Shown: piece after piece, positions 1 through 64,000 of the stretch
Numbering within the stretch: the stretch's first letter is position 1
Layout of the letters: every line of letters begins with the position of its first letter
DNA from: Rhodococcoides fascians NBRC 12155 = LMG 3623
GTDB taxonomy: Bacteria > Actinomycetota > Actinomycetes > Mycobacteriales > Mycobacteriaceae
Assembly (NCBI RefSeq): GCF_001894785.1
Contig: NZ_BCWW01000011.1
Span: forward strand, 1-64,000
Reading direction: 5' to 3'
Length of the DNA: 64,000 nt
The notes under the pieces: model-generated
Database searches by the model: none
What the model saw: the letters and a program-made list of their open reading frames with translations, nothing else
What the model was told of the DNA's origin: nothing
Translations under genes and position numbers: made by a program

Positions 1-43
1 CGGTCTCTGCTACGAGTTTCCGCGCACATGCGGCGAAGCCGCT

Positions 44-1084
44 CTACTCGGGAACAGAGCTGACGGTGAACGGCTCGACGGGTTCTCCCCCACGCTTGTC
101 GAACTGACTGTTGACCACCAGTAGTCGATCATCCACTGCTGCAACGGTTGTGGGGTAGGCAAACGATGGGTCCGTGATTTCGCCGGTGACCGATCCGCGC
201 CGGCCATCATCGTTGAGGTCGACCTTCGAGATCAGACCGTCGCGATTGCGGACGACATACAACGTGTCGTCGTCCATCTCCATGCCATCGCCGTTCATGA
301 GCGTCGCCCCACCGAGGTCGACCTGGGTGACCTCTTTCGAGGTCTTGTCGATCCGGTACAGATTTCCGGTGCTGGACTGCACAACGATCAGCGCCGATTC
401 GTCGTCGTTCTCGACGATGCCGTTGGCATTGAAGCCCTCCCCGTAGACGAACGGGCTGCCGTCGAAGTTCACGAACGTCTCCATCGGAGCGTCCTGCGTC
501 CCAGCCACGATTTGGTCGAACGGAATGCGGTACAGCGCCGGGCTGCGTGAATCCGTCACAAAGGTATCGCCGTTGTCGGCAATCGCAACGTCGTTGAGGA
601 ACGTCGCGTCGGTGCCGAGACCGTTGGTGAACGTGGCTACCAAATCACCGGAGTTGGCGTCGTACACCCACACCTTGCCTGTCGCTCCTCCGGCGATCAC
701 CAAGTAGTCGGGCCGATCGTCGTCATCGAGCACGTCGAGTCCGGCAGCACCCGTGCGTCCATCCGCGCCTCCGGGCAGAAACACCGACACGTCCGGCGAT
801 CCGACGGTTCCGCGGAACACGGCACCGTCGGAAGTGGAGGTGACGTAGAACGTGTCGTCGGCGGCGGTGATGCCTTCGGGGAAGACTCCTGTGCCCGGCA
901 GGTTGTAGACGCCGGCGTTCGATGGGCCGGACGAAGCCGATACAGACGACGGAGCGGACGACGCCGGAGCTGACGATTCAGTGGGAGCGGAAGCGGGGGT
1001 CGGCTCCGGATCGGAGGACCCGCAGGCACCCAGCAGGAGTGTGGCGGCGGCAACAACGGGCAGTACCTGGAGGGCTCGTTTCAC
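44..1084 (-). CDS. secreted beta-propeller (SMP-30/NHL-like) lipoprotein
   Basis: A 346-residue exported lipoprotein. Residues 1-21 form a signal peptide ending in the lipobox LLGAC, so Cys21 would be lipidated. Residues 22-58 are a Ser/Ala/Pro-rich linker of the kind that spaces a domain from the membrane. The rest shows repeated short segments such as PEGITAADDTFYVTST and LNDVAIADNGDTFVTDSR, typical of six-bladed SMP-30/gluconolactonase or NHL-type propellers. Its ligand or substrate cannot be read from the sequence, and the metal ligands of true lactonases were not confirmed. It is transcribed away from the DedA gene, with about 90 bases between the starts, and seems to be a single-gene unit. 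Confidence 0.8.
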   Translation of the reverse strand: MKRALQVLPVVAAATLLLGACGSSDPEPTPASAPTESSAPASSAPSSVSASSGPSNAGVYNLPGTGVFPEGITAADDTFYVTSTSDGAVFRGTVGSPDVSVFLPGGADGRTGAAGLDVLDDDDRPDYLVIAGGATGKVWVYDANSGDLVATFTNGLGTDATFLNDVAIADNGDTFVTDSRSPALYRIPFDQIVAGTQDAPMETFVNFDGSPFVYGEGFNANGIVENDDESALIVVQSSTGNLYRIDKTSKEVTQVDLGGATLMNGDGMEMDDDTLYVVRNRDGLISKVDLNDDGRRGSVTGEITDPSFAYPTTVAAVDDRLLVVNSQFDKRGGEPVEPFTVSSVPE

Positions 1085-1171
1085 CCTCGCGAGTGTTCCA
1101 TATGTCTCAATTTCTTGGCATTTCTCCTGGTGAGCAGATTTTCGGTCGAGACGTTTCGTACAGTCGTAGTC

Positions 1172-1825
1172 ATGAGTGAGCTCTCCACCCTTGGCGCGAC
1201 CAGCACTGAACTCGGCGGAATCGCCGGGTGGGCGGTGAGTTTGATGGAGGCGATCGGCGGTCCCGGTGCCGGTATTGCCGTCGCTGCCGAGAACTTCTTC
1301 CCGCCGCTACCCAGCGAGATCATCCTGCCGTTGGCCGGCTTCACCGCATCTCAGGGCGGGATGACGCTCTTCGGTGCATTGTTCTGGACGACGGCCGGAT
1401 CGGTGCTCGGCGCTCTGGTTCTCTACTGGCTGGGCATCAAACTCGGACGTGACCGGATGTACGCCATTGTCGAGAAGATGCCGTTCGACGGAACCGAGGA
1501 TCTGACGAAGGCCGAGGACTGGTTCACCAGACACGGTCGGTCGGCGGTGTTCTTCGGCCGCATGATCCCGGTGGTTCGCTCGGGCATCTCGATTCCGGCC
1601 GGTGTGTCACGGATGCCGGTACTGCAATTCACGTTGTACACCACGCTCGGCAGCCTGATCTGGAACTCCATATTCGTGCTGGCCGGTTACTTCCTCGGCG
1701 AGAATTGGCATTACGTGGAGAACTACGCCTCGGTGTTCCAGTACATCGTCATCGGCATCGTTGTGGCGCTGATCGCGTGGTTCGTGGTGAAGAAAATGAA
1801 GTCGAGGCGCGTCGAGGTTGAGTGA
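1172..1825 (+). CDS. DedA/SNARE-associated family membrane protein
   Basis: A 217-residue polytopic membrane protein of the DedA family, which is linked to lipid flippase activity and envelope homeostasis. Visible family features are the re-entrant segment ENFFPPLPSEIILPLAGF near residues 40-57 and the signature FFGRMIPVVRSGISIPAGV near 130-150, followed by a C-terminal membrane helix and a basic tail. An in-frame upstream start at 1115 would add 19 residues that do not look like the family. ATG 1172 gives the usual length and is preferred. The gene stands alone between divergent and convergent neighbours, and no regulation is visible. Confidence 0.85.
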   Translation: MSELSTLGATSTELGGIAGWAVSLMEAIGGPGAGIAVAAENFFPPLPSEIILPLAGFTASQGGMTLFGALFWTTAGSVLGALVLYWLGIKLGRDRMYAIVEKMPFDGTEDLTKAEDWFTRHGRSAVFFGRMIPVVRSGISIPAGVSRMPVLQFTLYTTLGSLIWNSIFVLAGYFLGENWHYVENYASVFQYIVIGIVVALIAWFVVKKMKSRRVEVE

Positions 1826-1828
1826 ACC

Positions 1829-2089
1829 TCACAGATCGTCGATATCGATGAAGCCGTCCTGCAGAGCCCTCGCCAACAATGCCGCTTTGGTGGGTGCCGT
1901 GCGCCCCACCGCGGAGTACTTGGCTCGGATCCGGGACAAGTGGGTGTTCACAGTTCCCATCGACAGATAGAGCGCCCGCGACGCCTCCGACTTGGAGTCG
2001 GACACCAGCCACGTGGTGAGCACTTCGATTTCACGAGCGCTGAGCCGCGGATCGGAGCCTTCGTGGATGCGGATGTCGAGAATTGTCAT
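1829..2089 (-). CDS. stand-alone LuxR-type HTH regulator
   Basis: An 86-residue protein that is almost only a LuxR/FixJ C-terminal DNA-binding domain. The recognition region runs from LSAREIEVLTTWL through SEASRALYLSMGTVNTHLSRIRAKY to VGRTAPTKAALLARA. No receiver or ligand-binding domain is present, as in GerE-like small regulators. Start ATG 2089 places a short leader before the HTH. A longer reading from 2137 adds residues without family character. The gene is divergent from the tandem TetR gene (starts 173 bases apart) and its stop lies three bases from that of dedA. Its targets are unknown. Confidence 0.8.
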   Translation of the reverse strand: MTILDIRIHEGSDPRLSAREIEVLTTWLVSDSKSEASRALYLSMGTVNTHLSRIRAKYSAVGRTAPTKAALLARALQDGFIDIDDL

Positions 2090-2262
2090 GAAAATCCTTG
2101 ATATCGGGCACCACCGCTGTCCCGGCGGCGCGAACACAGCACATCACACCGCACTCTTTCCGTTGGGTCACTCCGGATGATGACCGAGGTCGCTCTCACC
2201 CGAGAGTGAGTACTGTCACCGGCACCGTCACGGTCGGTCTCACCTCGGTAAAGTCCGTCCCC

Positions 2263-3507
2263 ATGAACGAGCTCGACGCGACTGCCACCCATTTCGTCGA
2301 GGCGGCCGTCACATTGTTGGTCGCGGATCCTCGACGAATTCTCGACCGCGGTATGCGCATCGAGGACGTCGTCCACGCATCCGACTCGTCGACAGCGACG
2401 TTCTTCCGCAAGTTCAGCACCAAGGCCGACTTTCTCGACAAGGTGGTCGAGCAGCTGGCCCGGACCTCGCTGCCCACCGACGTCCACGAAACAGTTCGCA
2501 GCCAGGTGACGAACGGCGGTGCATCGATTCGCTCGACGGTGACGGCGCTCGTTGCGCAGTACTTCCCGGCAATCGTCGACCGGCAAAGCATCACCGAGTC
2601 TCTTCTGGACCACGTTTTCGGCGGACCGTCGTCCCCGACCCTGTTGAGTGAGTACCGCGTCCGAGACGAAGCCGTACTGGGCGCGTTCGAGGCACTGTTC
2701 GACCCCGACGGCGGGGCCTTTCGCCGTCCCTTCACAGCCCGAACGTTCGCAGTGACGGTCAACGCAATCATCGATGGATTTCGCCTCCGCAGTCAGGCGG
2801 ACGCCGCGTCCGTATCGGCCGAGGTGATGTCCGACGCGGTGCTTGCCTTTCTCGGGGCCGTCGTCGACACGTCCGGACGTCATCAGCACCTCGATGATGT
2901 GGGAGAAGTCGATTCACCGGTCGAGGAACGCCTGCTTCCTCGCGATCCTCGCGCTGCGATCGTCACAGCTGCGCGCGACGAGTTCGGAAAGCGTGGCTAC
3001 TTCATGACGCGAATGGACGACGTCGCCGACATCGCAGGAGTGCCGAGGACGGCCTGCAAGACACTGTTTCCGACCAAGCCGTCCGTCATCGTTGCAGCCC
3101 TGCAGAATCGGGTCGATCATCTTCGCGAGTCGGTAGCCGACGACCAGTTGCTGGGCCTCGATGAACTCACGATTCTACGAAATCACATGCTGCGGTGCGC
3201 GCAGCTCGCCGCCGACGAAGTCGAATTCATGGACGCGCTCCTCGTCGCCGTCGCACACGACACGTACGGCGAGCCGGAGGGGTTGATCTCGATCAAGGAG
3301 AAACTCAACCTGCCGGCAATCATCGGGCCGGTCATCGCGCGGGGCCAGGACAGCGGGGTGTTCCGAAAGAGCTCGAGCCCAGTCGATCTCGCAGCAGGCA
3401 TCACCAATACGCTGCTGATGCGATGCTTCACACGAAGACAGAACAGCCCGCAGGACAACGCGAACTTCGTCGCTGAACTCCTCCTCGACGGTCTCGGTGT
3501 GCACTGA
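2263..3507 (+). CDS. tandem (two-domain) TetR-family regulator
   Basis: A 414-residue protein with two TetR-like units in one chain. The first HTH covers about residues 5-62 and ends in TATFFRKFSTKADFLDKV, followed by a helical ligand-type domain to about residue 200. A second HTH at about 228-282 (AARDEFGKRGYFMTRMDDVADIAGVPRTACKTLF, cited as two parts around residue 256) is followed by its own helical domain. TetR proteins usually have about 200 residues and act as dimers, so this looks like a fused pseudo-dimer. Start ATG 2263 leaves out 55 non-family residues of the longer frame. The effector and operator are unknown. Confidence 0.8.
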   Translation: MNELDATATHFVEAAVTLLVADPRRILDRGMRIEDVVHASDSSTATFFRKFSTKADFLDKVVEQLARTSLPTDVHETVRSQVTNGGASIRSTVTALVAQYFPAIVDRQSITESLLDHVFGGPSSPTLLSEYRVRDEAVLGAFEALFDPDGGAFRRPFTARTFAVTVNAIIDGFRLRSQADAASVSAEVMSDAVLAFLGAVVDTSGRHQHLDDVGEVDSPVEERLLPRDPRAAIVTAARDEFGKRGYFMTRMDDVADIAGVPRTACKTLFPTKPSVIVAALQNRVDHLRESVADDQLLGLDELTILRNHMLRCAQLAADEVEFMDALLVAVAHDTYGEPEGLISIKEKLNLPAIIGPVIARGQDSGVFRKSSSPVDLAAGITNTLLMRCFTRRQNSPQDNANFVAELLLDGLGVH

Positions 3508-3525
3508 GCATCGACCGAGTGCGTG

Positions 3526-4737
3526 TTATCGGACCCGCCGGATGCCGTCCGCGAAATCGTCGAGAGCGGCAAGTATCTCCTCGGCCTGCCACACCCTGTT
3601 TCGTCGCCCCTTCGACGTCTGGTGCAAAATTCCCACCTCGGTCAGCTTGTCGATTGCCCGCTGAGCCGCAATCTCGCTGACGGCGAAAGTGTTTCGTACG
3701 TAGGCGTTGTCGACGACCGGTTGCGCCACCAGCGCGTCGAGTAGTTTCCACACAACCGAGTCGCTGCGTGCGACGACGCGATCGGTGTACTCGGTTCTGA
3801 CGTCGGACAGCTCGTCTACCAATCGCCGCCCACCTTCGACGGCGTGGAACGTGGCAGCGGTGAGGCTTCGCACGATCGCCTCGACATCCCCGGCGCGGTA
3901 GGCATCCAGACTTCGGAAGTAGCCTGCGGTGTCCGTGAGGAGCCCAGCAGACAATGGAACCGTCACTCGCTCCGTCACTTCTGCCCTCCGCAGCATCGCG
4001 TGGACTATGGCTCGGCCCGTTCGCCCGTTTCCGTCCGTGAACGGGTGAAGCGTTTCGAATTGCGCATGCGTGACGGCGATATGCGGGATGACGGGCAAGT
4101 CCGAACGAGCTGCGAACTCGAACAGGTCGGCAAGTGCACCCGGAAGCCGGTCGTGGTGCGGTGGAACGAAAGCGGCACGGTGCGGGCCTATGTCCGATCC
4201 CCCGATCCAGACTTGCTGAGTTCGCCATTGCCCCGGGAACGGATCGCCGTTGGACTCCATCAGCGATCGGTGCATCTGAAGCACGCTTGCTTCTCCGATC
4301 GATGATCCGACCTCGAGTGCTGCTTCCATCGCACGGACGTTTGCCGACACGATCGAGGCGTTCCGCGTTGTGGGCGCACCCAATTCGGCGAGTGCAAGTG
4401 CCCTGGCTCCCACGGTCAGATTCTCGATCTGCGAGGACGCCGAGCTTTCCGTCCGCAACAGAATCGAACTCATGGGTGCAAGTTCCACTGACGAACCGAG
4501 CCGCTCAGAGGCATAGTGGTCGAATCGAACGATCTCACGGAGGGCGTCCTCCGACTCCGCGATCAGCTGCGCAGGCAGGTTCAGCTCTACCTCTGCAATA
4601 CGCGGCGGTACAGCTGCTCGATAGTCACCCTGATGCAGCCGCCTCTGGGCGCGCGACGTGTACGAATCGGCGACACGCCACGGCCGGCTCTCGAACTCCA
4701 CCGCAGGCCAGGATGCACCGGCCTCACCGTCTGCCAT
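3526..4737 (-). CDS. Fic-family AMPylase with N-terminal inhibitory helix and C-terminal winged helix
   Basis: A 403-residue Fic protein. The catalytic loop HPFTDGNGRTGR at residues 231-242 is an intact Fic motif (HxFxxGNGR), so nucleotidyl transfer is expected. Residues 101-106 read SSQIEN, matching the inhibitory motif (S/T)xxxE(G/N) in front of the Fic core (class II arrangement), so the enzyme is probably auto-inhibited. The last 100 residues (AVSEIAAQRAIDKLTEVGIL) resemble a winged helix. A perfect 10-bp inverted repeat lies only 8-42 bases upstream of the start, consistent with autoregulation. No separate antitoxin gene is adjacent. The target protein cannot be predicted. Confidence 0.9.
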   Translation of the reverse strand: MADGEAGASWPAVEFESRPWRVADSYTSRAQRRLHQGDYRAAVPPRIAEVELNLPAQLIAESEDALREIVRFDHYASERLGSSVELAPMSSILLRTESSASSQIENLTVGARALALAELGAPTTRNASIVSANVRAMEAALEVGSSIGEASVLQMHRSLMESNGDPFPGQWRTQQVWIGGSDIGPHRAAFVPPHHDRLPGALADLFEFAARSDLPVIPHIAVTHAQFETLHPFTDGNGRTGRAIVHAMLRRAEVTERVTVPLSAGLLTDTAGYFRSLDAYRAGDVEAIVRSLTAATFHAVEGGRRLVDELSDVRTEYTDRVVARSDSVVWKLLDALVAQPVVDNAYVRNTFAVSEIAAQRAIDKLTEVGILHQTSKGRRNRVWQAEEILAALDDFADGIRRVR

Positions 4738-4745
4738 TATGTGAC

Positions 4746-4779
4746 CATACCAAACCTTATTTGTATATAGTTTGGTATG
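4746..4779. promoter_or_regulatory. inverted repeat / putative Fic autoregulatory operator
   Basis: Perfect arms CATACCAAAC (4746-4755) and GTTTGGTATG (4770-4779) are separated by 14 AT-rich bases that include TATATA-like sequence, which could serve as the -10 of the fic promoter on the minus strand. The A+T content is far above the surroundings. The position just before the fic ATG suggests an operator; binding by the Fic winged-helix domain is an inference. Confidence 0.55.
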
Positions 4780-4900
4780 ACCCGCTAAACCGTACGATCG
4801 GCACGCTCGAACAGTGTCGAGATGCAGGTCGACTCCGCCGATGGCAGCTACCTTTTACAGTCAGGCTCGAAGCTGGCCATTGTGCAGCCGCTCCCCTGAG

Positions 4901-5404
4901 TCAGTCGTTCGGAACGCGGTACCGGCCGCCTCTGACGATAAATACCGTGTAACCCAGAACGGCCAACATGTAGAGCCCCGTCGGGACCGCAAGAACCCAC
5001 ACGTTGGCCCCGTCATCCGCCGTCGTACCCGCAACGCCGCCGAACCAGGCCAACAGCAAATTGGTTGAAACACCGATCCAGTCGAGGTCCTCGGGAACTT
5101 TTCGATTCAATGCAGGTCGGTTCTCGGCTGCGGTCCAGTAGTCGTGCATGCGTCGAGTCGGGAGATTCACGTACTGAGCCGGCAATTTCGGGAACCACCA
5201 TCGAACGCTCGCGAACAGCCCGATCAGCAGAAATCCGGTGCCGCCCATCGTGAGGAGGAAAGACAGCTTCGAGTCCATCCGATCCACCTGACCGGATCCG
5301 TCGTAATGAGCGGGTATCTCGTCGCCCGCGGTGACGGCGACCCAGACGAGAACACCGATGAAGACGAGACTGGACAGCAGTAGGGCAGCGCGCGAAAGCT
5401 TCAT
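4901..5404 (-). CDS. small DUF1648-like membrane protein
   Basis: A 167-residue protein with four probable membrane segments: residues about 5-26, 45-66, 110-130 and 138-158. The N-terminal segment followed by DEIPAHYDGSGQVDRMDSK resembles DUF1648, where a helix is followed by a PxHxxxxGxxD motif. Start ATG 5404 is chosen because the signal-like helix begins right after it. Upstream in-frame residues look non-coding. The function is unknown. It is transcribed divergently from the methyltransferase gene, with 115 bases between the starts. Confidence 0.65.
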   Translation of the reverse strand: MKLSRAALLLSSLVFIGVLVWVAVTAGDEIPAHYDGSGQVDRMDSKLSFLLTMGGTGFLLIGLFASVRWWFPKLPAQYVNLPTRRMHDYWTAAENRPALNRKVPEDLDWIGVSTNLLLAWFGGVAGTTADDGANVWVLAVPTGLYMLAVLGYTVFIVRGGRYRVPND

Positions 5405-5519
5405 CCCAGTCAACATTAGCGCCTGCGGCAGTGGTGTGGTGCTGAGCCTCTGGGTCGCTCCGCAGGCTATGCTCCTGTGCCACAGACGGCACCTATCCGC
5501 ACCACTGCCGGAGGCACCG

Positions 5520-7022
5520 ATGCCCAACAACGAGTTCGGAGACTTTCAGACTCCGATCGAGTTGGCGTGCGCGTTGGTCAACGCCCTGCCTCGTCGCGAA
5601 TGGACCCGCGTCCTGGAACCCACCTGCGGTGTCGGGAACTTCCTGTCGGTGATGGCCCGGACTCATCCTGAAACAGAGCGCGTCGGGATCGAGGTGCAGC
5701 CCGAGTATGCCTCGTCAGCAGCACAATTCGGCAGGATCATCACAGCGTCGATCTTCGACTTCGATCTGGCCCGAGATATCGAGTGGAGTTCGGGGCCCGG
5801 CGCGACCCTCGTGATCGGCAACCCACCGTGGGTCACCAACTCGCAACTGTCGGTGCTCGATTCCGCCAATCGACCCGCACGCACGAACACGAAGAACGCT
5901 CGCGGCATCGACGCCATCACCGGCAGCTCCAACTTCGATATCGCAGAGTTCATTTGGATCAAGTTGCTCACCGAATTCGCAGATCGACCCGCAACCATCG
6001 CGATGATCTGCAAGACCCAGGTAGCTCGAAACGTTCTGCTGCACTGTGCTCGGCATCAGCTTCCGGTGACCGGTTCGAGCCTACGAATGGTCGATGCCAA
6101 AAAGTGGTTCGACGCAGGGGTCGATGCCTGCTGGTTCCTTGTCGAACTCGGGCCGGGCCAGACCGACTACACCGCAGAGACATTTCCGAGCATCGATGCG
6201 TCGCAGCCGGACAACAGAATCGGAGTCGTCGACGGCCAACTCGTCGCGAACGTCGATGCGTACCAGCGCAGCAAGCACTTCGACGGTGCCAGCCCTCTGG
6301 TGTGGCGGCAAGGCATCAAGCACGACGCCACCGCGGTGATGGAGTTGGCCGAGAATGGCGGCCCGCGAACCAAACTGGGAACCGGCGTGGACATCGAAGC
6401 CGACTACCTGTTCCCACTCTTCAAGTGCACCGATGTCTACCGCGACAAGCTGGACTCGGTGTCCAGGTGGATGATCGTGCCGCAGTCGCATACCGGTGAC
6501 GACACCGAGCAGTTGGCGCACACCGCACCGAAGTTGTGGGCATACCTCAACGCCAACACCGCGGCGCTCGACGGCCGGAAGTCGTCGATCTATCGCAATA
6601 GAACCCGGTTCTGCATCTTCGGTGTAGGCCCGTACACGTTCGCGCCGTACAAGATTGCGATTTCCGGGTTCCACAAGATTCCACAATTCAGGATGGTCGG
6701 TCCCTACGACGGCAAACCAGCGGTGTTCGACGATGCCACCTATCTGCTCCCTTTCGAGGACCCCGCAGCCTGCTCCGTCGCCCACGCGTTACTGACCGGG
6801 CCCGAAGCCACCGATCTCATTGCTGCTCTGGCATTCTGGGACAGCAAGCGGCCCGTGACGAAGAAGCTCTTGCAACGCATCGACCTCGCGGCGATCGCCC
6901 GGGCGACCGACCCCGTCGTACTGAGTGAGCGTTCCGCAGCGGCGGCAGCTGCGCACGGTCTGGTATTCGAGGCAGCATTGCTCACTCGCGCGGTGGATCT
7001 CGCGAGAGGCAAAAAGCTGTGA
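5520..7022 (+). CDS. solitary class I N6-adenine-type DNA methyltransferase
   Basis: A 500-residue SAM-dependent methyltransferase. Motif I appears as LEPTCGVGNF at residues 32-41 and motif IV as NPPW at 101-104, the amino-methyltransferase signature used on exocyclic N6-adenine or N4-cytosine. The QTPIEL stretch before motif I is typical of DNA methyltransferases with N-terminal motif X. The remaining 300 residues probably contain the target recognition region. No endonuclease or specificity gene is adjacent, so it is either an orphan or a type IIG-like relic lacking the nuclease. Start ATG 5520 has GGAGG eight bases upstream. The long in-frame extension to 5331 overlaps the divergent promoter region and is not favoured. 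Confidence 0.8.
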   Translation: MPNNEFGDFQTPIELACALVNALPRREWTRVLEPTCGVGNFLSVMARTHPETERVGIEVQPEYASSAAQFGRIITASIFDFDLARDIEWSSGPGATLVIGNPPWVTNSQLSVLDSANRPARTNTKNARGIDAITGSSNFDIAEFIWIKLLTEFADRPATIAMICKTQVARNVLLHCARHQLPVTGSSLRMVDAKKWFDAGVDACWFLVELGPGQTDYTAETFPSIDASQPDNRIGVVDGQLVANVDAYQRSKHFDGASPLVWRQGIKHDATAVMELAENGGPRTKLGTGVDIEADYLFPLFKCTDVYRDKLDSVSRWMIVPQSHTGDDTEQLAHTAPKLWAYLNANTAALDGRKSSIYRNRTRFCIFGVGPYTFAPYKIAISGFHKIPQFRMVGPYDGKPAVFDDATYLLPFEDPAACSVAHALLTGPEATDLIAALAFWDSKRPVTKKLLQRIDLAAIARATDPVVLSERSAAAAAAHGLVFEAALLTRAVDLARGKKL

Positions 7023-7083
7023 CTGTCGATCCTCCTCAGCGACCACCCGTTCCAGAGCTGGTCCCTTTTTTATCGGCGGTGGC

Positions 7084-7182
7084 ATGTTCGTGGTGGCTAC
7101 CGCGGCGAAGTGGAGCGCGTTGATCTTCGTGTCTATCTTCCTCTGCGTATTTGCCGGTTTCGCAGCCCTCATTTCGACATGA
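7084..7182 (+). CDS. possible 32-residue single-helix membrane peptide
   Basis: An ATG at 7084 opens a 32-codon frame whose product (KWSALIFVSIFLCVFAGFAA core) is a single hydrophobic helix with a short N-terminal leader. It lies between the methyltransferase stop and the convergent arsR gene. There is no strong ribosome binding site, only a G-rich GGCGGTGGC, and no recognised family. It may be a small membrane protein or chance. Confidence 0.25.
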   Translation: MFVVATAAKWSALIFVSIFLCVFAGFAALIST

Positions 7183-7276
7183 CTGTCCCGTCAGAGTCGG
7201 CGCATGATCGCACTGTCCGGCATCATCAACCTGCTGTCGGGCCACATACAGAAGTCGCGCCGACGCAGTGGAGGCG

Positions 7277-7594
7277 TCACAGATCGGTCTTGATCGTTTC
7301 GGCCAATCGGTCGAGGTACTTGGCGTTGCGTTTGTAGTGCACCCACGGCCCAATTTTGGTGCTGGTCACCAGGTGGGCGCGTTGTAGCACCGCCATGTAT
7401 TGCGAGGCAGTCGACTGCGAGACGCCCGCTCTGGATTGAATGTGTTTGAGGCACACCCCTACCTGTTCGGCCGGTTCGAGCTGCGGCGGAAAGTCACTCG
7501 GGTCCTTGAGCCATTGCATGATCGCCAATCGCGCCGGGTTGCTGAGAGCACCGAACACTGCCGCCAGCTCCGCAGGATTCAGTTCGTCAGCCAC
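7277..7594 (-). CDS. ArsR-family transcriptional repressor
   Basis: A winged-helix regulator of about 105 residues. The family core is clear: FGALSNPARLAIMQWL near the N-terminus, then the recognition helix AGVSQSTASQYMAVLQRAHLV and a wing with GPWVHYKRN. No obvious metal-binding CxC pair is present, so the signal is probably organic or redox rather than arsenic-type metal. GTG 7594 is preferred; a TTG at 7612 would overlap the operator repeat. It is divergent from the reductase gene at 7687, and the shared promoter carries a repeated palindrome. That suggests it represses both itself and the reductase-transporter genes. Confidence 0.85.
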   Translation of the reverse strand: MADELNPAELAAVFGALSNPARLAIMQWLKDPSDFPPQLEPAEQVGVCLKHIQSRAGVSQSTASQYMAVLQRAHLVTSTKIGPWVHYKRNAKYLDRLAETIKTDL

Positions 7595-7610
7595 CCTCGA
7601 AGCGTACCCC

Positions 7611-7670
7611 AATATCGCAATATCGCGATCTGTGGTCTACTTACTCGGACATCGCAATATCGCGATATTC
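7611..7670. promoter_or_regulatory. double ArsR operator in divergent promoter
   Basis: The 16-bp sequence ATCGCAATATCGCGAT occurs twice, at 7614-7629 and 7651-7666. The right copy extends into the perfect 14-bp palindrome AATATCGCGATATT (7656-7669). Two AT-rich sites between the ArsR gene and its divergent neighbour fit ArsR dimers that close both promoters. The right site ends about 17 bases before the reductase start, just upstream of its AAGGAG. Confidence 0.7.
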
Positions 7671-7686
7671 AGATAAGGAGAAGCCG

Positions 7687-8733
7687 ATGAAGACAGCAGT
7701 AGTCGTGGGGGCCAACGGCGTGATCGGCGGAAATTTGGTCGAACACCTGCAGCGGACCGGGGATTGGAAAATCATCGGCCTGTCCCGCCGCGGCGGTATC
7801 GACAGCGAACGCGTCCAGCACATTGCGGTGGACCTGCTCGACGGCGACGAGACCCGACGCCGACTCTCGCACCTGACGGACGTCACGCACATCTTCTACG
7901 CCGCATATCAGGAACGCCCGACGTGGGCCGAGCTGGTGCCTCCCAATCTGGCGATGCTCGTCAACGTGGTCACCGTGATCGAGGACAGTTCTCCGAACCT
8001 GGAACACGTCAGCCTGATGCAGGGTTACAAGGTCTACGGGGCGCATCTCGGACCGTTCAAAACCCCTGCGCGCGAAAGCGACCCACCGCACATGCCGCCC
8101 GAGTTCAACGTCGACCAACAACAGTTCCTCGAAAGCCGTCAGGTCGGAAAGAGGTGGTCCTGGTCGGCTATCCGGCCATCGGTGGTGTGCGGTGTAGCGC
8201 TGGGAAATCCGATGAATCTGGCCACCGTCATCGCTGTCTACGCCACCATGTGCAAGAAGCTGGGCGTACCCATGCGATTCCCGGGCAAGCCCGGTGCTTT
8301 CGAATCTCTGCTGGAAATGACCGACGCATCGTTGCTCGCCGAAGCGACCGTCTGGGCCGCAACCACTCCCGCGTGTGCGAATCAGGCGTTCAACATCACC
8401 AACGGAGACCTGTTCCGCTGGAACGACATGTGGCCGCGCATCGCGGACATCTTCGGGTTGGACACCGCCACCCCACTGCCGATGTCGCTGGCCGACGTCA
8501 TGGCCGACAAAGAGCCACTGTGGAATTCGATTGTGTCCGAACACGAGCTGAAGCCCACTCCTTACCGCGATGTGTCGTCCTGGGCATTCGGTGACTTCGT
8601 GTTCTCGTGGGACTACGACGTCATATCCGACGGCTCCAAGGCCCGCCGCATGGGTTTTCATCGTTTCGTCGACACCGAGGCGATGTTCGCCGGCATCGTC
8701 ACAGATCTTCGGCAGCAACGAATCATTCCCTGA
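7687..8733 (+). CDS. PRISE-like short-chain dehydrogenase/reductase
   Basis: A 348-residue extended SDR. The dinucleotide motif GANGVIGGNL sits at residues 8-17. The active-site stretch LMQGYKVYGAHLGPF resembles the progesterone 5-beta-reductase/iridoid synthase (PRISE) family, in which a motif of the form QTGxKHYxGP replaces the normal YxxxK. Members reduce enone double bonds with NADPH, so an alpha,beta-unsaturated carbonyl substrate is likely. Length matches the family. Start ATG 7687 has AAGGAG six bases before it. It is under the ArsR double operator and is followed by a transporter and a thioesterase, perhaps one regulated unit. Confidence 0.75.
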   Translation: MKTAVVVGANGVIGGNLVEHLQRTGDWKIIGLSRRGGIDSERVQHIAVDLLDGDETRRRLSHLTDVTHIFYAAYQERPTWAELVPPNLAMLVNVVTVIEDSSPNLEHVSLMQGYKVYGAHLGPFKTPARESDPPHMPPEFNVDQQQFLESRQVGKRWSWSAIRPSVVCGVALGNPMNLATVIAVYATMCKKLGVPMRFPGKPGAFESLLEMTDASLLAEATVWAATTPACANQAFNITNGDLFRWNDMWPRIADIFGLDTATPLPMSLADVMADKEPLWNSIVSEHELKPTPYRDVSSWAFGDFVFSWDYDVISDGSKARRMGFHRFVDTEAMFAGIVTDLRQQRIIP

Positions 8734-8816
8734 GCGAATCGGGCTCAGTGGTTCCGCACCCCGGGAGCTGTGGAGGCATAGGCTTTTCGACGCACGCCCC
8801 CGACAAGGAGATCGCC

Positions 8817-10106
8817 ATGTCAGTGAAGTCCGAATCGACGTCCACTCGGCACGTGATGCCCAAGAAGCAACTACTCGCAGTCAGTATCGGCAATGCCGTC
8901 GAGTGGTACGACTGGACGGTCTATGCGACATTCTCGATCTACTTCGCGACCCAGATCTTCTCCGGTGACAACCCGGCTGTGGCTCTGTTGAGCACCTTGG
9001 CGACGTACTCGGTGGCGTTCTTCTTCAGGCCGCTCGGGGGCTTGCTGATCGGACGTTTTTCCGATCTGAGAGGGCGACGTCAGGCAATGATCCTGACGAT
9101 CGCGATGATGTCGGGTGGGTCGTTCGCGATCGCGGTCCTCCCCACGTTTTCCGTAGCAGGGTGGATCGCTCCGATTCTGCTGTTGCTGGCCCGGATCGTC
9201 CAGGGCATGTCGATGGGCGGTGAAGTCTCCAATGCGTCGGCCTACCTCGCCGAGATCGCCCCGAACAATCGGCGGGGGCGATACTCGTCCTTCTATTACA
9301 TCTCCACCGGCACGGCCATTCTCCTTGCCTCACTACTTGGCGCGTATCTGACCTTCGTGCTCGACGACGACCAACTGAGCTCGTGGGGCTGGCGCGTACC
9401 GTTCGTCATCGGCGGGCTGCTCGGAGTAGTGGGACTCTGGATGCGACGCGGCATGGCCGAAGCCGACAACCAGGAACGCAACGCAGTGAAGGCGAAGGCC
9501 GTGCGAAACCCGTTGTGGGTGACCATGAAGCACCATCCTCGTGCCGTCCTGCAAGTCGTGGGATTCGTTCTCCTCGCCACTCTCGCCTACTACACGTTCT
9601 TCTCCGCGATGACGCCCTACGCCGTCAAGCAACGCGGAGCGGAGGCCAACGACGTGTTCGTGGCCTTGTCGATTGCGACAGCGATGTTCGTCGCGTTGCA
9701 GTACCCCATGGGCGCTCTCGCGGACCGCATCGGCCGCAAGCCGCAATTGCTCACCTACGCTGCACTGTTCGCGATTCTGATCATCCCGCTCTCCAAGCTG
9801 ATCGGGCCGTCGTTCGTCAAACTGCTGATCGTCTTCTGCGTCGGCCTGCTGCTGTTCGCGATGTGCTCGGCCATCATTCCTGCCGTTCTGGCCGAAGCCT
9901 TCCCGGCAGAGCTTCGAGGTGTAGGTATCGGGGCCTGGTACAACCTCACGGTTGCGTTGTTCGGTGGCACCGCTCCCCTACTGGTCAATGCCTTGTCCGA
10001 CGCAGGCCACGCCGACTGGTTCTTCTACTATCTCGCTGCAGCAGCTGTGATCTCGTTCTTGACGATGGTGTGGATGCCGGAGAAGCGTGGCCAGGACCTG
10101 GACTGA
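8817..10106 (+). CDS. MFS transporter, metabolite:H+ symporter (MHS) type
   Basis: A 429-residue, 12-helix major facilitator. The start VSIGNAVEWYDWTVY is characteristic of MHS symporters such as KgtP, ProP and ShiA. The loop 2-3 signature appears as GRFSDLRGRRQAM and its second-half repeat as GALADRIGRKP. Substrates of this family are usually carboxylates or betaines, and the actual substrate is unknown. ATG 8817 has AAGGAG at 8805-8810; the long in-frame extension overlaps the reductase gene and is rejected. With 83 bases from the reductase stop, it may belong to the ArsR-controlled unit. Confidence 0.85.
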   Translation: MSVKSESTSTRHVMPKKQLLAVSIGNAVEWYDWTVYATFSIYFATQIFSGDNPAVALLSTLATYSVAFFFRPLGGLLIGRFSDLRGRRQAMILTIAMMSGGSFAIAVLPTFSVAGWIAPILLLLARIVQGMSMGGEVSNASAYLAEIAPNNRRGRYSSFYYISTGTAILLASLLGAYLTFVLDDDQLSSWGWRVPFVIGGLLGVVGLWMRRGMAEADNQERNAVKAKAVRNPLWVTMKHHPRAVLQVVGFVLLATLAYYTFFSAMTPYAVKQRGAEANDVFVALSIATAMFVALQYPMGALADRIGRKPQLLTYAALFAILIIPLSKLIGPSFVKLLIVFCVGLLLFAMCSAIIPAVLAEAFPAELRGVGIGAWYNLTVALFGGTAPLLVNALSDAGHADWFFYYLAAAAVISFLTMVWMPEKRGQDLD

Positions 10107-10160
10107 TTCTCGGCGACACTACGATCGGATGACACACCGTCCGAGGCCGTAGGAGAGTCA

Positions 10161-10952
10161 ATGCACCCGTTCGACGCAGCAGTCGCACTCGAGAGTGTCG
10201 GCGAGGGCACGTACGCCGGACGTACGTCGCCGTCGTACAACAACATGGTCGGCCCGTTCGGCGGAATCACTGCTGCCTCGTTCGTCCGGGCCATCGAGCT
10301 CCATCCCGACTGCCAGGGAACACCGGTCTCGTTGACGGTGAACTTCGCCGGTCCTGTCGCCGAGGGTGATTTCGAGATCTCGGCTCGCCCGGTGCGGACC
10401 AACCGAAGCAACCAGCACTGGTATCTCGAACTGACTCAGAACGGTGCGGTGGCGACGACCGCGACCGCGGTGTTCGGTTCGCGTCGCGAGACCTGGGACA
10501 ACATCGAGGCGACGGTCCCTGACGTTCCTTCCCCCGCCGACACGAAGCAGGGCGGTCTTCCCGACGCCATCGCGTGGGCACAGAACTACGAGATGCGTTT
10601 CGTGCACGGCGCACTGAGCGATCAGGAGTCCGCTGACTCGACCGAAACTCTGTGGATCCGCGATACACCACCGCGGCCGATGGACTTCGCGGCCCTGACC
10701 TCGCTGAGCGATGTGTTCTATCCGCGGATCTTCCAGCGGCTCGGCAAGTATGTTCCGGCGGGGACGATCTCGTTGACTACCCATTACTTCGCTACGCCCG
10801 AGGATCTCGAGCAGCATTCCGACGGATACGTCCTCGGCACCGCGCGGGCACGCCGATTTCACCAGGGCTACTTCGACCAGACTGCCGAATTGTGGACCGA
10901 GGGCGGGATTTTGCTGGCAACCAGTCACCAGATGGTCTACTACAAGGTGTGA
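10161..10952 (+). CDS. TesB-like double-hotdog acyl-CoA thioesterase
   Basis: A 263-residue protein of the acyl-CoA thioesterase II (TesB/4HBT_3) type. The N-terminal hotdog contains NMVGPFGGITAASFVRAI and the C-terminal half has the second fold ending in SHQMVYYKV. The role would be hydrolysis of an acyl-CoA. It follows the MHS transporter by 54 bases with GGAGAG before the ATG and may share its transcript. Its last 13 bases overlap the convergent polyol dehydrogenase gene, so no terminator lies between them. Substrate chain length cannot be inferred. Confidence 0.75.
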   Translation: MHPFDAAVALESVGEGTYAGRTSPSYNNMVGPFGGITAASFVRAIELHPDCQGTPVSLTVNFAGPVAEGDFEISARPVRTNRSNQHWYLELTQNGAVATTATAVFGSRRETWDNIEATVPDVPSPADTKQGGLPDAIAWAQNYEMRFVHGALSDQESADSTETLWIRDTPPRPMDFAALTSLSDVFYPRIFQRLGKYVPAGTISLTTHYFATPEDLEQHSDGYVLGTARARRFHQGYFDQTAELWTEGGILLATSHQMVYYKV

Positions 10953-12418
10953 CTCACCGACGACTGTTCGAGCAGTCGTCGTACCGCGCCCCTCGCACCG
11001 TTGTCCTGCAGCGAACGCTTGGCTCGCTGGTACGCACCTCGTAGTCGCGGGCTAACCGAGAGGTCCCCGAACACTGCGCGATTGGTCAGGAACGCTCCGG
11101 GATTGTCGTGGTCTTCCCACGACAGTCGCTGCAGACGCTCCGCATCGGCGTCGATCATGGGAACGTCCCCACGCTCGTACACCCCACACCATCCGGCGAG
11201 TATCAACGCGCAATGATCGACGGTCCGATCGTGCGCCAACCGATCTCGCAGTACCGGCAGCACGAACTTGGGAATCCGCGCGGAGGCGTCGACGATCTGA
11301 CGTTCGAGGGTGTCTCGAACGGCCAGGCTCGAAAATCGTTGCAGCAGTTGCTCGATGTAGGCATCCAGGTCGATCCCCGGCACCGGCGCGAGCGTCGGGG
11401 CAGCCTCCGCACGCATGTACGATGCGACGAATTCACGCATGTCCGGATCCGCCATCACCTCGTGAACGTGGGTGTATCCGGCGAGGATGCCGAGGTAGCT
11501 CATGGCCTGGTGGGATCCATTGAGCAGCCGAAGTTTCATGTGCTCGTACGGTGCGACATCGGAGACGAGTTGCACTCCTACTTCGTCGAACGGTGGCCGC
11601 CCGAACGAGAAGGTGTCTTCGAGTACCCACTGCGAGAACGATTCCGACTGAACGGGCCAGCGGTCGTCGATGCCGAAATCACGTCGCAGGTCGTCGACGA
11701 CGGTGGGCGTCGTGGCCGGGGTGATGCGGTCGACCATCGAATTGGGGAACGCGGTCGTGGCATCGATCCAGTCGGCCAAGTCGCTGTCGTGGTGGCGCGC
11801 GAAGGACGTCAGCGCGGTGCGGGTGACCGCGCCGTTGTGGACGATGTTGTCGCACGACATCACGGTGAACGGCGGGACTCCATGGAATCGACGGGTGGCA
11901 AGAGCCACGGTCAGAAAACCGAAGACGCTCTTCGGTATGGAGAGATCCTCGAGATCCGCCAGCACCGACGGGTCGGTGGGCTCGAACGCGCCCGTCAGAT
12001 CGTCGACGCCGTAACCGCCTTCGGTGATGGTCAGGGACACGATCATCGTGGACGGTGAACTGAGCACATCGATGACGGACTGAGGATCGTCGGGTGCGAA
12101 GACGAAATCGGCGACGGAGCCGACGATTCGGGCGTCACGTATGCCGTCGGGGTCGACGGTCACGAGTGTGTAGAGGTAGTCCTGGGCGTCGAGGACCTCT
12201 CCGATTCTCTTGTCCTGGGGCAGTACTCCTACCCCGCACAGCGCCCAGTCCAGGTGCCCGGCCGCGAGCAATCGGTCGAAGTAGACCGCCTGATGTGCGC
12301 GGTGAAACGCACCGACACCGAAATGAACCACACCGCAGTGCAGTTCGTCCGCGTCGTACTCGGGCCTCGCGACGGTCGCCGGTAGGTGTTCCAACGTGGT
12401 GCGACGAAGCTCGGTCAT
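10940..12418 (-). CDS. mannitol 2-dehydrogenase-family polyol dehydrogenase
   Basis: A 492-residue long-chain polyol dehydrogenase, NAD-dependent, oxidising a sugar alcohol to a 2-ketose. The N-terminal segment HFGVGAFHRAHQAVYFD belongs to this family. The catalytic set Asn191, Lys295, Asn300 and His303 is present at the same residue numbers I recall for Pseudomonas fluorescens mannitol 2-dehydrogenase (KLRLLNGSHQAM at 295-306). That enzyme accepts D-mannitol and D-arabinitol, so the natural polyol here is open. It is the last gene of a minus-strand operon behind the ABC importer, separated from the binding-protein gene by a stable hairpin. ATG 12418 is used; the longer frame runs into the binding-protein gene. 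Confidence 0.88.
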   Translation of the reverse strand: MTELRRTTLEHLPATVARPEYDADELHCGVVHFGVGAFHRAHQAVYFDRLLAAGHLDWALCGVGVLPQDKRIGEVLDAQDYLYTLVTVDPDGIRDARIVGSVADFVFAPDDPQSVIDVLSSPSTMIVSLTITEGGYGVDDLTGAFEPTDPSVLADLEDLSIPKSVFGFLTVALATRRFHGVPPFTVMSCDNIVHNGAVTRTALTSFARHHDSDLADWIDATTAFPNSMVDRITPATTPTVVDDLRRDFGIDDRWPVQSESFSQWVLEDTFSFGRPPFDEVGVQLVSDVAPYEHMKLRLLNGSHQAMSYLGILAGYTHVHEVMADPDMREFVASYMRAEAAPTLAPVPGIDLDAYIEQLLQRFSSLAVRDTLERQIVDASARIPKFVLPVLRDRLAHDRTVDHCALILAGWCGVYERGDVPMIDADAERLQRLSWEDHDNPGAFLTNRAVFGDLSVSPRLRGAYQRAKRSLQDNGARGAVRRLLEQSSVSHTL

Positions 12419-12462
12419 GACTTCGGTCCTCGAGTCGGCTGAAGATGAAACGGACGTGGTGA

Positions 12463-12507
12463 GCGGTGGCGCTCCCGGGCAGGTTCTGCCACCAGGAGCA
12501 CCACCGC
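12463..12507. terminator. intercistronic hairpin between binding-protein and dehydrogenase genes
   Basis: Arms at 12463-12475 and 12495-12507 pair over 13 bases with one mismatch. Inside the loop GGCAG/CTGCC (12478-12482 and 12486-12490) forms a further stem. There is no T-run on the minus strand. Such hairpins after binding-protein genes often stabilise the upstream message or lower expression of the next gene; a rho-independent terminator is less likely. Confidence 0.45.
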
Positions 12508-12521
12508 AGTTCAGGGGTGAA

Positions 12522-13493
12522 TCAGCAGGACGACTTGTAGACGTACTGTGCGCCTTCGCCGTCGATGTTGTCGGCGGTGATGACGTGGAAGCCGGTGGAG
12601 ATGTCGGCGGTGACCGGCTTGTCATCGATGGCAGCCATGGCCTGCTCGACGCCATCGGTGCCGATGGTGCCGGGCTGCTGAGCGATCAGTGCTTGCACCG
12701 TTCCCTCACGAAGCTGCTTGACCTGCGCCGGGCCCGCATCGAAGCCGACGATCTTGACCTGATCCTGCTTGCCCGCCTGCCGAACTCCGGTTGCGGTGCC
12801 CTCGGCCGCAAAGGTGTTGGCAGCGAAGATGCCGACGATGTCGGGGTCCTTGGCCAGTGCGGCCGAGACCAGCCGGGCTGCTTCGGCCGGATCGTTGTGG
12901 CTGTACTGCACGCCCAGGTAATCGAAGGCCGAGTTCTCTCCGACGGCTTCCTCGAAGCCTTCCACTCGGGCATCGGCGGTGGAGACTCCCGGATCGGTGG
13001 AGATCACCAGTACCTTGCCGCCTGCCGGGCTGAGCCGCTCGATGGCGCTGAATGCCTCTGCGCCGCCGCCCTTGTTGTCGGACGAGATGGAAGAGACCGC
13101 GATGGACGGATCTTCGAGAGTGGTGTCGACGAGGACGACCTTGATACCGGCCTTGGAGGCTGCCTCGAGGGGTGCCTGCATGGCCGCGACGTCGGTGGGC
13201 GCGATGAGAATGGCCGACGGCCGTGATGCCACAACCGAATCCACGATCGGCTTCTGCAGCGTCGGGTCGAACTTCACCGGCCCCTGGGTGTCGACGGTGA
13301 CGCCTGCGTCCTTGGCCGCGGCCTCGATTCCGCACTGCATGCTGATGTAGAACTCGTCGCCGCTGACGCCCTGGATGAAGGCGATCTTGCCGCTGCCGCC
13401 ACCGCTTCCGGAGTCGGACGAACAACCCGCCAGGAACATGGCGGAGACCGAAGCGACACTCAGTGCAACGACGGCGGTGCGTGATGTGATCAT
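12522..13493 (-). CDS. sugar/polyol ABC transporter substrate-binding lipoprotein
   Basis: A 323-residue periplasmic-binding protein of the ribose/galactose type (Peripla_BP_4). The signal peptide ends in LAGC with lipidated Cys24, followed by a Ser/Gly linker. The mature start IAFIQGVSGDEFYISMQCGIEAAAKDAG and the blocks APTDVAAMQAPLEAA and ISTDPGVSTADARVEGFEEAV are typical of sugar-binding members. It delivers the substrate to the permease and ATPase encoded upstream in the same minus-strand operon. The gap to the permease is 54 bases. The ligand is probably the polyol oxidised by the downstream dehydrogenase, an inference from context only. Confidence 0.88.
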   Translation of the reverse strand: MITSRTAVVALSVASVSAMFLAGCSSDSGSGGGSGKIAFIQGVSGDEFYISMQCGIEAAAKDAGVTVDTQGPVKFDPTLQKPIVDSVVASRPSAILIAPTDVAAMQAPLEAASKAGIKVVLVDTTLEDPSIAVSSISSDNKGGGAEAFSAIERLSPAGGKVLVISTDPGVSTADARVEGFEEAVGENSAFDYLGVQYSHNDPAEAARLVSAALAKDPDIVGIFAANTFAAEGTATGVRQAGKQDQVKIVGFDAGPAQVKQLREGTVQALIAQQPGTIGTDGVEQAMAAIDDKPVTADISTGFHVITADNIDGEGAQYVYKSSC

Positions 13494-13547
13494 GGTCGAC
13501 TTTCTTGTAAGGGGTTGCGAGTGAGGGAGTTCAGGGCCGGTCCGAAG

Positions 13548-14645
13548 CTAGGGACTTCGAGACCAGAGTCTCTTGAGGGAGCTGGGCGACTGGCCTCGAC
13601 TTGCGGCGTCGCGTCGACGTTGGTCGAAGTACACCGCGGCGATGAGAACCGCACCGACGGCGACCTGCTGCCAGAAGGGCTGTACTCCGACGATGACGAA
13701 GCCGTTCTGCAGTACGGCCGGGATGAACAATCCGACGACGGTGCCGAACATGGTGCCGATGCCGCCGAACAGGCTGGTTCCACCGATGACCACTGCCGCA
13801 ATGACATTGAGGTTGGTCTGGGACTGGCCGGCGATCGCGGTGGTGCCGTACTGGGACAGCGATAGTATGCCCGCCAATCCGGCGAGGGTGCCGGAGAGTG
13901 CGTAGATCTTGACCAGATGCATGTCCACCTTGATGCCGACGCGGCGAGCGGACTGCTCCTTGGAGCCGACGGCGAAGGTGTAGAGGCCGAACTTGGTGCG
14001 GTGCAGAACGATTCCGAAGATGACGACCAGCACCAAGGCGATGCTCGAGATCAACGGGATGGTGGTGGCAGGCAGGTTTCCGTAGCCGATCGTGTCGACG
14101 AGAACCGGTGGTACGTCGCGGATGTCGACGCCGCCGGTGATGACCTGCGACAGACCGAGCGCCCCGCCCAGTGTGCCGAGTGTGACGATCAGCGGAGGCA
14201 CTTTCGCCTTACCGATCAGAAATCCGTTCAGCAGGCCCCAGCACAGGCCGCATCCCAGCGCCACCACGATGCCGACGGCCGCCACGCCCCAGCCGTCGCC
14301 GCCGATCGCGGCCATCGTCTTCGCCGACACCACGCCGGAGAAGACGAGCACCGAGCCGACCGAGAGGTCGATGCCGCTGGTGACGATCACGAACGTCATG
14401 CCGATCCCGAGGACGGCCAGGATGGAGACGTTCTGGATGATCTGCCGGATGTTGCCCCATTCGGGGAAGCTGCCGGGGGCCATGATCGAGAACACCAGGC
14501 AGATCGCCGCCAGCACGAGCACGATCTGAAAAACCTGGACTCGCGCCAGTTTTCCGAGCGACTCGACGAGATCGAACGTGTGCCGTGACGGCCTGTCGCC
14601 GGGAGGCAACGGCTCGAGCGATGGGGAGATGGTCTGGTTGCTCAT
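13548..14645 (-). CDS. RbsC-type sugar ABC transporter permease
   Basis: A 365-residue inner-membrane permease of the ribose/xylose transporter family. A cytoplasmic N-terminus of about 35 residues precedes eight to ten hydrophobic segments. Family stretches visible include IVTSGIDLSVGSVLVFSGVV, the signature of RbsC/XylH/AraH proteins, and VIGGTSLFGGIGTMFGTVVG near the C-terminus. Its ATG overlaps the stop of the ATPase gene by four bases, showing tight co-translation. As the only permease gene in the operon it would act as a homodimer. Confidence 0.9.
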   Translation of the reverse strand: MSNQTISPSLEPLPPGDRPSRHTFDLVESLGKLARVQVFQIVLVLAAICLVFSIMAPGSFPEWGNIRQIIQNVSILAVLGIGMTFVIVTSGIDLSVGSVLVFSGVVSAKTMAAIGGDGWGVAAVGIVVALGCGLCWGLLNGFLIGKAKVPPLIVTLGTLGGALGLSQVITGGVDIRDVPPVLVDTIGYGNLPATTIPLISSIALVLVVIFGIVLHRTKFGLYTFAVGSKEQSARRVGIKVDMHLVKIYALSGTLAGLAGILSLSQYGTTAIAGQSQTNLNVIAAVVIGGTSLFGGIGTMFGTVVGLFIPAVLQNGFVIVGVQPFWQQVAVGAVLIAAVYFDQRRRDAASRGQSPSSLKRLWSRSP

Positions 14646-15421
14646 CGTGTTGCTCCGGTGGTTGCGCCGGTCATCGCACCGACGAGTTCTTCCATGGTCG
14701 TGTTCTTGGCGTCGAGGGTGGCCACGCGCTTGCCCATCCGCAGCACCTGGACGCGGTCGGCTACTTCCATCACGTGCGGCATGGAGTGGCTGATGAACAC
14801 CACGGCCACTCCCCTGTCCGCCACCCGGCGGATGGTGTCGAGGACGTTGCGCGTCTGCACCACACCGAGGGCGGCGGTCGGTTCGTCGAGAAAGACGACG
14901 CCCTTGGCCCAGGCGACGGCACGCGCGATGGCGATGGCCTGTTGCTGGCCGCCGGACATCGATCCCACCGGGACGGTGAGGCTGCGGACGGTGGCACCGA
15001 GTTCGTCGAGCGCATCCTGTGATTGCTTGCGCATCGTGGAGACGTCGAGGAAACCGAGGCGGCCGAGCGGCCCTTTGGCCGGTAGTTCGCGTCCGAGAAA
15101 CATGTTCTGTTGCGCGTTGAGATGCGGAGCGAGCGCGAGATCCTGGAACACCGTCTCGATTCCGAGCTCTGCCGCCACCGTCGGACTGTCGAGATCGACT
15201 GCGGTGCCGTCGAACAGGATCTCTCCGGTGTCGACGGCCAGGCTGCCCGAAAGAGCCTTGACCATCGTGGACTTGCCTGCGCCGTTGTCGCCGATGAGGG
15301 CGACGACCTCACCCGGGTAGATGTCGAAGTCTGCGTCGTCGAGGGCGCGCACGTTTCCGAAGCTCCTCGACAATCCCCTCGCTTCGAGGATCGGTGTCGC
15401 AGCAGGTGCAACGGTGGCCAT
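14642..15421 (-). CDS. sugar ABC transporter ATP-binding protein (single domain)
   Basis: A 259-residue ATPase. Walker A GDNGAGKST is at residues 44-52, the signature SMSGGQQQ at 154-161, Walker B VVFLDEP at 176-182, and the switch histidine is in VVFISHS. Most RbsA-type proteins have two fused ATPase domains of about 500 residues. This is a single-domain form as in FrcA-type importers, so two copies would serve the permease dimer. ATG 15421 is chosen; the longer reading runs through the operator-bearing promoter region. It is the first gene of the importer-dehydrogenase operon. Confidence 0.9.
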   Translation of the reverse strand: MATVAPAATPILEARGLSRSFGNVRALDDADFDIYPGEVVALIGDNGAGKSTMVKALSGSLAVDTGEILFDGTAVDLDSPTVAAELGIETVFQDLALAPHLNAQQNMFLGRELPAKGPLGRLGFLDVSTMRKQSQDALDELGATVRSLTVPVGSMSGGQQQAIAIARAVAWAKGVVFLDEPTAALGVVQTRNVLDTIRRVADRGVAVVFISHSMPHVMEVADRVQVLRMGKRVATLDAKNTTMEELVGAMTGATTGATR

Positions 15422-15596
15422 GGGTACTCCTCGGTCGAATGGAAACGTTCGGGTGTGGGACAGGACGCCCCCGCCGACGCCGGTGCAGCACGGTTCGAGA
15501 ACTGGGCCTGCGCGGCATGTCGAGCTCCCTGCGGGGCTCGCTGTGTTAACGAGTGTGACCCACACAACTCGCATTGTCACGTGTTTCGCGAAAATT

Positions 15597-15614
15597 CATG
15601 TCACCGGTGACATG
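15597..15614. promoter_or_regulatory. LacI-type operator, copy 1 (perfect 18-bp palindrome)
   Basis: CATGTCACCGGTGACATG is a perfect 18-bp palindrome with a central CpG, as LacI-family hinge helices require. It lies about 180 bases upstream of the importer operon start, in the divergent region shared with the SDR gene. Two near-identical copies follow towards the SDR gene. Confidence 0.7.
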
Positions 15615-15745
15615 GCCTGTCGACCCGGCAGTTGTTCCGCCGCAGTACGAGGCCGATATCCGACCACGGAGTACCGTCTCTGAACTGGACAAATGGACGA
15701 TCTACACCGTTTTCGCGACGGGAACGACGCGCTGCGGTACCGTCC

Positions 15746-15797
15746 ATGACACCGATGACATACGCGTCCACTCCGGGACGAATGACACCGATGACAT
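15746..15797. promoter_or_regulatory. LacI-type operator copies 2 and 3
   Basis: The 16-bp ATGACACCGATGACAT occurs at 15746-15761 and again at 15782-15797, 36 bases start to start. Both match the perfect palindrome at 15597-15614 in all but two positions. They sit 30-80 bases before the SDR start, where binding would block its promoter. The LacI protein encoded at 16584 in the same transcript is the simplest candidate for the repressor. Confidence 0.7.
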
Positions 15798-15827
15798 GAC
15801 CACTCGGAACAGTGAAGGTAGACCCCC

Positions 15828-16553
15828 ATGGCGAAGTTCGACGGCCGCAAGATCTTGGTGACAGGTGCCAGCGGAGGCATCGGCTCGGCAACGGTTCGGC
15901 GCTTGGTGGCCGACGGTGCCGACGTCGTCGCGGCGGGCCAGTCGGTGGACGCGCTCGACAAGCTGGCCGACGAGACCGGGGCCACGCCCCTGGCGTTCGA
16001 TCTGACGTCCGAGGACAGTGTTCGCGACGCCGTCGCGGGCCTCGAGCTGTACGGGGTGGTCAACTGCGCCGGTTTCGGCGGCGAGATCGCCACGCCTCAG
16101 GACACCGACATCTCGATCTTCGACAAGGTCATCGCCATCAATGCGCGCGGCGCACTGTTGGTCATCAAATACACCGTCCCCGCCATGATCGCCGCGGGCA
16201 CCGGAGCCATCGTCAACGTCTCGAGCCAGGCCAGTCTCGTCGCTCTGACCGGACACATCTCCTACGGGTCCTCGAAAGCAGCCTTGGACAACATCACTCG
16301 GGTCTCCGCACTCGAACTCGGCCGCCACGGCATTCGCGTCAACGGTGTGAACCCGACGGTCGTCATGACGGAGATGTCGGCGTTCTACTGGGGTCGCCCG
16401 GAGATCGAGGAGCCGTTCCTGGCGCAGATGCCGCTGGGACGCTGGGCCACCGAGGACGAGATTGCCGCGCCGATTGCCTTCTTGCTGAGCGATGATGCTT
16501 CCATGGTGACCGGAGTGTCGTTGCCGGTGGACGGCGGCTACACCAGTCGCTGA
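15828..16553 (+). CDS. SDR related to L-xylulose/dicarbonyl reductase
   Basis: A 241-residue classical short-chain dehydrogenase. The coenzyme motif TGASGGIG lies at residues 12-19, and the catalytic set is Ser132/133, Tyr146 and Lys150 (SYGSSK). The stretch VNGVNPTVVMTEM resembles the VNPTVVxT segment of L-xylulose reductase/carbonyl reductase proteins, which interconvert xylitol-type polyols and ketoses. It sits divergent from the polyol importer operon and in front of a LacI gene, so a second oxidation or reduction step on the imported polyol is likely. Its exact substrate and coenzyme preference are not visible. Confidence 0.82.
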   Translation: MAKFDGRKILVTGASGGIGSATVRRLVADGADVVAAGQSVDALDKLADETGATPLAFDLTSEDSVRDAVAGLELYGVVNCAGFGGEIATPQDTDISIFDKVIAINARGALLVIKYTVPAMIAAGTGAIVNVSSQASLVALTGHISYGSSKAALDNITRVSALELGRHGIRVNGVNPTVVMTEMSAFYWGRPEIEEPFLAQMPLGRWATEDEIAAPIAFLLSDDASMVTGVSLPVDGGYTSR

Positions 16554-16583
16554 CGGGACGAGGACGAGCAGACGGGGTAGATC

Positions 16584-17591
16584 ATGACCACCATGCAAGA
16601 CGTCGCGGCGCTGGCCAAGGTCAGTGCCAAGACCGTCTCACGGGTGTACAACAACGACCCGCACGTCGATCCCGATACTCGTGCCCGCGTTGCCGAAGCG
16701 CTCGAGTCGCTCAACTATGTGCCGAACACGATGGCGACCTCCTTTCGCAACGGCCAGACGGCGGCCATCGGTGTCGCCGTCCCGGACATCGACGACCCCT
16801 TCTTCTCCTCCATCGCACGCGCCGTGGAGGAACGGGCCCGCCAGGACGACATGGCAGTTCTCGTCACCAGCCTCGGTCACGACGGAGATCAGGAACAGGC
16901 TTTGGTGGAGTCACTGCTGCGGAGGCAGTTGAGCGGCTTGATCATTGCGCCGACGGGTGCAGACCACGCATATCTGGAGCGCTGGCTCGACAAGACACCG
17001 ACGGTGTTCGTCGACCGCGCACCCGACGGCCTCAAAGCCGACAGCTTCGTCGACGACGATCACGGCGGGGCGGTGTTGGCCACCGATCATCTGCTCGATT
17101 TGGGTCATACCCGCATCGCCGTGATCGGCGACAGTGCCGGGATCCCGACCAGCCGCAATCGATTGGCCGGATATCGAGAGTCGTTGCAGGCGCGGGGAAT
17201 CGAGTTCGACGAGGCACTTGTCGCTCTGGGTGTGCTGGACCGCGGGGATGCGCGTGTGGCACTGACCGACTTGACTGCACTCGACAGTCCGCCTACCGCA
17301 CTGTTTCTGTCGAACGCGCGAGTGGCGATGGCCTGCGTGCCCGTTCTACAGCAGATGAATTTGCTGCATCTGGCGTTCGTCGGATTCGGCGACTTTCCCC
17401 TCGCCGATGCAGTGATGCCACCGGTGACGGTGATCGATCAGAACCCGGCTCGGCTCGGCCATCTGGCCATCGAACGACTGTTGGGTCGAATCGAGAATCC
17501 TGGGCGTCGTTTCAAACGACGCAACATCCTCGGCGTCGAGCTGATCGAGCGCGAATCCTGCACTCCCGGAACCACTCACACCATCAGCTGA
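16584..17591 (+). CDS. LacI-family repressor (first of two)
   Basis: A 335-residue LacI/GalR regulator. Residues 1-55 form the HTH and hinge region (MQDVAALAKVSAKTVSRVYN, then LESLNYVPN). The rest is a sugar-binding fold with IGVAVPDIDDPFFSSIARAVEERA and GHTRIAVIGD. Thirty bases separate it from the SDR stop, so it is probably co-transcribed. It likely reads ATGNCACCGRTGACAT sites upstream of the SDR and importer. Its last eight bases overlap the convergent P-loop kinase gene. It shares the unusual pattern GFGDFPLADAVMPPVTVIDQ with the second LacI protein (SFGNFSLADAVSPSVTCIDQ), so the two are paralogues. Confidence 0.9.
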   Translation: MTTMQDVAALAKVSAKTVSRVYNNDPHVDPDTRARVAEALESLNYVPNTMATSFRNGQTAAIGVAVPDIDDPFFSSIARAVEERARQDDMAVLVTSLGHDGDQEQALVESLLRRQLSGLIIAPTGADHAYLERWLDKTPTVFVDRAPDGLKADSFVDDDHGGAVLATDHLLDLGHTRIAVIGDSAGIPTSRNRLAGYRESLQARGIEFDEALVALGVLDRGDARVALTDLTALDSPPTALFLSNARVAMACVPVLQQMNLLHLAFVGFGDFPLADAVMPPVTVIDQNPARLGHLAIERLLGRIENPGRRFKRRNILGVELIERESCTPGTTHTIS

Positions 17592-18156
17592 GCCCGAGTT
17601 CTCGGGCCACGAGATCGGCTTGCTGCGCGGTCGTCAGTTCGGCGTCGACGCGCAGGTGCGGGATGCGCGGCGTCCGAGCGGGCGGATCCACCGGCCGGTG
17701 GGCATCGCGATCCGCCCCACGAGCGGCCCGGCGTCGCGCCAGGAGCTCCGGCGATCCGTCGACGTGGATCACCTTCGTTGCAGCAGGGGACAATTCGTTC
17801 ACCAGGAGCGTCCATTCGGGCGCGCCCGTCAATTCGCGGGTGAAGGGCGCAACGAGGACGGGTCGTTGACCGAGCTGTACGAGATCCCGGGCAGCGGCGC
17901 GCACCACGGCGTAGCGCCCGGCGCGAATCCGCTCCGAATGTGGACCGACACTGTTCCAGTGTGGGCCTTCGATCAGCGAATCCAGTTCGTCCAGTAGCGG
18001 ATTGGTGAGGGTGTCGAGGTCGAGCAGGGCCGTACCGAGACGGCGCGCCAGCTCTCTACCCAGCGTCGTTTTGCCACTGCCCGCCGCGCCTGCAACCACC
18101 AGGACCGGTAGAGATTCCCGTTCGATTCCGAGGACGTCTTGACAGACATGAGGCAT
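17584..18156 (-). CDS. small P-loop (gluconokinase-like) kinase
   Basis: A 190-residue P-loop protein with Walker A GAAGSGKTT at about residues 25-33, then LARRLGTALLDLDTLTN as in gluconokinase/shikimate-kinase-like small-molecule kinases. An Arg-rich lid-like segment (LLARRRAARGADRDAHR) lies near residue 145. The substrate is unknown; a sugar or sugar acid of this locus is plausible. ATG 18156 is used. Its promoter holds the GACAACGTTGTC palindrome shared with the second LacI gene, so it should be controlled together with the FGGY kinase and aldolase. Confidence 0.7.
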   Translation of the reverse strand: MPHVCQDVLGIERESLPVLVVAGAAGSGKTTLGRELARRLGTALLDLDTLTNPLLDELDSLIEGPHWNSVGPHSERIRAGRYAVVRAAARDLVQLGQRPVLVAPFTRELTGAPEWTLLVNELSPAATKVIHVDGSPELLARRRAARGADRDAHRPVDPPARTPRIPHLRVDAELTTAQQADLVARELGLS

Positions 18157-18171
18157 AGCGGGAATCATACA

Positions 18172-18185
18172 AGACAACGTTGTCT
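18172..18185. promoter_or_regulatory. LacI-type operator, second motif, copy 1
   Basis: AGACAACGTTGTCT is a perfect 14-bp palindrome with a central CpG, lying between the divergent P-loop kinase (start 18156) and LacI (start 18231) genes. The 12-bp core GACAACGTTGTC recurs at 19531 and 20621. Confidence 0.75.
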
Positions 18186-18230
18186 CGCATACGTGCTACA
18201 GCGACACACTTCCTCCGATCGAGAGTTCAC

Positions 18231-19235
18231 GTGACCGAGCGCGCCAGCATCAAAGACGTCGCCGCATTGGCGGGCGTCAGCTTCAAGACCGTCTCACGCG
18301 TCGTCAACGGCGTGGATACGGTCCTGCCGGAGCTACGCGAGCGGGTCGAGGCTGCGGTGCAGACACTGAACTACGTTCCGAACTCCGCCGCCAGGTCCCT
18401 GAAATCGGGGTCAGGCAACACCATCGGGATCGTCGTCGACTCCATCGACGACGTCTTCTTCGCATCCTTGGTCAGTGCCGTCGAAGATCGCGCACTCGAA
18501 CACGGGCTCGCCGTCATCGTCGGCAGCACCGGCTTCGATGCCCAGCGCGAACGGGATCAGCTGGCCCTTCTGGCCGGACAACACGTGCGGGGCATCATCC
18601 TCGCGCCGGTCGGCGACCACAGTGACTTCCTCGTACCGCGGCGTCGCACACTGCCCACGGTCACCATCGACCGCTCGATCACTGGTTTCGATTCCGTCAT
18701 CGTGGACGATTACGGTGCCGCCAAGCGAGCCGTCGAGAAATTGGTGGCAAGCGGGCACACGCGAATTGCCCTGCTCGGCTTCGACGATCGCTTGCAGACC
18801 GCGCAGTTGCGCAGGCAGGCATACCTCGACGTTCTCGCCGATCTCGGCCAAGAGCCGGAGGCCGCGCTCGCCCCTCCGGTATCCCACGCCGCAGATTCGG
18901 TGCGACCGGTGGTGAAGACGCTACTGGCGCAGCGCAATCCACCGACTGCGTTCTTCGTCGCCAACGCTCGACACGCGACCGCCGTGGTGTCGGTTCTGCA
19001 CGAGATCGGTCGCACCGACGTCGCCATGGTGTCGTTCGGCAATTTCTCGCTCGCCGATGCCGTCAGCCCATCGGTGACCTGCATCGACCAAGATCCGTAT
19101 CGCATAGGCACCCTCGCATTCGACCGCCTGGTACAGCGGTTCGACGATCCCTATCTCGAACCCGAGCAGCAGATTGCGCCGACCACTCTGGTGGAACGAC
19201 TTTCACATGCACTCCCTCTACCCGTACAGAAATGA
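18231..19235 (+). CDS. LacI-family repressor (second of two)
   Basis: A 334-residue LacI-type regulator. The HTH is IKDVAALAGVSFKTVSRVVN and the hinge QTLNYVPNSAARSL. The effector domain starts with IGIVVDSIDDVFFASLVSAVEDRA. GTG 18231 gives the normal length. The in-frame TTG at 18180 lies inside the operator palindrome and is rejected. It is followed by the FGGY kinase gene with about ten bases between, so one transcript is likely. It probably binds GACAACGTTGTC in its own promoter, inside the kinase gene and before the aldolase gene. Confidence 0.9.
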   Translation: MTERASIKDVAALAGVSFKTVSRVVNGVDTVLPELRERVEAAVQTLNYVPNSAARSLKSGSGNTIGIVVDSIDDVFFASLVSAVEDRALEHGLAVIVGSTGFDAQRERDQLALLAGQHVRGIILAPVGDHSDFLVPRRRTLPTVTIDRSITGFDSVIVDDYGAAKRAVEKLVASGHTRIALLGFDDRLQTAQLRRQAYLDVLADLGQEPEAALAPPVSHAADSVRPVVKTLLAQRNPPTAFFVANARHATAVVSVLHEIGRTDVAMVSFGNFSLADAVSPSVTCIDQDPYRIGTLAFDRLVQRFDDPYLEPEQQIAPTTLVERLSHALPLPVQK

Positions 19236-19245
19236 GACCAACTCC

Positions 19246-20601
19246 GTGAACCCCAGACTTGTTGCGGGACTGGACCTCGGGAGCACCGGCGTCAAAGTAC
19301 TCGTCACCGACGATGCCGGCACCGAACTGCTCATCGAGCAGAGTCCCACACCGTGGCGGCACGGCCCGGGCGGAACCACCGACCTCGCCGCCGAGGACTT
19401 GCTGACCACCATCGGGCAGTTGCTCGACGCCGTCGCGCGTCGACTGCCCGACGTCACCGGCGATCCGGCCGCCCGCATCGACGCCATCGCGGTGTCCGGG
19501 ATGGGCGAGACGGGCTTTCTTCTCGATGAAGACAACGTTGTCCGCGCGCCGGCTTTCGCGTGGTTCGATCCGCGCGGTCAGCAGCAGGTCGACAACCTGC
19601 CGGCCGAATTGCGCGACCGGTTCGCCGGCAAGACGGGCCTTCCCGTCGGCGTGCAGGTCTCCGTCGTCAAGATCGCACACCTTCGCGACAACGGACTGAG
19701 CTTGAACGGGCTTCGCTGGTTCAACCTGCCGGAGTTCGTCGTACTGTCCCTCGGTGGCCGGCCGGTGGCCGATTACTCGCTGAGTTCGCGCACCGGACTA
19801 CTCGATCAGGACAGCGGCGAGCCGTGGTCGGAGATGTTGGCGCACTTGGGTGTCGGCACCGACTTCATGCCGCCACTGGTCGACGCCGGAACCGATCTCG
19901 GAACTGCCGACTCACCAACACTTCCCGAGACGATTGCCGGAGCTCGATTGACCGTGGCCGGTCACGATCATCTCGTCTCCGCGGTGTCGGGCGGAGCTAT
20001 CCCGCCCGACCGCTACCACGTGTCGATGGGCACCGCCGAGGTGCTGCTGCGGGTACTCGACGCTCCGTTGACCACGGCCGCGCGGAGCAGGCTCGCCGAC
20101 CATCTCATCAACTCGGTACGCCATGTGGTGCCGGGCCAACATGTACTCGTTGCCGGAGTCAAGACCGGCTTGCTGATGCGACGGGCGTTGCAGCTGTGCG
20201 ACATCAGCGATCGTGCCGGCCGCGACCTACTGGACCAGCGAGTGTGCGCCCTGCCTCCAGGTGGGCCGTTCACCGACGGTGGTATCGACATCGCCGGTGC
20301 CCGCAACGACGACGGCGTTCTGTCCATCACGGTCCGGACCGACGGGATCGATTCGGCGGAGCTGTTCCGTTCGATTCTGTTGCACGGCAACGACGAAGTG
20401 GCTCGACTCATCGAGGCACTCGACGCCGAGGTGCCGCCAGCCAGGACGACATTGCTCACCGGCGGCTGGGCCGGGATGGCCAGCGTGCGAGACGCGCGAG
20501 CTCAGGTGCTGCCCGGCGTCTCGGTCTCGACCCGATCCCAGGACACCGCCTACGGTGCAGCGCTGTTCGCTGCCCGCCTACTGACGCTCATAGAAATCTG
20601 A
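19246..20601 (+). CDS. FGGY-family carbohydrate kinase
   Basis: A 451-residue sugar kinase of the FGGY family. The first phosphate-binding loop is GLDLGSTGVKVLVTD near residue 8. The central AGHDHLVSAVSGG and the C-terminal LLTGGWAGMASVRDARAQV followed by TAYGAALFAA complete the ATPase fold. Members phosphorylate ketoses or polyols; the specific substrate is not evident and no close match to xylulokinase or glycerol kinase signatures is claimed. GTG 19246 is used; ATG 19207 overlapping the lacI end is an alternative. Co-transcription with the LacI gene and the aldolase suggests that its product is the aldolase substrate or precursor. Confidence 0.85.
   Translation: MNPRLVAGLDLGSTGVKVLVTDDAGTELLIEQSPTPWRHGPGGTTDLAAEDLLTTIGQLLDAVARRLPDVTGDPAARIDAIAVSGMGETGFLLDEDNVVRAPAFAWFDPRGQQQVDNLPAELRDRFAGKTGLPVGVQVSVVKIAHLRDNGLSLNGLRWFNLPEFVVLSLGGRPVADYSLSSRTGLLDQDSGEPWSEMLAHLGVGTDFMPPLVDAGTDLGTADSPTLPETIAGARLTVAGHDHLVSAVSGGAIPPDRYHVSMGTAEVLLRVLDAPLTTAARSRLADHLINSVRHVVPGQHVLVAGVKTGLLMRRALQLCDISDRAGRDLLDQRVCALPPGGPFTDGGIDIAGARNDDGVLSITVRTDGIDSAELFRSILLHGNDEVARLIEALDAEVPPARTTLLTGGWAGMASVRDARAQVLPGVSVSTRSQDTAYGAALFAARLLTLIEI
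19531..19542. promoter_or_regulatory. intragenic copy of the second LacI-type operator
   Basis: GACAACGTTGTC occurs inside the FGGY kinase coding region (encoding Asp-Asn-Val-Val), 1.36 kb from the promoter copy and 1.09 kb before the aldolase copy. An exact 12-bp palindrome by chance is unlikely in 64 kb, so an auxiliary operator for repression looping is suspected. Confidence 0.5.
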
Positions 20602-20620
20602 GCCCATATTTCTGCAGTGA

Positions 20621-20632
20621 GACAACGTTGTC
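20621..20632. promoter_or_regulatory. second LacI-type operator, copy upstream of aldolase
   Basis: The perfect 12-bp palindrome GACAACGTTGTC lies in the 70-base gap between the kinase stop and the aldolase start, which implies a separately regulated aldolase promoter or a roadblock site. Confidence 0.7.
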
Positions 20633-20671
20633 CCACTCGCGCTCGACCCCAACACCCACCAGGAGAAGAAG

Positions 20672-21556
20672 ATGAACGAACTCACCACCCTCGAACGTCG
20701 CGGAATGGCTGCCATTTCCACCGAAGACGGCAACATGCTCATCGTCGCGGGAGATCAGCGCAACGGCATGAAGGCCGTCATGAAGGACGCCGTCGACGGG
20801 CCGGGCTCGATCACCGTCGAGCAGCTCGCCGAGGCCAAGGCCGATCTGGTTCGCTACCTCGGCAACCACGCGCCGGCCATCCTGCTGGACCCGGAGGTGG
20901 CACTGCCGAAGATCGTCGACGACGGTGTGCTTTCACGGGGCACCGCTTTGGTGGTCGGCATGGATGCGTCGGGCTTCGAGGAGACCGGCGGTCTGCGCTA
21001 CACCCGTTTCGTCGACGGCGTGACCCCGCGCGTGGTGCGTGACCTCGGCGGCGATGTCGCCAAGATGCTGTTCTACATGCGCCCCGAGCAGCAGGGCGTC
21101 GATTCCCGTGTTGCCGAGGAGATCCGCGACCTCGTCAAAGCTTGCTCGGCCGAGGGTCTGCTGCTCATCGTCGAGATCTTGACGTACCAGCTCGAGGGCG
21201 AGTCGGACGAGGACTACAAGGCCGGCTTCGGCAAGATCATCGCTGATTCCACGCGCATTTCGGTCGAGTGCGGTGCCAAGGTGCTCAAGCTCCCCTACCC
21301 CGGTTCCGCCGAGGCCTGCGCTGCCGTCACCGAAGCGGCACAGGGTGTTCCGTGGGCCGTGCTGTCGGCGGGCGTCGATCACGAGACGTTCATCGAGCAG
21401 GTCCGCATCGCCGTCGCCAACGGTGCGCGCGGAGCGATGGCAGGCCGGTCACTGTGGAAGGACAGCATGGCTGTCTCTGCCGAGACCCGCGAGGATCTGC
21501 TCACCAACCGCGCACTCCCCCGGCTGCGTGAGCTGAACGCGGCCGTCGACGCCTGA
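20672..21556 (+). CDS. LacD/YihT-family class I aldolase
   Basis: A 294-residue TIM-barrel aldolase related to tagatose-1,6-bisphosphate aldolase (LacD) and 6-deoxy-6-sulfofructose-1-phosphate aldolase (YihT). GDQRNGMK near residue 28 and VPWAVLSAGVDHETF followed by GARGAMAGRSLW at 226-262 are family blocks. Lys206 in VLKLPYP is the likely Schiff-base lysine. Reaction: reversible cleavage of a ketose phosphate to dihydroxyacetone phosphate and an aldehyde. The ATG follows AGGAGAAGAAG. It has its own operator and a strong terminator. The real substrate depends on the FGGY kinase product; sulfosugar use is not supported by neighbours. Confidence 0.82.
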   Translation: MNELTTLERRGMAAISTEDGNMLIVAGDQRNGMKAVMKDAVDGPGSITVEQLAEAKADLVRYLGNHAPAILLDPEVALPKIVDDGVLSRGTALVVGMDASGFEETGGLRYTRFVDGVTPRVVRDLGGDVAKMLFYMRPEQQGVDSRVAEEIRDLVKACSAEGLLLIVEILTYQLEGESDEDYKAGFGKIIADSTRISVECGAKVLKLPYPGSAEACAAVTEAAQGVPWAVLSAGVDHETFIEQVRIAVANGARGAMAGRSLWKDSMAVSAETREDLLTNRALPRLRELNAAVDA

Positions 21557-21570
21557 TCGGCGTCTTTCAA

Positions 21571-21598
21571 CCGAGCCCGTGGGCGAACACGGGCTCGG
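21571..21598 (+). terminator. hairpin terminator after aldolase
   Basis: Perfect 11-bp arms CCGAGCCCGTG (21571-21581) and CACGGGCTCGG (21588-21598) enclose a six-base loop, 15 bases after the aldolase stop. There is only a short T-containing tail. The position marks the end of the sugar catabolic unit. Confidence 0.7.
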
Positions 21599-21625
21599 TC
21601 GACGCCGTCTGGGTAGCGTGAACCC

Positions 21626-22681
21626 ATGACGGAAGACTCGAAGCACATCGATATCGTTGCCGCGCCCGGAGTGTTCGCCGACCTGCAGACCGCGCAAGAG
21701 CTGGTCGCGAGGGCGCTGTCCGCCCGCGGTCTGTCGGGCGGAATTGTCGACGCTGCAACCGGTTCCGATGAGGTCGTCGTCGTTCCCGGCGATGGAGCAC
21801 AGGTCGATACGTCGTTGTACAGCAGCGTCGTTCGCGTCGACTTCGGTCAGTGCGCGCCGGATCGGTCCGAGGGGATTCGCGCCCATATCCGGGGCCGCGG
21901 TCTCGACGGCCTCCGGTTCGCGATCGACACTGTCTACTTTCATCGCTTCCACCCCGGCACGATCGTGACGTACGGAGATCACCCCGAGCAACGCGTCGAG
22001 TTGCGGGTGCCGGAAGGCGACGGACCCTTTCCCGTCGCCGTACTGATTCACGGCGGGTACTGGCGTTCGCGGTGGGAATTCGACCTGATGGATGCGATGG
22101 CGGTCGATCTGACCGCACGCGGCTACGCCACCTGGAATGTCGAATACCGCCGACCCGACGAACACGGGTGGGATGCGACGACCGAAGATGTCGCGGCTGC
22201 TCTCGCCGCGCTGGAGACGGCACCCGCCTCGCTGGATCTGTCTCGAATTGTCCTGATGGGTCATTCCGCGGGAGGCCAACTGGCCCTGGGACTTGCGGCC
22301 GATTCTGTCGGCGAACGGGTGGCCCCTGCCCTGGCGGTGAGTCTGGCCGGGGTGCTCGACCTGAAAGTCGGCGACGAGCGGTGGCTCGGGGAGGGTGCGG
22401 TATCGAACGCCATCGGTGCCCGCTATGCCGAGGCCCAGCGCATCTACGAGGAGTCGTCACCGATGTCTCGACTGCCCCTCGGCGTTCCACAGCTGGTGGT
22501 GTCCGCAGTGGCCGACGATCCCAATCTCTTGGAGATCAGCCGCGCGTACTACGCCGCCGCATCCACGACTTCCGATTCCGTTGCTTCGGTCGAAGGACCG
22601 GGCGGGCACTTCGCCGTCGTCGATCCCACGTCGGAGATCTGGGTCGACATCGTTGCGGCGGTAGATGCCGCCCTGATGTAA
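21626..22681 (+). CDS. alpha/beta hydrolase with N-terminal extension
   Basis: A 351-residue protein. From about residue 110 it is an alpha/beta hydrolase of the esterase/lipase or arylformamidase-like kind. The oxyanion motif is HGGYW and the nucleophile elbow is GHSAGG (Ser near residue 214). A final GPGGHFAVVDPTSE supplies the catalytic His. Residues 1-105 are not recognised: they contain helical and beta segments with many acidic residues and are unusual for such esterases. It starts just after the terminator of the sugar unit and is probably a single gene. The substrate is unknown. Confidence 0.75.
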   Translation: MTEDSKHIDIVAAPGVFADLQTAQELVARALSARGLSGGIVDAATGSDEVVVVPGDGAQVDTSLYSSVVRVDFGQCAPDRSEGIRAHIRGRGLDGLRFAIDTVYFHRFHPGTIVTYGDHPEQRVELRVPEGDGPFPVAVLIHGGYWRSRWEFDLMDAMAVDLTARGYATWNVEYRRPDEHGWDATTEDVAAALAALETAPASLDLSRIVLMGHSAGGQLALGLAADSVGERVAPALAVSLAGVLDLKVGDERWLGEGAVSNAIGARYAEAQRIYEESSPMSRLPLGVPQLVVSAVADDPNLLEISRAYYAAASTTSDSVASVEGPGGHFAVVDPTSEIWVDIVAAVDAALM

Positions 22682-22688
22682 CTCGACC

Positions 22689-23087
22689 TCAGTCGGTGGT
22701 GATCGACAGAATCACCCGCGGCTTGCGGCGTCGAGCAATGATCAATTCGACGAGCATGACGATGCGGTACTCGAAGCCGTATTTCTTCTTCAGCACCGAG
22801 GTCGGTCTCGAGGCGGCGTCTCCGGTGACGATGGTCGCCGAGCCGGTTACCGCCACGGCGTCATCGGGCACCGCTCCGCGCCGACTGCACGGGCGGAGCT
22901 CCACGCGATCGGAGTTCCTGATGCGCTTGACCTTGCCGCTCTCCGCGGGAGTGATGACGACCAGGTTGTCGCCGTCTCGGGCGATCCACACCGGCGTCGA
23001 TACCGGCGCACCGGATCGACGGAAGGTGGTGAGCGAAACGAATGCCTCGTCGCCGAGGGCACGAGCGTCATCCGAAGTAGTGGCCAT
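22689..23087 (-). CDS. PPOX-class F420-dependent oxidoreductase
   Basis: A 132-residue split-barrel flavin/F420-binding protein. The N-terminal stretch FVSLTTFRRSGAPVSTPVWIARDGD and KVKRIRNSDRVELRPCSRRG are typical of the actinobacterial PPOX/deazaflavin reductase group. Such proteins reduce or bind diverse small molecules with coenzyme F420. ATG 23087 is used and the longer reading is rejected. It is convergent with the hydrolase (seven bases between stops) and divergent from the acyl-CoA ligase. The substrate is not predictable. Confidence 0.85.
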   Translation of the reverse strand: MATTSDDARALGDEAFVSLTTFRRSGAPVSTPVWIARDGDNLVVITPAESGKVKRIRNSDRVELRPCSRRGAVPDDAVAVTGSATIVTGDAASRPTSVLKKKYGFEYRIVMLVELIIARRRKPRVILSITTD

Positions 23088-23193
23088 GAGTACCAAGTTA
23101 CGCACCCTCCTCGCGTCGAGTCCGTAGTGTGCATGTTGTGACGCGGAGCACAACGACGTGCAGCCGCGCCGGGACATCGAAAGCGAGATCGTC

Positions 23194-24819
23194 GTGAAGA
23201 GCACCATGCAGGACACCCCACTGTCCATCGGCCAGCTGGTTCGATTCGGGACGTCCATCCACTCCTCGGCCGAGATCACCACGTGGACCGACACCGGCCC
23301 CACCACGGTGACATTCGGGGAGTTGGGCAGGCGGGCAGCACAATTGGCTCACGGCCTGAGGTCGATAGGGATCGACGATGATCAGCGAGTCGCGACATTC
23401 ATGTGGAACAACGCCCCGCATATGGAGGCCTACATGGCGATTCCGGCGATGGGCGCAGTGCTGCACACCCTGAACATCCGACTCTTCCCCGAGCAGCTCA
23501 CTTACATCGTCAATCATGCCGAGGATCAGGTGATCATCGCCGACGCGAGTCTGCTCCCCCTGCTGACGCCGTTGCTGCCGACGTTCGAGACCGTGCGACA
23601 CCTCGTGGTCGTTGGGGTCGACCCGGCGCAGGTCACTGCACCCGACGGTATCGAGGTGCTCGGCTACGAGGACCTGCTGGCGGGCAACCCGGAGGAGTTC
23701 GATTGGCCCGAACTCGACGAACGGTCAGCTGCCGCAATGTGTTACACCTCGGGCACCACCGGTGATCCCAAGGGGGTCGTGTACTCGCATCGTTCGATCT
23801 ACCTGCATTCCATGCAGGCGTGCATGACCGACGCAATGGCAATTGCGCAGTCCGACAAGGTGTTGGCCATCGTGCCGATGTTCCACGCGATGTCGTGGGG
23901 GCTCCCGTATGCGGCGCTGATGGTCGGTGCGTCCCTGATCATGCCCGACAGGTTTCTGCAGCCGGCTCCGTTGGCAGAGATGATGTCGACGCTTCGTCCG
24001 ACGGCGGCGGCTGCTGTCCCGACGATCTGGCAGGCCCTGCTCGCTCATCTGGACGAGCATCCGGCGGATCTGTCGAGTCTGCGTGATGTGGTGGTCGGCG
24101 GTGCCGCATGCCCACCGAGTCTGATGAAGGCATTCCACGAGAAGTACGGCGTCCACATCTCGCAGGCATGGGGCATGACCGAGACGTCACCGCTCGGCAC
24201 CTCCGGTAGGCCCGACGCGGGACTATCGCCGGAGGACGAGTTCGACTTGCGTTGCACACAAGGCAGATTCGTTGCCGGCGTTCGGGCACGACTCGTCGAC
24301 GACGCCGGAACGGTCCTGCCGTGGGACGGGAGGACCGTCGGCGAGCTCGAGGTCCGTGGCCCGTGGATCACCGGCAGCTACTACCGCGCCGACGCGGACG
24401 ACAAGTTCGACGACGGTTGGCTGCGAACCGGTGACGTGGGCACCATCTCCGAGAACGGCTACCTCCGCCTGACCGATCGCTCCAAGGACATCATCAAGTC
24501 CGGCGGTGAATGGATCTCCTCGGTGGAACTAGAGAACCAGGTGATGGGACACCCGGCCGTTCGCGAGGCCGCGGTCATCGGTGTGCCCGATCCGAAGTGG
24601 GACGAGCGGCCACTGGTCGCTGTCGTCGTGCGCGAGGGTGCGTCGGTGACGGCCGAAGAATTGAAAGAGTTCCTCGACAGCCGCGTCGCGCATTGGCAGT
24701 TGCCGGAACGATGGACCTTCATCGACGAGGTCCCGAAAACGAGCGTCGGCAAGTACGACAAGAAAAGGCTGCGGAGTTCCCACGCCGACGGTGCGTTGGA
24801 GGTCATCGAACTGGTCTAG
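23194..24819 (+). CDS. fatty-acid (acyl-CoA) ligase, FadD-like
   Basis: A 541-residue adenylate-forming enzyme. The AMP-binding P-loop YTSGTTGDPKG is at residues 184-194, the hinge aspartate is in GWLRTGDVGT, and the C-terminal acylation lysine is in TSVGKYDKKRLR. It converts a carboxylic acid to its CoA ester with ATP, and the medium- to long-chain class fits best by overall sequence style. GTG 23194 gives the N-terminus VKSTMQDTPL seen in many FadD proteins; ATG 23206 is the alternative. It is divergent from the F420 protein and has no neighbouring beta-oxidation genes. Confidence 0.88.
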   Translation: MKSTMQDTPLSIGQLVRFGTSIHSSAEITTWTDTGPTTVTFGELGRRAAQLAHGLRSIGIDDDQRVATFMWNNAPHMEAYMAIPAMGAVLHTLNIRLFPEQLTYIVNHAEDQVIIADASLLPLLTPLLPTFETVRHLVVVGVDPAQVTAPDGIEVLGYEDLLAGNPEEFDWPELDERSAAAMCYTSGTTGDPKGVVYSHRSIYLHSMQACMTDAMAIAQSDKVLAIVPMFHAMSWGLPYAALMVGASLIMPDRFLQPAPLAEMMSTLRPTAAAAVPTIWQALLAHLDEHPADLSSLRDVVVGGAACPPSLMKAFHEKYGVHISQAWGMTETSPLGTSGRPDAGLSPEDEFDLRCTQGRFVAGVRARLVDDAGTVLPWDGRTVGELEVRGPWITGSYYRADADDKFDDGWLRTGDVGTISENGYLRLTDRSKDIIKSGGEWISSVELENQVMGHPAVREAAVIGVPDPKWDERPLVAVVVREGASVTAEELKEFLDSRVAHWQLPERWTFIDEVPKTSVGKYDKKRLRSSHADGALEVIELV

Positions 24820-24852
24820 CTCCAGCCGATACGCCTCTCACGATTGGTGCCG

Positions 24853-25467
24853 TCAGTGCGTTGTCGGCGGGCCCATTCCCAACGAGGCGAGAGTCATGTC
24901 CGCAACTCGTTCGAGTTGATCCCGAGTCGACCCGTCTCGGGCACGTTGCGACATGCCCTGGATGACGACGCCGATGAATTCCGCTGTGTCGAGAGGTGCC
25001 GACGACTGCGGCAGGATTCCGTCGGCGGCGTTCTCCGAAATGCGTTGTGCCAACAGTGAGACGTTGGCATTGCGTATGTCGCGCAGCCGATCTGCGATGC
25101 TCTGGTTGGCCTCGGTGACCCCGACGGCCGAACTGATGATCAGACAGCCCCCCGGACAGGACTCATCGGTGTAGTGCGATGCTGCCTCGTACAGCAGTCT
25201 GGAAATGAGTTCGGCAGCGTTGGGCTCCTCGGCAAACGCCCGGCCCATGAAGTCACCGCGGGTCGCGAGGTAACGGTCGATAGCAGCGAAGAACAGCTCT
25301 TCCTTGCCACCGAATGCGCTGTAGAGACTTGGCGGGTTGATGCCCATAGCACTGGTGAGCACGGAGACGGAAGTGCCCTCGTACCCGTGCCGCCAGAAGG
25401 CCAACATCGCTTTGTCGAGCGCGGCGTCGACGTCGAACTTCCGGCCCTGCCCGCGAACCCCGGCCAT
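24853..25467 (-). CDS. TetR-family repressor
   Basis: A 204-residue TetR regulator. The HTH occupies about residues 10-55: LDKAMLAFWRHGYEGTSVSV, then MGINPPSLYSAFGGKEELF. The C-terminal domain contains SCPGGCLIISSAVG, a stretch common in the subgroup that includes AcuR- and NemR-like proteins sensing electrophiles or unsaturated acids. ATG 25467 is chosen. It is divergent from a quinone oxidoreductase-like gene, and a 20-bp palindrome lies between them. It probably represses that gene and itself. Confidence 0.88.
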   Translation of the reverse strand: MAGVRGQGRKFDVDAALDKAMLAFWRHGYEGTSVSVLTSAMGINPPSLYSAFGGKEELFFAAIDRYLATRGDFMGRAFAEEPNAAELISRLLYEAASHYTDESCPGGCLIISSAVGVTEANQSIADRLRDIRNANVSLLAQRISENAADGILPQSSAPLDTAEFIGVVIQGMSQRARDGSTRDQLERVADMTLASLGMGPPTTH

Positions 25468-25518
25468 TGTTCCCCCTCCCTCTCGCGCATTGCACTGCTC
25501 GGTGTGGCCGAGCTTACT

Positions 25519-25538
25519 CGTATAGCGATCGATACACG
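25519..25538. promoter_or_regulatory. putative TetR operator
   Basis: CGTATAGCGATCGATACACG is a 20-bp imperfect palindrome (16 of 20 positions symmetric) centred on GATC, midway in the divergent promoter between the TetR gene and the zinc-type reductase gene. Confidence 0.55.
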
Positions 25539-25587
25539 AATAGCCTAGCCTCGGACAGGTCGCGCTACGTGAACGAGAGGAAGTCGA

Positions 25588-26487
25588 ATGAAAGCTGTTG
25601 TCATCACCGGCAAGGGTGGACCCGAGGTACTCACAGTCGCGGAGATCGACGAGCCCGACGCAGGCTCGGGCGACGTCACCGTGTCGGTGGCTGCGGCAGC
25701 CGTCAATCCGGTCGACATCAAGACCCGCTCGGGATTCCTGCCTATCGAACTGACGTACCCCGCGGTCCTCGGTTGGGATCTGTCCGGCACCGTCGTCGCC
25801 GTCGGACCATCGGTCACCCGATTTGCACCAGGCGACAACGTGATCGGAATGATCACGCAACCAGCGCACCGCTTCGGCACCTCTGCCGAGCGAGTCGTCG
25901 CCGACGAATCACTGTTCGCGCACGCACCTATCGGCATCAGCCTCCAGCACGCCGCAGCAATCCCACTCGCCGCCCTCACCGCCATGCAACTCATCGACAA
26001 GATCACCCTCCCTGCGCATTCGACGGTCTTGGTGACGGGTGCGGCCGGTGCGGTGGGCGGCATAGCGTCGGCGCTTCTGTCGATCCGCGGCCACACCGTC
26101 GACGCTGTCGCGCGGAAGTCCGATACCGAAAACCTCCTCGCACACGGTATGCGCAGGGTGTTCACGAGTCCCGTCGACCTGCCTGCGGGCGCTTACGACG
26201 CCGTGGTCGATACGGCCGGCATCGTCGACGCCATCGACAGCGTGCGCGACGGCGGAGCGTACGTCTCGATCGAGGACGGAAATCAGCCCGAGCCACAGCG
26301 CAACATCACGCCGAGTAAGAGCTACGTGAACGAGGACGGGCTGGGGCTCGAGAAATTCGTCTCGCCCGTCTCCGCGGGGACGATCACTGTTCCGGTCGCT
26401 CGCGAATGGGAATTCGACCAAGCCCCACAGGCACATTCGCTGCTGGCCGCCGGTGGAACACGAGGAAAGGTGTTGTTGATCCCATGA
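25588..26487 (+). CDS. NADPH:quinone oxidoreductase-like MDR-family reductase
   Basis: A 299-residue medium-chain reductase without the structural zinc loop. MKAVVITGKGGPEVLTV starts the GroES-like domain, with AAAVNPVDIKTRSGF typical of quinone oxidoreductases. The Rossmann motif VTGAAGAVGGIA lies at about residues 149-160. It probably reduces quinones or enones with NADPH. It is under the divergent TetR repressor through the 25519 palindrome. The next gene, an LLM-class reductase, starts 31 bases after its stop and may be co-transcribed. Confidence 0.83.
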   Translation: MKAVVITGKGGPEVLTVAEIDEPDAGSGDVTVSVAAAAVNPVDIKTRSGFLPIELTYPAVLGWDLSGTVVAVGPSVTRFAPGDNVIGMITQPAHRFGTSAERVVADESLFAHAPIGISLQHAAAIPLAALTAMQLIDKITLPAHSTVLVTGAAGAVGGIASALLSIRGHTVDAVARKSDTENLLAHGMRRVFTSPVDLPAGAYDAVVDTAGIVDAIDSVRDGGAYVSIEDGNQPEPQRNITPSKSYVNEDGLGLEKFVSPVSAGTITVPVAREWEFDQAPQAHSLLAAGGTRGKVLLIP

Positions 26488-26518
26488 TCGGTGATGCTCG
26501 ACCCGTCCCCGGTGCGCT

Positions 26519-27388
26519 ATGAAATACGGAATCAATCTTCCCAACTTCGGGCCGCAGATCGACCCGGACGGAATTCTCGCGTGGGCGCGCACTGCCGAAT
26601 CCGCTGGTTTCGACAACGTGCTGCTTTCCGATCACGTCGTACTGACCGAAGACGCTCACGGCCGCTCGCCGTCACCCTTCTACGAATGCCTGGCGACGCT
26701 GTCGTGGCTCGCGGGTCAGACCGAGTCCATTCGCCTCGGCAGCGGGGTACTGATCGGAAGCCATCGCCATCCGGCGCATCTGGCTCACGCGACCGCCACA
26801 ATCGACCGGCTCAGCGGTGGACGACTCATCGTAGGAGTGGGCGTCGGTTGGACGACCCAGGCATTCGATGTGCTGGGTGTTCCCTTCGACCGGCGAGGTC
26901 GAATGACCGATTCGACGCTCGAAACTCTGCGTGCAGCATGGTCTTCCGAAACGTACGGGGCCATGGGAGCAAGCGGCACACCCCGCCGAGTTCACACTGG
27001 ACCGCTACCGCTGCAGACACCGCATCCGCCACTGTGGATCGGTGGCAACGGTGCAGCCGCACTCGACCGGACGAACGCGTTGGGCACCGGCTGGCATCCC
27101 CTACACCCCACCCGGCAGCAATGCATCGATGGATCCCGCGCGCTGAACGATGGTAAGGAGTTCGTCCCGCGGATCTTCTTCCTACCCTCTGACGCTTCGG
27201 TGCAATCGCCGAACCGCCCGCTCGGCTACGGGTCCATCGAACAAATTCTTGAAGACGTTCAGTTCCTCGCCGAACTAGGCACCGAGACAATCGTTCTCGA
27301 CACCGACCCTGGAGACCAGAAGCTTCGAAGTTTCACTGCCCACGATCTCGAACTAGTTCGATACGCAGGCGACGTGTTGGGGATGTGA
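26519..27388 (+). CDS. LLM-class F420-dependent oxidoreductase
   Basis: A 289-residue luciferase-like monooxygenase-fold protein. MKYGINLPNFGPQIDPDGI, ESAGFDNVLLSDHVV and ATIDRLSGGRLIVGVGVGW are standard LLM blocks. The mycobacterial/rhodococcal members mostly use F420 rather than FMN. The reaction is hydride transfer to an unknown substrate. It lies close behind the quinone reductase gene and would fall under the same TetR control, a possible redox-detoxification pair. Confidence 0.85.
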   Translation: MKYGINLPNFGPQIDPDGILAWARTAESAGFDNVLLSDHVVLTEDAHGRSPSPFYECLATLSWLAGQTESIRLGSGVLIGSHRHPAHLAHATATIDRLSGGRLIVGVGVGWTTQAFDVLGVPFDRRGRMTDSTLETLRAAWSSETYGAMGASGTPRRVHTGPLPLQTPHPPLWIGGNGAAALDRTNALGTGWHPLHPTRQQCIDGSRALNDGKEFVPRIFFLPSDASVQSPNRPLGYGSIEQILEDVQFLAELGTETIVLDTDPGDQKLRSFTAHDLELVRYAGDVLGM

Positions 27389-27410
27389 GTCACACGCTCG
27401 ACAGTGCGAA

Positions 27411-27698
27411 CTATCCGCTCCAACCCCAGTTGTAGGGGTTCACCACGATTCGATACCAGACATCGGTGTCCGCAACGTTGGTGCAGGGCACCAGGATGTA
27501 CGACTGTGATGCTTGCTCGAGCGACAACGCCTTGTTGCAGAAGTACTGTGCGCCTTCGCCGGATTGCTCCGCGCGATAGACGGGGCCGTAGTGCCATTCG
27601 TCGGCACTTGCGGTCGCAGCCCCCATCGTGGCACCGGCGGCGAGCGGAAGCGCCAGAAGTCCGGTCAATACGGCAATACGTCGGCTGATGCGGTTCAT
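27411..27698 (-). CDS. small secreted protein
   Basis: A 95-residue protein with a cleavable signal peptide: basic start MNRISRR, a hydrophobic core and a probable cut after TASA near residue 32. The mature part has two cysteines (YFCNKA and VPCTNV) that could form a disulfide, and ends in a Trp/Asn-rich tail. No family was recognised. ATG 27698 is chosen for the signal peptide. It is convergent with the LLM reductase and lies upstream of, but not obviously linked to, the next lipoprotein. Confidence 0.65.
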   Translation of the reverse strand: MNRISRRIAVLTGLLALPLAAGATMGAATASADEWHYGPVYRAEQSGEGAQYFCNKALSLEQASQSYILVPCTNVADTDVWYRIVVNPYNWGWSG

Positions 27699-27899
27699 TC
27701 GAGGGCCTTTCGTGGCGGCACGTCCTGCACAACGTCGCCGGCCGTGGTCCGGCCACCGACTCGATCCGTTCATTGGTGACGTCGCTCGACGGCCGAGTCG
27801 CGTTACCGCTCGCGAGAACGACGGTCCCGCAGCCCTATCGAACTCGGTATACGGCTTGTCGGCGTCGTCGACGACCGGGACCGTCCTGGGCACACACAG

Positions 27900-28469
27900 C
27901 TATTCACATTGCGGGCCAGTGATGTACCCCTGCTCGCAGCCATACTGCGTTTGTATGTCACCGCTGGTGGGTTCTTCTCCGCAGAGGACGCCGCAGCGCT
28001 CATACCCGTTGACGACACCATCGCCGTTGCGGTCTTCGGATTCGTTGTACGGATAGCCGGATTCCTGTGACGGCACCGTAGCTGTACACCTCGGATCGTT
28101 CACCGCATAGGACCCATCGGTGAAGACCGCGGTACCGCCGTAATCGCAGTATCTGAACTCGGGAGGTGCAGGGGCGACGTATGTGTCGCATTCGGCTTCG
28201 TATCCCGTCGTTCCGTCTGAATATAAAGCTGTGCCGGACTGGTACAGGCCCAAGTCTCCACATTGAAAGGTGACCGGTTGGGGCTGAGGAACGGGTGCCT
28301 GCGTGGGTGGTGGCGGCGGCTCGACGGTGAGGGTTGGCGGTGCGGATGCCGGACTGGACCCCCTCGACACGGGGGGATTGTCGCTCGGAGGCTCGGTTGC
28401 GCCGTCGTTTGAGCAGCTCAGGCATGCTAGAGCGATTGCGATGACTGCAATGGACAATCTTCTCGACAT
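27900..28469 (-). CDS. cysteine-rich lipoprotein with EF-hand-like loop
   Basis: A 189-residue exported protein. The signal peptide ends in ALACLSC, with Cys16 or Cys19 as lipidation site, followed by a Pro/Ser-rich linker to residue 65. Two related segments follow, starting with CGDLGLYQSGTALYSDG (70-86) and CDYGGTAVFTDGSYAVND (108-125), so there is an internal repeat. Residues 146-157 (DRNGDGVVNGYE) match a calcium-binding EF-hand/dockerin loop. Several paired cysteines suggest disulfides. The function is unknown; cell-surface calcium binding is an inference. Confidence 0.65.
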   Translation of the reverse strand: MSRRLSIAVIAIALACLSCSNDGATEPPSDNPPVSRGSSPASAPPTLTVEPPPPPTQAPVPQPQPVTFQCGDLGLYQSGTALYSDGTTGYEAECDTYVAPAPPEFRYCDYGGTAVFTDGSYAVNDPRCTATVPSQESGYPYNESEDRNGDGVVNGYERCGVLCGEEPTSGDIQTQYGCEQGYITGPQCE

Positions 28470-28722
28470 AGCCACTCCGAACGAATCAGATAGCGTGGGC
28501 CCGTCCCCGACCACAGGCAATGTCGATCCAGTATGGCAATTGACTGGACGCTGAAGCGCTTGATTCGACACCCGACATCTGGAGATACGCCTTTGATCCC
28601 GGACACAGGGGTGGCGACACGGGATGAATGCGGTGCCGCACCTCGGCTGTCCGAGCGCAGTCCGGATGCAACCGCCAAAGATCCTGGCTGCGAGTGCCTG
28701 CTCGGATTTACAGCGAGCTAGC

Positions 28723-29100
28723 TCAGGACACTACGAAGTGCGAGAGGATCGCTTGAACCTCGTAGATGTCGACCTGCTTGGTGAACTGCTTCTGGATAGG
28801 AACCGCGTTGCCCGAAATCCAGATTTTCAATTCGGCGTCCAGATCGAAAGTACCGGCAGTTTCGACAGCGAAGTGTGTGATCGAGCGGTAGGGCACGCTG
28901 TGGTATTCGACTTTCTTGCCGGTCAGACCTTGTTTGTCGATCATCAGTAGACGACGGTTGGTGAACAGGAAGGCGTCTCGGACCAACTGGTACGCCGCGT
29001 GGATTTGCTCGCCACCGCCGAGTAGCCGGCTGTACTCCTGATGCGCTGCGACAGGATCGATCTTTCCTGCGTTGCCGATCAGACCGTCCATGAAGCCCAT
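28723..29100 (-). CDS. bacterial PH-domain protein (YvbH-like)
   Basis: A 125-residue soluble protein with the features of the bacterial PH domain bPH_1: LVRDAFLFTNRRLLMIDKQGLTGKKVEYHSVPYRSITHF in the centre (two successive strands around residues 40-80) and ETAGTFDLDAELKIWISG following. Such proteins form ring-like oligomers and their roles are poorly known. ATG 29100 fits the family length. No operon partner is visible. Confidence 0.8.
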   Translation of the reverse strand: MGFMDGLIGNAGKIDPVAAHQEYSRLLGGGEQIHAAYQLVRDAFLFTNRRLLMIDKQGLTGKKVEYHSVPYRSITHFAVETAGTFDLDAELKIWISGNAVPIQKQFTKQVDIYEVQAILSHFVVS

Positions 29101-29495
29101 GTGCTCACGCCTCTTCCGCCCAGTCCGCCGCGTGCGGACACCTGAAATCTAGTCGCTGACGAATCCACTCTCGTTACCGCACACTCACTTGACCAAGATC
29201 TGGATTGGTGCGATCACTCCGAAGTACAGACGCTCTCCGTGCCGATCTGTGCAGCTCGACAGCGTGGCCGCGGTCGCGGATGCTCTGGGGTGCGATATCG
29301 CACTGCTCACGCGCGCCGGATCGTTTGTGCCACCGCTGGATCCGACATGATTCAAGCACTCGAGCTACGAGAGGTCGATGCAGCCGATGCCTACCAGGGA
29401 AGACCCCTTCTTCCCGATTTACTGACCCGCTCGGGAAACGACATGGTGTTTCGATACGACAGCACCTACCTCGACGACTCCTCTGCGTCGGATCG
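29101..29495. other. 395-base stretch without a supported gene
   Basis: Only short frames with poor codon character are present, for example an ATG at 29347 reading 55 codons up to 29514. No RNA gene or repeat was recognised. It separates the PH-domain gene from the convergently read end of the uracil phosphoribosyltransferase gene. Confidence 0.4.
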
Positions 29496-30119
29496 TCACC
29501 GAGGCCCGAATTGACGGTCTCCCGCATCCCCCAGTCCTGGCACGATGATGCCCTGATCGTTGAGCTCATCATCGACGGCGGCACACACCACACGGACGGG
29601 ATGTCCTGACTTCTCCAGCGCGGCAAGGCCTTCAGGTGTGACGACGACGCACACGACGACCACGTCGGTTGCTCCACGTGCGACGAGCAAGTCGATCGTC
29701 GCGGTCATGGACCCGCCTGTGGCCAACATCGGGTCGAGAACGAACACCGGCGTGCCGGCGAGATCTGCGGGGAGAGACTCGAGGTACGGCACCGGCTGCA
29801 GTGTCTCTTCGTCTCGCGCCATGCCGATGAATCCCACACCGGATCGCGGAATGAGCGCACTCGCCTGCTCCACCATGCCCAGCCCGGCCCGCAGAACCGG
29901 CACGAGCAGAGGTGGATTCGCCAACCGAACACCCGTGGTGCGGGCAACCGGGGTGTCGACCTCGAAGGTGTCCACCGGGGCATCACGCAAAGCCTCGTAC
30001 ACCAAGGTGTGTGTCAGCTGCCGCAGCGCCGAACGGAAGGTCGCGTTGTCACTGTGGACGTCGCGCATCGTCGTCAAAAGCGCTGCGGTCAAGGGATGGT
30101 CGACTACGTGGGTATCCAT
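29496..30119 (-). CDS. upp: uracil phosphoribosyltransferase
   Basis: A 207-residue UPRT (EC 2.4.2.9), which makes UMP from uracil and PRPP. The PRPP loop [21 protein letters not shown] is split here as DPMLATGGS (residues about 127-135) with its following helix. [18 protein letters not shown] and the C-terminal uracil-binding [12 protein letters not shown] are also present, so the enzyme looks intact. It reads away from the CoA-transferase gene, sharing a 200-base divergent promoter with a GGCA-N5-TGCC element. Uracil salvage placed beside uracil degradation genes supports the reading of the whole region. Confidence 0.95.
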
Positions 30120-30204
30120 GGTCGCAGATTATGGGCCCCTCGTCGGCCATCCGTCCACACGGCTCGCGCTCGCTCGAACTGTCCGAAAGCGACCCCTCAG
30201 CGTC

Positions 30205-30217
30205 GGCAACTTTTGCC
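30205..30217. promoter_or_regulatory. pyrimidine-cluster inverted repeat, copy 1
   Basis: GGCAACTTTTGCC lies between upp and the CoA-transferase gene: GGCA-N5-TGCC, the same architecture as sites before barbiturase (33032) and hyuA (48409). A short motif, so the evidence is the repeated placement rather than the sequence alone. Confidence 0.5.
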
Positions 30218-30322
30218 CACGACGGAGCCGCGACCGGCACGTTGACTCGGACGCATGACGCTTCGCAACGATCGATTCGAGTTCGACACCGACATCGCTC
30301 CCCTGTCTCGGAACGCAATCCG

Positions 30323-31495
30323 ATGACGGTCGGACCGCTCTCCGACTGCCTGGTCGTCGACCTGTCGCGGGCACTCGCCGGACCCCATGCCGCGATGATG
30401 CTCGGGGACCTCGGCGCGCGAGTGATCAAGGTCGAATCGCCCAGCGGCGGTGACGACACGCGAAGCTGGGGGCCGCCCTTCGTCGCCGACGACGAGGGCG
30501 ATCGACACTCGACGTATTTCCTCTCGTGCAATCGCAACAAGGAGTCCATTGCACTGGACCTGAAAGCTGTCGACGGCCGAGAAACGCTCACCGCATTGAT
30601 CCGCCGCGCCGACGTGCTCGTCGAGAACTTCCGCCCCGGCGTTCTCGCTCGCCTCGGCTACAGCATGGAGGCATTGCACGAGCTGAACCCCCGTCTGGTG
30701 ATCCTGTCGATCACCGGTTTCGGCCACGACGGGCCAGAAGGCACGCGCCCGGGCTACGACCAGATCGCTCAGGGCGAAGCAGGATTGATGTCCCTGACCG
30801 GGCCGTCGAAGGACGAGCCCACTCGGGTCGGCGTTCCCATCGGCGATCTGCTCGCCGGAATGAACGGCGCGTACGGCGTCGTGGCCGCACTGCACGAGCG
30901 CAACACCACCGGCCGCGGCCGCGTCGTGCGTACCAGCCTGCTGGCCTCCATCGTCGGAGTGCACGCGTTTCAAGGCACTCGCTACACCGTGGCCGGCGAA
31001 GTGCCCCGCCCCACCGGCGGACATCACCCGTCGATCTGCCCGTACGGTCTGTTCCACTCGTCCGAGGGGCTGGTTCAGATTGCCGTGGGCAGCGAGGGAT
31101 TGTGGCAGCGCTTCGCTCCCGCATTCGGATTGGACCGTCCGGAGTGGGCCACCAACCCCCAACGGGTCGACGACAGAGAGGCCGTCATCGCCGCTGTCGA
31201 TGCCGTTTTCGCGGACTGGCCGACCGACAAACTTCTCGGACTACTCGGTGAGCTGGGCATACCGGCCGGACGCGTCCGTGATCTGGCCGAGGTCTACACC
31301 TGGGAACAGACCCGGTCGCAGGGACTGATGATCGACGTCGACCATTCGGCCCTGGGCACCATCACGTTGCCCGGCCCACCGCTGCGCATGGACGAGGATT
31401 GCGAGGGTGCCGCGATGCGCACGACGCACGCAGCCCCGCCGACCCTCGACCAGCACGGCGACTCGATCCGCGCCTGGCTCGAGACGACGCCATGA
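30323..31495 (+). CDS. CaiB/BaiF-family CoA-transferase
   Basis: A 390-residue family III CoA-transferase, which moves CoA between carboxylic acids. Typical blocks: VVDLSRALAGPHAAMMLGDLGA at the N-terminus (first 20 positions of it), LGARVIKVESP, DVLVENFRPGVLARLG, and the active-site aspartate region GYDQIAQGEAGLMSLTG. Start ATG 30323 removes a long non-family extension. It overlaps the next gene by four bases (ATGA). Position between upp and barbiturase, and coupling to a carboxyltransferase, suggest that it activates malonate, the end product of barbiturate degradation; this is an inference. Confidence 0.88.
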   Translation: MTVGPLSDCLVVDLSRALAGPHAAMMLGDLGARVIKVESPSGGDDTRSWGPPFVADDEGDRHSTYFLSCNRNKESIALDLKAVDGRETLTALIRRADVLVENFRPGVLARLGYSMEALHELNPRLVILSITGFGHDGPEGTRPGYDQIAQGEAGLMSLTGPSKDEPTRVGVPIGDLLAGMNGAYGVVAALHERNTTGRGRVVRTSLLASIVGVHAFQGTRYTVAGEVPRPTGGHHPSICPYGLFHSSEGLVQIAVGSEGLWQRFAPAFGLDRPEWATNPQRVDDREAVIAAVDAVFADWPTDKLLGLLGELGIPAGRVRDLAEVYTWEQTRSQGLMIDVDHSALGTITLPGPPLRMDEDCEGAAMRTTHAAPPTLDQHGDSIRAWLETTP

Positions 31496-33072
31496 CCCGC
31501 ACCGGCGCGCCGGCCCGGCTCGGCGCGCTCGAACTCGTCGAGATGGTCGTCGACGCCGGCAGTTTCGTCCGGTGGGACACCGACCCCCTTCCCCCGATCG
31601 GGGTGCACGGACCGGCGGAGCAGGGCTATCTCGACGAGCTCGCCGCGGCGCGCGAAACGAGCGGCTGCGACGAGTCGGTGTTGACCGGCGAAGCCACCCT
31701 CGCGGGGCGCCGAGTGGCACTCGTCCTGTGCGAGTTCGGGTTTCTCGCCGGCTCCATCGGAACGGCGGCCGCCGAACGATTGGTAAAGGCCGTCGAAAAG
31801 GCGACAGCAGAACAGCTTCCGCTGCTCGCGTCGCCGACCTCCGGCGGAACACGGATGCAGGAGGGCACGGTCGCCTTCTTGCAGATGGTCAAGATCTCGG
31901 CGGCTATCGCTGCGCACAAGTCGGCGGGTCTCGCCTACGCCGTGTACCTTCGCCATCCCACGACCGGTGGAGCACTTGCCTCGTGGGGCTCACTCGGCCA
32001 CGTCACTGCGGCCGAACCGGGTGCGCTCCTGGGCTTTCTCGGTCCGCGCGTGTACCAGGCGCTGTACGGCGAAAAGTTTCCCGAGGGAGTGCAGACAGCC
32101 GAAAACCTCGCCGCCCGTGGCCTGGTCGACGCGGTGGTCCCTCCCGAGCAACTCCGTGAGGTTGCCATTTCGGCGCTCGCCGTCCTGTGTGCGCCACACG
32201 AGCCACCTCCGCCGGTTCCGAACATCCCGTTGGAGCACCTCGACGATGTGCCTGCATGGGAATCCATCCGTCGTTCTCGACGGCCGGAACGGCCGGGAGT
32301 ACGCCACCTCGTACGATCGGCCGCGAACACGGTGACGACGTTGCAGGGCACCGGAGCCGGTGAGATCGAACCCGGTTTGTTTCTGGCCCTTGCCAAGTTC
32401 GGGGCCTCGGCGTGTGTCCTTCTCGGCCAGGACCGCACTTTCGCCGATCAGCCGTTGGGTCCCGCCGGCCTCCGGGAGGCACGACGCGGAATGCGGCTGG
32501 CGGAAGAGCTGCAACTACCCCTCGTCACAGTCATCGACACTGCCGGTGCCGCGTTGAGCAAGGAGGCCGAAGAAGGTGGCCTCGCGGGCGAGATCGCCCG
32601 CTGTTTGGTCGAACTCACGACACTGAAGGCACCGACGATCTGCCTGCTGCTCGGCCAGGGAGCCGGCGGCGGCGCACTCGCACTGCTCCCCGCCGATCGG
32701 GTGCTGTGTGCTCAGCACGGTTGGCTGTCGCCACTGCCGCCGGAGGGTGCATCGGCGATCAAGTTCCACACCACCGACCGCGCAGCCGAGATGGCAGAGG
32801 AGCAGGGCGTGCGCAGCCTGGACCTGCTGCGTAACGGTGTCATCGACCGGATCGTGGCCGAACGGCCGGATGCCTCCGACGAGCCTGCGGCGTTCCTGTC
32901 TCGCCTCGGGACCGTGCTCGAACACGAGTTGGCCGTCCTCCTTGCTGCCGACCCTGCCGCGCTGGCGACCTCACGGCTGCAGCGCTACCGCTACCTGGGG
33001 ATGTCCGATAACCAAAAAAGTGCGCTGATTGGGCAAAGCTTGCCAGTGCACCCCCGGTCCCACGGTCGATAA
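31492..33072 (+). CDS. fused AccD/AccA-type carboxyltransferase
   Basis: A 526-residue protein with two crotonase-like carboxyltransferase halves. The N-terminal beta-type half includes SPTSGGTRMQEGTVAFLQM (about 121-139). The C-terminal alpha-type half has VTVIDTAGAALSKEAEEGG and LLLGQGAGGGALALL (oxyanion-hole glycines). It resembles the mycobacterial AccD3 type. Known families with this fold transfer or remove carboxyl groups of malonyl-CoA, including the MdcD/MdcE subunits of malonate decarboxylase. With the CoA-transferase it could turn malonate into acetyl-CoA. No biotin carboxylase or carrier gene is near. The last 25 residues look like an extra tail. Confidence 0.8.
   Translation: MTRTGAPARLGALELVEMVVDAGSFVRWDTDPLPPIGVHGPAEQGYLDELAAARETSGCDESVLTGEATLAGRRVALVLCEFGFLAGSIGTAAAERLVKAVEKATAEQLPLLASPTSGGTRMQEGTVAFLQMVKISAAIAAHKSAGLAYAVYLRHPTTGGALASWGSLGHVTAAEPGALLGFLGPRVYQALYGEKFPEGVQTAENLAARGLVDAVVPPEQLREVAISALAVLCAPHEPPPPVPNIPLEHLDDVPAWESIRRSRRPERPGVRHLVRSAANTVTTLQGTGAGEIEPGLFLALAKFGASACVLLGQDRTFADQPLGPAGLREARRGMRLAEELQLPLVTVIDTAGAALSKEAEEGGLAGEIARCLVELTTLKAPTICLLLGQGAGGGALALLPADRVLCAQHGWLSPLPPEGASAIKFHTTDRAAEMAEEQGVRSLDLLRNGVIDRIVAERPDASDEPAAFLSRLGTVLEHELAVLLAADPAALATSRLQRYRYLGMSDNQKSALIGQSLPVHPRSHGR
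33032..33044. promoter_or_regulatory. pyrimidine-cluster inverted repeat, copy 2
   Basis: GGCAAAGCTTGCC, preceded by TTG and followed by AGT, lies 107 bases before the barbiturase start, inside the 3' end of the carboxyltransferase gene. Same GGCA-N5-TGCC layout as copies 1 and 3. Confidence 0.5.
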
Positions 33073-33150
33073 CGTTCGTGGGGCGAGCCCCCGCCGCGCG
33101 AACGCCGGCCGACTCTGCAGTACCCACAGATCCCGATGAAGGAGATTTCA

Positions 33151-34257
33151 GTGCCCGACGCAATCGAGGTCCGCAAGGTCCCGCTCCACAACGTGTCCGA
33201 TGCCAGCGAGCTGGCGAAGCTCATCGACGACGGGGTGCTCGACGCCGACCGGGTCATTGCAGTCATCGGTAAGACCGAAGGCAACGGCGGAGTCAACGAC
33301 TACACCCGCATCATCGCCGACCGAGCTTTCCGCGAAGTGTTGTCCGCGAAAGGAACTCGCAGCGCACACGATGTCGGCGAGGTTCCGATCGTCTGGTCCG
33401 GTGGCACCGACGGAGTCATCAGCCCCCACGCCACCATCTTCGCGACCGTACCGTCGGACAAGGCAGTGCAGACCGAGGAGCCGCGCCTGACGGTCGGCGT
33501 CGCGATGAGCGAGCAGTTGATGCCCGAGGACATCGGCCGCACCGCGATGATCACCAAAGTGGCTGCAGCAGTCAAGGATGCGATGGCCAACGCGGGCATC
33601 ACCGATCCCGCAGACGTGCACTACGTGCAGACCAAGACCCCGCTGCTGACGATTCACACCATCCGTGACGCCAAGAGCCGTGGCAAGACCGTCTGGACCG
33701 AGCAGACCCACGAGTCGATGGATCTGTCCAACGGCGGCACCGCTCTCGGTATCGCTGTCGCACTCGGTGAGATCGATATGCCGACCGACGAGGACGTCAT
33801 GCATAGTCGTGAGCTGTACTCCTCGGTGGCGTCGTGCTCCTCGGGCGTCGAGTTGGACCGTGCGCAGATCGTCGTCGTGGGTAACACTCGCGGAATCGGC
33901 GGCCGGTACCGCATCGGACACAGCGTGATGAACGACGCGCTCGATCAGGACGGCATCTGGAACGCGATCAAGGATGCCGGTCTCGAACTCCCCGAACGGC
34001 CGCACACGAAGGATCTGGGCGGCAAGCTCGTCAACGTCTTCCTCAAATGCGAAGCAAGCCAGGACGGTACGGTCCGTGGACGGCGCAACGCCATGCTCGA
34101 CGATTCCGACGTCCATTGGCACCGCCAGATCAAGGCGTGCGTCGGCGGCGTCACCGCAGCAGTGACCGGCGACCCAGCGGTCTTCGTATCGGTCTCGGCA
34201 GCGCACCAGGGCCCCGAAGGTGGCGGCCCCGTCGCCGCGATCGTCGACCTCGGATAA
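33151..34257 (+). CDS. barbiturase (ring-opening amidohydrolase)
   Basis: A 368-residue member of the AtzD/TrzD/barbiturase family. Barbiturase (EC 3.5.2.1) opens barbiturate to ureidomalonate in oxidative pyrimidine degradation. The three-fold internal architecture shows as three serine sites: VWSGG (81-85), SVASCSSG (225-232) and [10 protein letters not shown] (345-354). Paired lysines include Lys41 and Lys162. The sequence agrees closely with what I remember of the characterised Rhodococcus erythropolis barbiturase, much more than with cyanuric acid hydrolases. GTG 33151 has AAGGAG eight bases upstream; ATG 33136 would contain that site and is rejected. Confidence 0.93.
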
Positions 34258-34279
34258 CGCCGGTTTCGATATCGAACAG

Positions 34280-34316
34280 CGCCGCGCGAACCCGACAGTC
34301 TGGGGTTCGCGCGGCG
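34280..34316. terminator. strong hairpin between barbiturase and amidase genes
   Basis: Arms CGCCGCGCGAACCC (34280-34293) and GGGTTCGCGCGGCG (34303-34316) pair perfectly over 14 bases around a nine-base loop, 23 bases after the barbiturase stop. No T-run follows. It may end the transcript or partly attenuate readthrough into the amidase. Confidence 0.65.
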
Positions 34317-34362
34317 TCCGGCCCTCCCTGCTTCTGCGTCTCTCTCGAACGAAGGAACCACC

Positions 34363-35811
34363 ATGGCAACCACCGTCGGACCCGCTGCCGAACTTCTGAT
34401 GTCCGACGCGGTCGAGCTCAGCGGCAAGATCAAGCGCCGCGAAGTCTCGTGCGTCGAGACCATGACGGCGTACCTCGACCACATCGAGGCACACAACCCG
34501 ACGGTCAATGCCATTGTCGCCCTGCGTGATCGCGACGACCTGCTGGCCGAGGCACGCGAGCGAGATCGGCAGCTCTCGGACGGGCAGTATCTCGGGTGGA
34601 TGCACGGATTTCCCCATGCGGTCAAGGATCTGTCGGCAGCCCGAGGGCTACCGTTCACATCGGGGTCACCGATCTTCGCCGATCGCATCGCCGAGGCGGA
34701 CGATCTGTTCGTCGCCCGCGTGAAAGCGGCCGGTGCCATCGTGATCGGCAAGACCAACACACCGGAATTCGGGTTCGGATCTCAGACGTACAACCCGGTG
34801 TACGGAACCACGGTCTCGCCCTACGACACCTCGCGCACTGCAGGCGGAAGCAGCGGAGGTGCGGCGGCAGCATTGGCCCTGCGCATGCTGCCCGTCGCCG
34901 ACGGCACCGACTACATGGGATCGCTGCGCAACCCCGCAGCCTTCAACAATGTGGTCGGCTTTCGCCCGTCGTGGGGACGCATTCCCGAGCCCGGCTTCAT
35001 CGCCCAGGGCGCGGTCGCCGGACCGATGGGACGATCGGTCACCGACGTCGCACATCTGCTGTCGACGATGGCGGGCCCGGATGCCAACGCGCCCCTCGGG
35101 ATCGACGAGGACCCGGAGATCTTCACCCGCACTCTCGAACGCAGCTTCCGCGGTGCTCGCATCGCGTGGGTCGGAGACTGGAACGGCCACCTGGCTACCG
35201 AACCCGGTGTCCTCGCTCTGTGCGAGTCGTCGTTCACCGTCTTCGAGGACCTCGGCTGCGCAGTGGAAAGTACCGTGCCGTCGTACGACCCGGCGAAAAT
35301 CTGGGACTCGTTCCTGACGTGGCGGTGGTGGGCGCAGCTCGGGATGGCCGATCTGTACGAGAACCCGCGCACGAGGGAGCTGATGAAGCCCGAAATGCTT
35401 TGGGAGATGGAGCATGCCGTCGCATTGACCGCACTCGATGTCACCAAGGCAGCGCAGGCTCGCAACGACTGGCAGAGCGCACTGACGACATTGTTCGAGA
35501 CCTACGATTTCGTTCTCGCGCCCACCGCTCAGGTGTTCCCGTTCGACAAGGACCAACACTGGCCGCAGTCCATCGCGGGTCGACCCATGGACACCTATCA
35601 CCGGTGGATGGAAACGGTGGTGCCCTGGACGATGACCGGCGTTCCTGCCGCCGCCGTCCCGGTCGGATTCGACGATCGGGGTCTGCCGATGGGTGTTCAG
35701 ATCATCGGCAGGCACGGTGCCGACCGGGCGGTTCTGCAGCTCGCCTACGCCTACGAGCAGGCCTCGCGGTGGGTCGAGCGCGTCCTCCCGCCGGCACTGC
35801 ACGTCGGCTGA
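34363..35811 (+). CDS. amidase-signature hydrolase, candidate ureidomalonase
   Basis: A 482-residue amidase-signature enzyme with the complete Ser-cisSer-Lys triad: Lys88 (HAVKDL), Ser163 (GGSSGG) and Ser187 (DYMGSLRNPA). The family hydrolyses amide and ureido bonds. Its place directly after barbiturase makes it the best candidate for ureidomalonase (EC 3.5.1.95), which splits ureidomalonate into urea and malonate. This assignment rests on context. No urease gene is in the window. ATG 34363 follows GAAGGAACC. A second amidase at 37594 could share or divide this role. Confidence 0.85.
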   Translation: MATTVGPAAELLMSDAVELSGKIKRREVSCVETMTAYLDHIEAHNPTVNAIVALRDRDDLLAEARERDRQLSDGQYLGWMHGFPHAVKDLSAARGLPFTSGSPIFADRIAEADDLFVARVKAAGAIVIGKTNTPEFGFGSQTYNPVYGTTVSPYDTSRTAGGSSGGAAAALALRMLPVADGTDYMGSLRNPAAFNNVVGFRPSWGRIPEPGFIAQGAVAGPMGRSVTDVAHLLSTMAGPDANAPLGIDEDPEIFTRTLERSFRGARIAWVGDWNGHLATEPGVLALCESSFTVFEDLGCAVESTVPSYDPAKIWDSFLTWRWWAQLGMADLYENPRTRELMKPEMLWEMEHAVALTALDVTKAAQARNDWQSALTTLFETYDFVLAPTAQVFPFDKDQHWPQSIAGRPMDTYHRWMETVVPWTMTGVPAAAVPVGFDDRGLPMGVQIIGRHGADRAVLQLAYAYEQASRWVERVLPPALHVG

Positions 35812-35842
35812 TCCCCCGCCGTCGCGACATGCCCTACACAGT

Positions 35843-35855
35843 ATTGTTGAACAAT
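35843..35855. promoter_or_regulatory. palindrome over the pucR1 start
   Basis: ATTGTTGAACAAT, a perfect palindrome with one central base, overlaps the annotated start codon of the first PucR gene. It could be an autoregulatory site. If so, ATG 35863, four codons later, would be the real start. Confidence 0.4.
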
Positions 35856-37572
35856 GGATGACATGGTCGGTGCGCTTCGGCCACGAGTACGAGACTTCCC
35901 GGCGTCGGCGAGTTACGCGCTCACCGTCGCAGAATTGCTTGCGCTCCCCAGCCTCTCGGGGTCCACTCTTGTCGCAGGCGAGCAGGGACTCGAGAATGTG
36001 GTTCGACGCGTCAACGTCATCGAAGTTCCCGACATCCTGCCGTGGGTGAAACCGAACGAACTGCTGTTGACAACGGGTTTCCCACTGCGGCATGCAGATT
36101 CGGGCCGCCCGTTCGATGCCGGTGCCCTGGTGGAGCTGGTCGAAGGACTTGCCGAACGCGGTGCGGCCGCGCTCGGAGTCAAAGAAGGACGCTACTTCGG
36201 AGACGTGCCCGCTGCGATGATCGAGGCAGCAGATCGACTCGGCCTGCCGCTCTTCCTCATTCGCCGAGATGTCGGCTTCGACGAGGTCATCTCCGAGGTG
36301 TTCACCCACCTCGTCGACCGGCAGGCGTGGGCGTTGGATATCGCCGATCGCATGCATCGAGCACTGACCTCGATCGTGCTCGAAGGCGGCGATCTACCGC
36401 AGATCGCCGACGAGGTCGCCACGCTGTTCGAGGCAACGGTGCTCATCTGCACTCCGGACGGTCGAGTCCAGGCCACAGCAGGAACAGACGCAGATCTCGC
36501 GGCTTTGGAAGAGATGCCGCTGTTCGACCCGTCCGGTCGCCTGCTCACCGAACGACTCCACGAGGGCCTGCAACCGGTACCGGGCGACAGCGGGCACCGC
36601 ATTGCCGTCGCACCGATCATCGCGGGCGGCACCGACCACGGACTGATCGTGGCTGTGGCGGCCGCCGAGCGACTCGGTCCCGTCACGATGCAGTCCCTCG
36701 AACGCGCGGCCACCGTCGTGGCGTTGGCGGTCATCAAGAAGCTCGCGGTCTCTGCCGTCGAGTCCAAGTTTCGCGGCGACTTCCTGCGGGACGTCCTCAA
36801 CGGCGCAACCGAATCCCCCGAACAGATCATCGAGTACTGCGCCCAGCTCGACTGGGACGTGGACCGGAGCATGGTCGTCATCGTTGCCCAATTGGACGAA
36901 ATCGCCGAGGTTGCCGTGAGCAACTCGGTGAAGCCGGCCGTGTCCGGCCGCCTGCCACAGGAGCGGCTGACCGCGGCGTGGCAGCAGGTGGTGCGCAGGC
37001 GCGATCGACGGGCTCCCGTCGTCGGGTTCAGCAACGAGGTCGTCACGCTCATGCCGGCCGAACCCGGCACCGAACGGGACGTCGTCGAGGATCTGATCGC
37101 CTCCGTCGCCGGAGACAAGGGCGGCGGACGAAACTCGTTCGGCGCGGGCGTGAGCCGCGTCATCGACTCCGTTGCCGACATTCCGCGCGCCTACGATCAG
37201 GCCCGCAAAGCAGTCGTCGTAGGACGGCGCATGCGCGGCAACGGCTCGGTAGCGCATTTCGACGGCCTGGGCGTGCATCGACTGCTGTCACTGGTCACCG
37301 ACGGAGCCGAGCTGCAGGCCTTCGCTACCGAGGTGTTGGGCTCACTCGCCGGCGACGACGCCGATGCCGTCGACCTGCGCCAGACGTTGCAGGCGCTGCT
37401 CGACACCAACTGCAACGTGGCAGAAACCGCCCGCGTCTTGCATTTCCACTACAACACGCTCCGCTACCGCATCGGCAAGCTGGAGTCCATCGTCGGCCCG
37501 TTCACCACCGATCCGATTCTGCGCCTGGATGTAGCGCTGGCACTGCGGGTCGCGGAGATGAAGGGGCTGTGA
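35854..37572 (+). CDS. PucR-family regulator 1
   Basis: A 572-residue PucR-type regulator. The N-terminal PucR domain (about 20-145) includes VVRRVNVIEVPDILPWVKP and ELLLTTGFPLRH. A central degenerate GGDEF/CdaR-like domain follows. The C-terminal HTH_30 is NCNVAETARVLHFHYNTLRYRIG near residue 520. PucR proteins activate purine, pyrimidine or amino-acid catabolic genes in response to a pathway compound. It lies between the two amidase genes, 21 bases before the second. It is a close paralogue of regulator 2 (40248), notably in the HTH, so the two may read similar sites. Confidence 0.9.
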   Translation: MDDMVGALRPRVRDFPASASYALTVAELLALPSLSGSTLVAGEQGLENVVRRVNVIEVPDILPWVKPNELLLTTGFPLRHADSGRPFDAGALVELVEGLAERGAAALGVKEGRYFGDVPAAMIEAADRLGLPLFLIRRDVGFDEVISEVFTHLVDRQAWALDIADRMHRALTSIVLEGGDLPQIADEVATLFEATVLICTPDGRVQATAGTDADLAALEEMPLFDPSGRLLTERLHEGLQPVPGDSGHRIAVAPIIAGGTDHGLIVAVAAAERLGPVTMQSLERAATVVALAVIKKLAVSAVESKFRGDFLRDVLNGATESPEQIIEYCAQLDWDVDRSMVVIVAQLDEIAEVAVSNSVKPAVSGRLPQERLTAAWQQVVRRRDRRAPVVGFSNEVVTLMPAEPGTERDVVEDLIASVAGDKGGGRNSFGAGVSRVIDSVADIPRAYDQARKAVVVGRRMRGNGSVAHFDGLGVHRLLSLVTDGAELQAFATEVLGSLAGDDADAVDLRQTLQALLDTNCNVAETARVLHFHYNTLRYRIGKLESIVGPFTTDPILRLDVALALRVAEMKGL

Positions 37573-37593
37573 CACCACCCGAGGAGACACCCA

Positions 37594-38970
37594 GTGCCTG
37601 AGGGCAATTCGATCGGAACCGACGCCGTCGCACTCGCGGCAGCAGTGCGCGCCGGCGCCGTGTCCGCGCGCGAGGTGACCGAGCAGCACCTCGAACACAT
37701 CGGCCGAATCAACACCGAGCTGAATGCGATCGTCACCGTCGCAGCCGAATCGGCACTGCTGGCAGCCGACGGAATCGATGCCCGCATCGCCCGCGGCGAG
37801 CGGGTCGGCGACCTCGCCGGAGTGCCGTTCACGGTCAAGGACCTGATCGCCACCGCCGGAGTTCGCACCACCGCGGGTTCACATGCGCTCGCGGACAACG
37901 TCCCTCGCGTCGACGCTCCCGCCGTTGCTCTGATGCGCGCCGAGGGCGCAATCCTGATCGGTAAGACCAACACACCGGAGTTCGGTGCCAGCGGACTCAC
38001 GCACAACGACCTGTTCGGCTACACCGTCAACCCGCTCTCTTCCGCCGACACGAAGCTGTCACCGGGCGGGAGCAGTGGCGGTGAGTCGGCGGCCATCGCG
38101 TCGGGCATGAGCGTGGTGGGACTGGGCACCGATTTCGGTGGTTCGGTGCGGTGGCCCGCGCACTGCACCGGTCTGTGCTCGATCAGGCCGACACCGGGCC
38201 GAATCGACTCCGAGGGGCAGTATCCCGGTGTCATGAGCAACAACCGAGTGCTGACGAATCCGGCGACCATGCACGGCACCGTGCAGACCATCGGACCCAT
38301 GGCCCGCACTCTCGACGACGTGATCCTGTTGCTGCGCGTGCTGTCGTCGCCGCAATACACCTGGACCGACCCTGCGAGCGTGAACCTCCGCGAGCTCGAT
38401 ATTCGTTGGGCCACAGGAGAAGGCACGATTCCGGTCAATGCGGAGATCCGCGCTGCCGTCGAGGCCGCAGCTCTGCGCACAGAGCCGTTCGTCGGATCGG
38501 TGACGCCGTACGAGGGCACCGCACTACGCGAAGCTCATGAGCTGTTCACTCGGATGCGGGGCTGCGAAACCCAAACGGACATCGAGCAATACGGCCCCGC
38601 CGAGTTCAGCGCCAACATTCGGGCCATTCTGGCTGCCGTCGGAACCCCCACGGCCGCAGACGTCGAGGCACTGTGGGCTCGCCGCGCCGAGATGCAGCAC
38701 CAGCTGGTGTCCACGATGGGCGACGTCCTGATACTTCCCGTCGCATCGATTCTCGCTCCGCCGCTCGGTGAGACGAGCTTCGAGGTCGACGGTGCATCTT
38801 TGTCGTGGTCGCAGGCGTTGGCGAGCAGCCGAGCGATCAGCATCCTCGGGGTGCCCTCGGTGGTGATTCCCGTTGCCACCTCCAGCAGCGGTCTGCCGAT
38901 CGGGGTGCAGATCATCGCCAAGCCGTGGCACGAGCATCACGCTCTCGCCGTCGCCGCTGCTCTGACGTAG
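37594..38970 (+). CDS. second amidase-signature hydrolase
   Basis: A 458-residue amidase with the catalytic triad Lys82 (FTVKDL), Ser160 (GGSSGG) and Ser184 (DFGGSVRWPA). It starts with GTG 21 bases after the pucR1 stop, preceded by GGAGACACC, so the two are probably co-transcribed. Candidate substrates are ureido acids of the pyrimidine route, for example ureidomalonate or its 5-methyl form from thymine. Sequence alone does not decide between the two amidases. Its N-terminal half is conventional and its C-terminal third differs clearly from the 34363 enzyme, so they are not recent duplicates. Confidence 0.82.
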   Translation: MPEGNSIGTDAVALAAAVRAGAVSAREVTEQHLEHIGRINTELNAIVTVAAESALLAADGIDARIARGERVGDLAGVPFTVKDLIATAGVRTTAGSHALADNVPRVDAPAVALMRAEGAILIGKTNTPEFGASGLTHNDLFGYTVNPLSSADTKLSPGGSSGGESAAIASGMSVVGLGTDFGGSVRWPAHCTGLCSIRPTPGRIDSEGQYPGVMSNNRVLTNPATMHGTVQTIGPMARTLDDVILLLRVLSSPQYTWTDPASVNLRELDIRWATGEGTIPVNAEIRAAVEAAALRTEPFVGSVTPYEGTALREAHELFTRMRGCETQTDIEQYGPAEFSANIRAILAAVGTPTAADVEALWARRAEMQHQLVSTMGDVLILPVASILAPPLGETSFEVDGASLSWSQALASSRAISILGVPSVVIPVATSSSGLPIGVQIIAKPWHEHHALAVAAALT

Positions 38971-39111
38971 TCCGCTCGGTCCGTCCATCCGTACCGCGAC
39001 GGCAGGTTCTTACAACGACCCGCTGTCGATTTGGTCGAAATGTGTTTCATGGTCGGCCCGCGCCAGCAACTAGCGTGATGGGCATCACTCATCCGGTCGA
39101 AAGGCGGCGGC

Positions 39112-40254
39112 ATGCGCGACATTCTCGACGACGTGGCCCCGTGGCTGCGCGAACGTGAGCCGTTCGCCCTGGCCACGGTGGTGCGTACGTGGCAGTCGTC
39201 GCCGCGCCCCGCGGGTGCGGCCATGGCAGTCGCCGCGTCCGGTCAGGTCATCGGCAGCGTTTCCGGCGGCTGCATCGAAGGTGCCCTGTACGAGCTGGCG
39301 AACGACGTCCTCGCCGACGGCATGGCCAGGAGCGAGACCTACCGGGTAGCGGACGACGACGCGATCGGCGTCGGCCTCACGTGCGGCGGCACCATCGAGG
39401 TGTTCGTTCGTCTCATCGACAGCGACGCGTGCGCGGCACTCGAAGACGTCGCTCGTCTGGTCTCGAGCGGCGAGCCGGTGGCCGTGCTCACCGATCTCAC
39501 CACCGGGGCCCCGACGCGGCTGGCGGTTCTGGGAACGGAGGCAACCGTCGATCCCGACGGTCTCACCGACATCGAGTCCGACGGTTCGAGCGTGGGTCTC
39601 GCCGTTCTCGACCGACTGCACCGCGGCGAGTCCGGCTTGGACATTCGCATCGCCGACGACGGCGCGCGGTCCGTCCTGGTCGAGTTGTTCGGACCACCGC
39701 CCCGGATGTACGTGTTCGGTGCCATCGATTTCGCCGCCGCGATGTGCCGCCTGGGCACGTTCGCCGGCTTCGCCGTCACCGTCGTCGACGCCCGCCCGGT
39801 GTTCGCCACCCGAGCACGATTCCCCGACGCGCACGACGTCGTGGTGGCGTGGCCGCACACGTTCCTCGCTACTGCGCCGGTGGACGAGCGCACCGTCATC
39901 ACCGTTCTCACCCATGACGAGAAGTTCGACATTCCATTGCTCGAGGTCGCGCTGCGCAGTGGTGCCGCCTACGTGGGCGCGCTGGGCAGTCGATCTACCC
40001 ACCGCCGCCGGGTGGAACTGCTCGGCGAGCGCGGGGTGACCGAGAGCGAGCTGGCTCGGTTGCACTCCCCCATCGGGCTCGATCTGGGTGCCTCCACTCC
40101 ACCGGAAACGGCGATATCCATCGTGGCCGAGATCCTCAAGGTCTCACGGCAGACGACCGGGCTCGAATTGCGAAGTCTCAGTGGGCCGATCCACCGCGAT
40201 GCCGCTGCCGAGATCGACGCGACATCACCCGTTCGATCGGCCGTCAGGTGCTGA
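39112..40254 (+). CDS. XdhC/CoxI-family molybdenum-enzyme maturation factor
   Basis: A 380-residue XdhC-type protein, which binds molybdenum cofactor, supports its sulfuration and inserts it into xanthine-dehydrogenase-family enzymes. The N-terminal domain has FALATVVRTWQSSPRPAGA and GSVSGGCIEGAL with its conserved cysteine. The C-terminal Rossmann domain includes MYVFGAIDFAAAMCRLG and SGAAYVGALGSRSTHRRR. It overlaps the second PucR gene by seven bases. Its presence supports an active Mo-containing hydroxylase from the genes at 43586-47615. Confidence 0.9.
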   Translation: MRDILDDVAPWLREREPFALATVVRTWQSSPRPAGAAMAVAASGQVIGSVSGGCIEGALYELANDVLADGMARSETYRVADDDAIGVGLTCGGTIEVFVRLIDSDACAALEDVARLVSSGEPVAVLTDLTTGAPTRLAVLGTEATVDPDGLTDIESDGSSVGLAVLDRLHRGESGLDIRIADDGARSVLVELFGPPPRMYVFGAIDFAAAMCRLGTFAGFAVTVVDARPVFATRARFPDAHDVVVAWPHTFLATAPVDERTVITVLTHDEKFDIPLLEVALRSGAAYVGALGSRSTHRRRVELLGERGVTESELARLHSPIGLDLGASTPPETAISIVAEILKVSRQTTGLELRSLSGPIHRDAAAEIDATSPVRSAVRC

Positions 40255-41915
40255 CACTGCACGACGAGCGACGCTCGCCCACCACGGAGGTACCGCATAC
40301 CGTCGAGACCGTGCTGGGCTCGAACCTGCTGGCGCACGCCACGTTGCTCGCCGGTCGCGCCGGCCTCGGCCGGCCGGTACGCAGAATCAATCATGTCGAC
40401 GACCCCGCCGGCATTCGGTTCTGGATTCGGCCGGGTGACCTGTTGTCCACGACGAGCGAGGCCCTCACGCACCTGACGGAGCCGACGGCAGCGCTGCTGT
40501 CCCGAGCGCATTCCCTCGGCGTTGCCGGGATTCTGGTGCGGGTGGACGACGACATCGCCGTTCCGGACAGCGTCGGCGTGAGTGCCGAGACACTGGGCCT
40601 GCCGCTGGTTCAGGTCTGCGGCGAACTCGACCCCGGGCACGATCTCACCGCGGGCCTGCGCGACAACGCAAAGACGCAGGCACGAGCGATGTTTCGGTCC
40701 GAACGTCTGCGCCGGGCATTGACCGACATCACGCTCGCCGGCGGCGGGGTGGCACAACTGGCATTCGCAACCTCGGTCGAATGCGATGTGGCAGTGTCGA
40801 TCACCACGGTGGACGGACGCGAACTTGCCTCGGCAGGCAGTGACGACGAACTGTCCGCCCTCAGCACCAGCACCGCCCTCGATCCCACCGGAAGACTGCG
40901 CACCGACTCCGTCGACGGCGGCCTCGGTCTTCGTTCGCAACAGGGCAATTCGATCGCGGTATGCGCCATTACTGCCAACGGAATCGACCACGGACGCATC
41001 GTTCTGTTCTCCTCACGTCGGCCTTTGACGGAATCGGACCTGCACACTGCCGACGCGGCCGCAGGCGTGTTGGCGATGGTCGTCACTCGCGATCTCGCGC
41101 TGTCAGCAGTCGAGGAGAAACACCGATCGAATTTTCTGCGCGATCTTCTCCTGGGCCGAGGCGGCGAGCACGCACACGCGGTGGCGCATGCTCGACGCTT
41201 CGGCTGGGATCTCGGCAGGCCGGTGGTGATCGTCGCGATCGAACCGATCCCACACCTCGACGACGAACCGACGCCCGGCCGCAGGCCACTCGTCGATCGG
41301 CAGATGTCGGCTTTCGCAGGGGCTCTGGCACAACGAGATCCGCAGGCCGCCATCGCCGCCCTCGGCACCGAGACCGTCATCATCATGGGCGAACGTCCGA
41401 CGACGGTCGCGGACGTGCACGAGATCGTCGAACGAGTGCACGGAGACGGCGGCGGTGGTCGGCAACCGTTCACGGTCGGGATTTCGCGTCCGTGCATCAC
41501 GGTGGCCGACATCCCCAGCAGGTACGGCCAGGCGCGTACCGCGTTGAAGGTCGGCCGGCAGGTATCCGGGGACTGGGCCGTCACCACGTTCGACGAACTC
41601 GGCGTGTTCCGACTACTGAGCCTGGTGGACAACGTCGACGAGCTCGAATCGTTCACCCGGGAAACCCTGCACGACCTCGCCGGACACGACGACGAGGCAC
41701 GCGACATGCGCAGAACGCTGGAGACGTTGCTGGCCACCAACATCAACATCGCCGAAACCGCTCGGGCACTGCACTTTCACTACAACACCTTGCGATACCG
41801 AATAACGAAACTCGAAAAGATACTGGGCCCCTTCACCGATCGCGCCGATCTACGCCTGGATCTTTCCCTTGCGCTGAAAATCATGGCCATGCGCGGAACC
41901 GACCACCACATGTGA
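40248..41915 (+). CDS. PucR-family regulator 2
   Basis: A 555-residue PucR regulator starting with GTG inside the xdhC stop region. The N-terminal part (RINHVDDPAGIRFWIRPGDLL) is a variant PucR domain, followed by a central sensor region. The C-terminal HTH is NINIAETARALHFHYNTLRYRI, nearly identical in style to regulator 1. Overlap with xdhC and location before the uracil permease imply that it controls uracil uptake and the molybdenum dehydrogenase. The effector is probably a pyrimidine, by analogy with purine-responsive PucR. Confidence 0.88.
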   Translation: MLTLHDERRSPTTEVPHTVETVLGSNLLAHATLLAGRAGLGRPVRRINHVDDPAGIRFWIRPGDLLSTTSEALTHLTEPTAALLSRAHSLGVAGILVRVDDDIAVPDSVGVSAETLGLPLVQVCGELDPGHDLTAGLRDNAKTQARAMFRSERLRRALTDITLAGGGVAQLAFATSVECDVAVSITTVDGRELASAGSDDELSALSTSTALDPTGRLRTDSVDGGLGLRSQQGNSIAVCAITANGIDHGRIVLFSSRRPLTESDLHTADAAAGVLAMVVTRDLALSAVEEKHRSNFLRDLLLGRGGEHAHAVAHARRFGWDLGRPVVIVAIEPIPHLDDEPTPGRRPLVDRQMSAFAGALAQRDPQAAIAALGTETVIIMGERPTTVADVHEIVERVHGDGGGGRQPFTVGISRPCITVADIPSRYGQARTALKVGRQVSGDWAVTTFDELGVFRLLSLVDNVDELESFTRETLHDLAGHDDEARDMRRTLETLLATNINIAETARALHFHYNTLRYRITKLEKILGPFTDRADLRLDLSLALKIMAMRGTDHHM

Positions 41916-42044
41916 CGGACCCGCCATCGAGCGCTTGGCAGATTGCGCTCGTAGCGATTTGGAAATGCGTCAGTAACGTTGCAGGACAATGCTTTACCCA
42001 TCCCGCGAACCACCCCGGTTCGATACGTTGGAGAAAGGCTCGAC

Positions 42045-43505
42045 ATGCCTATCTGGAAGATTCACGGAGACGGAAAGAATGTTCGACCGGGTGACGTCGT
42101 CGCGCCGAACGAACGGTTGAACTGGGGCCGCACCATCAGTCTCGGCGGCCAGCATGTGGTGTCGATGTTCGGGGCCACATTCGTCTTCCCCATCATCATG
42201 GGACTCAATCCTCAACTCGCCATTCTGATGTCGGGCTTCTGCACCATCTTCTTCCTACTCATGGTCAAGGGCCGCATCCCCAGCTACCTCGGCACGTCCG
42301 CGGTGTTCGTCGGCGGTGTCGCGGCCATCCGAGCGCAGGGTGGAACGTCGGCCGAGATCACCGGTGCCATCCTCGTATCGGGCCTCGTCCTGGCTCTCGC
42401 CGGGCTCGCCATCCACTTCATGGGCGGCGGCGTCGTGGTGCGGGTGCTGCCCCCTGTCGTCACCGGTGCGGTGGTCATGTTGATCGGCTTCAATCTCGCG
42501 CCTGTCGTCGCCAGCACCTACTGGCCACAGGACCAATGGGTCGCTCTCGCAGTGATGTTCGTGCTCATCGTCATGAGCGTAGCGTTACGCGGGTTCCTCG
42601 GACGGATCGCGATTCTGCTGTCGCTGGTGTTCGGGTACGCGCTGTCCTGGATCCTCGACCTCGTATCCGGGCCCATCACGTCCTACGACGCCACGGCCGG
42701 CGAGGTCACCGAGCACTTCCGCGTCAATTGGTCGGGTGTCGAGGCGTCGCAATGGTTCGGGCTCCCGCCGTTCAGCGACGAGGCGAACGGCATCGTCGGC
42801 ATTCATGCACCGTCGTTCAGTCTCGCCTTCATCGTTCTCGTCCTCCCCGGTGTCATCGCTCTGATCGCCGAAAATGCAGGACACGTCAAGGCTGTCGCGG
42901 AGATGACCGGTGACGATCTCGACCCGATGATGGGCCGGGCACTCGCTGCCGACGGCATCGCAACGGTCATGGCCAGCTCGGTCGGTGGCTCACCGACGAC
43001 GACCTACGCCGAGAACATCGGCGTCATGGCGGCGACCAAGGTCTATTCGACGGCGGCATACACGGCGGCCGGAATCATCGCCATGATCCTCGGATTCTCG
43101 CCGAAGTTCGGCGCGCTGATCTCGGCCACCCCCGGCGGCGTACTCGGCGGTATCACCGTTGTCCTCTACGGCATGATCGGTCTGCTGGGTGCCAAGATCT
43201 GGCGCGAGAACGGTGTCGACTTCGGCAACCCGCTCAACATGATGCCGGTTGCCGCGGGGCTGATCATCGCGATCGGCGACACCTCGCTCGTCTTCAGCGA
43301 TTCGTTCTCGTTGAGCGGTATCTCCCTCGGCACGATCGTCGTCATCGGGCTCTACCACCTGTGCGCTCGCATTGCCCCGGCCCACATGAAGACACCGGTC
43401 GACGCGTCGCCTCGGCATCGATCCTCCTCTACCACAGCACGTTCCGACGGCAGCGACGGAGACGGGGTTGCCGGCGAGGTCGACACCCTGAAGCCGTTGC
43501 GGTAA
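42045..43505 (+). CDS. uraA: UraA-type uracil permease (NCS2 family)
   Basis: A 486-residue NCS2 nucleobase:cation symporter with about 14 membrane segments. The uracil-transporter signature is visible: VIALIAENAGHVKAVAEMTG and GGSPTTTYAENIGVMAATK. These correspond to the substrate-binding glutamate segments of E. coli UraA and differ from the QNxGxxxxT signature of xanthine/urate permeases. This points directly to uracil or thymine as the substrate of the cluster. ATG 42045 has GGAGAAAGG upstream; the 41979 start is rejected. The long hydrophilic C-terminus from residue 455 is presumably cytoplasmic. Confidence 0.9.
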   Translation: MPIWKIHGDGKNVRPGDVVAPNERLNWGRTISLGGQHVVSMFGATFVFPIIMGLNPQLAILMSGFCTIFFLLMVKGRIPSYLGTSAVFVGGVAAIRAQGGTSAEITGAILVSGLVLALAGLAIHFMGGGVVVRVLPPVVTGAVVMLIGFNLAPVVASTYWPQDQWVALAVMFVLIVMSVALRGFLGRIAILLSLVFGYALSWILDLVSGPITSYDATAGEVTEHFRVNWSGVEASQWFGLPPFSDEANGIVGIHAPSFSLAFIVLVLPGVIALIAENAGHVKAVAEMTGDDLDPMMGRALAADGIATVMASSVGGSPTTTYAENIGVMAATKVYSTAAYTAAGIIAMILGFSPKFGALISATPGGVLGGITVVLYGMIGLLGAKIWRENGVDFGNPLNMMPVAAGLIIAIGDTSLVFSDSFSLSGISLGTIVVIGLYHLCARIAPAHMKTPVDASPRHRSSSTTARSDGSDGDGVAGEVDTLKPLR

Positions 43506-43527
43506 CGAGCGATTGCAACACTGGGGC

Positions 43528-43541
43528 GTGACGTTTGTCAC
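43528..43541. promoter_or_regulatory. small palindrome before the dehydrogenase operon
   Basis: GTGACGTTTGTCAC has 5-bp arms GTGAC/GTCAC and lies 45-58 bases before the medium-subunit start. It may be an operator or a chance match. The GGCA-N5-TGCC element is absent here. Confidence 0.3.
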
Positions 43542-43585
43542 CTCTTGACGAAACACTTCCAGGCACAGGCAGGCAGGATCGGGAT

Positions 43586-44500
43586 ATGAAACCTTCTCCA
43601 TTGAAATACCATCGGCCGCGGTCGATCGAGGAGGCGTGCCGCATCCTGGCCGAGGTCGACGGCAAGGTGCTGGCCGGCGGTCAGTCCCTGATTCCGATGC
43701 TGTCGATGCGCCTGGCCGCTCCCGGGAACCTGATCGACATCACCGGTATCGACGGTCTCGACGACATCACCGGGTCGACCCAGTCGGGCGTCACGTTCGC
43801 GGCCCTGGCCACGCACGCGTCGCTCGCGTCGAACCGGGCTGCCGCTCAGACGCAGCCGTTGCTCGGACGGGCACTGCAGTTGGTGGCCCACGCGACCATC
43901 CGGAACCGTGGGACCACCGTCGGATCCATCGTGCATGCCGACCCGTCGGCCGAGATGCCCGCGGTCATCCGGTTGCTCGACGGTTCGGTCACGGTGCAGT
44001 CCGTCCACGGCCGCCGAGAGATCGCGGCGAAAGATCTGTTTCTCGGGCCGTTGGAGTCCTCGCTCGAGACGGACGAGATCGCCATCGCGGCAATGGTTCC
44101 CGCTGCCCGGGTCGGAGAAGGAACGGCCATCGACGAGGTTGCGCGTCGCCACGGCGACTACGCGCTCGTCGGAGTCGCGGCCCGCGTCACCGTTGCCGAG
44201 AACGCGGTACGCACCGCGCACGTCACCTATGTGTCCGCCGGAGAATTCGGCGAGGTCGTCGACTACACCGACGTCATCGGTGGGGCCGCGGTGTCCGACG
44301 CACGTGATCCGAAGTGGAACACGTTGTCCGAGGACGCACGTCGACGCGTCGAGACCGAGTCCGACATTCATGCCACCGCGGCATACCGATCCCAACTCGT
44401 CGCAGCACTGACCGCACGGGTGGTGATGGCCGCCGCAGTCGACGGCGCGTCGTCGAAGTCCGCTCACCCGCAGCACGCCGATTCCGGAGTGAACCACTGA
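43586..44500 (+). CDS. molybdenum hydroxylase FAD-binding (medium) subunit
   Basis: A 304-residue CoxM/XdhB-like subunit. The FAD motifs are VLAGGQSLIPMLSMRLA (about 31-47) and ATIRNRGTTVGSIVHADPSAE (two parts around residue 105-125). It passes electrons from the iron-sulfur subunit to an acceptor. Order is medium, small, large, with 1-base and 4-base overlaps, and then CoxG, so it is one operon. ATG 43586 is chosen and the 43535 start is rejected. By context (uracil permease before, barbiturase cluster upstream) it is a candidate part of uracil/thymine dehydrogenase (EC 1.17.99.4). Confidence 0.9.
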   Translation: MKPSPLKYHRPRSIEEACRILAEVDGKVLAGGQSLIPMLSMRLAAPGNLIDITGIDGLDDITGSTQSGVTFAALATHASLASNRAAAQTQPLLGRALQLVAHATIRNRGTTVGSIVHADPSAEMPAVIRLLDGSVTVQSVHGRREIAAKDLFLGPLESSLETDEIAIAAMVPAARVGEGTAIDEVARRHGDYALVGVAARVTVAENAVRTAHVTYVSAGEFGEVVDYTDVIGGAAVSDARDPKWNTLSEDARRRVETESDIHATAAYRSQLVAALTARVVMAAAVDGASSKSAHPQHADSGVNH

Positions 44501-45138
44501 TGAAGACAACAGATATCGAACAGCAGTTGGACGATCTGATGGCGGAGACCGGTGAACAACACGTACAGGTGACGTTCACCCTCAACGCAACCAAGCAGAC
44601 GATCGTCGTCCCGGCCCGCACTCTCGCGTCGGACGCCATCCGCCACGACCTTCGTCAGACCGGCACCCACGTCGGATGTGAGCACGGCGTGTGCGGCGCA
44701 TGCACCGTGCTTCTCGACGGCAAGCCCGTCCGGGCCTGCCTGATGCTCGCCGCCAGCCTCGAGGGGCAGACCGTCACCACGGTGGAGGGTCTCGTCGAGC
44801 CGGACGGCACTCTGCATCCCGTGCAGCAGGCCTTCAAGGACTGCCACGGTCTGCAGTGCGGTTTCTGCACACCGGGATTCGTCACCACCATCGCCGCGTT
44901 CCTCGACGAAAACGATTCACCGACGCAGGAGGAGGCCACCGAGGCCATCGCCGGCAACATCTGCCGGTGTACGGGCTATCAGAACATCAAGGCTTCGGTG
45001 CTGCGCGCCGCCGAGATCAAACGCGAACGGGCGGGCGAGTTTCCGCTCGGTCCCGACGACGAGTCGAGTCGTGCCGCACTCGACCGCAAGGTACGCGGAT
45101 CCACCAGTCCCGTCGGCGGACGGATGGGCCGAGCATGA
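44500..45138 (+). CDS. molybdenum hydroxylase 2Fe-2S (small) subunit
   Basis: A 212-residue CoxS/XdhA-type ferredoxin subunit. The plant-type cluster ligands are Cys60, Cys65, Cys68 and Cys80 (GCEHGVCGACTV). The second cluster ligands are Cys120, Cys123, Cys155 and Cys157 (CGFCTPG and CRCTGY). All eight are present, so the electron path should work. The first 20 residues (helical, acidic) and the last 40 (Asp/Glu/Arg-rich) extend beyond the usual 155-165 residues. ATG 44500 shares one base with the stop of the medium subunit. Confidence 0.92.
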   Translation: MKTTDIEQQLDDLMAETGEQHVQVTFTLNATKQTIVVPARTLASDAIRHDLRQTGTHVGCEHGVCGACTVLLDGKPVRACLMLAASLEGQTVTTVEGLVEPDGTLHPVQQAFKDCHGLQCGFCTPGFVTTIAAFLDENDSPTQEEATEAIAGNICRCTGYQNIKASVLRAAEIKRERAGEFPLGPDDESSRAALDRKVRGSTSPVGGRMGRA

Positions 45139-47615
45139 GCACCACGCGCACCGCACCGCCGCACACTCCCACCAACACCGCTCCCCTGTTCGGCCAGCCG
45201 CTGTCACGGTCGGAGGACGAGCGCCTGCTCAGCGGCAAGGGCAAGTATCTCGACGACCTCGGTCACGGCGCGCTGATCGCCGCCTTCGTGCGCTCCCCAC
45301 ACGCACATGCACGCATCACCGCCATCGATATCGACGACGCGCTGGCCATGCCGGGCGTGCACGCGGTGTACACCTACGACGATCTCGAAGCGGACTCCGC
45401 CGAGATGGCCGAAGGGCTACCGCTGCTGATTCCCCATCCGGCAATCATCGCTCCGCGCAACGGCTTCCCACTCGCCAAGGACGAGGTCAACCACGTCGGT
45501 GAGGCCATCGTCATGGTCATCGCAACGAACCGTTACGTGGCCGAGGATGCCTGCGCGGTCATCGAGGTCCGCTACGACATCCTCGACCCCGTCGTGGGCA
45601 TCGACACCGCGCGCGTCGCGGCTCGCCGAGTACACGACGACGTGCCGGACAACGTGGCCGCGCACCTGCAGCACGGTTTCGGAGACATCGACGCCGAACT
45701 TGCCGCTGCACCACACCGCATCACCCTCGACCTGAACATCGAGCGTTCAGCGGCAATGCCGATGGAGGGCAAAGGCGTCTACGCGCGCTGGGACAGTGAC
45801 GAGGAGACGCTGACCTTCTGGTCTTCCACGCAGACCTCCACGTCGGTGCGCGCGGCCGTCGCGGCGCGACTCGGCATGGCGATGAACAAGATTCACTGCA
45901 TCGCCCCGGACGTCGGTGGCGGCTTCGGCGTGAAGATCATGCACCCGTGGCCGGAAGAGGTGATGGTGACGTGGGCAGCCCGACAACTCGGCCGCGCCGG
46001 TATCTCCAACGAAGTCAAGTGGGTCGAGGACCGCCGCGAGCACTTCATCTCGAGTGCGCACGAACGTGCACAGGTCCAAGAGGTCACCCTCGGTTTCGAC
46101 GACGAGGGACGGCTGCTGGCCTTCGACTTCACCGTCTGGCACGACAACGGTGCATACCTGCCGTACGGCATCATCGTGCTGATCAACACCGCGACGCAGG
46201 TGCTCGGGCCCTACAAGCCGGTCTCGTTCCGCTGCAACGGTTATTCGCTGTACACCAACACCGTCATCGTCATTCCGTATCGAGGAGCAGGCCGCCCGCA
46301 GGGTGTGTTCGCGATGGAACGCTCGATGGACGCCATCGCCCAGTACCTCGGCAAGGACCGGCTCGAGGTCCGCGAGAAGAACCTCATCAGGCCCGAGGAG
46401 ATGCCCTACGACTTCGGTTTGATGTTCCAGGACGGTCGCCCGTTGATCTACGACACCGGCGACTACCAGGCCGGGATCGACAAGCTCAAGGCCCTGATCG
46501 ACTGGGACGGCTTCCCCGAATACAAGAAGCAGGCTGCAGCGCAGGGCCGCACCGTCGGTATCGGTGTCGGTGCCTACGTCGAGGGCACCGGCCCGGGGCC
46601 GTACGAGGGCGCGCACGTGCTCATCGAGAACTCGGGAAAGATCAAGGGCGCAACGGGCTTGACGACGCAGGGCCAGGGCCATCAGACGACGTTCGCGCAG
46701 ATCGTCGCCGATGACCTGGGTGTCTCCATCGCCGACGTCGAGATCACCACCGGCGATACTCGTCGATTCGGTTATGCCGTCGGCACATTCGCCTCTCGCG
46801 GTGCAGTGATGTCCGGTTCGGCGTTCCACGTGGCCGCGCAGATGGTCGCCGAGAAAGCGAAGGTCATCGCCGGGCGCGCCCTCGATCTCGACCCCGTCGA
46901 GCTCGAATTGCGCGGGGGCTACGTCTGCAAGATCGGCACCGAACCCGGAGCAGAGGGCACGTCCATCTCCCTCGGTGTTGTTGCCGTACTGTCCAATCCG
47001 CTGCGTTATGCCTTCGACAAGGAGTCGAGGCAGGCCACCGGGTTCGCGAAGATGGACACCGACATGACGATCCCGCCGGTGCCGGAGGGCGAACAGCCGG
47101 GCCTCGAAGCCACCGGTTACTACTCTCCCCCGCGCTCGACGTTCGCGTCGGGCATCCACGCGGCGATCGTCGAGACCGATCCGGTGACGGCCGAGATCCA
47201 CGTCGAGCGGTACGCAGTGGTGCACGACTGCGGCAACGTCATCAACCCTCGGATCGTCGAGGGCCAGATTCACGGCGGCGTCGCCCAGGGAATCGGCGGA
47301 GCGTTGTACGAGAAGATCGCCTACGACGAGCACGGGCAACTCCTGAACGCCTCGTTCATGGACTTCCTGATGCCGTTCGTCACCGAAGTTCCCGAGACGA
47401 TCGAGATGGACCACACCGTCACCCCGTCCGGGCTCAATCCGTTGGGCATGAAGGGTGCCGGCGAAGCCGGCGTCATCCCCACCAGCGCCGTCATCGCGGC
47501 CGCTGTCGAAGATGCCGAGGGCTTTTCGATCACCTCGATGCCCATTTCACCGTCCGACCTGTACGAGCTGCGGCTGACCCACGCGGTCGCTCAGACAACC
47601 GAGGAGATTTCATGA
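45135..47615 (+). CDS. molybdenum hydroxylase large (Mo-binding) subunit, candidate uracil/thymine dehydrogenase
   Basis: An 826-residue Mo-cofactor subunit of the xanthine dehydrogenase/CO dehydrogenase family. The catalytic glutamate is Glu777 in KGAGEAGVIPT, and the Mo-pterin segments APDVGGGFGVK and GQGHQTTFAQI are present. The loop that in form I CO dehydrogenase reads AYxCSFR is here PYRGAGR (residues 381-387), so CO oxidation is not expected. The substrate is inferred from neighbours: hydroxylation of uracil to barbiturate, or thymine to 5-methylbarbiturate. ATG 45135 overlaps the small-subunit stop. Confidence 0.9.
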   Translation: MSTTRTAPPHTPTNTAPLFGQPLSRSEDERLLSGKGKYLDDLGHGALIAAFVRSPHAHARITAIDIDDALAMPGVHAVYTYDDLEADSAEMAEGLPLLIPHPAIIAPRNGFPLAKDEVNHVGEAIVMVIATNRYVAEDACAVIEVRYDILDPVVGIDTARVAARRVHDDVPDNVAAHLQHGFGDIDAELAAAPHRITLDLNIERSAAMPMEGKGVYARWDSDEETLTFWSSTQTSTSVRAAVAARLGMAMNKIHCIAPDVGGGFGVKIMHPWPEEVMVTWAARQLGRAGISNEVKWVEDRREHFISSAHERAQVQEVTLGFDDEGRLLAFDFTVWHDNGAYLPYGIIVLINTATQVLGPYKPVSFRCNGYSLYTNTVIVIPYRGAGRPQGVFAMERSMDAIAQYLGKDRLEVREKNLIRPEEMPYDFGLMFQDGRPLIYDTGDYQAGIDKLKALIDWDGFPEYKKQAAAQGRTVGIGVGAYVEGTGPGPYEGAHVLIENSGKIKGATGLTTQGQGHQTTFAQIVADDLGVSIADVEITTGDTRRFGYAVGTFASRGAVMSGSAFHVAAQMVAEKAKVIAGRALDLDPVELELRGGYVCKIGTEPGAEGTSISLGVVAVLSNPLRYAFDKESRQATGFAKMDTDMTIPPVPEGEQPGLEATGYYSPPRSTFASGIHAAIVETDPVTAEIHVERYAVVHDCGNVINPRIVEGQIHGGVAQGIGGALYEKIAYDEHGQLLNASFMDFLMPFVTEVPETIEMDHTVTPSGLNPLGMKGAGEAGVIPTSAVIAAAVEDAEGFSITSMPISPSDLYELRLTHAVAQTTEEIS

Positions 47616-48274
47616 GAATCGCAGGAACCGCCACGCTGGCCGCACCTCCCGCCGAGGTGTACGACAGCATGCAGGACGGCCGGGTACTGGCCGCAACCAT
47701 CCCCGGAGTGCAGTCCCTCGAGCAGTTGAGCGACGATCACTACAAGCTCTCGATCACCGCAGGCGTCGCCGCCATCAAGGGCACCTACGACGGTGAAGTT
47801 GTCCTCTCGCAACAGAATCGGCCCGAATCGTTCGTCATGACCGCCTCCGGTGCCGGCGCACCGGGCACGGTGCGCGCCGACGTCACCATCAAGCTCGAGC
47901 CCACCGAAGGCGGCGGCACGATGCTCAGCTACGACGCCGACGCCGTGGTCGGCGGCATGGTCGGCGGGGTCGGTCAGCGCATGATCACCGGCGTCGCAAA
48001 GAAGATGGCCGGAGTGTTCTTCAACGGCCTCGACGGCGTCATCGCCAACGGGGTGCCGGAGGCCGCTGCTGCGCCCGCGGAGGTATCAGCCAGCGATTCC
48101 GGCACCACCCCCACTGCCCTGCCTGTCGCGGCCGGACGCGCTGTGAGTGCCGGTGCACCCGTCGCCGCGCAGTCCGTCCGCGGCACCCTGCTGGCCGCCG
48201 CAGCCGGCGCAGGCTTCGCACTGGCCGGAGTCGTGTTGGGCGGACTGCTCACTCGCTCGTCCTGTCACCGGTAA
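47612..48274 (+). CDS. CoxG-like SRPBCC protein with C-terminal membrane anchor
   Basis: A 220-residue carbon-monoxide-dehydrogenase subunit G-type protein. Residues 1-145 are the SRPBCC fold (IAGTATLAAPPAEVYDSMQD, IPGVQSLEQL). An Ala/Thr-rich linker leads to a hydrophobic helix at about 187-212. CoxG proteins recruit the CO dehydrogenase to the membrane, so this one may link the dehydrogenase to quinone reduction, in line with the non-NAD acceptor of EC 1.17.99.4. Its ATG overlaps the large-subunit stop by four bases. Confidence 0.88.
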   Translation: MRIAGTATLAAPPAEVYDSMQDGRVLAATIPGVQSLEQLSDDHYKLSITAGVAAIKGTYDGEVVLSQQNRPESFVMTASGAGAPGTVRADVTIKLEPTEGGGTMLSYDADAVVGGMVGGVGQRMITGVAKKMAGVFFNGLDGVIANGVPEAAAAPAEVSASDSGTTPTALPVAAGRAVSAGAPVAAQSVRGTLLAAAAGAGFALAGVVLGGLLTRSSCHR

Positions 48275-48293
48275 CTTCGCGCCGTCACGGCTC

Positions 48294-48344
48294 ACGACAA
48301 AGGCCGCTCATCCCCAGCCATCGGGGGTGAGCGGCCTTTGTCGT
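48294..48344 (+). terminator. very strong terminator after the molybdenum hydroxylase operon
   Basis: The arms at 48294-48310 and 48328-48344 are perfectly complementary over 17 bases (ACGACAAAGGCCGCTCA and its complement). Pairing continues into the loop with CCCC/GGGG to give about 22 bp and a seven-base loop. It lies 20 bases after the coxG stop and separates that operon from hyuA. Confidence 0.85.
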
Positions 48345-48405
48345 TGCAAGTACTGCCAATTCGACGCCGGTGCAGGGCGCGCGAAGCTCAAATGCTCGGC
48401 TGGAG

Positions 48406-48424
48406 TTTGGCACCTTGTGCCAAA
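48406..48424. promoter_or_regulatory. pyrimidine-cluster inverted repeat, copy 3
   Basis: TTTGGCACCTTGTGCCAAA is a perfect 8-bp inverted repeat with three central bases, 100 bases before the hyuA start and just after the terminator. It is the best-conserved example of the GGCA-N5-TGCC element. Confidence 0.65.
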
Positions 48425-48523
48425 GATACTGAGACGCAGAACGGGTCGAATGTGAGTACACGTCAGGTACCCGCCGATCCGATCAACGGACGCGTGGCCT
48501 ACGAACCATATCGAGGAGGAAGC

Positions 48524-50623
48524 GTGGAACCACGAAAGATTCGGGTCGGTATCGACACCGGTGGCACATTCACCGACGTCGTGGCAGTGGACGAGGAGTC
48601 TGGAGCCATGGTGACCACCAAGACTCCGTCGACGCCGAGTGATCCGGCCGAGGGATTCCTGACCGGCATCGACAAGGTACTCCGCCAGCTCGGCGTATCC
48701 GGCGATTCGCTCAGCGCCGTCAGCCATGGCACCACCGTCGCCACCAACAAGCTGCTCGAAGGCAAGGTGGAGAACCTGGGGTTCATCACCACCGAGGGCT
48801 ACGAGCACGTACTCGAGATCGCGCGCCAGTCGGTACCCGACGGCTACGGCAACTCGTACTTCTGGGTCAAGCCCGATCGCATCGTGCCCGCACACCGCGT
48901 CCGCACCATCCGCGGCCGGCTCTCGTTTGACGGCAACGAGATTCGCCCTCTCAACGACGACGACGTACGCGCGGCAGCAGCATTCTTCAAGGCAGAGGGC
49001 GTCAAGACCCTCGGCGTCTGCCTGGTGCACTCCTATGCCAACCCCGATCACGAGCAGCGCGTCCGCGACATCCTTCTCGAGGAATACCCCGAGGCGACGG
49101 TCTCCATCTCCACCGAGGTACTGCGTGAGTACCGCGAATTCGAGCGCGCCATCACCACATTGGTCGACGCGGCCGTGAAGCCGAACATTCGCAGCTACGT
49201 CAACAACATCGCGAACCGCCTGCGGGAGTTCGCCACCGAATCCGGTGATGCACGCGATGTGCCGTTCTACGTCATGAAGTCCAACGGCGGCGTCCTGTCC
49301 GCCAAAGAGGTTGTGCACCAGCCCATCACCACCGTGCTGTCGGGACCGGCCGCCGGCGCGCTGGGTGCGGCCCTGGTGGCCAGCGCTGCAGGTGTCGAAC
49401 AGGTGTTGACCTGCGACGGCGGCGGCACCTCCACCGACGTGACCGTCGTGGTCCGCGGCGAGCCCGCGCTCACCACCGAGGGACGCGTCGGCAACTACCC
49501 GTCGAAGATCCCGATGATCGACGTCGTCACCGTCGGCGCAGGCGGCGGCTCGATCGCCTGGATGACACCCGAGGGCACGCTGCGCGTCGGGCCACATTCG
49601 GCCGGTGCCGATCCCGGGCCCATGTGTTACGGAAACGGCGGCTCCGCGCCCACCATCACCGATGCCCACGTCCTGCTCGGCCGCATTCCACCCCACCTGC
49701 TCGGCGGCGAGATCCCCCTCGATACCGACCTGGCACGCAAGGGCATCGAAGACCTCGCGCAACAGCTCTCGCTCGAAGTCGAAGCTTGCGGCACCGGCAT
49801 CCTCGAGGTCTCGGCCTGGAACCAGGCCAACGCGCTGCGGCAGATCTCGGTCAAGCGTGGCCTCGACGTCCGCGACTTCACCCTCGTCACGTTCGGCGGC
49901 TCCGGGTCGTTGCTCGCCTGCCGCCTGGTGGACATCCTGGGTCTGAAAGACGTTCTGGTACCGCTGAACCCGGGCAACGTCTCGGCATTCGGTCTGCTGA
50001 CCGTCGATGTGCGCAACGACTACGTGCAGACGCACGTCAGCCGGCACGACCGTCTGCGCGCGGAGGATCTGGAATCGGAGCTGGCAGTGCTGGCATCTCG
50101 GGCCGACGAGGCGCTCGCCGGTGAGGGCTTCGCGGCCGAGGATCGTCGCTACGCACGCTCGGCCGACCTGCGCTACTTCGGTCAGGCCTTCGAGGTGCGC
50201 GTACCGATCGCCGACGGCGAGATCACCCAGGCGACCATCGATCAGGCCGCCGAGGCTTTCCACGAAGCGCACCGTGAGCTGTACGGCTACGACTTCCGCG
50301 GAGATCAGAGTCAGTTCGTCGAGTGGGTCAACCTGCGGGTCAGCGGTATCGGCCCCATCAAGCGCCCCGTGCTCTCGGAGATCGCCGCCGGCACCGGAGC
50401 CGAAAGTGCCCGCACCGGAACGCGTCAGGCGTACTTCGACGGTTGGCACGAGACCGCGATCTACAGCCGTGCGGATCTCGGTGCCGGTGACACGATCACC
50501 GGCCCGGCCGTCATCGAAGAATTCAGCTCCACCGTGCCGATCGATCCGGGCTTCTCCGCCCGCATCGACACGTTCGGCAACGTCCGCATCACCCGCACTC
50601 TCGACTCGAACGGAGCGAACTGA
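48524..50623 (+). CDS. hyuA: hydantoinase A / 5-oxoprolinase-family ATP-dependent hydrolase subunit
   Basis: A 699-residue HyuA protein. The N-terminal ATPase motif is GIDTGGTFTDVV, with SGPAAGALGAALVA and CDGGGTSTDVTV as further phosphate-binding loops of the actin-like fold. Family members are ATP-dependent hydantoinases, 5-oxoprolinases or acetone/acetophenone carboxylases. GTG 48524 follows GAGGAGGA. It overlaps hyuB by one base. In this cluster an ATP-driven opening of a pyrimidine-derived ring such as 5-methylbarbiturate, or an unrelated hydantoin, is possible; the substrate is not established. Confidence 0.9.
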   Translation: MEPRKIRVGIDTGGTFTDVVAVDEESGAMVTTKTPSTPSDPAEGFLTGIDKVLRQLGVSGDSLSAVSHGTTVATNKLLEGKVENLGFITTEGYEHVLEIARQSVPDGYGNSYFWVKPDRIVPAHRVRTIRGRLSFDGNEIRPLNDDDVRAAAAFFKAEGVKTLGVCLVHSYANPDHEQRVRDILLEEYPEATVSISTEVLREYREFERAITTLVDAAVKPNIRSYVNNIANRLREFATESGDARDVPFYVMKSNGGVLSAKEVVHQPITTVLSGPAAGALGAALVASAAGVEQVLTCDGGGTSTDVTVVVRGEPALTTEGRVGNYPSKIPMIDVVTVGAGGGSIAWMTPEGTLRVGPHSAGADPGPMCYGNGGSAPTITDAHVLLGRIPPHLLGGEIPLDTDLARKGIEDLAQQLSLEVEACGTGILEVSAWNQANALRQISVKRGLDVRDFTLVTFGGSGSLLACRLVDILGLKDVLVPLNPGNVSAFGLLTVDVRNDYVQTHVSRHDRLRAEDLESELAVLASRADEALAGEGFAAEDRRYARSADLRYFGQAFEVRVPIADGEITQATIDQAAEAFHEAHRELYGYDFRGDQSQFVEWVNLRVSGIGPIKRPVLSEIAAGTGAESARTGTRQAYFDGWHETAIYSRADLGAGDTITGPAVIEEFSSTVPIDPGFSARIDTFGNVRITRTLDSNGAN

Positions 50624-52554
50624 TGACCGTCATCGACATGGTGAACAACAAGCCCTACCGGCTTTCTCCGGTCGACGCGCCTGCGCCTGATCCCGTTCTC
50701 GTCGAGATAGTGGCCGGCTACCTCGCAAGCGTCGAAATGGAAGTGGAGACCGCCATTTCACGGACGTCGCGGTCACCGATGATTCGTGACGCCCACGATT
50801 TCCGCGCCGGAATTCACGACCGCAATCTGCGCAAGCTGACGGGGCGTTCCTACTCCGCGTTGGTGCATCCGGTGGCTCGCGACTTCCCGCTCGAGACCAT
50901 GAAGCCGGGCGACGTCTACTTCCACAACGACGTCTATCTCTCCGAGGGTGGCATCGGCCACCTGCCCGATCTCTGTGTCACTGTGCCGGTGTTCGCTACC
51001 AAGCCCGGCGACACAGAGCCGTCGGTCGTTGCTTTCGTGCAGGCCTTCGGCCATCACGACGACATCGGCGGCTGCTGCCCCGGCTCCATGCCGTCCGGTG
51101 CGACCACCGTGTACGAAGAGGGCCTGATGGTTCCGCCGATCAAGCTGTGGGATCAGGGCGTACCCAACCAGGCTGCGTTGACGATCATGACGCGCAACTC
51201 ACGCATGCCCGACGCGTTGGCCGCCGATCTCGACGCCGAATGCTCGGCGTGCCTCATGGGTGCCCGGCGAATGACGGAGCTGTACGAGCGCTACGGCATC
51301 GACACCGTCGAGGCGTGCTTCGACTCGATGATGGATGCCACCACCGAGATCTACCGTCGCGAGATCCTGAGCAAGATCCCCAAGGGTGAATACACCTGGG
51401 AGGACTACGCCGAGCACGACGGCGTCGACGAGCCGATGCTGCACGTTCAGCGGATCACGTTGACCAAAACCGGCCCCGAGGACGAGCGCGGCGAGCGCCT
51501 CATCCTCGACTTCACCGGCACCGGGCCGCAGGCCAAGGGCCCGATCAACCACTGTGGTGATTACGCGGACGGCAACTTCCTGGCCAAATGGCTTGCGCCG
51601 GTGCTCCGCAACCTCGCGGACTCCCCCGAGCGTATGGCCGAGCTCGACGTCAACGAGGGCGTCATCCCGCTGATCGAGATGAAGTTCCCCGAAAAGGGCA
51701 CGCTCATCACCCCGATCTTCCCGGCCCCGACCAACGCTCGGACGTTCGTCATCCTGCGTCTGCTCGGTGTGCTCGCCGGCGTCGTGGCAAAAGCTGTGGA
51801 CGGCAACATGCCTGCCGATCAGGAAACCATCCGCTACACGGGCGTGTACGGCGACGACTTCGACGGCAACTCGTACCTCATGCGTGAGGTGCTCGGCGGC
51901 GGCTCTGGTGGACGGCACTACGCGGACGGTGAAGACACCATCCACGTCGTACCCGATTCCCGGAACCTGCCCACCGAGTTCACCGAGAGCCGCTTCCCGT
52001 TCATCGTCGAAAAGCTCGGCTTGGCCAAGGATTCCGGCGGTGCCGGACGCTACCGCGGCGGCCTCGGTTACGAGAAGCACATCCGGATGCTCAAGGATGC
52101 GCACTTCATGTCCATCGCCGACCGTTCGATTCTCGCGTGCTGGGGCGTCAAGGGCGGTAAGGCCGGCGGATCGTTCTCCGTAACGCTGAATCCGGGCCAG
52201 CCCAACGAGCGTGAATTCGACGCGTTGACCGATGCCGAGCCGATCCTGGCGGGCGACACCATCCGTATCCGCACGACGGGTGGCGGCGGCTGGGGCGATC
52301 CGTTGGAGCGTCCCATCGAATCCGTCGAGCAGGACGTGCTGTGGGGCAAAGTCTCTCGCGAGTTCGCGGCCACGGACTACGGCGTCGTGATTGCCGAGGG
52401 CACAGCGACCGCGGATGTAGAAGCATCGGAGAAGCTCCGCGCAGAGATGCGCAATGCACGCGGCCTCGATGAGCCGTTCTTCGATCGTGGGCCCGGTTAC
52501 GAACGCCTCTCCGGTGGCGCGAAGTTCGCCGAGTACGACTTCATCGATCGCTGA
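50623..52554 (+). CDS. hyuB: hydantoinase B / oxoprolinase-family subunit
   Basis: A 643-residue HyuB protein, partner of HyuA. Typical segments are RDAHDFRAGIHDRNLRKLTG, FHNDVYLSEGGIGHLPDLCV (20-residue blocks), CCPGSMPSGATTVYEEGL, and a C-terminal RTTGGGGWGDPLERP. The pair should form a single ATP-dependent enzyme. The start is coupled to the hyuA stop. The C-terminus extends about 60 residues past the GGGGWGDP motif, as in many actinobacterial homologues. Confidence 0.9.
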   Translation: MTVIDMVNNKPYRLSPVDAPAPDPVLVEIVAGYLASVEMEVETAISRTSRSPMIRDAHDFRAGIHDRNLRKLTGRSYSALVHPVARDFPLETMKPGDVYFHNDVYLSEGGIGHLPDLCVTVPVFATKPGDTEPSVVAFVQAFGHHDDIGGCCPGSMPSGATTVYEEGLMVPPIKLWDQGVPNQAALTIMTRNSRMPDALAADLDAECSACLMGARRMTELYERYGIDTVEACFDSMMDATTEIYRREILSKIPKGEYTWEDYAEHDGVDEPMLHVQRITLTKTGPEDERGERLILDFTGTGPQAKGPINHCGDYADGNFLAKWLAPVLRNLADSPERMAELDVNEGVIPLIEMKFPEKGTLITPIFPAPTNARTFVILRLLGVLAGVVAKAVDGNMPADQETIRYTGVYGDDFDGNSYLMREVLGGGSGGRHYADGEDTIHVVPDSRNLPTEFTESRFPFIVEKLGLAKDSGGAGRYRGGLGYEKHIRMLKDAHFMSIADRSILACWGVKGGKAGGSFSVTLNPGQPNEREFDALTDAEPILAGDTIRIRTTGGGGWGDPLERPIESVEQDVLWGKVSREFAATDYGVVIAEGTATADVEASEKLRAEMRNARGLDEPFFDRGPGYERLSGGAKFAEYDFIDR

Positions 52555-52563
52555 GATTCACTG

Positions 52564-53400
52564 ATGGCGCTCGATGTTTCCCGTGGCACCGACATCGCGA
52601 TCGTCGGTGCCACGGGCAAGACCGGACGAGCCGTCGCAGATGCACTCGACGGCGTAGCGGTGGTGCGGCGGCTGAGCCGTTCAGCACCGGACTTTCCGGT
52701 GGACCTGGAGACCGGTGAAGGCCTTGCCGAGGCCTTCACCGGGTGCCGTGGGGTGTATTTCATTGCACCCAATGTGCATCCGGACGAGCCGGCTCTAGTG
52801 TTGCGGGCGCTGGACGCGGCGGCGTCCGCCGGAGTGGACCACGTCGTCTACCACTCGGTGGCGTGGCCCTACAGCCCGAGGATGCCGCATCACATGGACA
52901 AGGCCCGCTGCGAGGACGATCTTCGTGCCTTCTGCAGTGAGCACGGAATGCACTGGACCATCCTGCAACCGTGTGCCTATGCGCAGAACTTCGAGGCGGT
53001 TCTGGACGGGAGCAGTACCGATCTTGTTGTGCCCTACAGCCTGGACAGTAAGTTCTCGCTCGTCAGCCTCGACGATGTGGCCGAGGTGGCAGCCCGGGTC
53101 CTCATCGAGGGACCTGAGCTGCACCATGGGGCGACGTACGAGCTCGGTGGGCCGGAAGCGCTCAGTGTCCGAGACGTGGTTCGTCTGGTCGAGGTGGCCA
53201 CCGGCCGTGTGGTCGCTTCCAGGTCCTCGAGTATCGATGAATGGATGAGGCTGCACAGCGACTCGATGTCCGCCGATGAGCAACATCGACTCGGGGCAAT
53301 GTTCGAGTTCTACGACGACCGAGACTTTCTGGCCGGGAATGCCGTCACCGCAGCCCTGTTGGGCCGGGAGCCGACGCCGGTGCGTGCGCTGATCAGCTAG
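52564..53400 (+). CDS. NmrA-like NAD(P)H-binding protein
   Basis: A 278-residue atypical SDR of the NmrA/HSCARG type. The dinucleotide motif VGATGKTGRAVAD is near the N-terminus, and the chain lacks the YxxxK catalytic pair (VYHSVAWPYSP in its place). The helical C-terminus has DEWMRLHSDSMSADEQ. Members act as NADP(H) sensors or quinone reductases. It lies nine bases behind hyuB and is probably in that operon; its role in pyrimidine degradation is unclear. Confidence 0.78.
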   Translation: MALDVSRGTDIAIVGATGKTGRAVADALDGVAVVRRLSRSAPDFPVDLETGEGLAEAFTGCRGVYFIAPNVHPDEPALVLRALDAAASAGVDHVVYHSVAWPYSPRMPHHMDKARCEDDLRAFCSEHGMHWTILQPCAYAQNFEAVLDGSSTDLVVPYSLDSKFSLVSLDDVAEVAARVLIEGPELHHGATYELGGPEALSVRDVVRLVEVATGRVVASRSSSIDEWMRLHSDSMSADEQHRLGAMFEFYDDRDFLAGNAVTAALLGREPTPVRALIS

Positions 53401-53433
53401 TCGTTTCTCGACGAGCAGGCCACTGCAACACCC

Positions 53434-53904
53434 TCACGGCCAGGTGATGCCCAGGATTGCCACTGCGCTTTCGGCACCGGAGGAGAGCGAGTACGTGCGT
53501 ACGTCACGCACTCGACTCCCGTCCAAGGCAGCGCCCAAAGGTGAAGCGGTCGAGCAGGTTCGGCCGCTGCTCTCCATCGCGTGTTCGACCAGCACGAAGG
53601 TGTCCACGTCCTTCTCGTCACCATCGAACATGACGGTGACAGCAGATCCTGGGCCGGCGATATCGCGGTCGATGGTTTTCGATGCGTCCGATTCTGCGAT
53701 GCGGCTCTTCACTTCTGCGATCGTGCGATCGATGCGCTGCAGCTCGGCGCGAGCGCGGTGGTACGCGTCGTTGTTGTCGAGGTCACCCGAAGCACGTTGC
53801 ACCAGAACGTTGTTGAAAGCCATCACTCGGCTCTCCAGTAGCTCCGACAGTTGTTGCTCACGGGGTGCGGGTGTGTCGAACGGCAGGTGATCGATAGTGG
53901 TCAC
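53434..53904 (-). CDS. GreA/GreB-like transcription factor family protein
   Basis: A 156-residue protein with a helical N-terminal half (residues 10-70, coiled-coil pattern including ARAELQRIDRTIAEVKSRI) and a beta C-terminal half. AGPGSAVTVMFDGDEKDVDTF and the SPLGAALDGSRV motif resemble the GreA/Rnk C-terminal domain (SPLGxAL). The acidic tip residues needed for transcript cleavage by GreA cannot be confirmed. GTG 53904 is preferred because AGGAGAAACC precedes it. It is convergent with the NmrA-like gene. Confidence 0.75.
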   Translation of the reverse strand: MTTIDHLPFDTPAPREQQLSELLESRVMAFNNVLVQRASGDLDNNDAYHRARAELQRIDRTIAEVKSRIAESDASKTIDRDIAGPGSAVTVMFDGDEKDVDTFVLVEHAMESSGRTCSTASPLGAALDGSRVRDVRTYSLSSGAESAVAILGITWP

Positions 53905-54268
53905 GGTTTCTCCTGTGTGACTGGGGTTGTGAGAGTTCTCGAGCAGCACGTCGTTGCGCGATGTACGGACGCAGAACTGCGCCCGCCGATTCGAGATGAA
54001 TATTCGATGACCGCTGTTTCTCGATGAGCCGACGGACAGGCTTTACCGAGCCCGATCAGAACGGCCGGTGGTCGAAAGTGGTGGCGCTGAAATCGGGTCC
54101 AGGACGGAGTCGAGGGACCGAGGATCGAACGAGGTGACGAAAGCGCGAACGCTACCGCACCTCTGCTCCATCGGGGATCACAGCGACACACCTTCTTTCG
54201 GTTCGAGCTCGTGCAGCCGACTGTAGCCGAAAGAAAACAAAAGGCCAGTCGGTGATGAGGGCGGTGCT
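53905..54268. other. non-coding stretch between GreA-like gene and gdhA remnant
   Basis: No credible gene, RNA or repeat was found. Frames here have weak codon character. It lies downstream of the glutamate dehydrogenase remnant on the minus strand. Confidence 0.4.
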
Positions 54269-56220
<1,952 letters not shown>

Positions 56221-56289
56221 TCGTTCATGTTCCGCCGACGGGACACAGTGCTCCAGATCGACTATTGCTCGAGTGACACGTTGTCCCTT

Positions 56290-56302
56290 GGCAATCTGTG
56301 CG
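56290..56302. promoter_or_regulatory. degenerate fourth copy of the pyrimidine inverted repeat
   Basis: TTGGCAATCTGTGCGAG contains GGCA-N5-TGCG, one base off GGCA-N5-TGCC, in the divergent promoter of pucR3 and the cytosine deaminase gene. Weak on its own; listed for its position. Confidence 0.3.
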
Positions 56303-56364
56303 AGGCCTGGTCGACTGATGGCACGCATCACCCTCACCGTTCGTAGACGCTTCAGGAGGACCCC

Positions 56365-56829
56365 TTGACCGATCCCGCGCACACCGACGAGTACTTCCTC
56401 GGACTTGCAATCGAACAGGCACAGATCGGCTGGGAGGAGGGCGGCGTTCCCATCGGCGCGGCACTCGTGCACGACGGCGAAGTACTGGCGGTGGGACGGA
56501 ACCGACGCGTGCAGATGGACAGCGCAATTCGTCATGGCGAAACCGACTGCATCGAGCGAGCGGGGCGACTACCGGCTTCGGTGTACCGCAAATCCGTTCT
56601 CTACACCACCCTGTCCCCGTGCTTCATGTGCGCGGGAACCGCATTGCTGTACGAGATTCCGCGAATCGTCATCGGCGAGAACCGCTCGTTCGAGATGTCG
56701 GAGAGTCTGTTGCGCGAGCATGGAGTACAGCTCGACGTCGTCGACGACCCCGCCTGTCTGCAGCTCATGGAACGCATGTTGGCGGAGCGCCCAGGCCTGT
56801 GGCTCGAAGACATCGGCGAGGAGGCATGA
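56365..56829 (+). CDS. cytosine deaminase of the yeast Fcy1 type
   Basis: A 154-residue zinc deaminase (EC 3.5.4.1 proposed) converting cytosine to uracil. Zinc ligands and catalytic residues are His57 and Glu59 (HGE) with Cys86 and Cys89 (PCFMC). The GGVPIGAALVHDG start and the C-terminal ERPGLWLEDIGEE closely resemble yeast Fcy1 (which ends in WFEDIGE), not the larger E. coli amidohydrolase CodA. The start is TTG, with AGGAGGA six bases upstream. It overlaps the permease gene by four bases, and that permease supports cytosine as the substrate. Confidence 0.88.
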   Translation: MTDPAHTDEYFLGLAIEQAQIGWEEGGVPIGAALVHDGEVLAVGRNRRVQMDSAIRHGETDCIERAGRLPASVYRKSVLYTTLSPCFMCAGTALLYEIPRIVIGENRSFEMSESLLREHGVQLDVVDDPACLQLMERMLAERPGLWLEDIGEEA

Positions 56830-58136
56830 GCAACCGAGCCGATCACGAGTCCACCGCACAGAAGGCCGACGAACCGGTCGACCTGGACTACCCCGTCACG
56901 CCCGTGCCCCGCACTGCCCGCAAGCCGTTCTTCTCGTTGGCCATTGTGCTGCTGGGCTTTACCATCTTCACGCCGACAATGCTGGCCGGTGCTGCGCTCG
57001 GCACGGCGTTCAGTTTCTGGACCCTCATCCTGGTGATCGTCGCCGGCTCGGCGATTCTGGGCGCGTACGTGGCCATGATGGGATTTGCCGGTGCACGTAC
57101 AGGTTTGACGACCGTGCTCATGGCGCGTTACAGCTTCGGCACCCGCGGATCCAAGCTCGCGTCGTTGCTCCTCGGTGGTACGCAGATTGGTTGGTATGGC
57201 GTCATCATCGGCACCATCGGTGAGCTCACCTCGCAAGCATTGGGCTGGGAGTCCTATGCCGCGCGGGCGGCGGTCATGATCGGTGCGAGCATCCTCATGT
57301 GCATCACCGCCTGCTACGGATACCGCGGGATGTACTGGGTCTCGGTCGTGTCGACGCCATTGATTATTGCCTTGGCGTGTTGGGTGGTCTCCCGCTCTCT
57401 CGACGAGGTCGGTGGGTTCTCCGGTCTGACGTCGATCGCACCCACGACGACCATGACGGTCACGCTCGCCATCACGACGGTCGTCGGCACTTTCGTCTCC
57501 GCGGGGACACAGGCACCCAATTGGACTCGATTCGCACGATCCGGGTCGCAAGCGGCGTGGGCGTGCATCATCGGGTTCCTTCTCGGCAACGGAATGATGA
57601 TTCTGTTCGGAGCAATCGGAGCAATCACCTTCGGTGAGGGCGATTTCGTTCTGGTTCTCTACAACCTGGGACTCGTCGGCTGGGGCCTGATTCTGCTCTT
57701 CGGTAACCTGTGGAAGAGCAACGCGGACACCGCATATGCCTTCGGCGTCGCCGGCGCGGAAATGTTCCGTCATCCCCGGAAGGCACCGTTCATCATCGGC
57801 GGCTGCGTCATCGGGACCCTGCTCGCGCTCGTCGGTGTGCACAACCATCTGGTCGACTACCTGAGCCTGCTCGGCACCTTCATTCCCCCGTTGGGCGGTG
57901 TTCTCATCGGGGACTTCCTGTGCCGCTGGCGTCAGGGCATACCCGAGGGGCACACTCCCCCGCTCGTGCATTGGCGACATCTCGCGGTCTACGCCTTCGC
58001 GGCATTCCTTGCGTGGCTGTCCGGGGAACTCGAATTCGGAATACCACCCCTGATCGGCATCGTGGTCGCCATCGCGCTGACGGTGGTTCTGCATCGACGT
58101 GCCGCGGCGTCAGCAAGTGGCTCCGTGGCCGCTTAG
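56826..58136 (+). CDS. codB: NCS1-family cytosine permease
   Basis: A 436-residue NCS1 transporter with 12 membrane helices, similar in pattern to CodB. The helix 1 region FFSLAIVLLGFTIFTPTMLAGA, MARYSFGTRGSKLASLLLGG followed by QIGWYG, and GTQAPNWTRFARS are recognisable in short pieces. It imports cytosine for the coupled deaminase. ATG 56826 overlaps the deaminase stop. Together with pucR3 it forms a self-contained cytosine module feeding uracil into the oxidative route. Confidence 0.88.
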   Translation: MSNRADHESTAQKADEPVDLDYPVTPVPRTARKPFFSLAIVLLGFTIFTPTMLAGAALGTAFSFWTLILVIVAGSAILGAYVAMMGFAGARTGLTTVLMARYSFGTRGSKLASLLLGGTQIGWYGVIIGTIGELTSQALGWESYAARAAVMIGASILMCITACYGYRGMYWVSVVSTPLIIALACWVVSRSLDEVGGFSGLTSIAPTTTMTVTLAITTVVGTFVSAGTQAPNWTRFARSGSQAAWACIIGFLLGNGMMILFGAIGAITFGEGDFVLVLYNLGLVGWGLILLFGNLWKSNADTAYAFGVAGAEMFRHPRKAPFIIGGCVIGTLLALVGVHNHLVDYLSLLGTFIPPLGGVLIGDFLCRWRQGIPEGHTPPLVHWRHLAVYAFAAFLAWLSGELEFGIPPLIGIVVAIALTVVLHRRAAASASGSVAA

Positions 58137-58197
58137 GGTTGTCGACACGACTGTCAACCCCGAGGCCAGTGTTGGGCGAAAGAGGTGGCCGAAGCCG

Positions 58198-58575
58198 ATG
58201 ATCATCACCGGATTGTTCTTCGCGGAGTACGCGCGAGTCAGCGAAGACATGCTCGACATTCTCGGCGGTGTATGGGATACCTGCACGGTTCCTCGCGACA
58301 CCCGAATGCTCGAATGCCGTCTCGTGGCGCTACTGCAGACGGGGCCCGACGACATCGGTAAGGACTTCCCCGCGACGCTCGAAGTGCTCGACGCGAAGGG
58401 CGAACACATCGTCAATCAACGTGGTCTCCAGATCCCCGGTGCCGGATTTACCGGGGAGAATCGATTCTGGTTCCTGCCGATGCAGATGGTGTTCCGCGAC
58501 GAAGGACGGCACAACTTCATCCTCAGCGCCGGTGAAGCCACAGCGAGCGTAGGGCTTCGCATCGCGTTCGGTTAA
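58198..58575 (+). CDS. DUF6941-like protein (intact copy)
   Basis: A 125-residue protein opening with MIITGLFFAEYARVSEDM then LDILGGVWDT. This start is typical of the DUF6941 group, small beta-rich proteins of unknown function. Residues 40-124 alternate strands (ECRLVALLQTG, TLEVLDAKGE, WFLPMQMVF). ATG 58198 is chosen over the longer frame overlapping codB. A decayed second copy lies 3.1 kb downstream at 61306. Confidence 0.65.
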   Translation: MIITGLFFAEYARVSEDMLDILGGVWDTCTVPRDTRMLECRLVALLQTGPDDIGKDFPATLEVLDAKGEHIVNQRGLQIPGAGFTGENRFWFLPMQMVFRDEGRHNFILSAGEATASVGLRIAFG

Positions 58576-58653
58576 TCGAGCGGTAAGAGGCTTTCGGTCA
58601 GTTACTAGAGCGCCCGCAGCCGGGACAACACGCCTGACTGCTAGTCGACCCAC

Positions 58654-59082
58654 TCAGCGGGACAACGCGTGCAGGGTCGCCTCTCCCGCGCGATATCCTG
58701 CCTCGAACAGCCATGGCCACTCGGAGAAGTCCTCTGGATCGACCACTACCGTCTCCACGCGGCCGTTTCCCCGCCGCTTTGGCTTGTTCTCGGGATGCGA
58801 CGGGAACCGATCCTTCAAATAGGCCGGCTCGAGGCTCTGCCGAAAGATCAGCCACGTTCGCGGTGAGAAACCCACTGCTTCAGCACGTTTCGCAAGGTCG
58901 ATCCAGGCTTCACTGTTCGCATATCCACCCTCGAGTACCAGCCTCCGGGTCTCGAGCATCGGGAACACCCCGAACCATATCGGCGGATAGCTCAGCAGCG
59001 TCTGGCACCAGGCACGACGACGATCCGGCGGAATGGGTTCCCATTTGGCTTGTGCTGCTGCGAGTCCGTCATCTGCAGACAT
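58654..59082 (-). CDS. hypothetical Trp-rich protein
   Basis: A 142-residue protein of unknown family. It has an acidic N-terminus, a Trp/Pro-rich middle (SYPPIWFGVFPMLETRRLVL) and a helical C-terminus (WPWLFEAGYRAGEATLHAL). No signal peptide or membrane helix. It follows the helical protein and DUF3558 lipoprotein genes on the same strand with a 329-base gap, so it may be a separate unit. Codon use looks genuine. Confidence 0.55.
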   Translation of the reverse strand: MSADDGLAAAQAKWEPIPPDRRRAWCQTLLSYPPIWFGVFPMLETRRLVLEGGYANSEAWIDLAKRAEAVGFSPRTWLIFRQSLEPAYLKDRFPSHPENKPKRRGNGRVETVVVDPEDFSEWPWLFEAGYRAGEATLHALSR

Positions 59083-59411
59083 TTTTCACCTCGTCCTGGA
59101 GGTGCGACCTCCATCGACTTGCGCACCCGCGGTCGCGAGATGCGCCGGTTCTTCCCCTGGGGCACCCTGTCGATGGAGACGGGGTTGCCGGACAGCCGGC
59201 CAGGTACCTACGGCTGTCGCTCTTGAACCTTCCTCGACAATAGCCGAGGGGTACGGCTGCGACAATCCTGTGGGTCAGCGGAGCATCTTCCGACGAAATT
59301 CGCATCCAGATCGGGACCCGCACTTCAGCTCGCACACCAACTGCGCAGCGGCGCAGTATCTGTCCAGACGGACCGGTGGCACCGATCGCGTTGGGCCTCG
59401 GACCTGAAAGG
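59083..59411. other. non-coding gap
   Basis: No supported gene in 329 bases. Frames are short or of poor codon pattern, and no RNA or strong hairpin was seen. It probably contains the promoter of the 58654 gene. Confidence 0.4.
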
Positions 59412-59813
59412 TCACCTGCCCAGACGCTCACCGATCTCCGCGATGGACGTCAACGTCCGCTGATCGGCGTACTCGGCTTCATCGAAGTAGCGCTTGAACA
59501 CCGACCGCATCAATTCGATGACCTCGATGTGCTGCGTCAGCACGACGCGCAGCGAGCGATCACCGCTGTAGGCAATCCTCTCGAACTTTTCGCCGAGCTG
59601 CCTGGCCGAATCCAAGGAGCCGAATGCCTTGACGTCGACCAAGTTTTGCGTCTTTACCACCATGTCTTTCAAGTGCCGGATGTAGGCAGCACACACCTCG
59701 TCACACCGGAACGCCACGCCTTCTGGAATCTCGAGCTGCCCGGAATCTGCCTGCATCGACAGCGCCTGCCACTGCTGCATCGACGACGCCAGCTCGTTGG
59801 TCTCCGAACCCAT
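59412..59813 (-). CDS. hypothetical all-helical protein next to DUF3558 lipoprotein
   Basis: A 133-residue protein predicted from sequence to be almost fully helical (for example CDEVCAAYIRHLKDMVVKTQ and TQHIEVIELMRSVFKRYF). No export signal. Such helical proteins often accompany DUF3558 lipoproteins in Rhodococcus and mycobacteria. ESX/WXG-type relation is possible but there is no WXG motif. Its start lies 13 bases after the lipoprotein stop, so the two are one operon. Confidence 0.6.
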   Translation of the reverse strand: MGSETNELASSMQQWQALSMQADSGQLEIPEGVAFRCDEVCAAYIRHLKDMVVKTQNLVDVKAFGSLDSARQLGEKFERIAYSGDRSLRVVLTQHIEVIELMRSVFKRYFDEAEYADQRTLTSIAEIGERLGR

Positions 59814-59826
59814 CGATTACATCCAC

Positions 59827-60390
59827 CTATTCTTCCGACGGCAAGGACAGTCGGAGCGAACGCGCCAACCGTTCGACCTCAACACACGGATTTTCAAGAG
59901 GTGGTGTCATCACCAACCCGTCGAGATTCAGGTAGACGACGCCACCCGGGTGGCCGAAGGCGACGCCGCAGTTGACCTCGTCGTACTTGATGGTCCGCTG
60001 GAAGCGCATGCCGTCGGAACCCTCGATGGGCTCGAATTTCTCGAACGGTCCCCGCTCACGCAAGTAGTCCAGACTTTCCGTGGAAGAAAAGATGCCGACG
60101 CGATACCACGGCGTCGGCAGAGGGTTCGTCCAAAAGCACGTCATCCAGTCTTCCGAAATTGGCAGATCTCCTACCAAGTTCGAGGACTTCGTCTCGACTG
60201 CCAAGCCTGCGTCCTCGATGGCCGAGTCCGGGATAGTGCACGGATCCCATGCACCATCTGCCGGTGCGGTTGTCGACACCGAGGTCGTCAACGGCGACGC
60301 AACAGGCATGCCTTCGGTCGCCCGTCCGCATCCGGTTACCGCCAGCATCACCCCGACCGCACCCGCGATCAGCAATCGCATCTTGCTCAC
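59827..60390 (-). CDS. DUF3558-family lipoprotein
   Basis: A 187-residue exported lipoprotein. The signal peptide ends in AVTGC and is followed by a Thr/Ser/Pro linker. The family mark WDPCTIPDSAIEDAGL follows, with further cysteines in MTCFW, VNCGVAF and NPCVEV that may form disulfides. DUF3558 proteins are common surface lipoproteins in Corynebacteriales, function unknown. GTG 60390 is used because GGAG precedes it; ATG 60381 is an alternative. Confidence 0.78.
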   Translation of the reverse strand: MSKMRLLIAGAVGVMLAVTGCGRATEGMPVASPLTTSVSTTAPADGAWDPCTIPDSAIEDAGLAVETKSSNLVGDLPISEDWMTCFWTNPLPTPWYRVGIFSSTESLDYLRERGPFEKFEPIEGSDGMRFQRTIKYDEVNCGVAFGHPGGVVYLNLDGLVMTPPLENPCVEVERLARSLRLSLPSEE

Positions 60391-60585
60391 AGCACTCCAT
60401 CCAGGTAAGCCATCCTTGATGTTGGACGCAGCTAGCGACGCATCGGTTCCATTGGATCGGAGGCGAGCATGCCCTGCGTTTGCCGATAGGTGCGACGCGC
60501 TGTGGACCGAATGATCCCAGTGATGAACGGGCACCACTCCGGCCGAGGTTCTCGACGTAGATCGGACATCCGTCATCATTGATGC

Positions 60586-61239
60586 GTGATAAAACAGGCA
60601 ACTTGTTTTGCTTTGCTCGGCGCTGTGATCGCGGTACTGGGTCACGCAGTGACCGGAACTTCGGGGTACGCGGCGTACGTCTCCGGCGAATCGTTCTATG
60701 AACCCGACACCACGCTGGGGCTATGGGTGCGACCCGTCGTCGCCGCTTCGACCGGCGCGGTGATCGGCATGTTCGCAGGGCTGGTGCTGCACCTGTGTGG
60801 CTATCGATTCATCGTCGAACCCTCTCGGCGCGTGGGGCTCGTAGTCGTTGCCGGTCTGGTCGGAGTGACGCTGGGGATGATGCCAGTGCTGATCCTCGTC
60901 GGCACAAGCTTCTCCGGTTCAAGTTCGGGCGTATCGACCGACTACGTGCTCCCGATATACGCAGGCACCGGAATATTGGCCTACGTGGTCGGAGTCGCCT
61001 CGGTCCGGTTGCTGCTCAGGGCAACTCATGATCCGTTGTCGTCTCGGACAACCAAGGTTGTAGCTGTCTTTCTCCCGATCGGAGGTGTCCTCGCTACCCT
61101 CGCTGGAATGGGGACCGCCTGGATTCTCGGATTCTCCACGACGGTATCCACTTTCGTCGCGGTGATGGTGGCGGTGCTGTGCGTACTCGTGGCAACATTC
61201 GCGCTCGCTCGGGCGTGGGCGTTGCGTACGACGGCATAG
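60586..61239 (+). CDS. hypothetical multi-pass membrane protein
   Basis: A 217-residue protein with six probable membrane helices: about residues 5-25, 48-72, 83-105, 122-143, 157-180 and 184-207. GTG 60586 opens the frame. No family was recognised. It is divergent from the DUF3558 lipoprotein gene and ends about 65 bases before the DUF6941-like remnant. Confidence 0.6.
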   Translation: MIKQATCFALLGAVIAVLGHAVTGTSGYAAYVSGESFYEPDTTLGLWVRPVVAASTGAVIGMFAGLVLHLCGYRFIVEPSRRVGLVVVAGLVGVTLGMMPVLILVGTSFSGSSSGVSTDYVLPIYAGTGILAYVVGVASVRLLLRATHDPLSSRTTKVVAVFLPIGGVLATLAGMGTAWILGFSTTVSTFVAVMVAVLCVLVATFALARAWALRTTA

Positions 61240-61305
61240 GCGCTCGAAGATCTACCGCCGAGATCGTTTAGCCTGAGGGCAATTCACGAACGAGCGAGCG
61301 AGCCG

Positions 61306-61682
61306 ATGATCATCACCGGATTGTTCTTCGCGAAGTAGGCGCGAGTCACTGCAGACATGCTCGACGTCCTCGGCGGAAACCTGCACCGTCCCACACGAAA
61401 CCCGCAGGCTCTAATGCCGGCTGGCCGCACTGTCGCAGCCGGGACCCGACGACATCGGTAAGGACTTCCCGCGACTCTGGGGGTTCTCGACGCCAAGGGC
61501 GAAGACACTGTCAATCAACGCGGTTTCCAGATTCTCAGTTCCGACTTCACCGACGAGGATAGATTCTGGCTCCTGCCGATGCAGATGGTTTTCCGCAACG
61601 AAGTACGGCACAACTTCATCCTCAGCGCCGGTGCCGCAGCAGCGGGCACCATCCGATCCGACGGCGTTTTCGGTGCCCCTCG
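61306..61682 (+). pseudogene. decayed duplicate of the DUF6941-like gene
   Basis: The sequence follows the 58198 gene from its ATG (MIITGLFFA), but codons 10-11 read AAG TAG instead of GAG TAC, giving a stop. Several small deletions then shift the frame (near 61370-61480). Matching continues through the segments encoding DFPRL, VNQRGFQI, FWLLPMQMVF and RHNFILSAG. Further similarity runs into the 3' end of the convergent glycerate kinase gene. A clear pseudogene. Confidence 0.85.
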
Positions 61683-62765
61683 CTATCGAACTTCGTGTGC
61701 CAGACGCCGTCCAGCGTCGATCAACCATTGTCGCGGATCCGCCATGGCGGCCTCACTGCTGCCGGCAAGGTCCGTCAGCGACACGGTCCGCACCTCGACG
61801 TCCGACTTCACCGCCCCGGCGACCACCACTACCGGAACCGAAGCGTCCGAACACATCTGAACTACATATCCGACCAGTTTGCCCGTCAGCGACGTGCGAT
61901 CGAAGGTGCCCTCACCCGTCACCACGAGGTCGGCGGAAGAGACAGCAGCCGACAGTCCCGTCAGGTCCGACACCCGTTGCGCTCCGGCGGATACACGAGC
62001 CCCCAGCGCGCACAGCCCAAATGCGACCCCTCCCGCAGCACCGGTTCCCGGCATGGACGGGTCGGCCGGCAAGCCCGCATCGGCGAGCAGATCGGCCCAA
62101 TACTCCAACGCTTCGTCGAGAGACTCGATGTCAGCGGCCGACGCACCCTTCTGCGGCCCGAAGATGTGTGCGGCACCGTCGAGTCCGAACAAGACCGCGC
62201 GCGTATCGGTCAGCAATTCGATATCGGACGGCACCCCCGCGAGGCCCGACGCATCCACCGACCGGGCGGCCACCAGACCTGCACCGCCCTCCGGAACGTC
62301 CTGACCCGATTGGTCCAGCACCCGAACGCCAAGCGCCCGAAGCACTCCTAGCCCGCCGTCGGTCGACGCCGAGCCCCCCAGCGCTACCGTAATTCGATCC
62401 GAACCGCAGCCTCGAATGACCTCACCGAGCCCGCGGGTGGTCGCAGCAAATGCATTCAGCGACTCCATCATCGCGATGCCCGACGACTCCGAAAGCTCGA
62501 TCACCGCCCGGCCGTTGTCGAGCATCAACCATCGCGCGTCGACCGGCCGACCGTCCGGGCCGCAGACACCGCGCACCGATGACCACGTCGAGTCTGCCGA
62601 GCACGCTGCGAGCACGTCGAGCGTCCCTTCGCCCCCATCTGCCTGCGGCATCGACACCAGGTCGTCACCCTTGCGGACAGCCGCCCACCCCTCGATCAGT
62701 GCCGCGGCGGCATCCACAGCGTCGATGGTGCCTTTGAAGGAATCGGGGGCGAAGAGAACTCTCAT
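61683..62765 (-). CDS. glycerate kinase (GarK/GlxK type)
   Basis: A 360-residue glycerate kinase phosphorylating D-glycerate (2- or 3-phosphate type not resolved). Family blocks are MRVLFAPDSFKGTIDAVDAA (first 20), MPQADGGEGTLD, ALGGSASTDGGLGVLRALG and HIFGPQKGAS. Its ATG overlaps the stop of the TIM-barrel gene by four bases. It is the third gene of a minus-strand operon that enters from beyond the window. The last bases overlap the decayed DUF6941-like sequence. Confidence 0.9.
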   Translation of the reverse strand: MRVLFAPDSFKGTIDAVDAAAALIEGWAAVRKGDDLVSMPQADGGEGTLDVLAACSADSTWSSVRGVCGPDGRPVDARWLMLDNGRAVIELSESSGIAMMESLNAFAATTRGLGEVIRGCGSDRITVALGGSASTDGGLGVLRALGVRVLDQSGQDVPEGGAGLVAARSVDASGLAGVPSDIELLTDTRAVLFGLDGAAHIFGPQKGASAADIESLDEALEYWADLLADAGLPADPSMPGTGAAGGVAFGLCALGARVSAGAQRVSDLTGLSAAVSSADLVVTGEGTFDRTSLTGKLVGYVVQMCSDASVPVVVVAGAVKSDVEVRTVSLTDLAGSSEAAMADPRQWLIDAGRRLAHEVR

Positions 62766-63613
62766 GCGATCAGACTGGGAAGAACCAGATCGCGGTAGCG
62801 CTGCTTCATCGTCTCGATCACCTGGTCTCCATCGGTCGCCCACACGGCAGCGTTGAAGATCTCCACTTCGACATCACCTCGGTACCCAGCGTCCTGAATC
62901 CATCGGCCGATGGATTCGAAGTCGATCACACCGTCTCCCATCATTCCGCGCGACAGAAGCGGGTCGGCCTCCATCGGCACCAGCCAGTCGCACACCTGGT
63001 ACGAGCTGATGCGGCCACGGTCACCTGCCGTTCGGATCAATGACTCCAGGTCCGGATCCCACCACACGTGAAAGGTGTCGACCACGACGCCTACCGCTTC
63101 CACCGGATGCGGCTCGGCCATCGACAAAGCCTGTCCCAGTGTGGAGATGACAGCACGGTCGGCCGCGAACATCGGGTGCAGAGGTTCGAGCGCTATGCGA
63201 ACCCCCCGCTCGAGTGCATACGGAACGAGCAGAGCCAGCCTCTCTTCCACCCGAGCCCGCGCTCCGACGAGGTCGCGATCGGGGATGCCACCCATGACCA
63301 TCACGAGCTCGGGCGCTCCGAGTTCGGCGGCTTCGTCGAGAGCGCGACGGTTGTCATCGAGACCGTCGTCGTCGATCGCCGTGAGGAACCCACCGCGGCA
63401 GAGGCTCGACACCCGCAGACCGGCATCGGAGATGAGCTTGGCCGATTCGCTGACACCGGCCTCCTGAATCCGATCCCGCCACGGGGCCACCGCACCCAGC
63501 CCGGCTCGCGCGGCCCCGTCGACGGCTTGCTTCAGCGTCCAGCTATTCGTCGTCTTGGTGTTGAGAGATAGTGACGCGTAGGGGTTCTCGATATCGAACG
63601 GTAACAATTTCAC
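62762..63613 (-). CDS. sugar phosphate isomerase/epimerase-like TIM-barrel protein
   Basis: A 283-residue AP-endonuclease-2-fold protein (xylose isomerase-like TIM barrel). Metal-binding segments typical of the family are ALEPLHPMF (Glu), VVVDTFHVWWD (Asp/His), YQVCDWLVP and a late glutamate in VEVEIFNAAVW. A role in isomerising a sugar or hydroxy-acid compound that leads to glycerate is likely. GTG 63613 overlaps the DUF993 stop (GTGA). Confidence 0.82.
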   Translation of the reverse strand: MKLLPFDIENPYASLSLNTKTTNSWTLKQAVDGAARAGLGAVAPWRDRIQEAGVSESAKLISDAGLRVSSLCRGGFLTAIDDDGLDDNRRALDEAAELGAPELVMVMGGIPDRDLVGARARVEERLALLVPYALERGVRIALEPLHPMFAADRAVISTLGQALSMAEPHPVEAVGVVVDTFHVWWDPDLESLIRTAGDRGRISSYQVCDWLVPMEADPLLSRGMMGDGVIDFESIGRWIQDAGYRGDVEVEIFNAAVWATDGDQVIETMKQRYRDLVLPSLIA

Positions 63614-64000
63614 GAGGACACTCCGTTCAGATCCAGGTATAGCCCCATACGATGCGCAGCCAGCGACGGATCCGACAAGAGCCCGGCGCGATCGGCGAGG
63701 ACGAACAGCGTGGTCAGGTGTTCCACACTGCGACCCGACGACAGACCGCCCACCATCGAATAGCCCGGTTGCTTGCCGTTGAGCCACGACAGGAACGCAA
63801 TCCCGGTCTTGTAGTAATAGGTGGGCGCGGCGAAGATATGGCGGCCGAGCTCCTGCGTCGAACGCAGAATGGTCTCGGCGCGTGCAGTGTTCCCGCGGTC
63901 GAGCTCCTGCAACGCCGTCGACGCCGCCGGGTAGATGCCGGCGAAGATGCCGAGTAGTGCATCCGAATGATGCTGTCCATCGCCGATGATCAGCTCGGGG
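63610..64000 (-). CDS. DUF993 / dihydrodipicolinate-synthase-like protein (partial)
   Basis: The C-terminal 129 residues of a larger gene cut by the window edge. The reading continues upstream past the TTG at 63912 without a stop (HHSDALLGIFAGIYPAASTA), so that TTG is not the start. It ends in HRMGLYLDLNGVSS. The match is to the DUF993 group related to aldolase-type DapA proteins. Translational overlap with the epimerase gene and glycerate kinase suggests a retro-aldol-type catabolic operon. Confidence 0.7.
   Translation of the reverse strand, partial: PELIIGDGQHHSDALLGIFAGIYPAASTALQELDRGNTARAETILRSTQELGRHIFAAPTYYYKTGIAFLSWLNGKQPGYSMVGGLSSGRSVEHLTTLFVLADRAGLLSDPSLAAHRMGLYLDLNGVSS

Follow-up and report, generated by a model that had tools for sequence, protein, structure and literature searches.

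A candidate gene set for the orphan uracil/thymine dehydrogenase (EC 1.17.99.4) in a barbiturase-containing cluster of Rhodococcoides fascians

The oxidative pathway of uracil degradation dates from the biochemistry of the 1950s, and the uracil/thymine dehydrogenase activity (EC 1.17.99.4), which converts uracil and thymine to barbiturates, has been assayed with artificial acceptors. No gene assignment for this enzyme was found in the open-licence literature (enzyme databases being outside the scope of the search), in agreement with a previous sequence-only reading of the locus described here, which knew of no sequence tied to this EC number; an earlier suggestion is not excluded. The locus lies in a window of 64,000 nucleotides, i.e., the whole stretch of Rhodococcoides fascians DNA that was analyzed (contig NZ_BCWW01000011.1, positions 1 to 64,000), and it raises the question of which substrate is oxidized by the three-subunit molybdenum hydroxylase that it encodes. 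We consider the three subunits a strong candidate for uracil/thymine dehydrogenase, with a probability of roughly three in four, the substrate being inferred in the absence of an enzyme assay.

All genes of the cluster, at 30.3–53.4 kb of the window, are co-directional on the + strand and follow one another in the order of Table 1. The placement proposed by the sequence-only reading was confirmed: genes for the medium, small and large (hereafter L) subunits and for a CoxG-like protein occupy 43586–48274 behind a uracil-type permease, with barbiturase (hereafter Bar) and XdhC upstream on the same strand. These four open reading frames are intact and overlap each other, by 1 base for medium/small (the small-subunit ATG lying over the medium-subunit stop) and by 4 bases each for small/large and large/CoxG. 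The top NCBIfam match of the permease is RutG, with a score under the cut-off, and its closest solved relatives are uracil permeases.

Table 1. Features of the cluster, with coordinates counted from the first base of the window; roles given as proposed or candidate are inferred.
Feature	Position	Strand	Basis
Class III CoA transferase, proposed malonate activation; ATG 30323 inferred from domain start	30323..31495	+	
Fused AccD/AccA-like carboxyltransferase, proposed malonyl-CoA decarboxylation	31492..33072	+	
Barbiturase (Bar)	33136..34257	+	Best PDB match 5hwe and five Bar residues
Amidase 1, NCBIfam PRK07486, candidate ureidomalonase	34363..35811	+	
PucR-family regulator 1	35854..37572	+	
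Amidase 2	37594..38970	+	
XdhC-family molybdenum-hydroxylase maturation factor	39112..40254	+	
PucR-family regulator 2	40248..41915	+	
NCS2 permease, uracil (UraA/RutG) type; alternative start ATG 42045	41979..43505	+	
Medium subunit, FAD-binding, 304 aa; ATG at 43586	43586..44500	+	Pfam FAD_binding_5 and CO_deh_flav_C
Small subunit, two [2Fe-2S] domains	44500..45138	+	Pfam
Large subunit (L), binds the molybdenum cofactor, 826 aa, with Glu777 and the loop PYRGAGR; proposed uracil/thymine dehydrogenase	45135..47615	+	Pfam, alignment, AlphaFold model
CoxG-like protein, hydrophobic C-terminal segment	47612..48274	+	Pfam
HyuA, hydantoinase/oxoprolinase A; true start probably downstream of 48338	48338..50623	+	Nearest NCBIfam model caprolactamase alpha, below cut-off
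HyuB, hydantoinase/oxoprolinase B	50623..52554	+	
NmrA-like NAD(P)-binding protein	52564..53400	+	

The three subunits contain the domains of the xanthine oxidase family (PF01315, PF02738 and PF20256; PF01799 and PF00111; PF00941 and PF03450). The molybdenum-site glutamate pointed out by the sequence-only reading, Glu777 (numbered from the ATG at 45135), is indeed kept in L and is invariant across a 33-row alignment, paralogues included; we take this position to be that of the catalytic Glu of molybdenum hydroxylases. An AlphaFold model of L built with a 33-row alignment (pLDDT 86.5, pTM 0.87) has as its nearest solved folds 6-hydroxypseudooxynicotine dehydrogenase (7dqx, Z 44.0, 32% identity) and quinoline 2-oxidoreductase (1t3q, Z 43.4, 36% identity over 759 residues), with CO dehydrogenases (1n61, 8uem) and xanthine oxidases at about 41, and the closeness of these Z scores means that the fold alone cannot pick among these enzymes. 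As judged from its sequence and predicted fold, L is a xanthine-oxidase-family molybdenum hydroxylase, a type of enzyme that the reaction of EC 1.17.99.4 fits. The loop of L reads PYRGAGR, whereas 1t3q has AYRGVGF and 7dqx AYRAPGR, and the residue-level evidence provides no argument for the choice of substrate, as nothing in it favors uracil over other N-heterocycles. Glyceraldehyde dehydrogenase models are the best matches of the medium (190 bits vs. a cut-off of 350) and small (178 vs. 290) subunits, and L scores 577 vs. 790 on the corresponding large-subunit model; this identity was not adopted because no model cut-off is met.

Context provides the argument for uracil, and the cluster holds the next enzyme of the pathway, Bar. 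The closest solved protein to the window's Bar is 5hwe, a barbiturase (753 bits, the top-scoring cyanuric acid hydrolase reaching 331). Asn194, His324, Lys328, Val348 and Ser349, named as the specificity set of barbiturase by Peat et al. (PMC3758960), all have identical counterparts in the window protein (N199, H329, K333, V353 and S354, the group VI signature, with the offset of 5 judged from the alignment). Bar also scores above the cut-off of the NCBIfam cyanuric acid amidohydrolase model (478 vs. 360), which we take to be too wide; a cyanuric acid hydrolase as the ring opener was ruled out by the five residues despite this match. Judging by these sequence features, the enzyme encoded in the same cluster as L very probably breaks down barbiturate, and it would perform the step following that of L.

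The association of the two genes extends well beyond this genome. Among 397 genomes of the order, 97 carry both L and Bar, 293 carry neither, three have Bar only (G135, G155 and G171, 85–88% complete) and four have L only (G147, 88% complete, and G160, G289 and G361, 99–100% complete), out of 100 with Bar and 101 with L. Both genes are on one contig in 85 of the 97 genomes, at a spacing of < 50 kb in 82 (all 82 with L and Bar on the same strand) and < 20 kb in 76; in the remaining three they are 79–96 kb (G051, G115) or 3.9 Mb (G101) apart. A phylum sample (n = 296) yielded Bar (at least 66% identity) in 14 genomes, L (at least 60%) in 16 and both in 14, L without Bar being limited to two fragmented genomes of one genus (G752, G767). 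Five further L-like matches of 50–52% were found in the phylum sample, two of which accompany Bar-like proteins of 42–43%. At one locus (L231; G915:C66:40001-60000), genes for an L-like protein (50%) and a Bar-like one (43%) adjoin each other on opposite strands. The pairing of L and Bar is far beyond chance, though the genomes are related; because of this relatedness the counts are not independent and a Fisher's p would not be a fair probability.

A scan of named genomes gave 495 Bar relatives, of which 80 were kept as Bar loci. L was present at 64% identity or above in 20 of the 22 named Bar genomes searched (22 out of the 80 loci), the misses being Rhodococcus sp. AW25M09, where the contig ends at about the expected start of L, and Pseudonocardia acaciae, which has Bar and no close L. 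Although L was detected < 10 kb from Bar by tblastn in only 25 of the 80 loci, many of which are incomplete, all 25 molybdenum-hydroxylase large subunits found at this distance are L (60–86% identical), i.e., no molybdenum hydroxylase other than L was seen < 10 kb from Bar in these loci. Likewise, no different molybdenum hydroxylase was found at 80 bits or more in three loci without L < 10 kb from Bar (L097, L118, L139).

In R. erythropolis NBRC 15567 (locus L092), the order is Bar, amidase 1, permease, medium, small, L and CoxG, with L 6.4 kb downstream of Bar and amidase 1 directly after Bar, as in the window. Pyrimidine use has been reported for R. erythropolis CCM2595 = JCM3132 (PMC3961730); the genome with L near Bar is that of strain NBRC 15567, not JCM 3132. 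The uracil-type permease is present in two copies flanking the R. erythropolis barbiturase (L092:2822-4213 and 14266-15705). The candidacy for EC 1.17.99.4 put forward by the sequence-only reading is thus supported by the identity of Bar, the joint presence of L and Bar in 15 families (by family labels, order and phylum samples), their adjacency in R. erythropolis and the lack of another molybdenum hydroxylase near Bar in the loci searched, with the substrate only inferred from context.

A more complex picture emerges within the window's own family, where L matches were found in 39 of 401 genomes, 37 of them at 80% identity or more, and these 37 comprise 19 with Bar and 18 without. Bar was detected in one (G567) of the 20 L-negative same-genus genomes tested, and in 5 of the 19 family genomes with both genes they lie > 350 kb apart on one contig. 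With Bar missing from 18 of the 37 close-L genomes, the product of L may be opened without Bar, or the substrate may differ there. All 17 Bar-less loci examined (out of 18 genomes, G594 being left out) contain amidase 2, PucR, permease, medium, small, L, CoxG, HyuA, HyuB and NmrA together and in that order, and 15 of the 17 keep XdhC, so that in these loci HyuAB rather than Bar is the closest partner of L; the window joins this amidase 2-to-NmrA block with a Bar block. From the conservation of the Bar-less block with HyuAB we infer, as no more than a proposal, a role for HyuAB as a second enzyme opening the product of L.

The same observations are open to another interpretation, namely that L hydroxylates some other permease-imported N-heterocycle or cyclic ureide, that HyuA/HyuB and subsequently amidase 2 act on the product to open it, and that Bar serves a parallel route. 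The company of HyuAB and amidase 2 in all 17 Bar-less loci examined and the absence of Bar from 18 of the 37 close-L genomes of the family speak for it. Against it, L genomes without Bar number only 4 of 101 in the order sample (three of these four belonging to the window's family) and 2 of 16 in the phylum sample, and the permease beside L is of uracil type. Moreover, rows with and without Bar are intermingled in the tree of L, with five changes, of which starred branches force four. The tree was made by a quick method and midpoint-rooted, and its outgroup branches are long; with this reservation, we read the pattern as repeated loss or reshuffling. On balance, we regard this alternative as unlikely.

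Activity as a xanthine dehydrogenase, or on another purine, is far less plausible for L: its neighbors do include an NCS2 permease, XdhC and regulators of PucR type, but L reaches only 367 bits on the top XDH model (cut-off 780), a better XDH candidate exists at C7:340474 (itself also below cut-off, at 515), and the recurrent partner of L is barbiturase. CO dehydrogenases have a CoxG-type partner protein and a loop, AYxCSFR, in which Cys binds Cu. The sequence-only reading had noted PYRGAGR in place of this loop, and the alignment bears this out, with AYRCSFR and AYACSFR in the two aligned CO dehydrogenases and PYRGAGRPQ in all 78 L orthologue rows (9 being duplicates of other rows). An aerobic CO dehydrogenase, as L would be named from NCBIfam NF040766 (1408 bits vs. 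a cut-off of 950) and as the adjoining CoxG-like gene might suggest, is hardly tenable given the absence of the Cys-bearing loop from 78/78 rows and a score of only 408 bits vs. 991 on the CO dehydrogenase equivalog TIGR02416. Both the CO dehydrogenase and the xanthine dehydrogenase identities were rejected on loop and model scores. The R. erythropolis orthologue scores 1402 on NF040766; six other MoCoBD_2 matches occur at five places in the genome, and five proteins there score 187–598 bits, below the cut-off of this model. Naming by NF040766 as aerobic CO dehydrogenase despite the missing loop is seen in the window (45135-47615) and in loci L172, L044 and L085.

If the three subunits are indeed uracil/thymine dehydrogenase, uracil would be imported via the NCS2 permease, XdhC would assist the maturation of the molybdenum enzyme, and the medium, small and L subunits together would transfer water-derived oxygen onto uracil C6, an inferred position, to yield barbiturate, thymine probably being converted likewise to 5-methylbarbiturate. 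Electrons would pass via the two [2Fe-2S] clusters and FAD before reaching an acceptor that remains unidentified and can only be inferred, possibly at the membrane with CoxG. The sequence-only reading had envisaged a CoxG-tethered, quinone-linked enzyme; all that the locus offers for this idea is the CoxG-like protein with its hydrophobic C-terminus, and a literature search on CoxG and menaquinone returned nothing on the L enzyme. Barbiturase would then convert barbiturate to ureidomalonate, amidase 1 would split the latter (other genera perhaps using a transcarbamylase and carbamate kinase), and the CoA transferase and carboxyltransferase would turn malonate into acetyl-CoA. The roles of all neighbors are inferred. 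Amidase 1 is a candidate for ureidomalonase (reportedly described by Soong in 2001 and presumably EC 3.5.1.95), and its position right after Bar fits this role; HyuA/HyuB (48338-52554) are a candidate ATP-dependent opener of barbiturate or 5-methylbarbiturate; and the CoA transferase with the fused AccD/AccA-like protein (30323-33072) forms a possible malonate-to-acetyl-CoA module. As two hydantoinase-family proteins of the genome pass their cut-off (RutA remaining below), another uracil route is also possible in this organism.

Clustering of open reading frames around Bar in the 80 loci, without chosen queries, places L (23) among the seven commonest families, along with a carbamate kinase-like family (50), CoA transferase (43), HyuA (36), HyuB (33) and amidase (23); these counts are lower bounds because even Bar was recovered by the gene caller in no more than 64 of the 80 loci. 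NmrA-like NAD(P)-binding proteins are found near Bar in 15 of the 80 loci, and unlabelled clusters also recur. Searches by tblastn with chosen queries in the same 80 loci, many of them incomplete, yielded carbamate kinase in 67, CoA transferase in 49, HyuB in 44 and L in 25. One carbamate kinase-like protein passes the PRK12352 subfamily model and stays under the TIGR00746 cut-off (341 of 358). AllF and AllG homologues occur in loci of Aeromicrobium and Pseudonocardia acaciae as well as in the clusters of G799, G853, G748, G811, G788, G959 and G1010, although the Aeromicrobium AllF does not reach the cut-off of the FdrA model. Homologues of carbamate kinase, of the AllF/AllG oxamate carbamoyltransferase or of both were observed in Bar clusters at L105:9016-9948 and 18183-21079, at L118:18395-21115, and in L215, L220, L222, L225, L227, L228 and L234. 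Their presence suggests a phosphorolytic cleavage of ureidomalonate with recovery of ATP. E. coli AllFGH converts oxalurate to oxamate and carbamoyl phosphate (PMC11326118), and this chemistry fits ureidomalonate because the latter is oxalurate with one additional CH2.

Overall, and more tentatively than the assignment of L itself, a whole oxidative pyrimidine route may be envisaged with two opener branches, Bar for barbiturate and an ATP-dependent HyuA/HyuB, perhaps for 5-methylbarbiturate from thymine and, where strains lack Bar, as the sole opener. An AllFG-type transcarbamylase might, in many other actinobacteria, convert ureidomalonate to carbamoyl phosphate and malonamate, with carbamate kinase recovering ATP. 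L might represent a class of molybdenum hydroxylases defined by a new substrate, its members at present being wrongly labelled as CO dehydrogenases; we consider this extended scheme possible rather than probable.

The proposed identity of L, if confirmed, would provide a sequence for the orphan EC number 1.17.99.4 and would correct a family model naming L proteins CO dehydrogenases, which would inflate the counts of CO oxidizers. It would also allow the oxidation of uracil and thymine to be tested in actinobacteria that possess both L and Bar, among them Rhodococcus, Nocardioides and Geodermatophilus.
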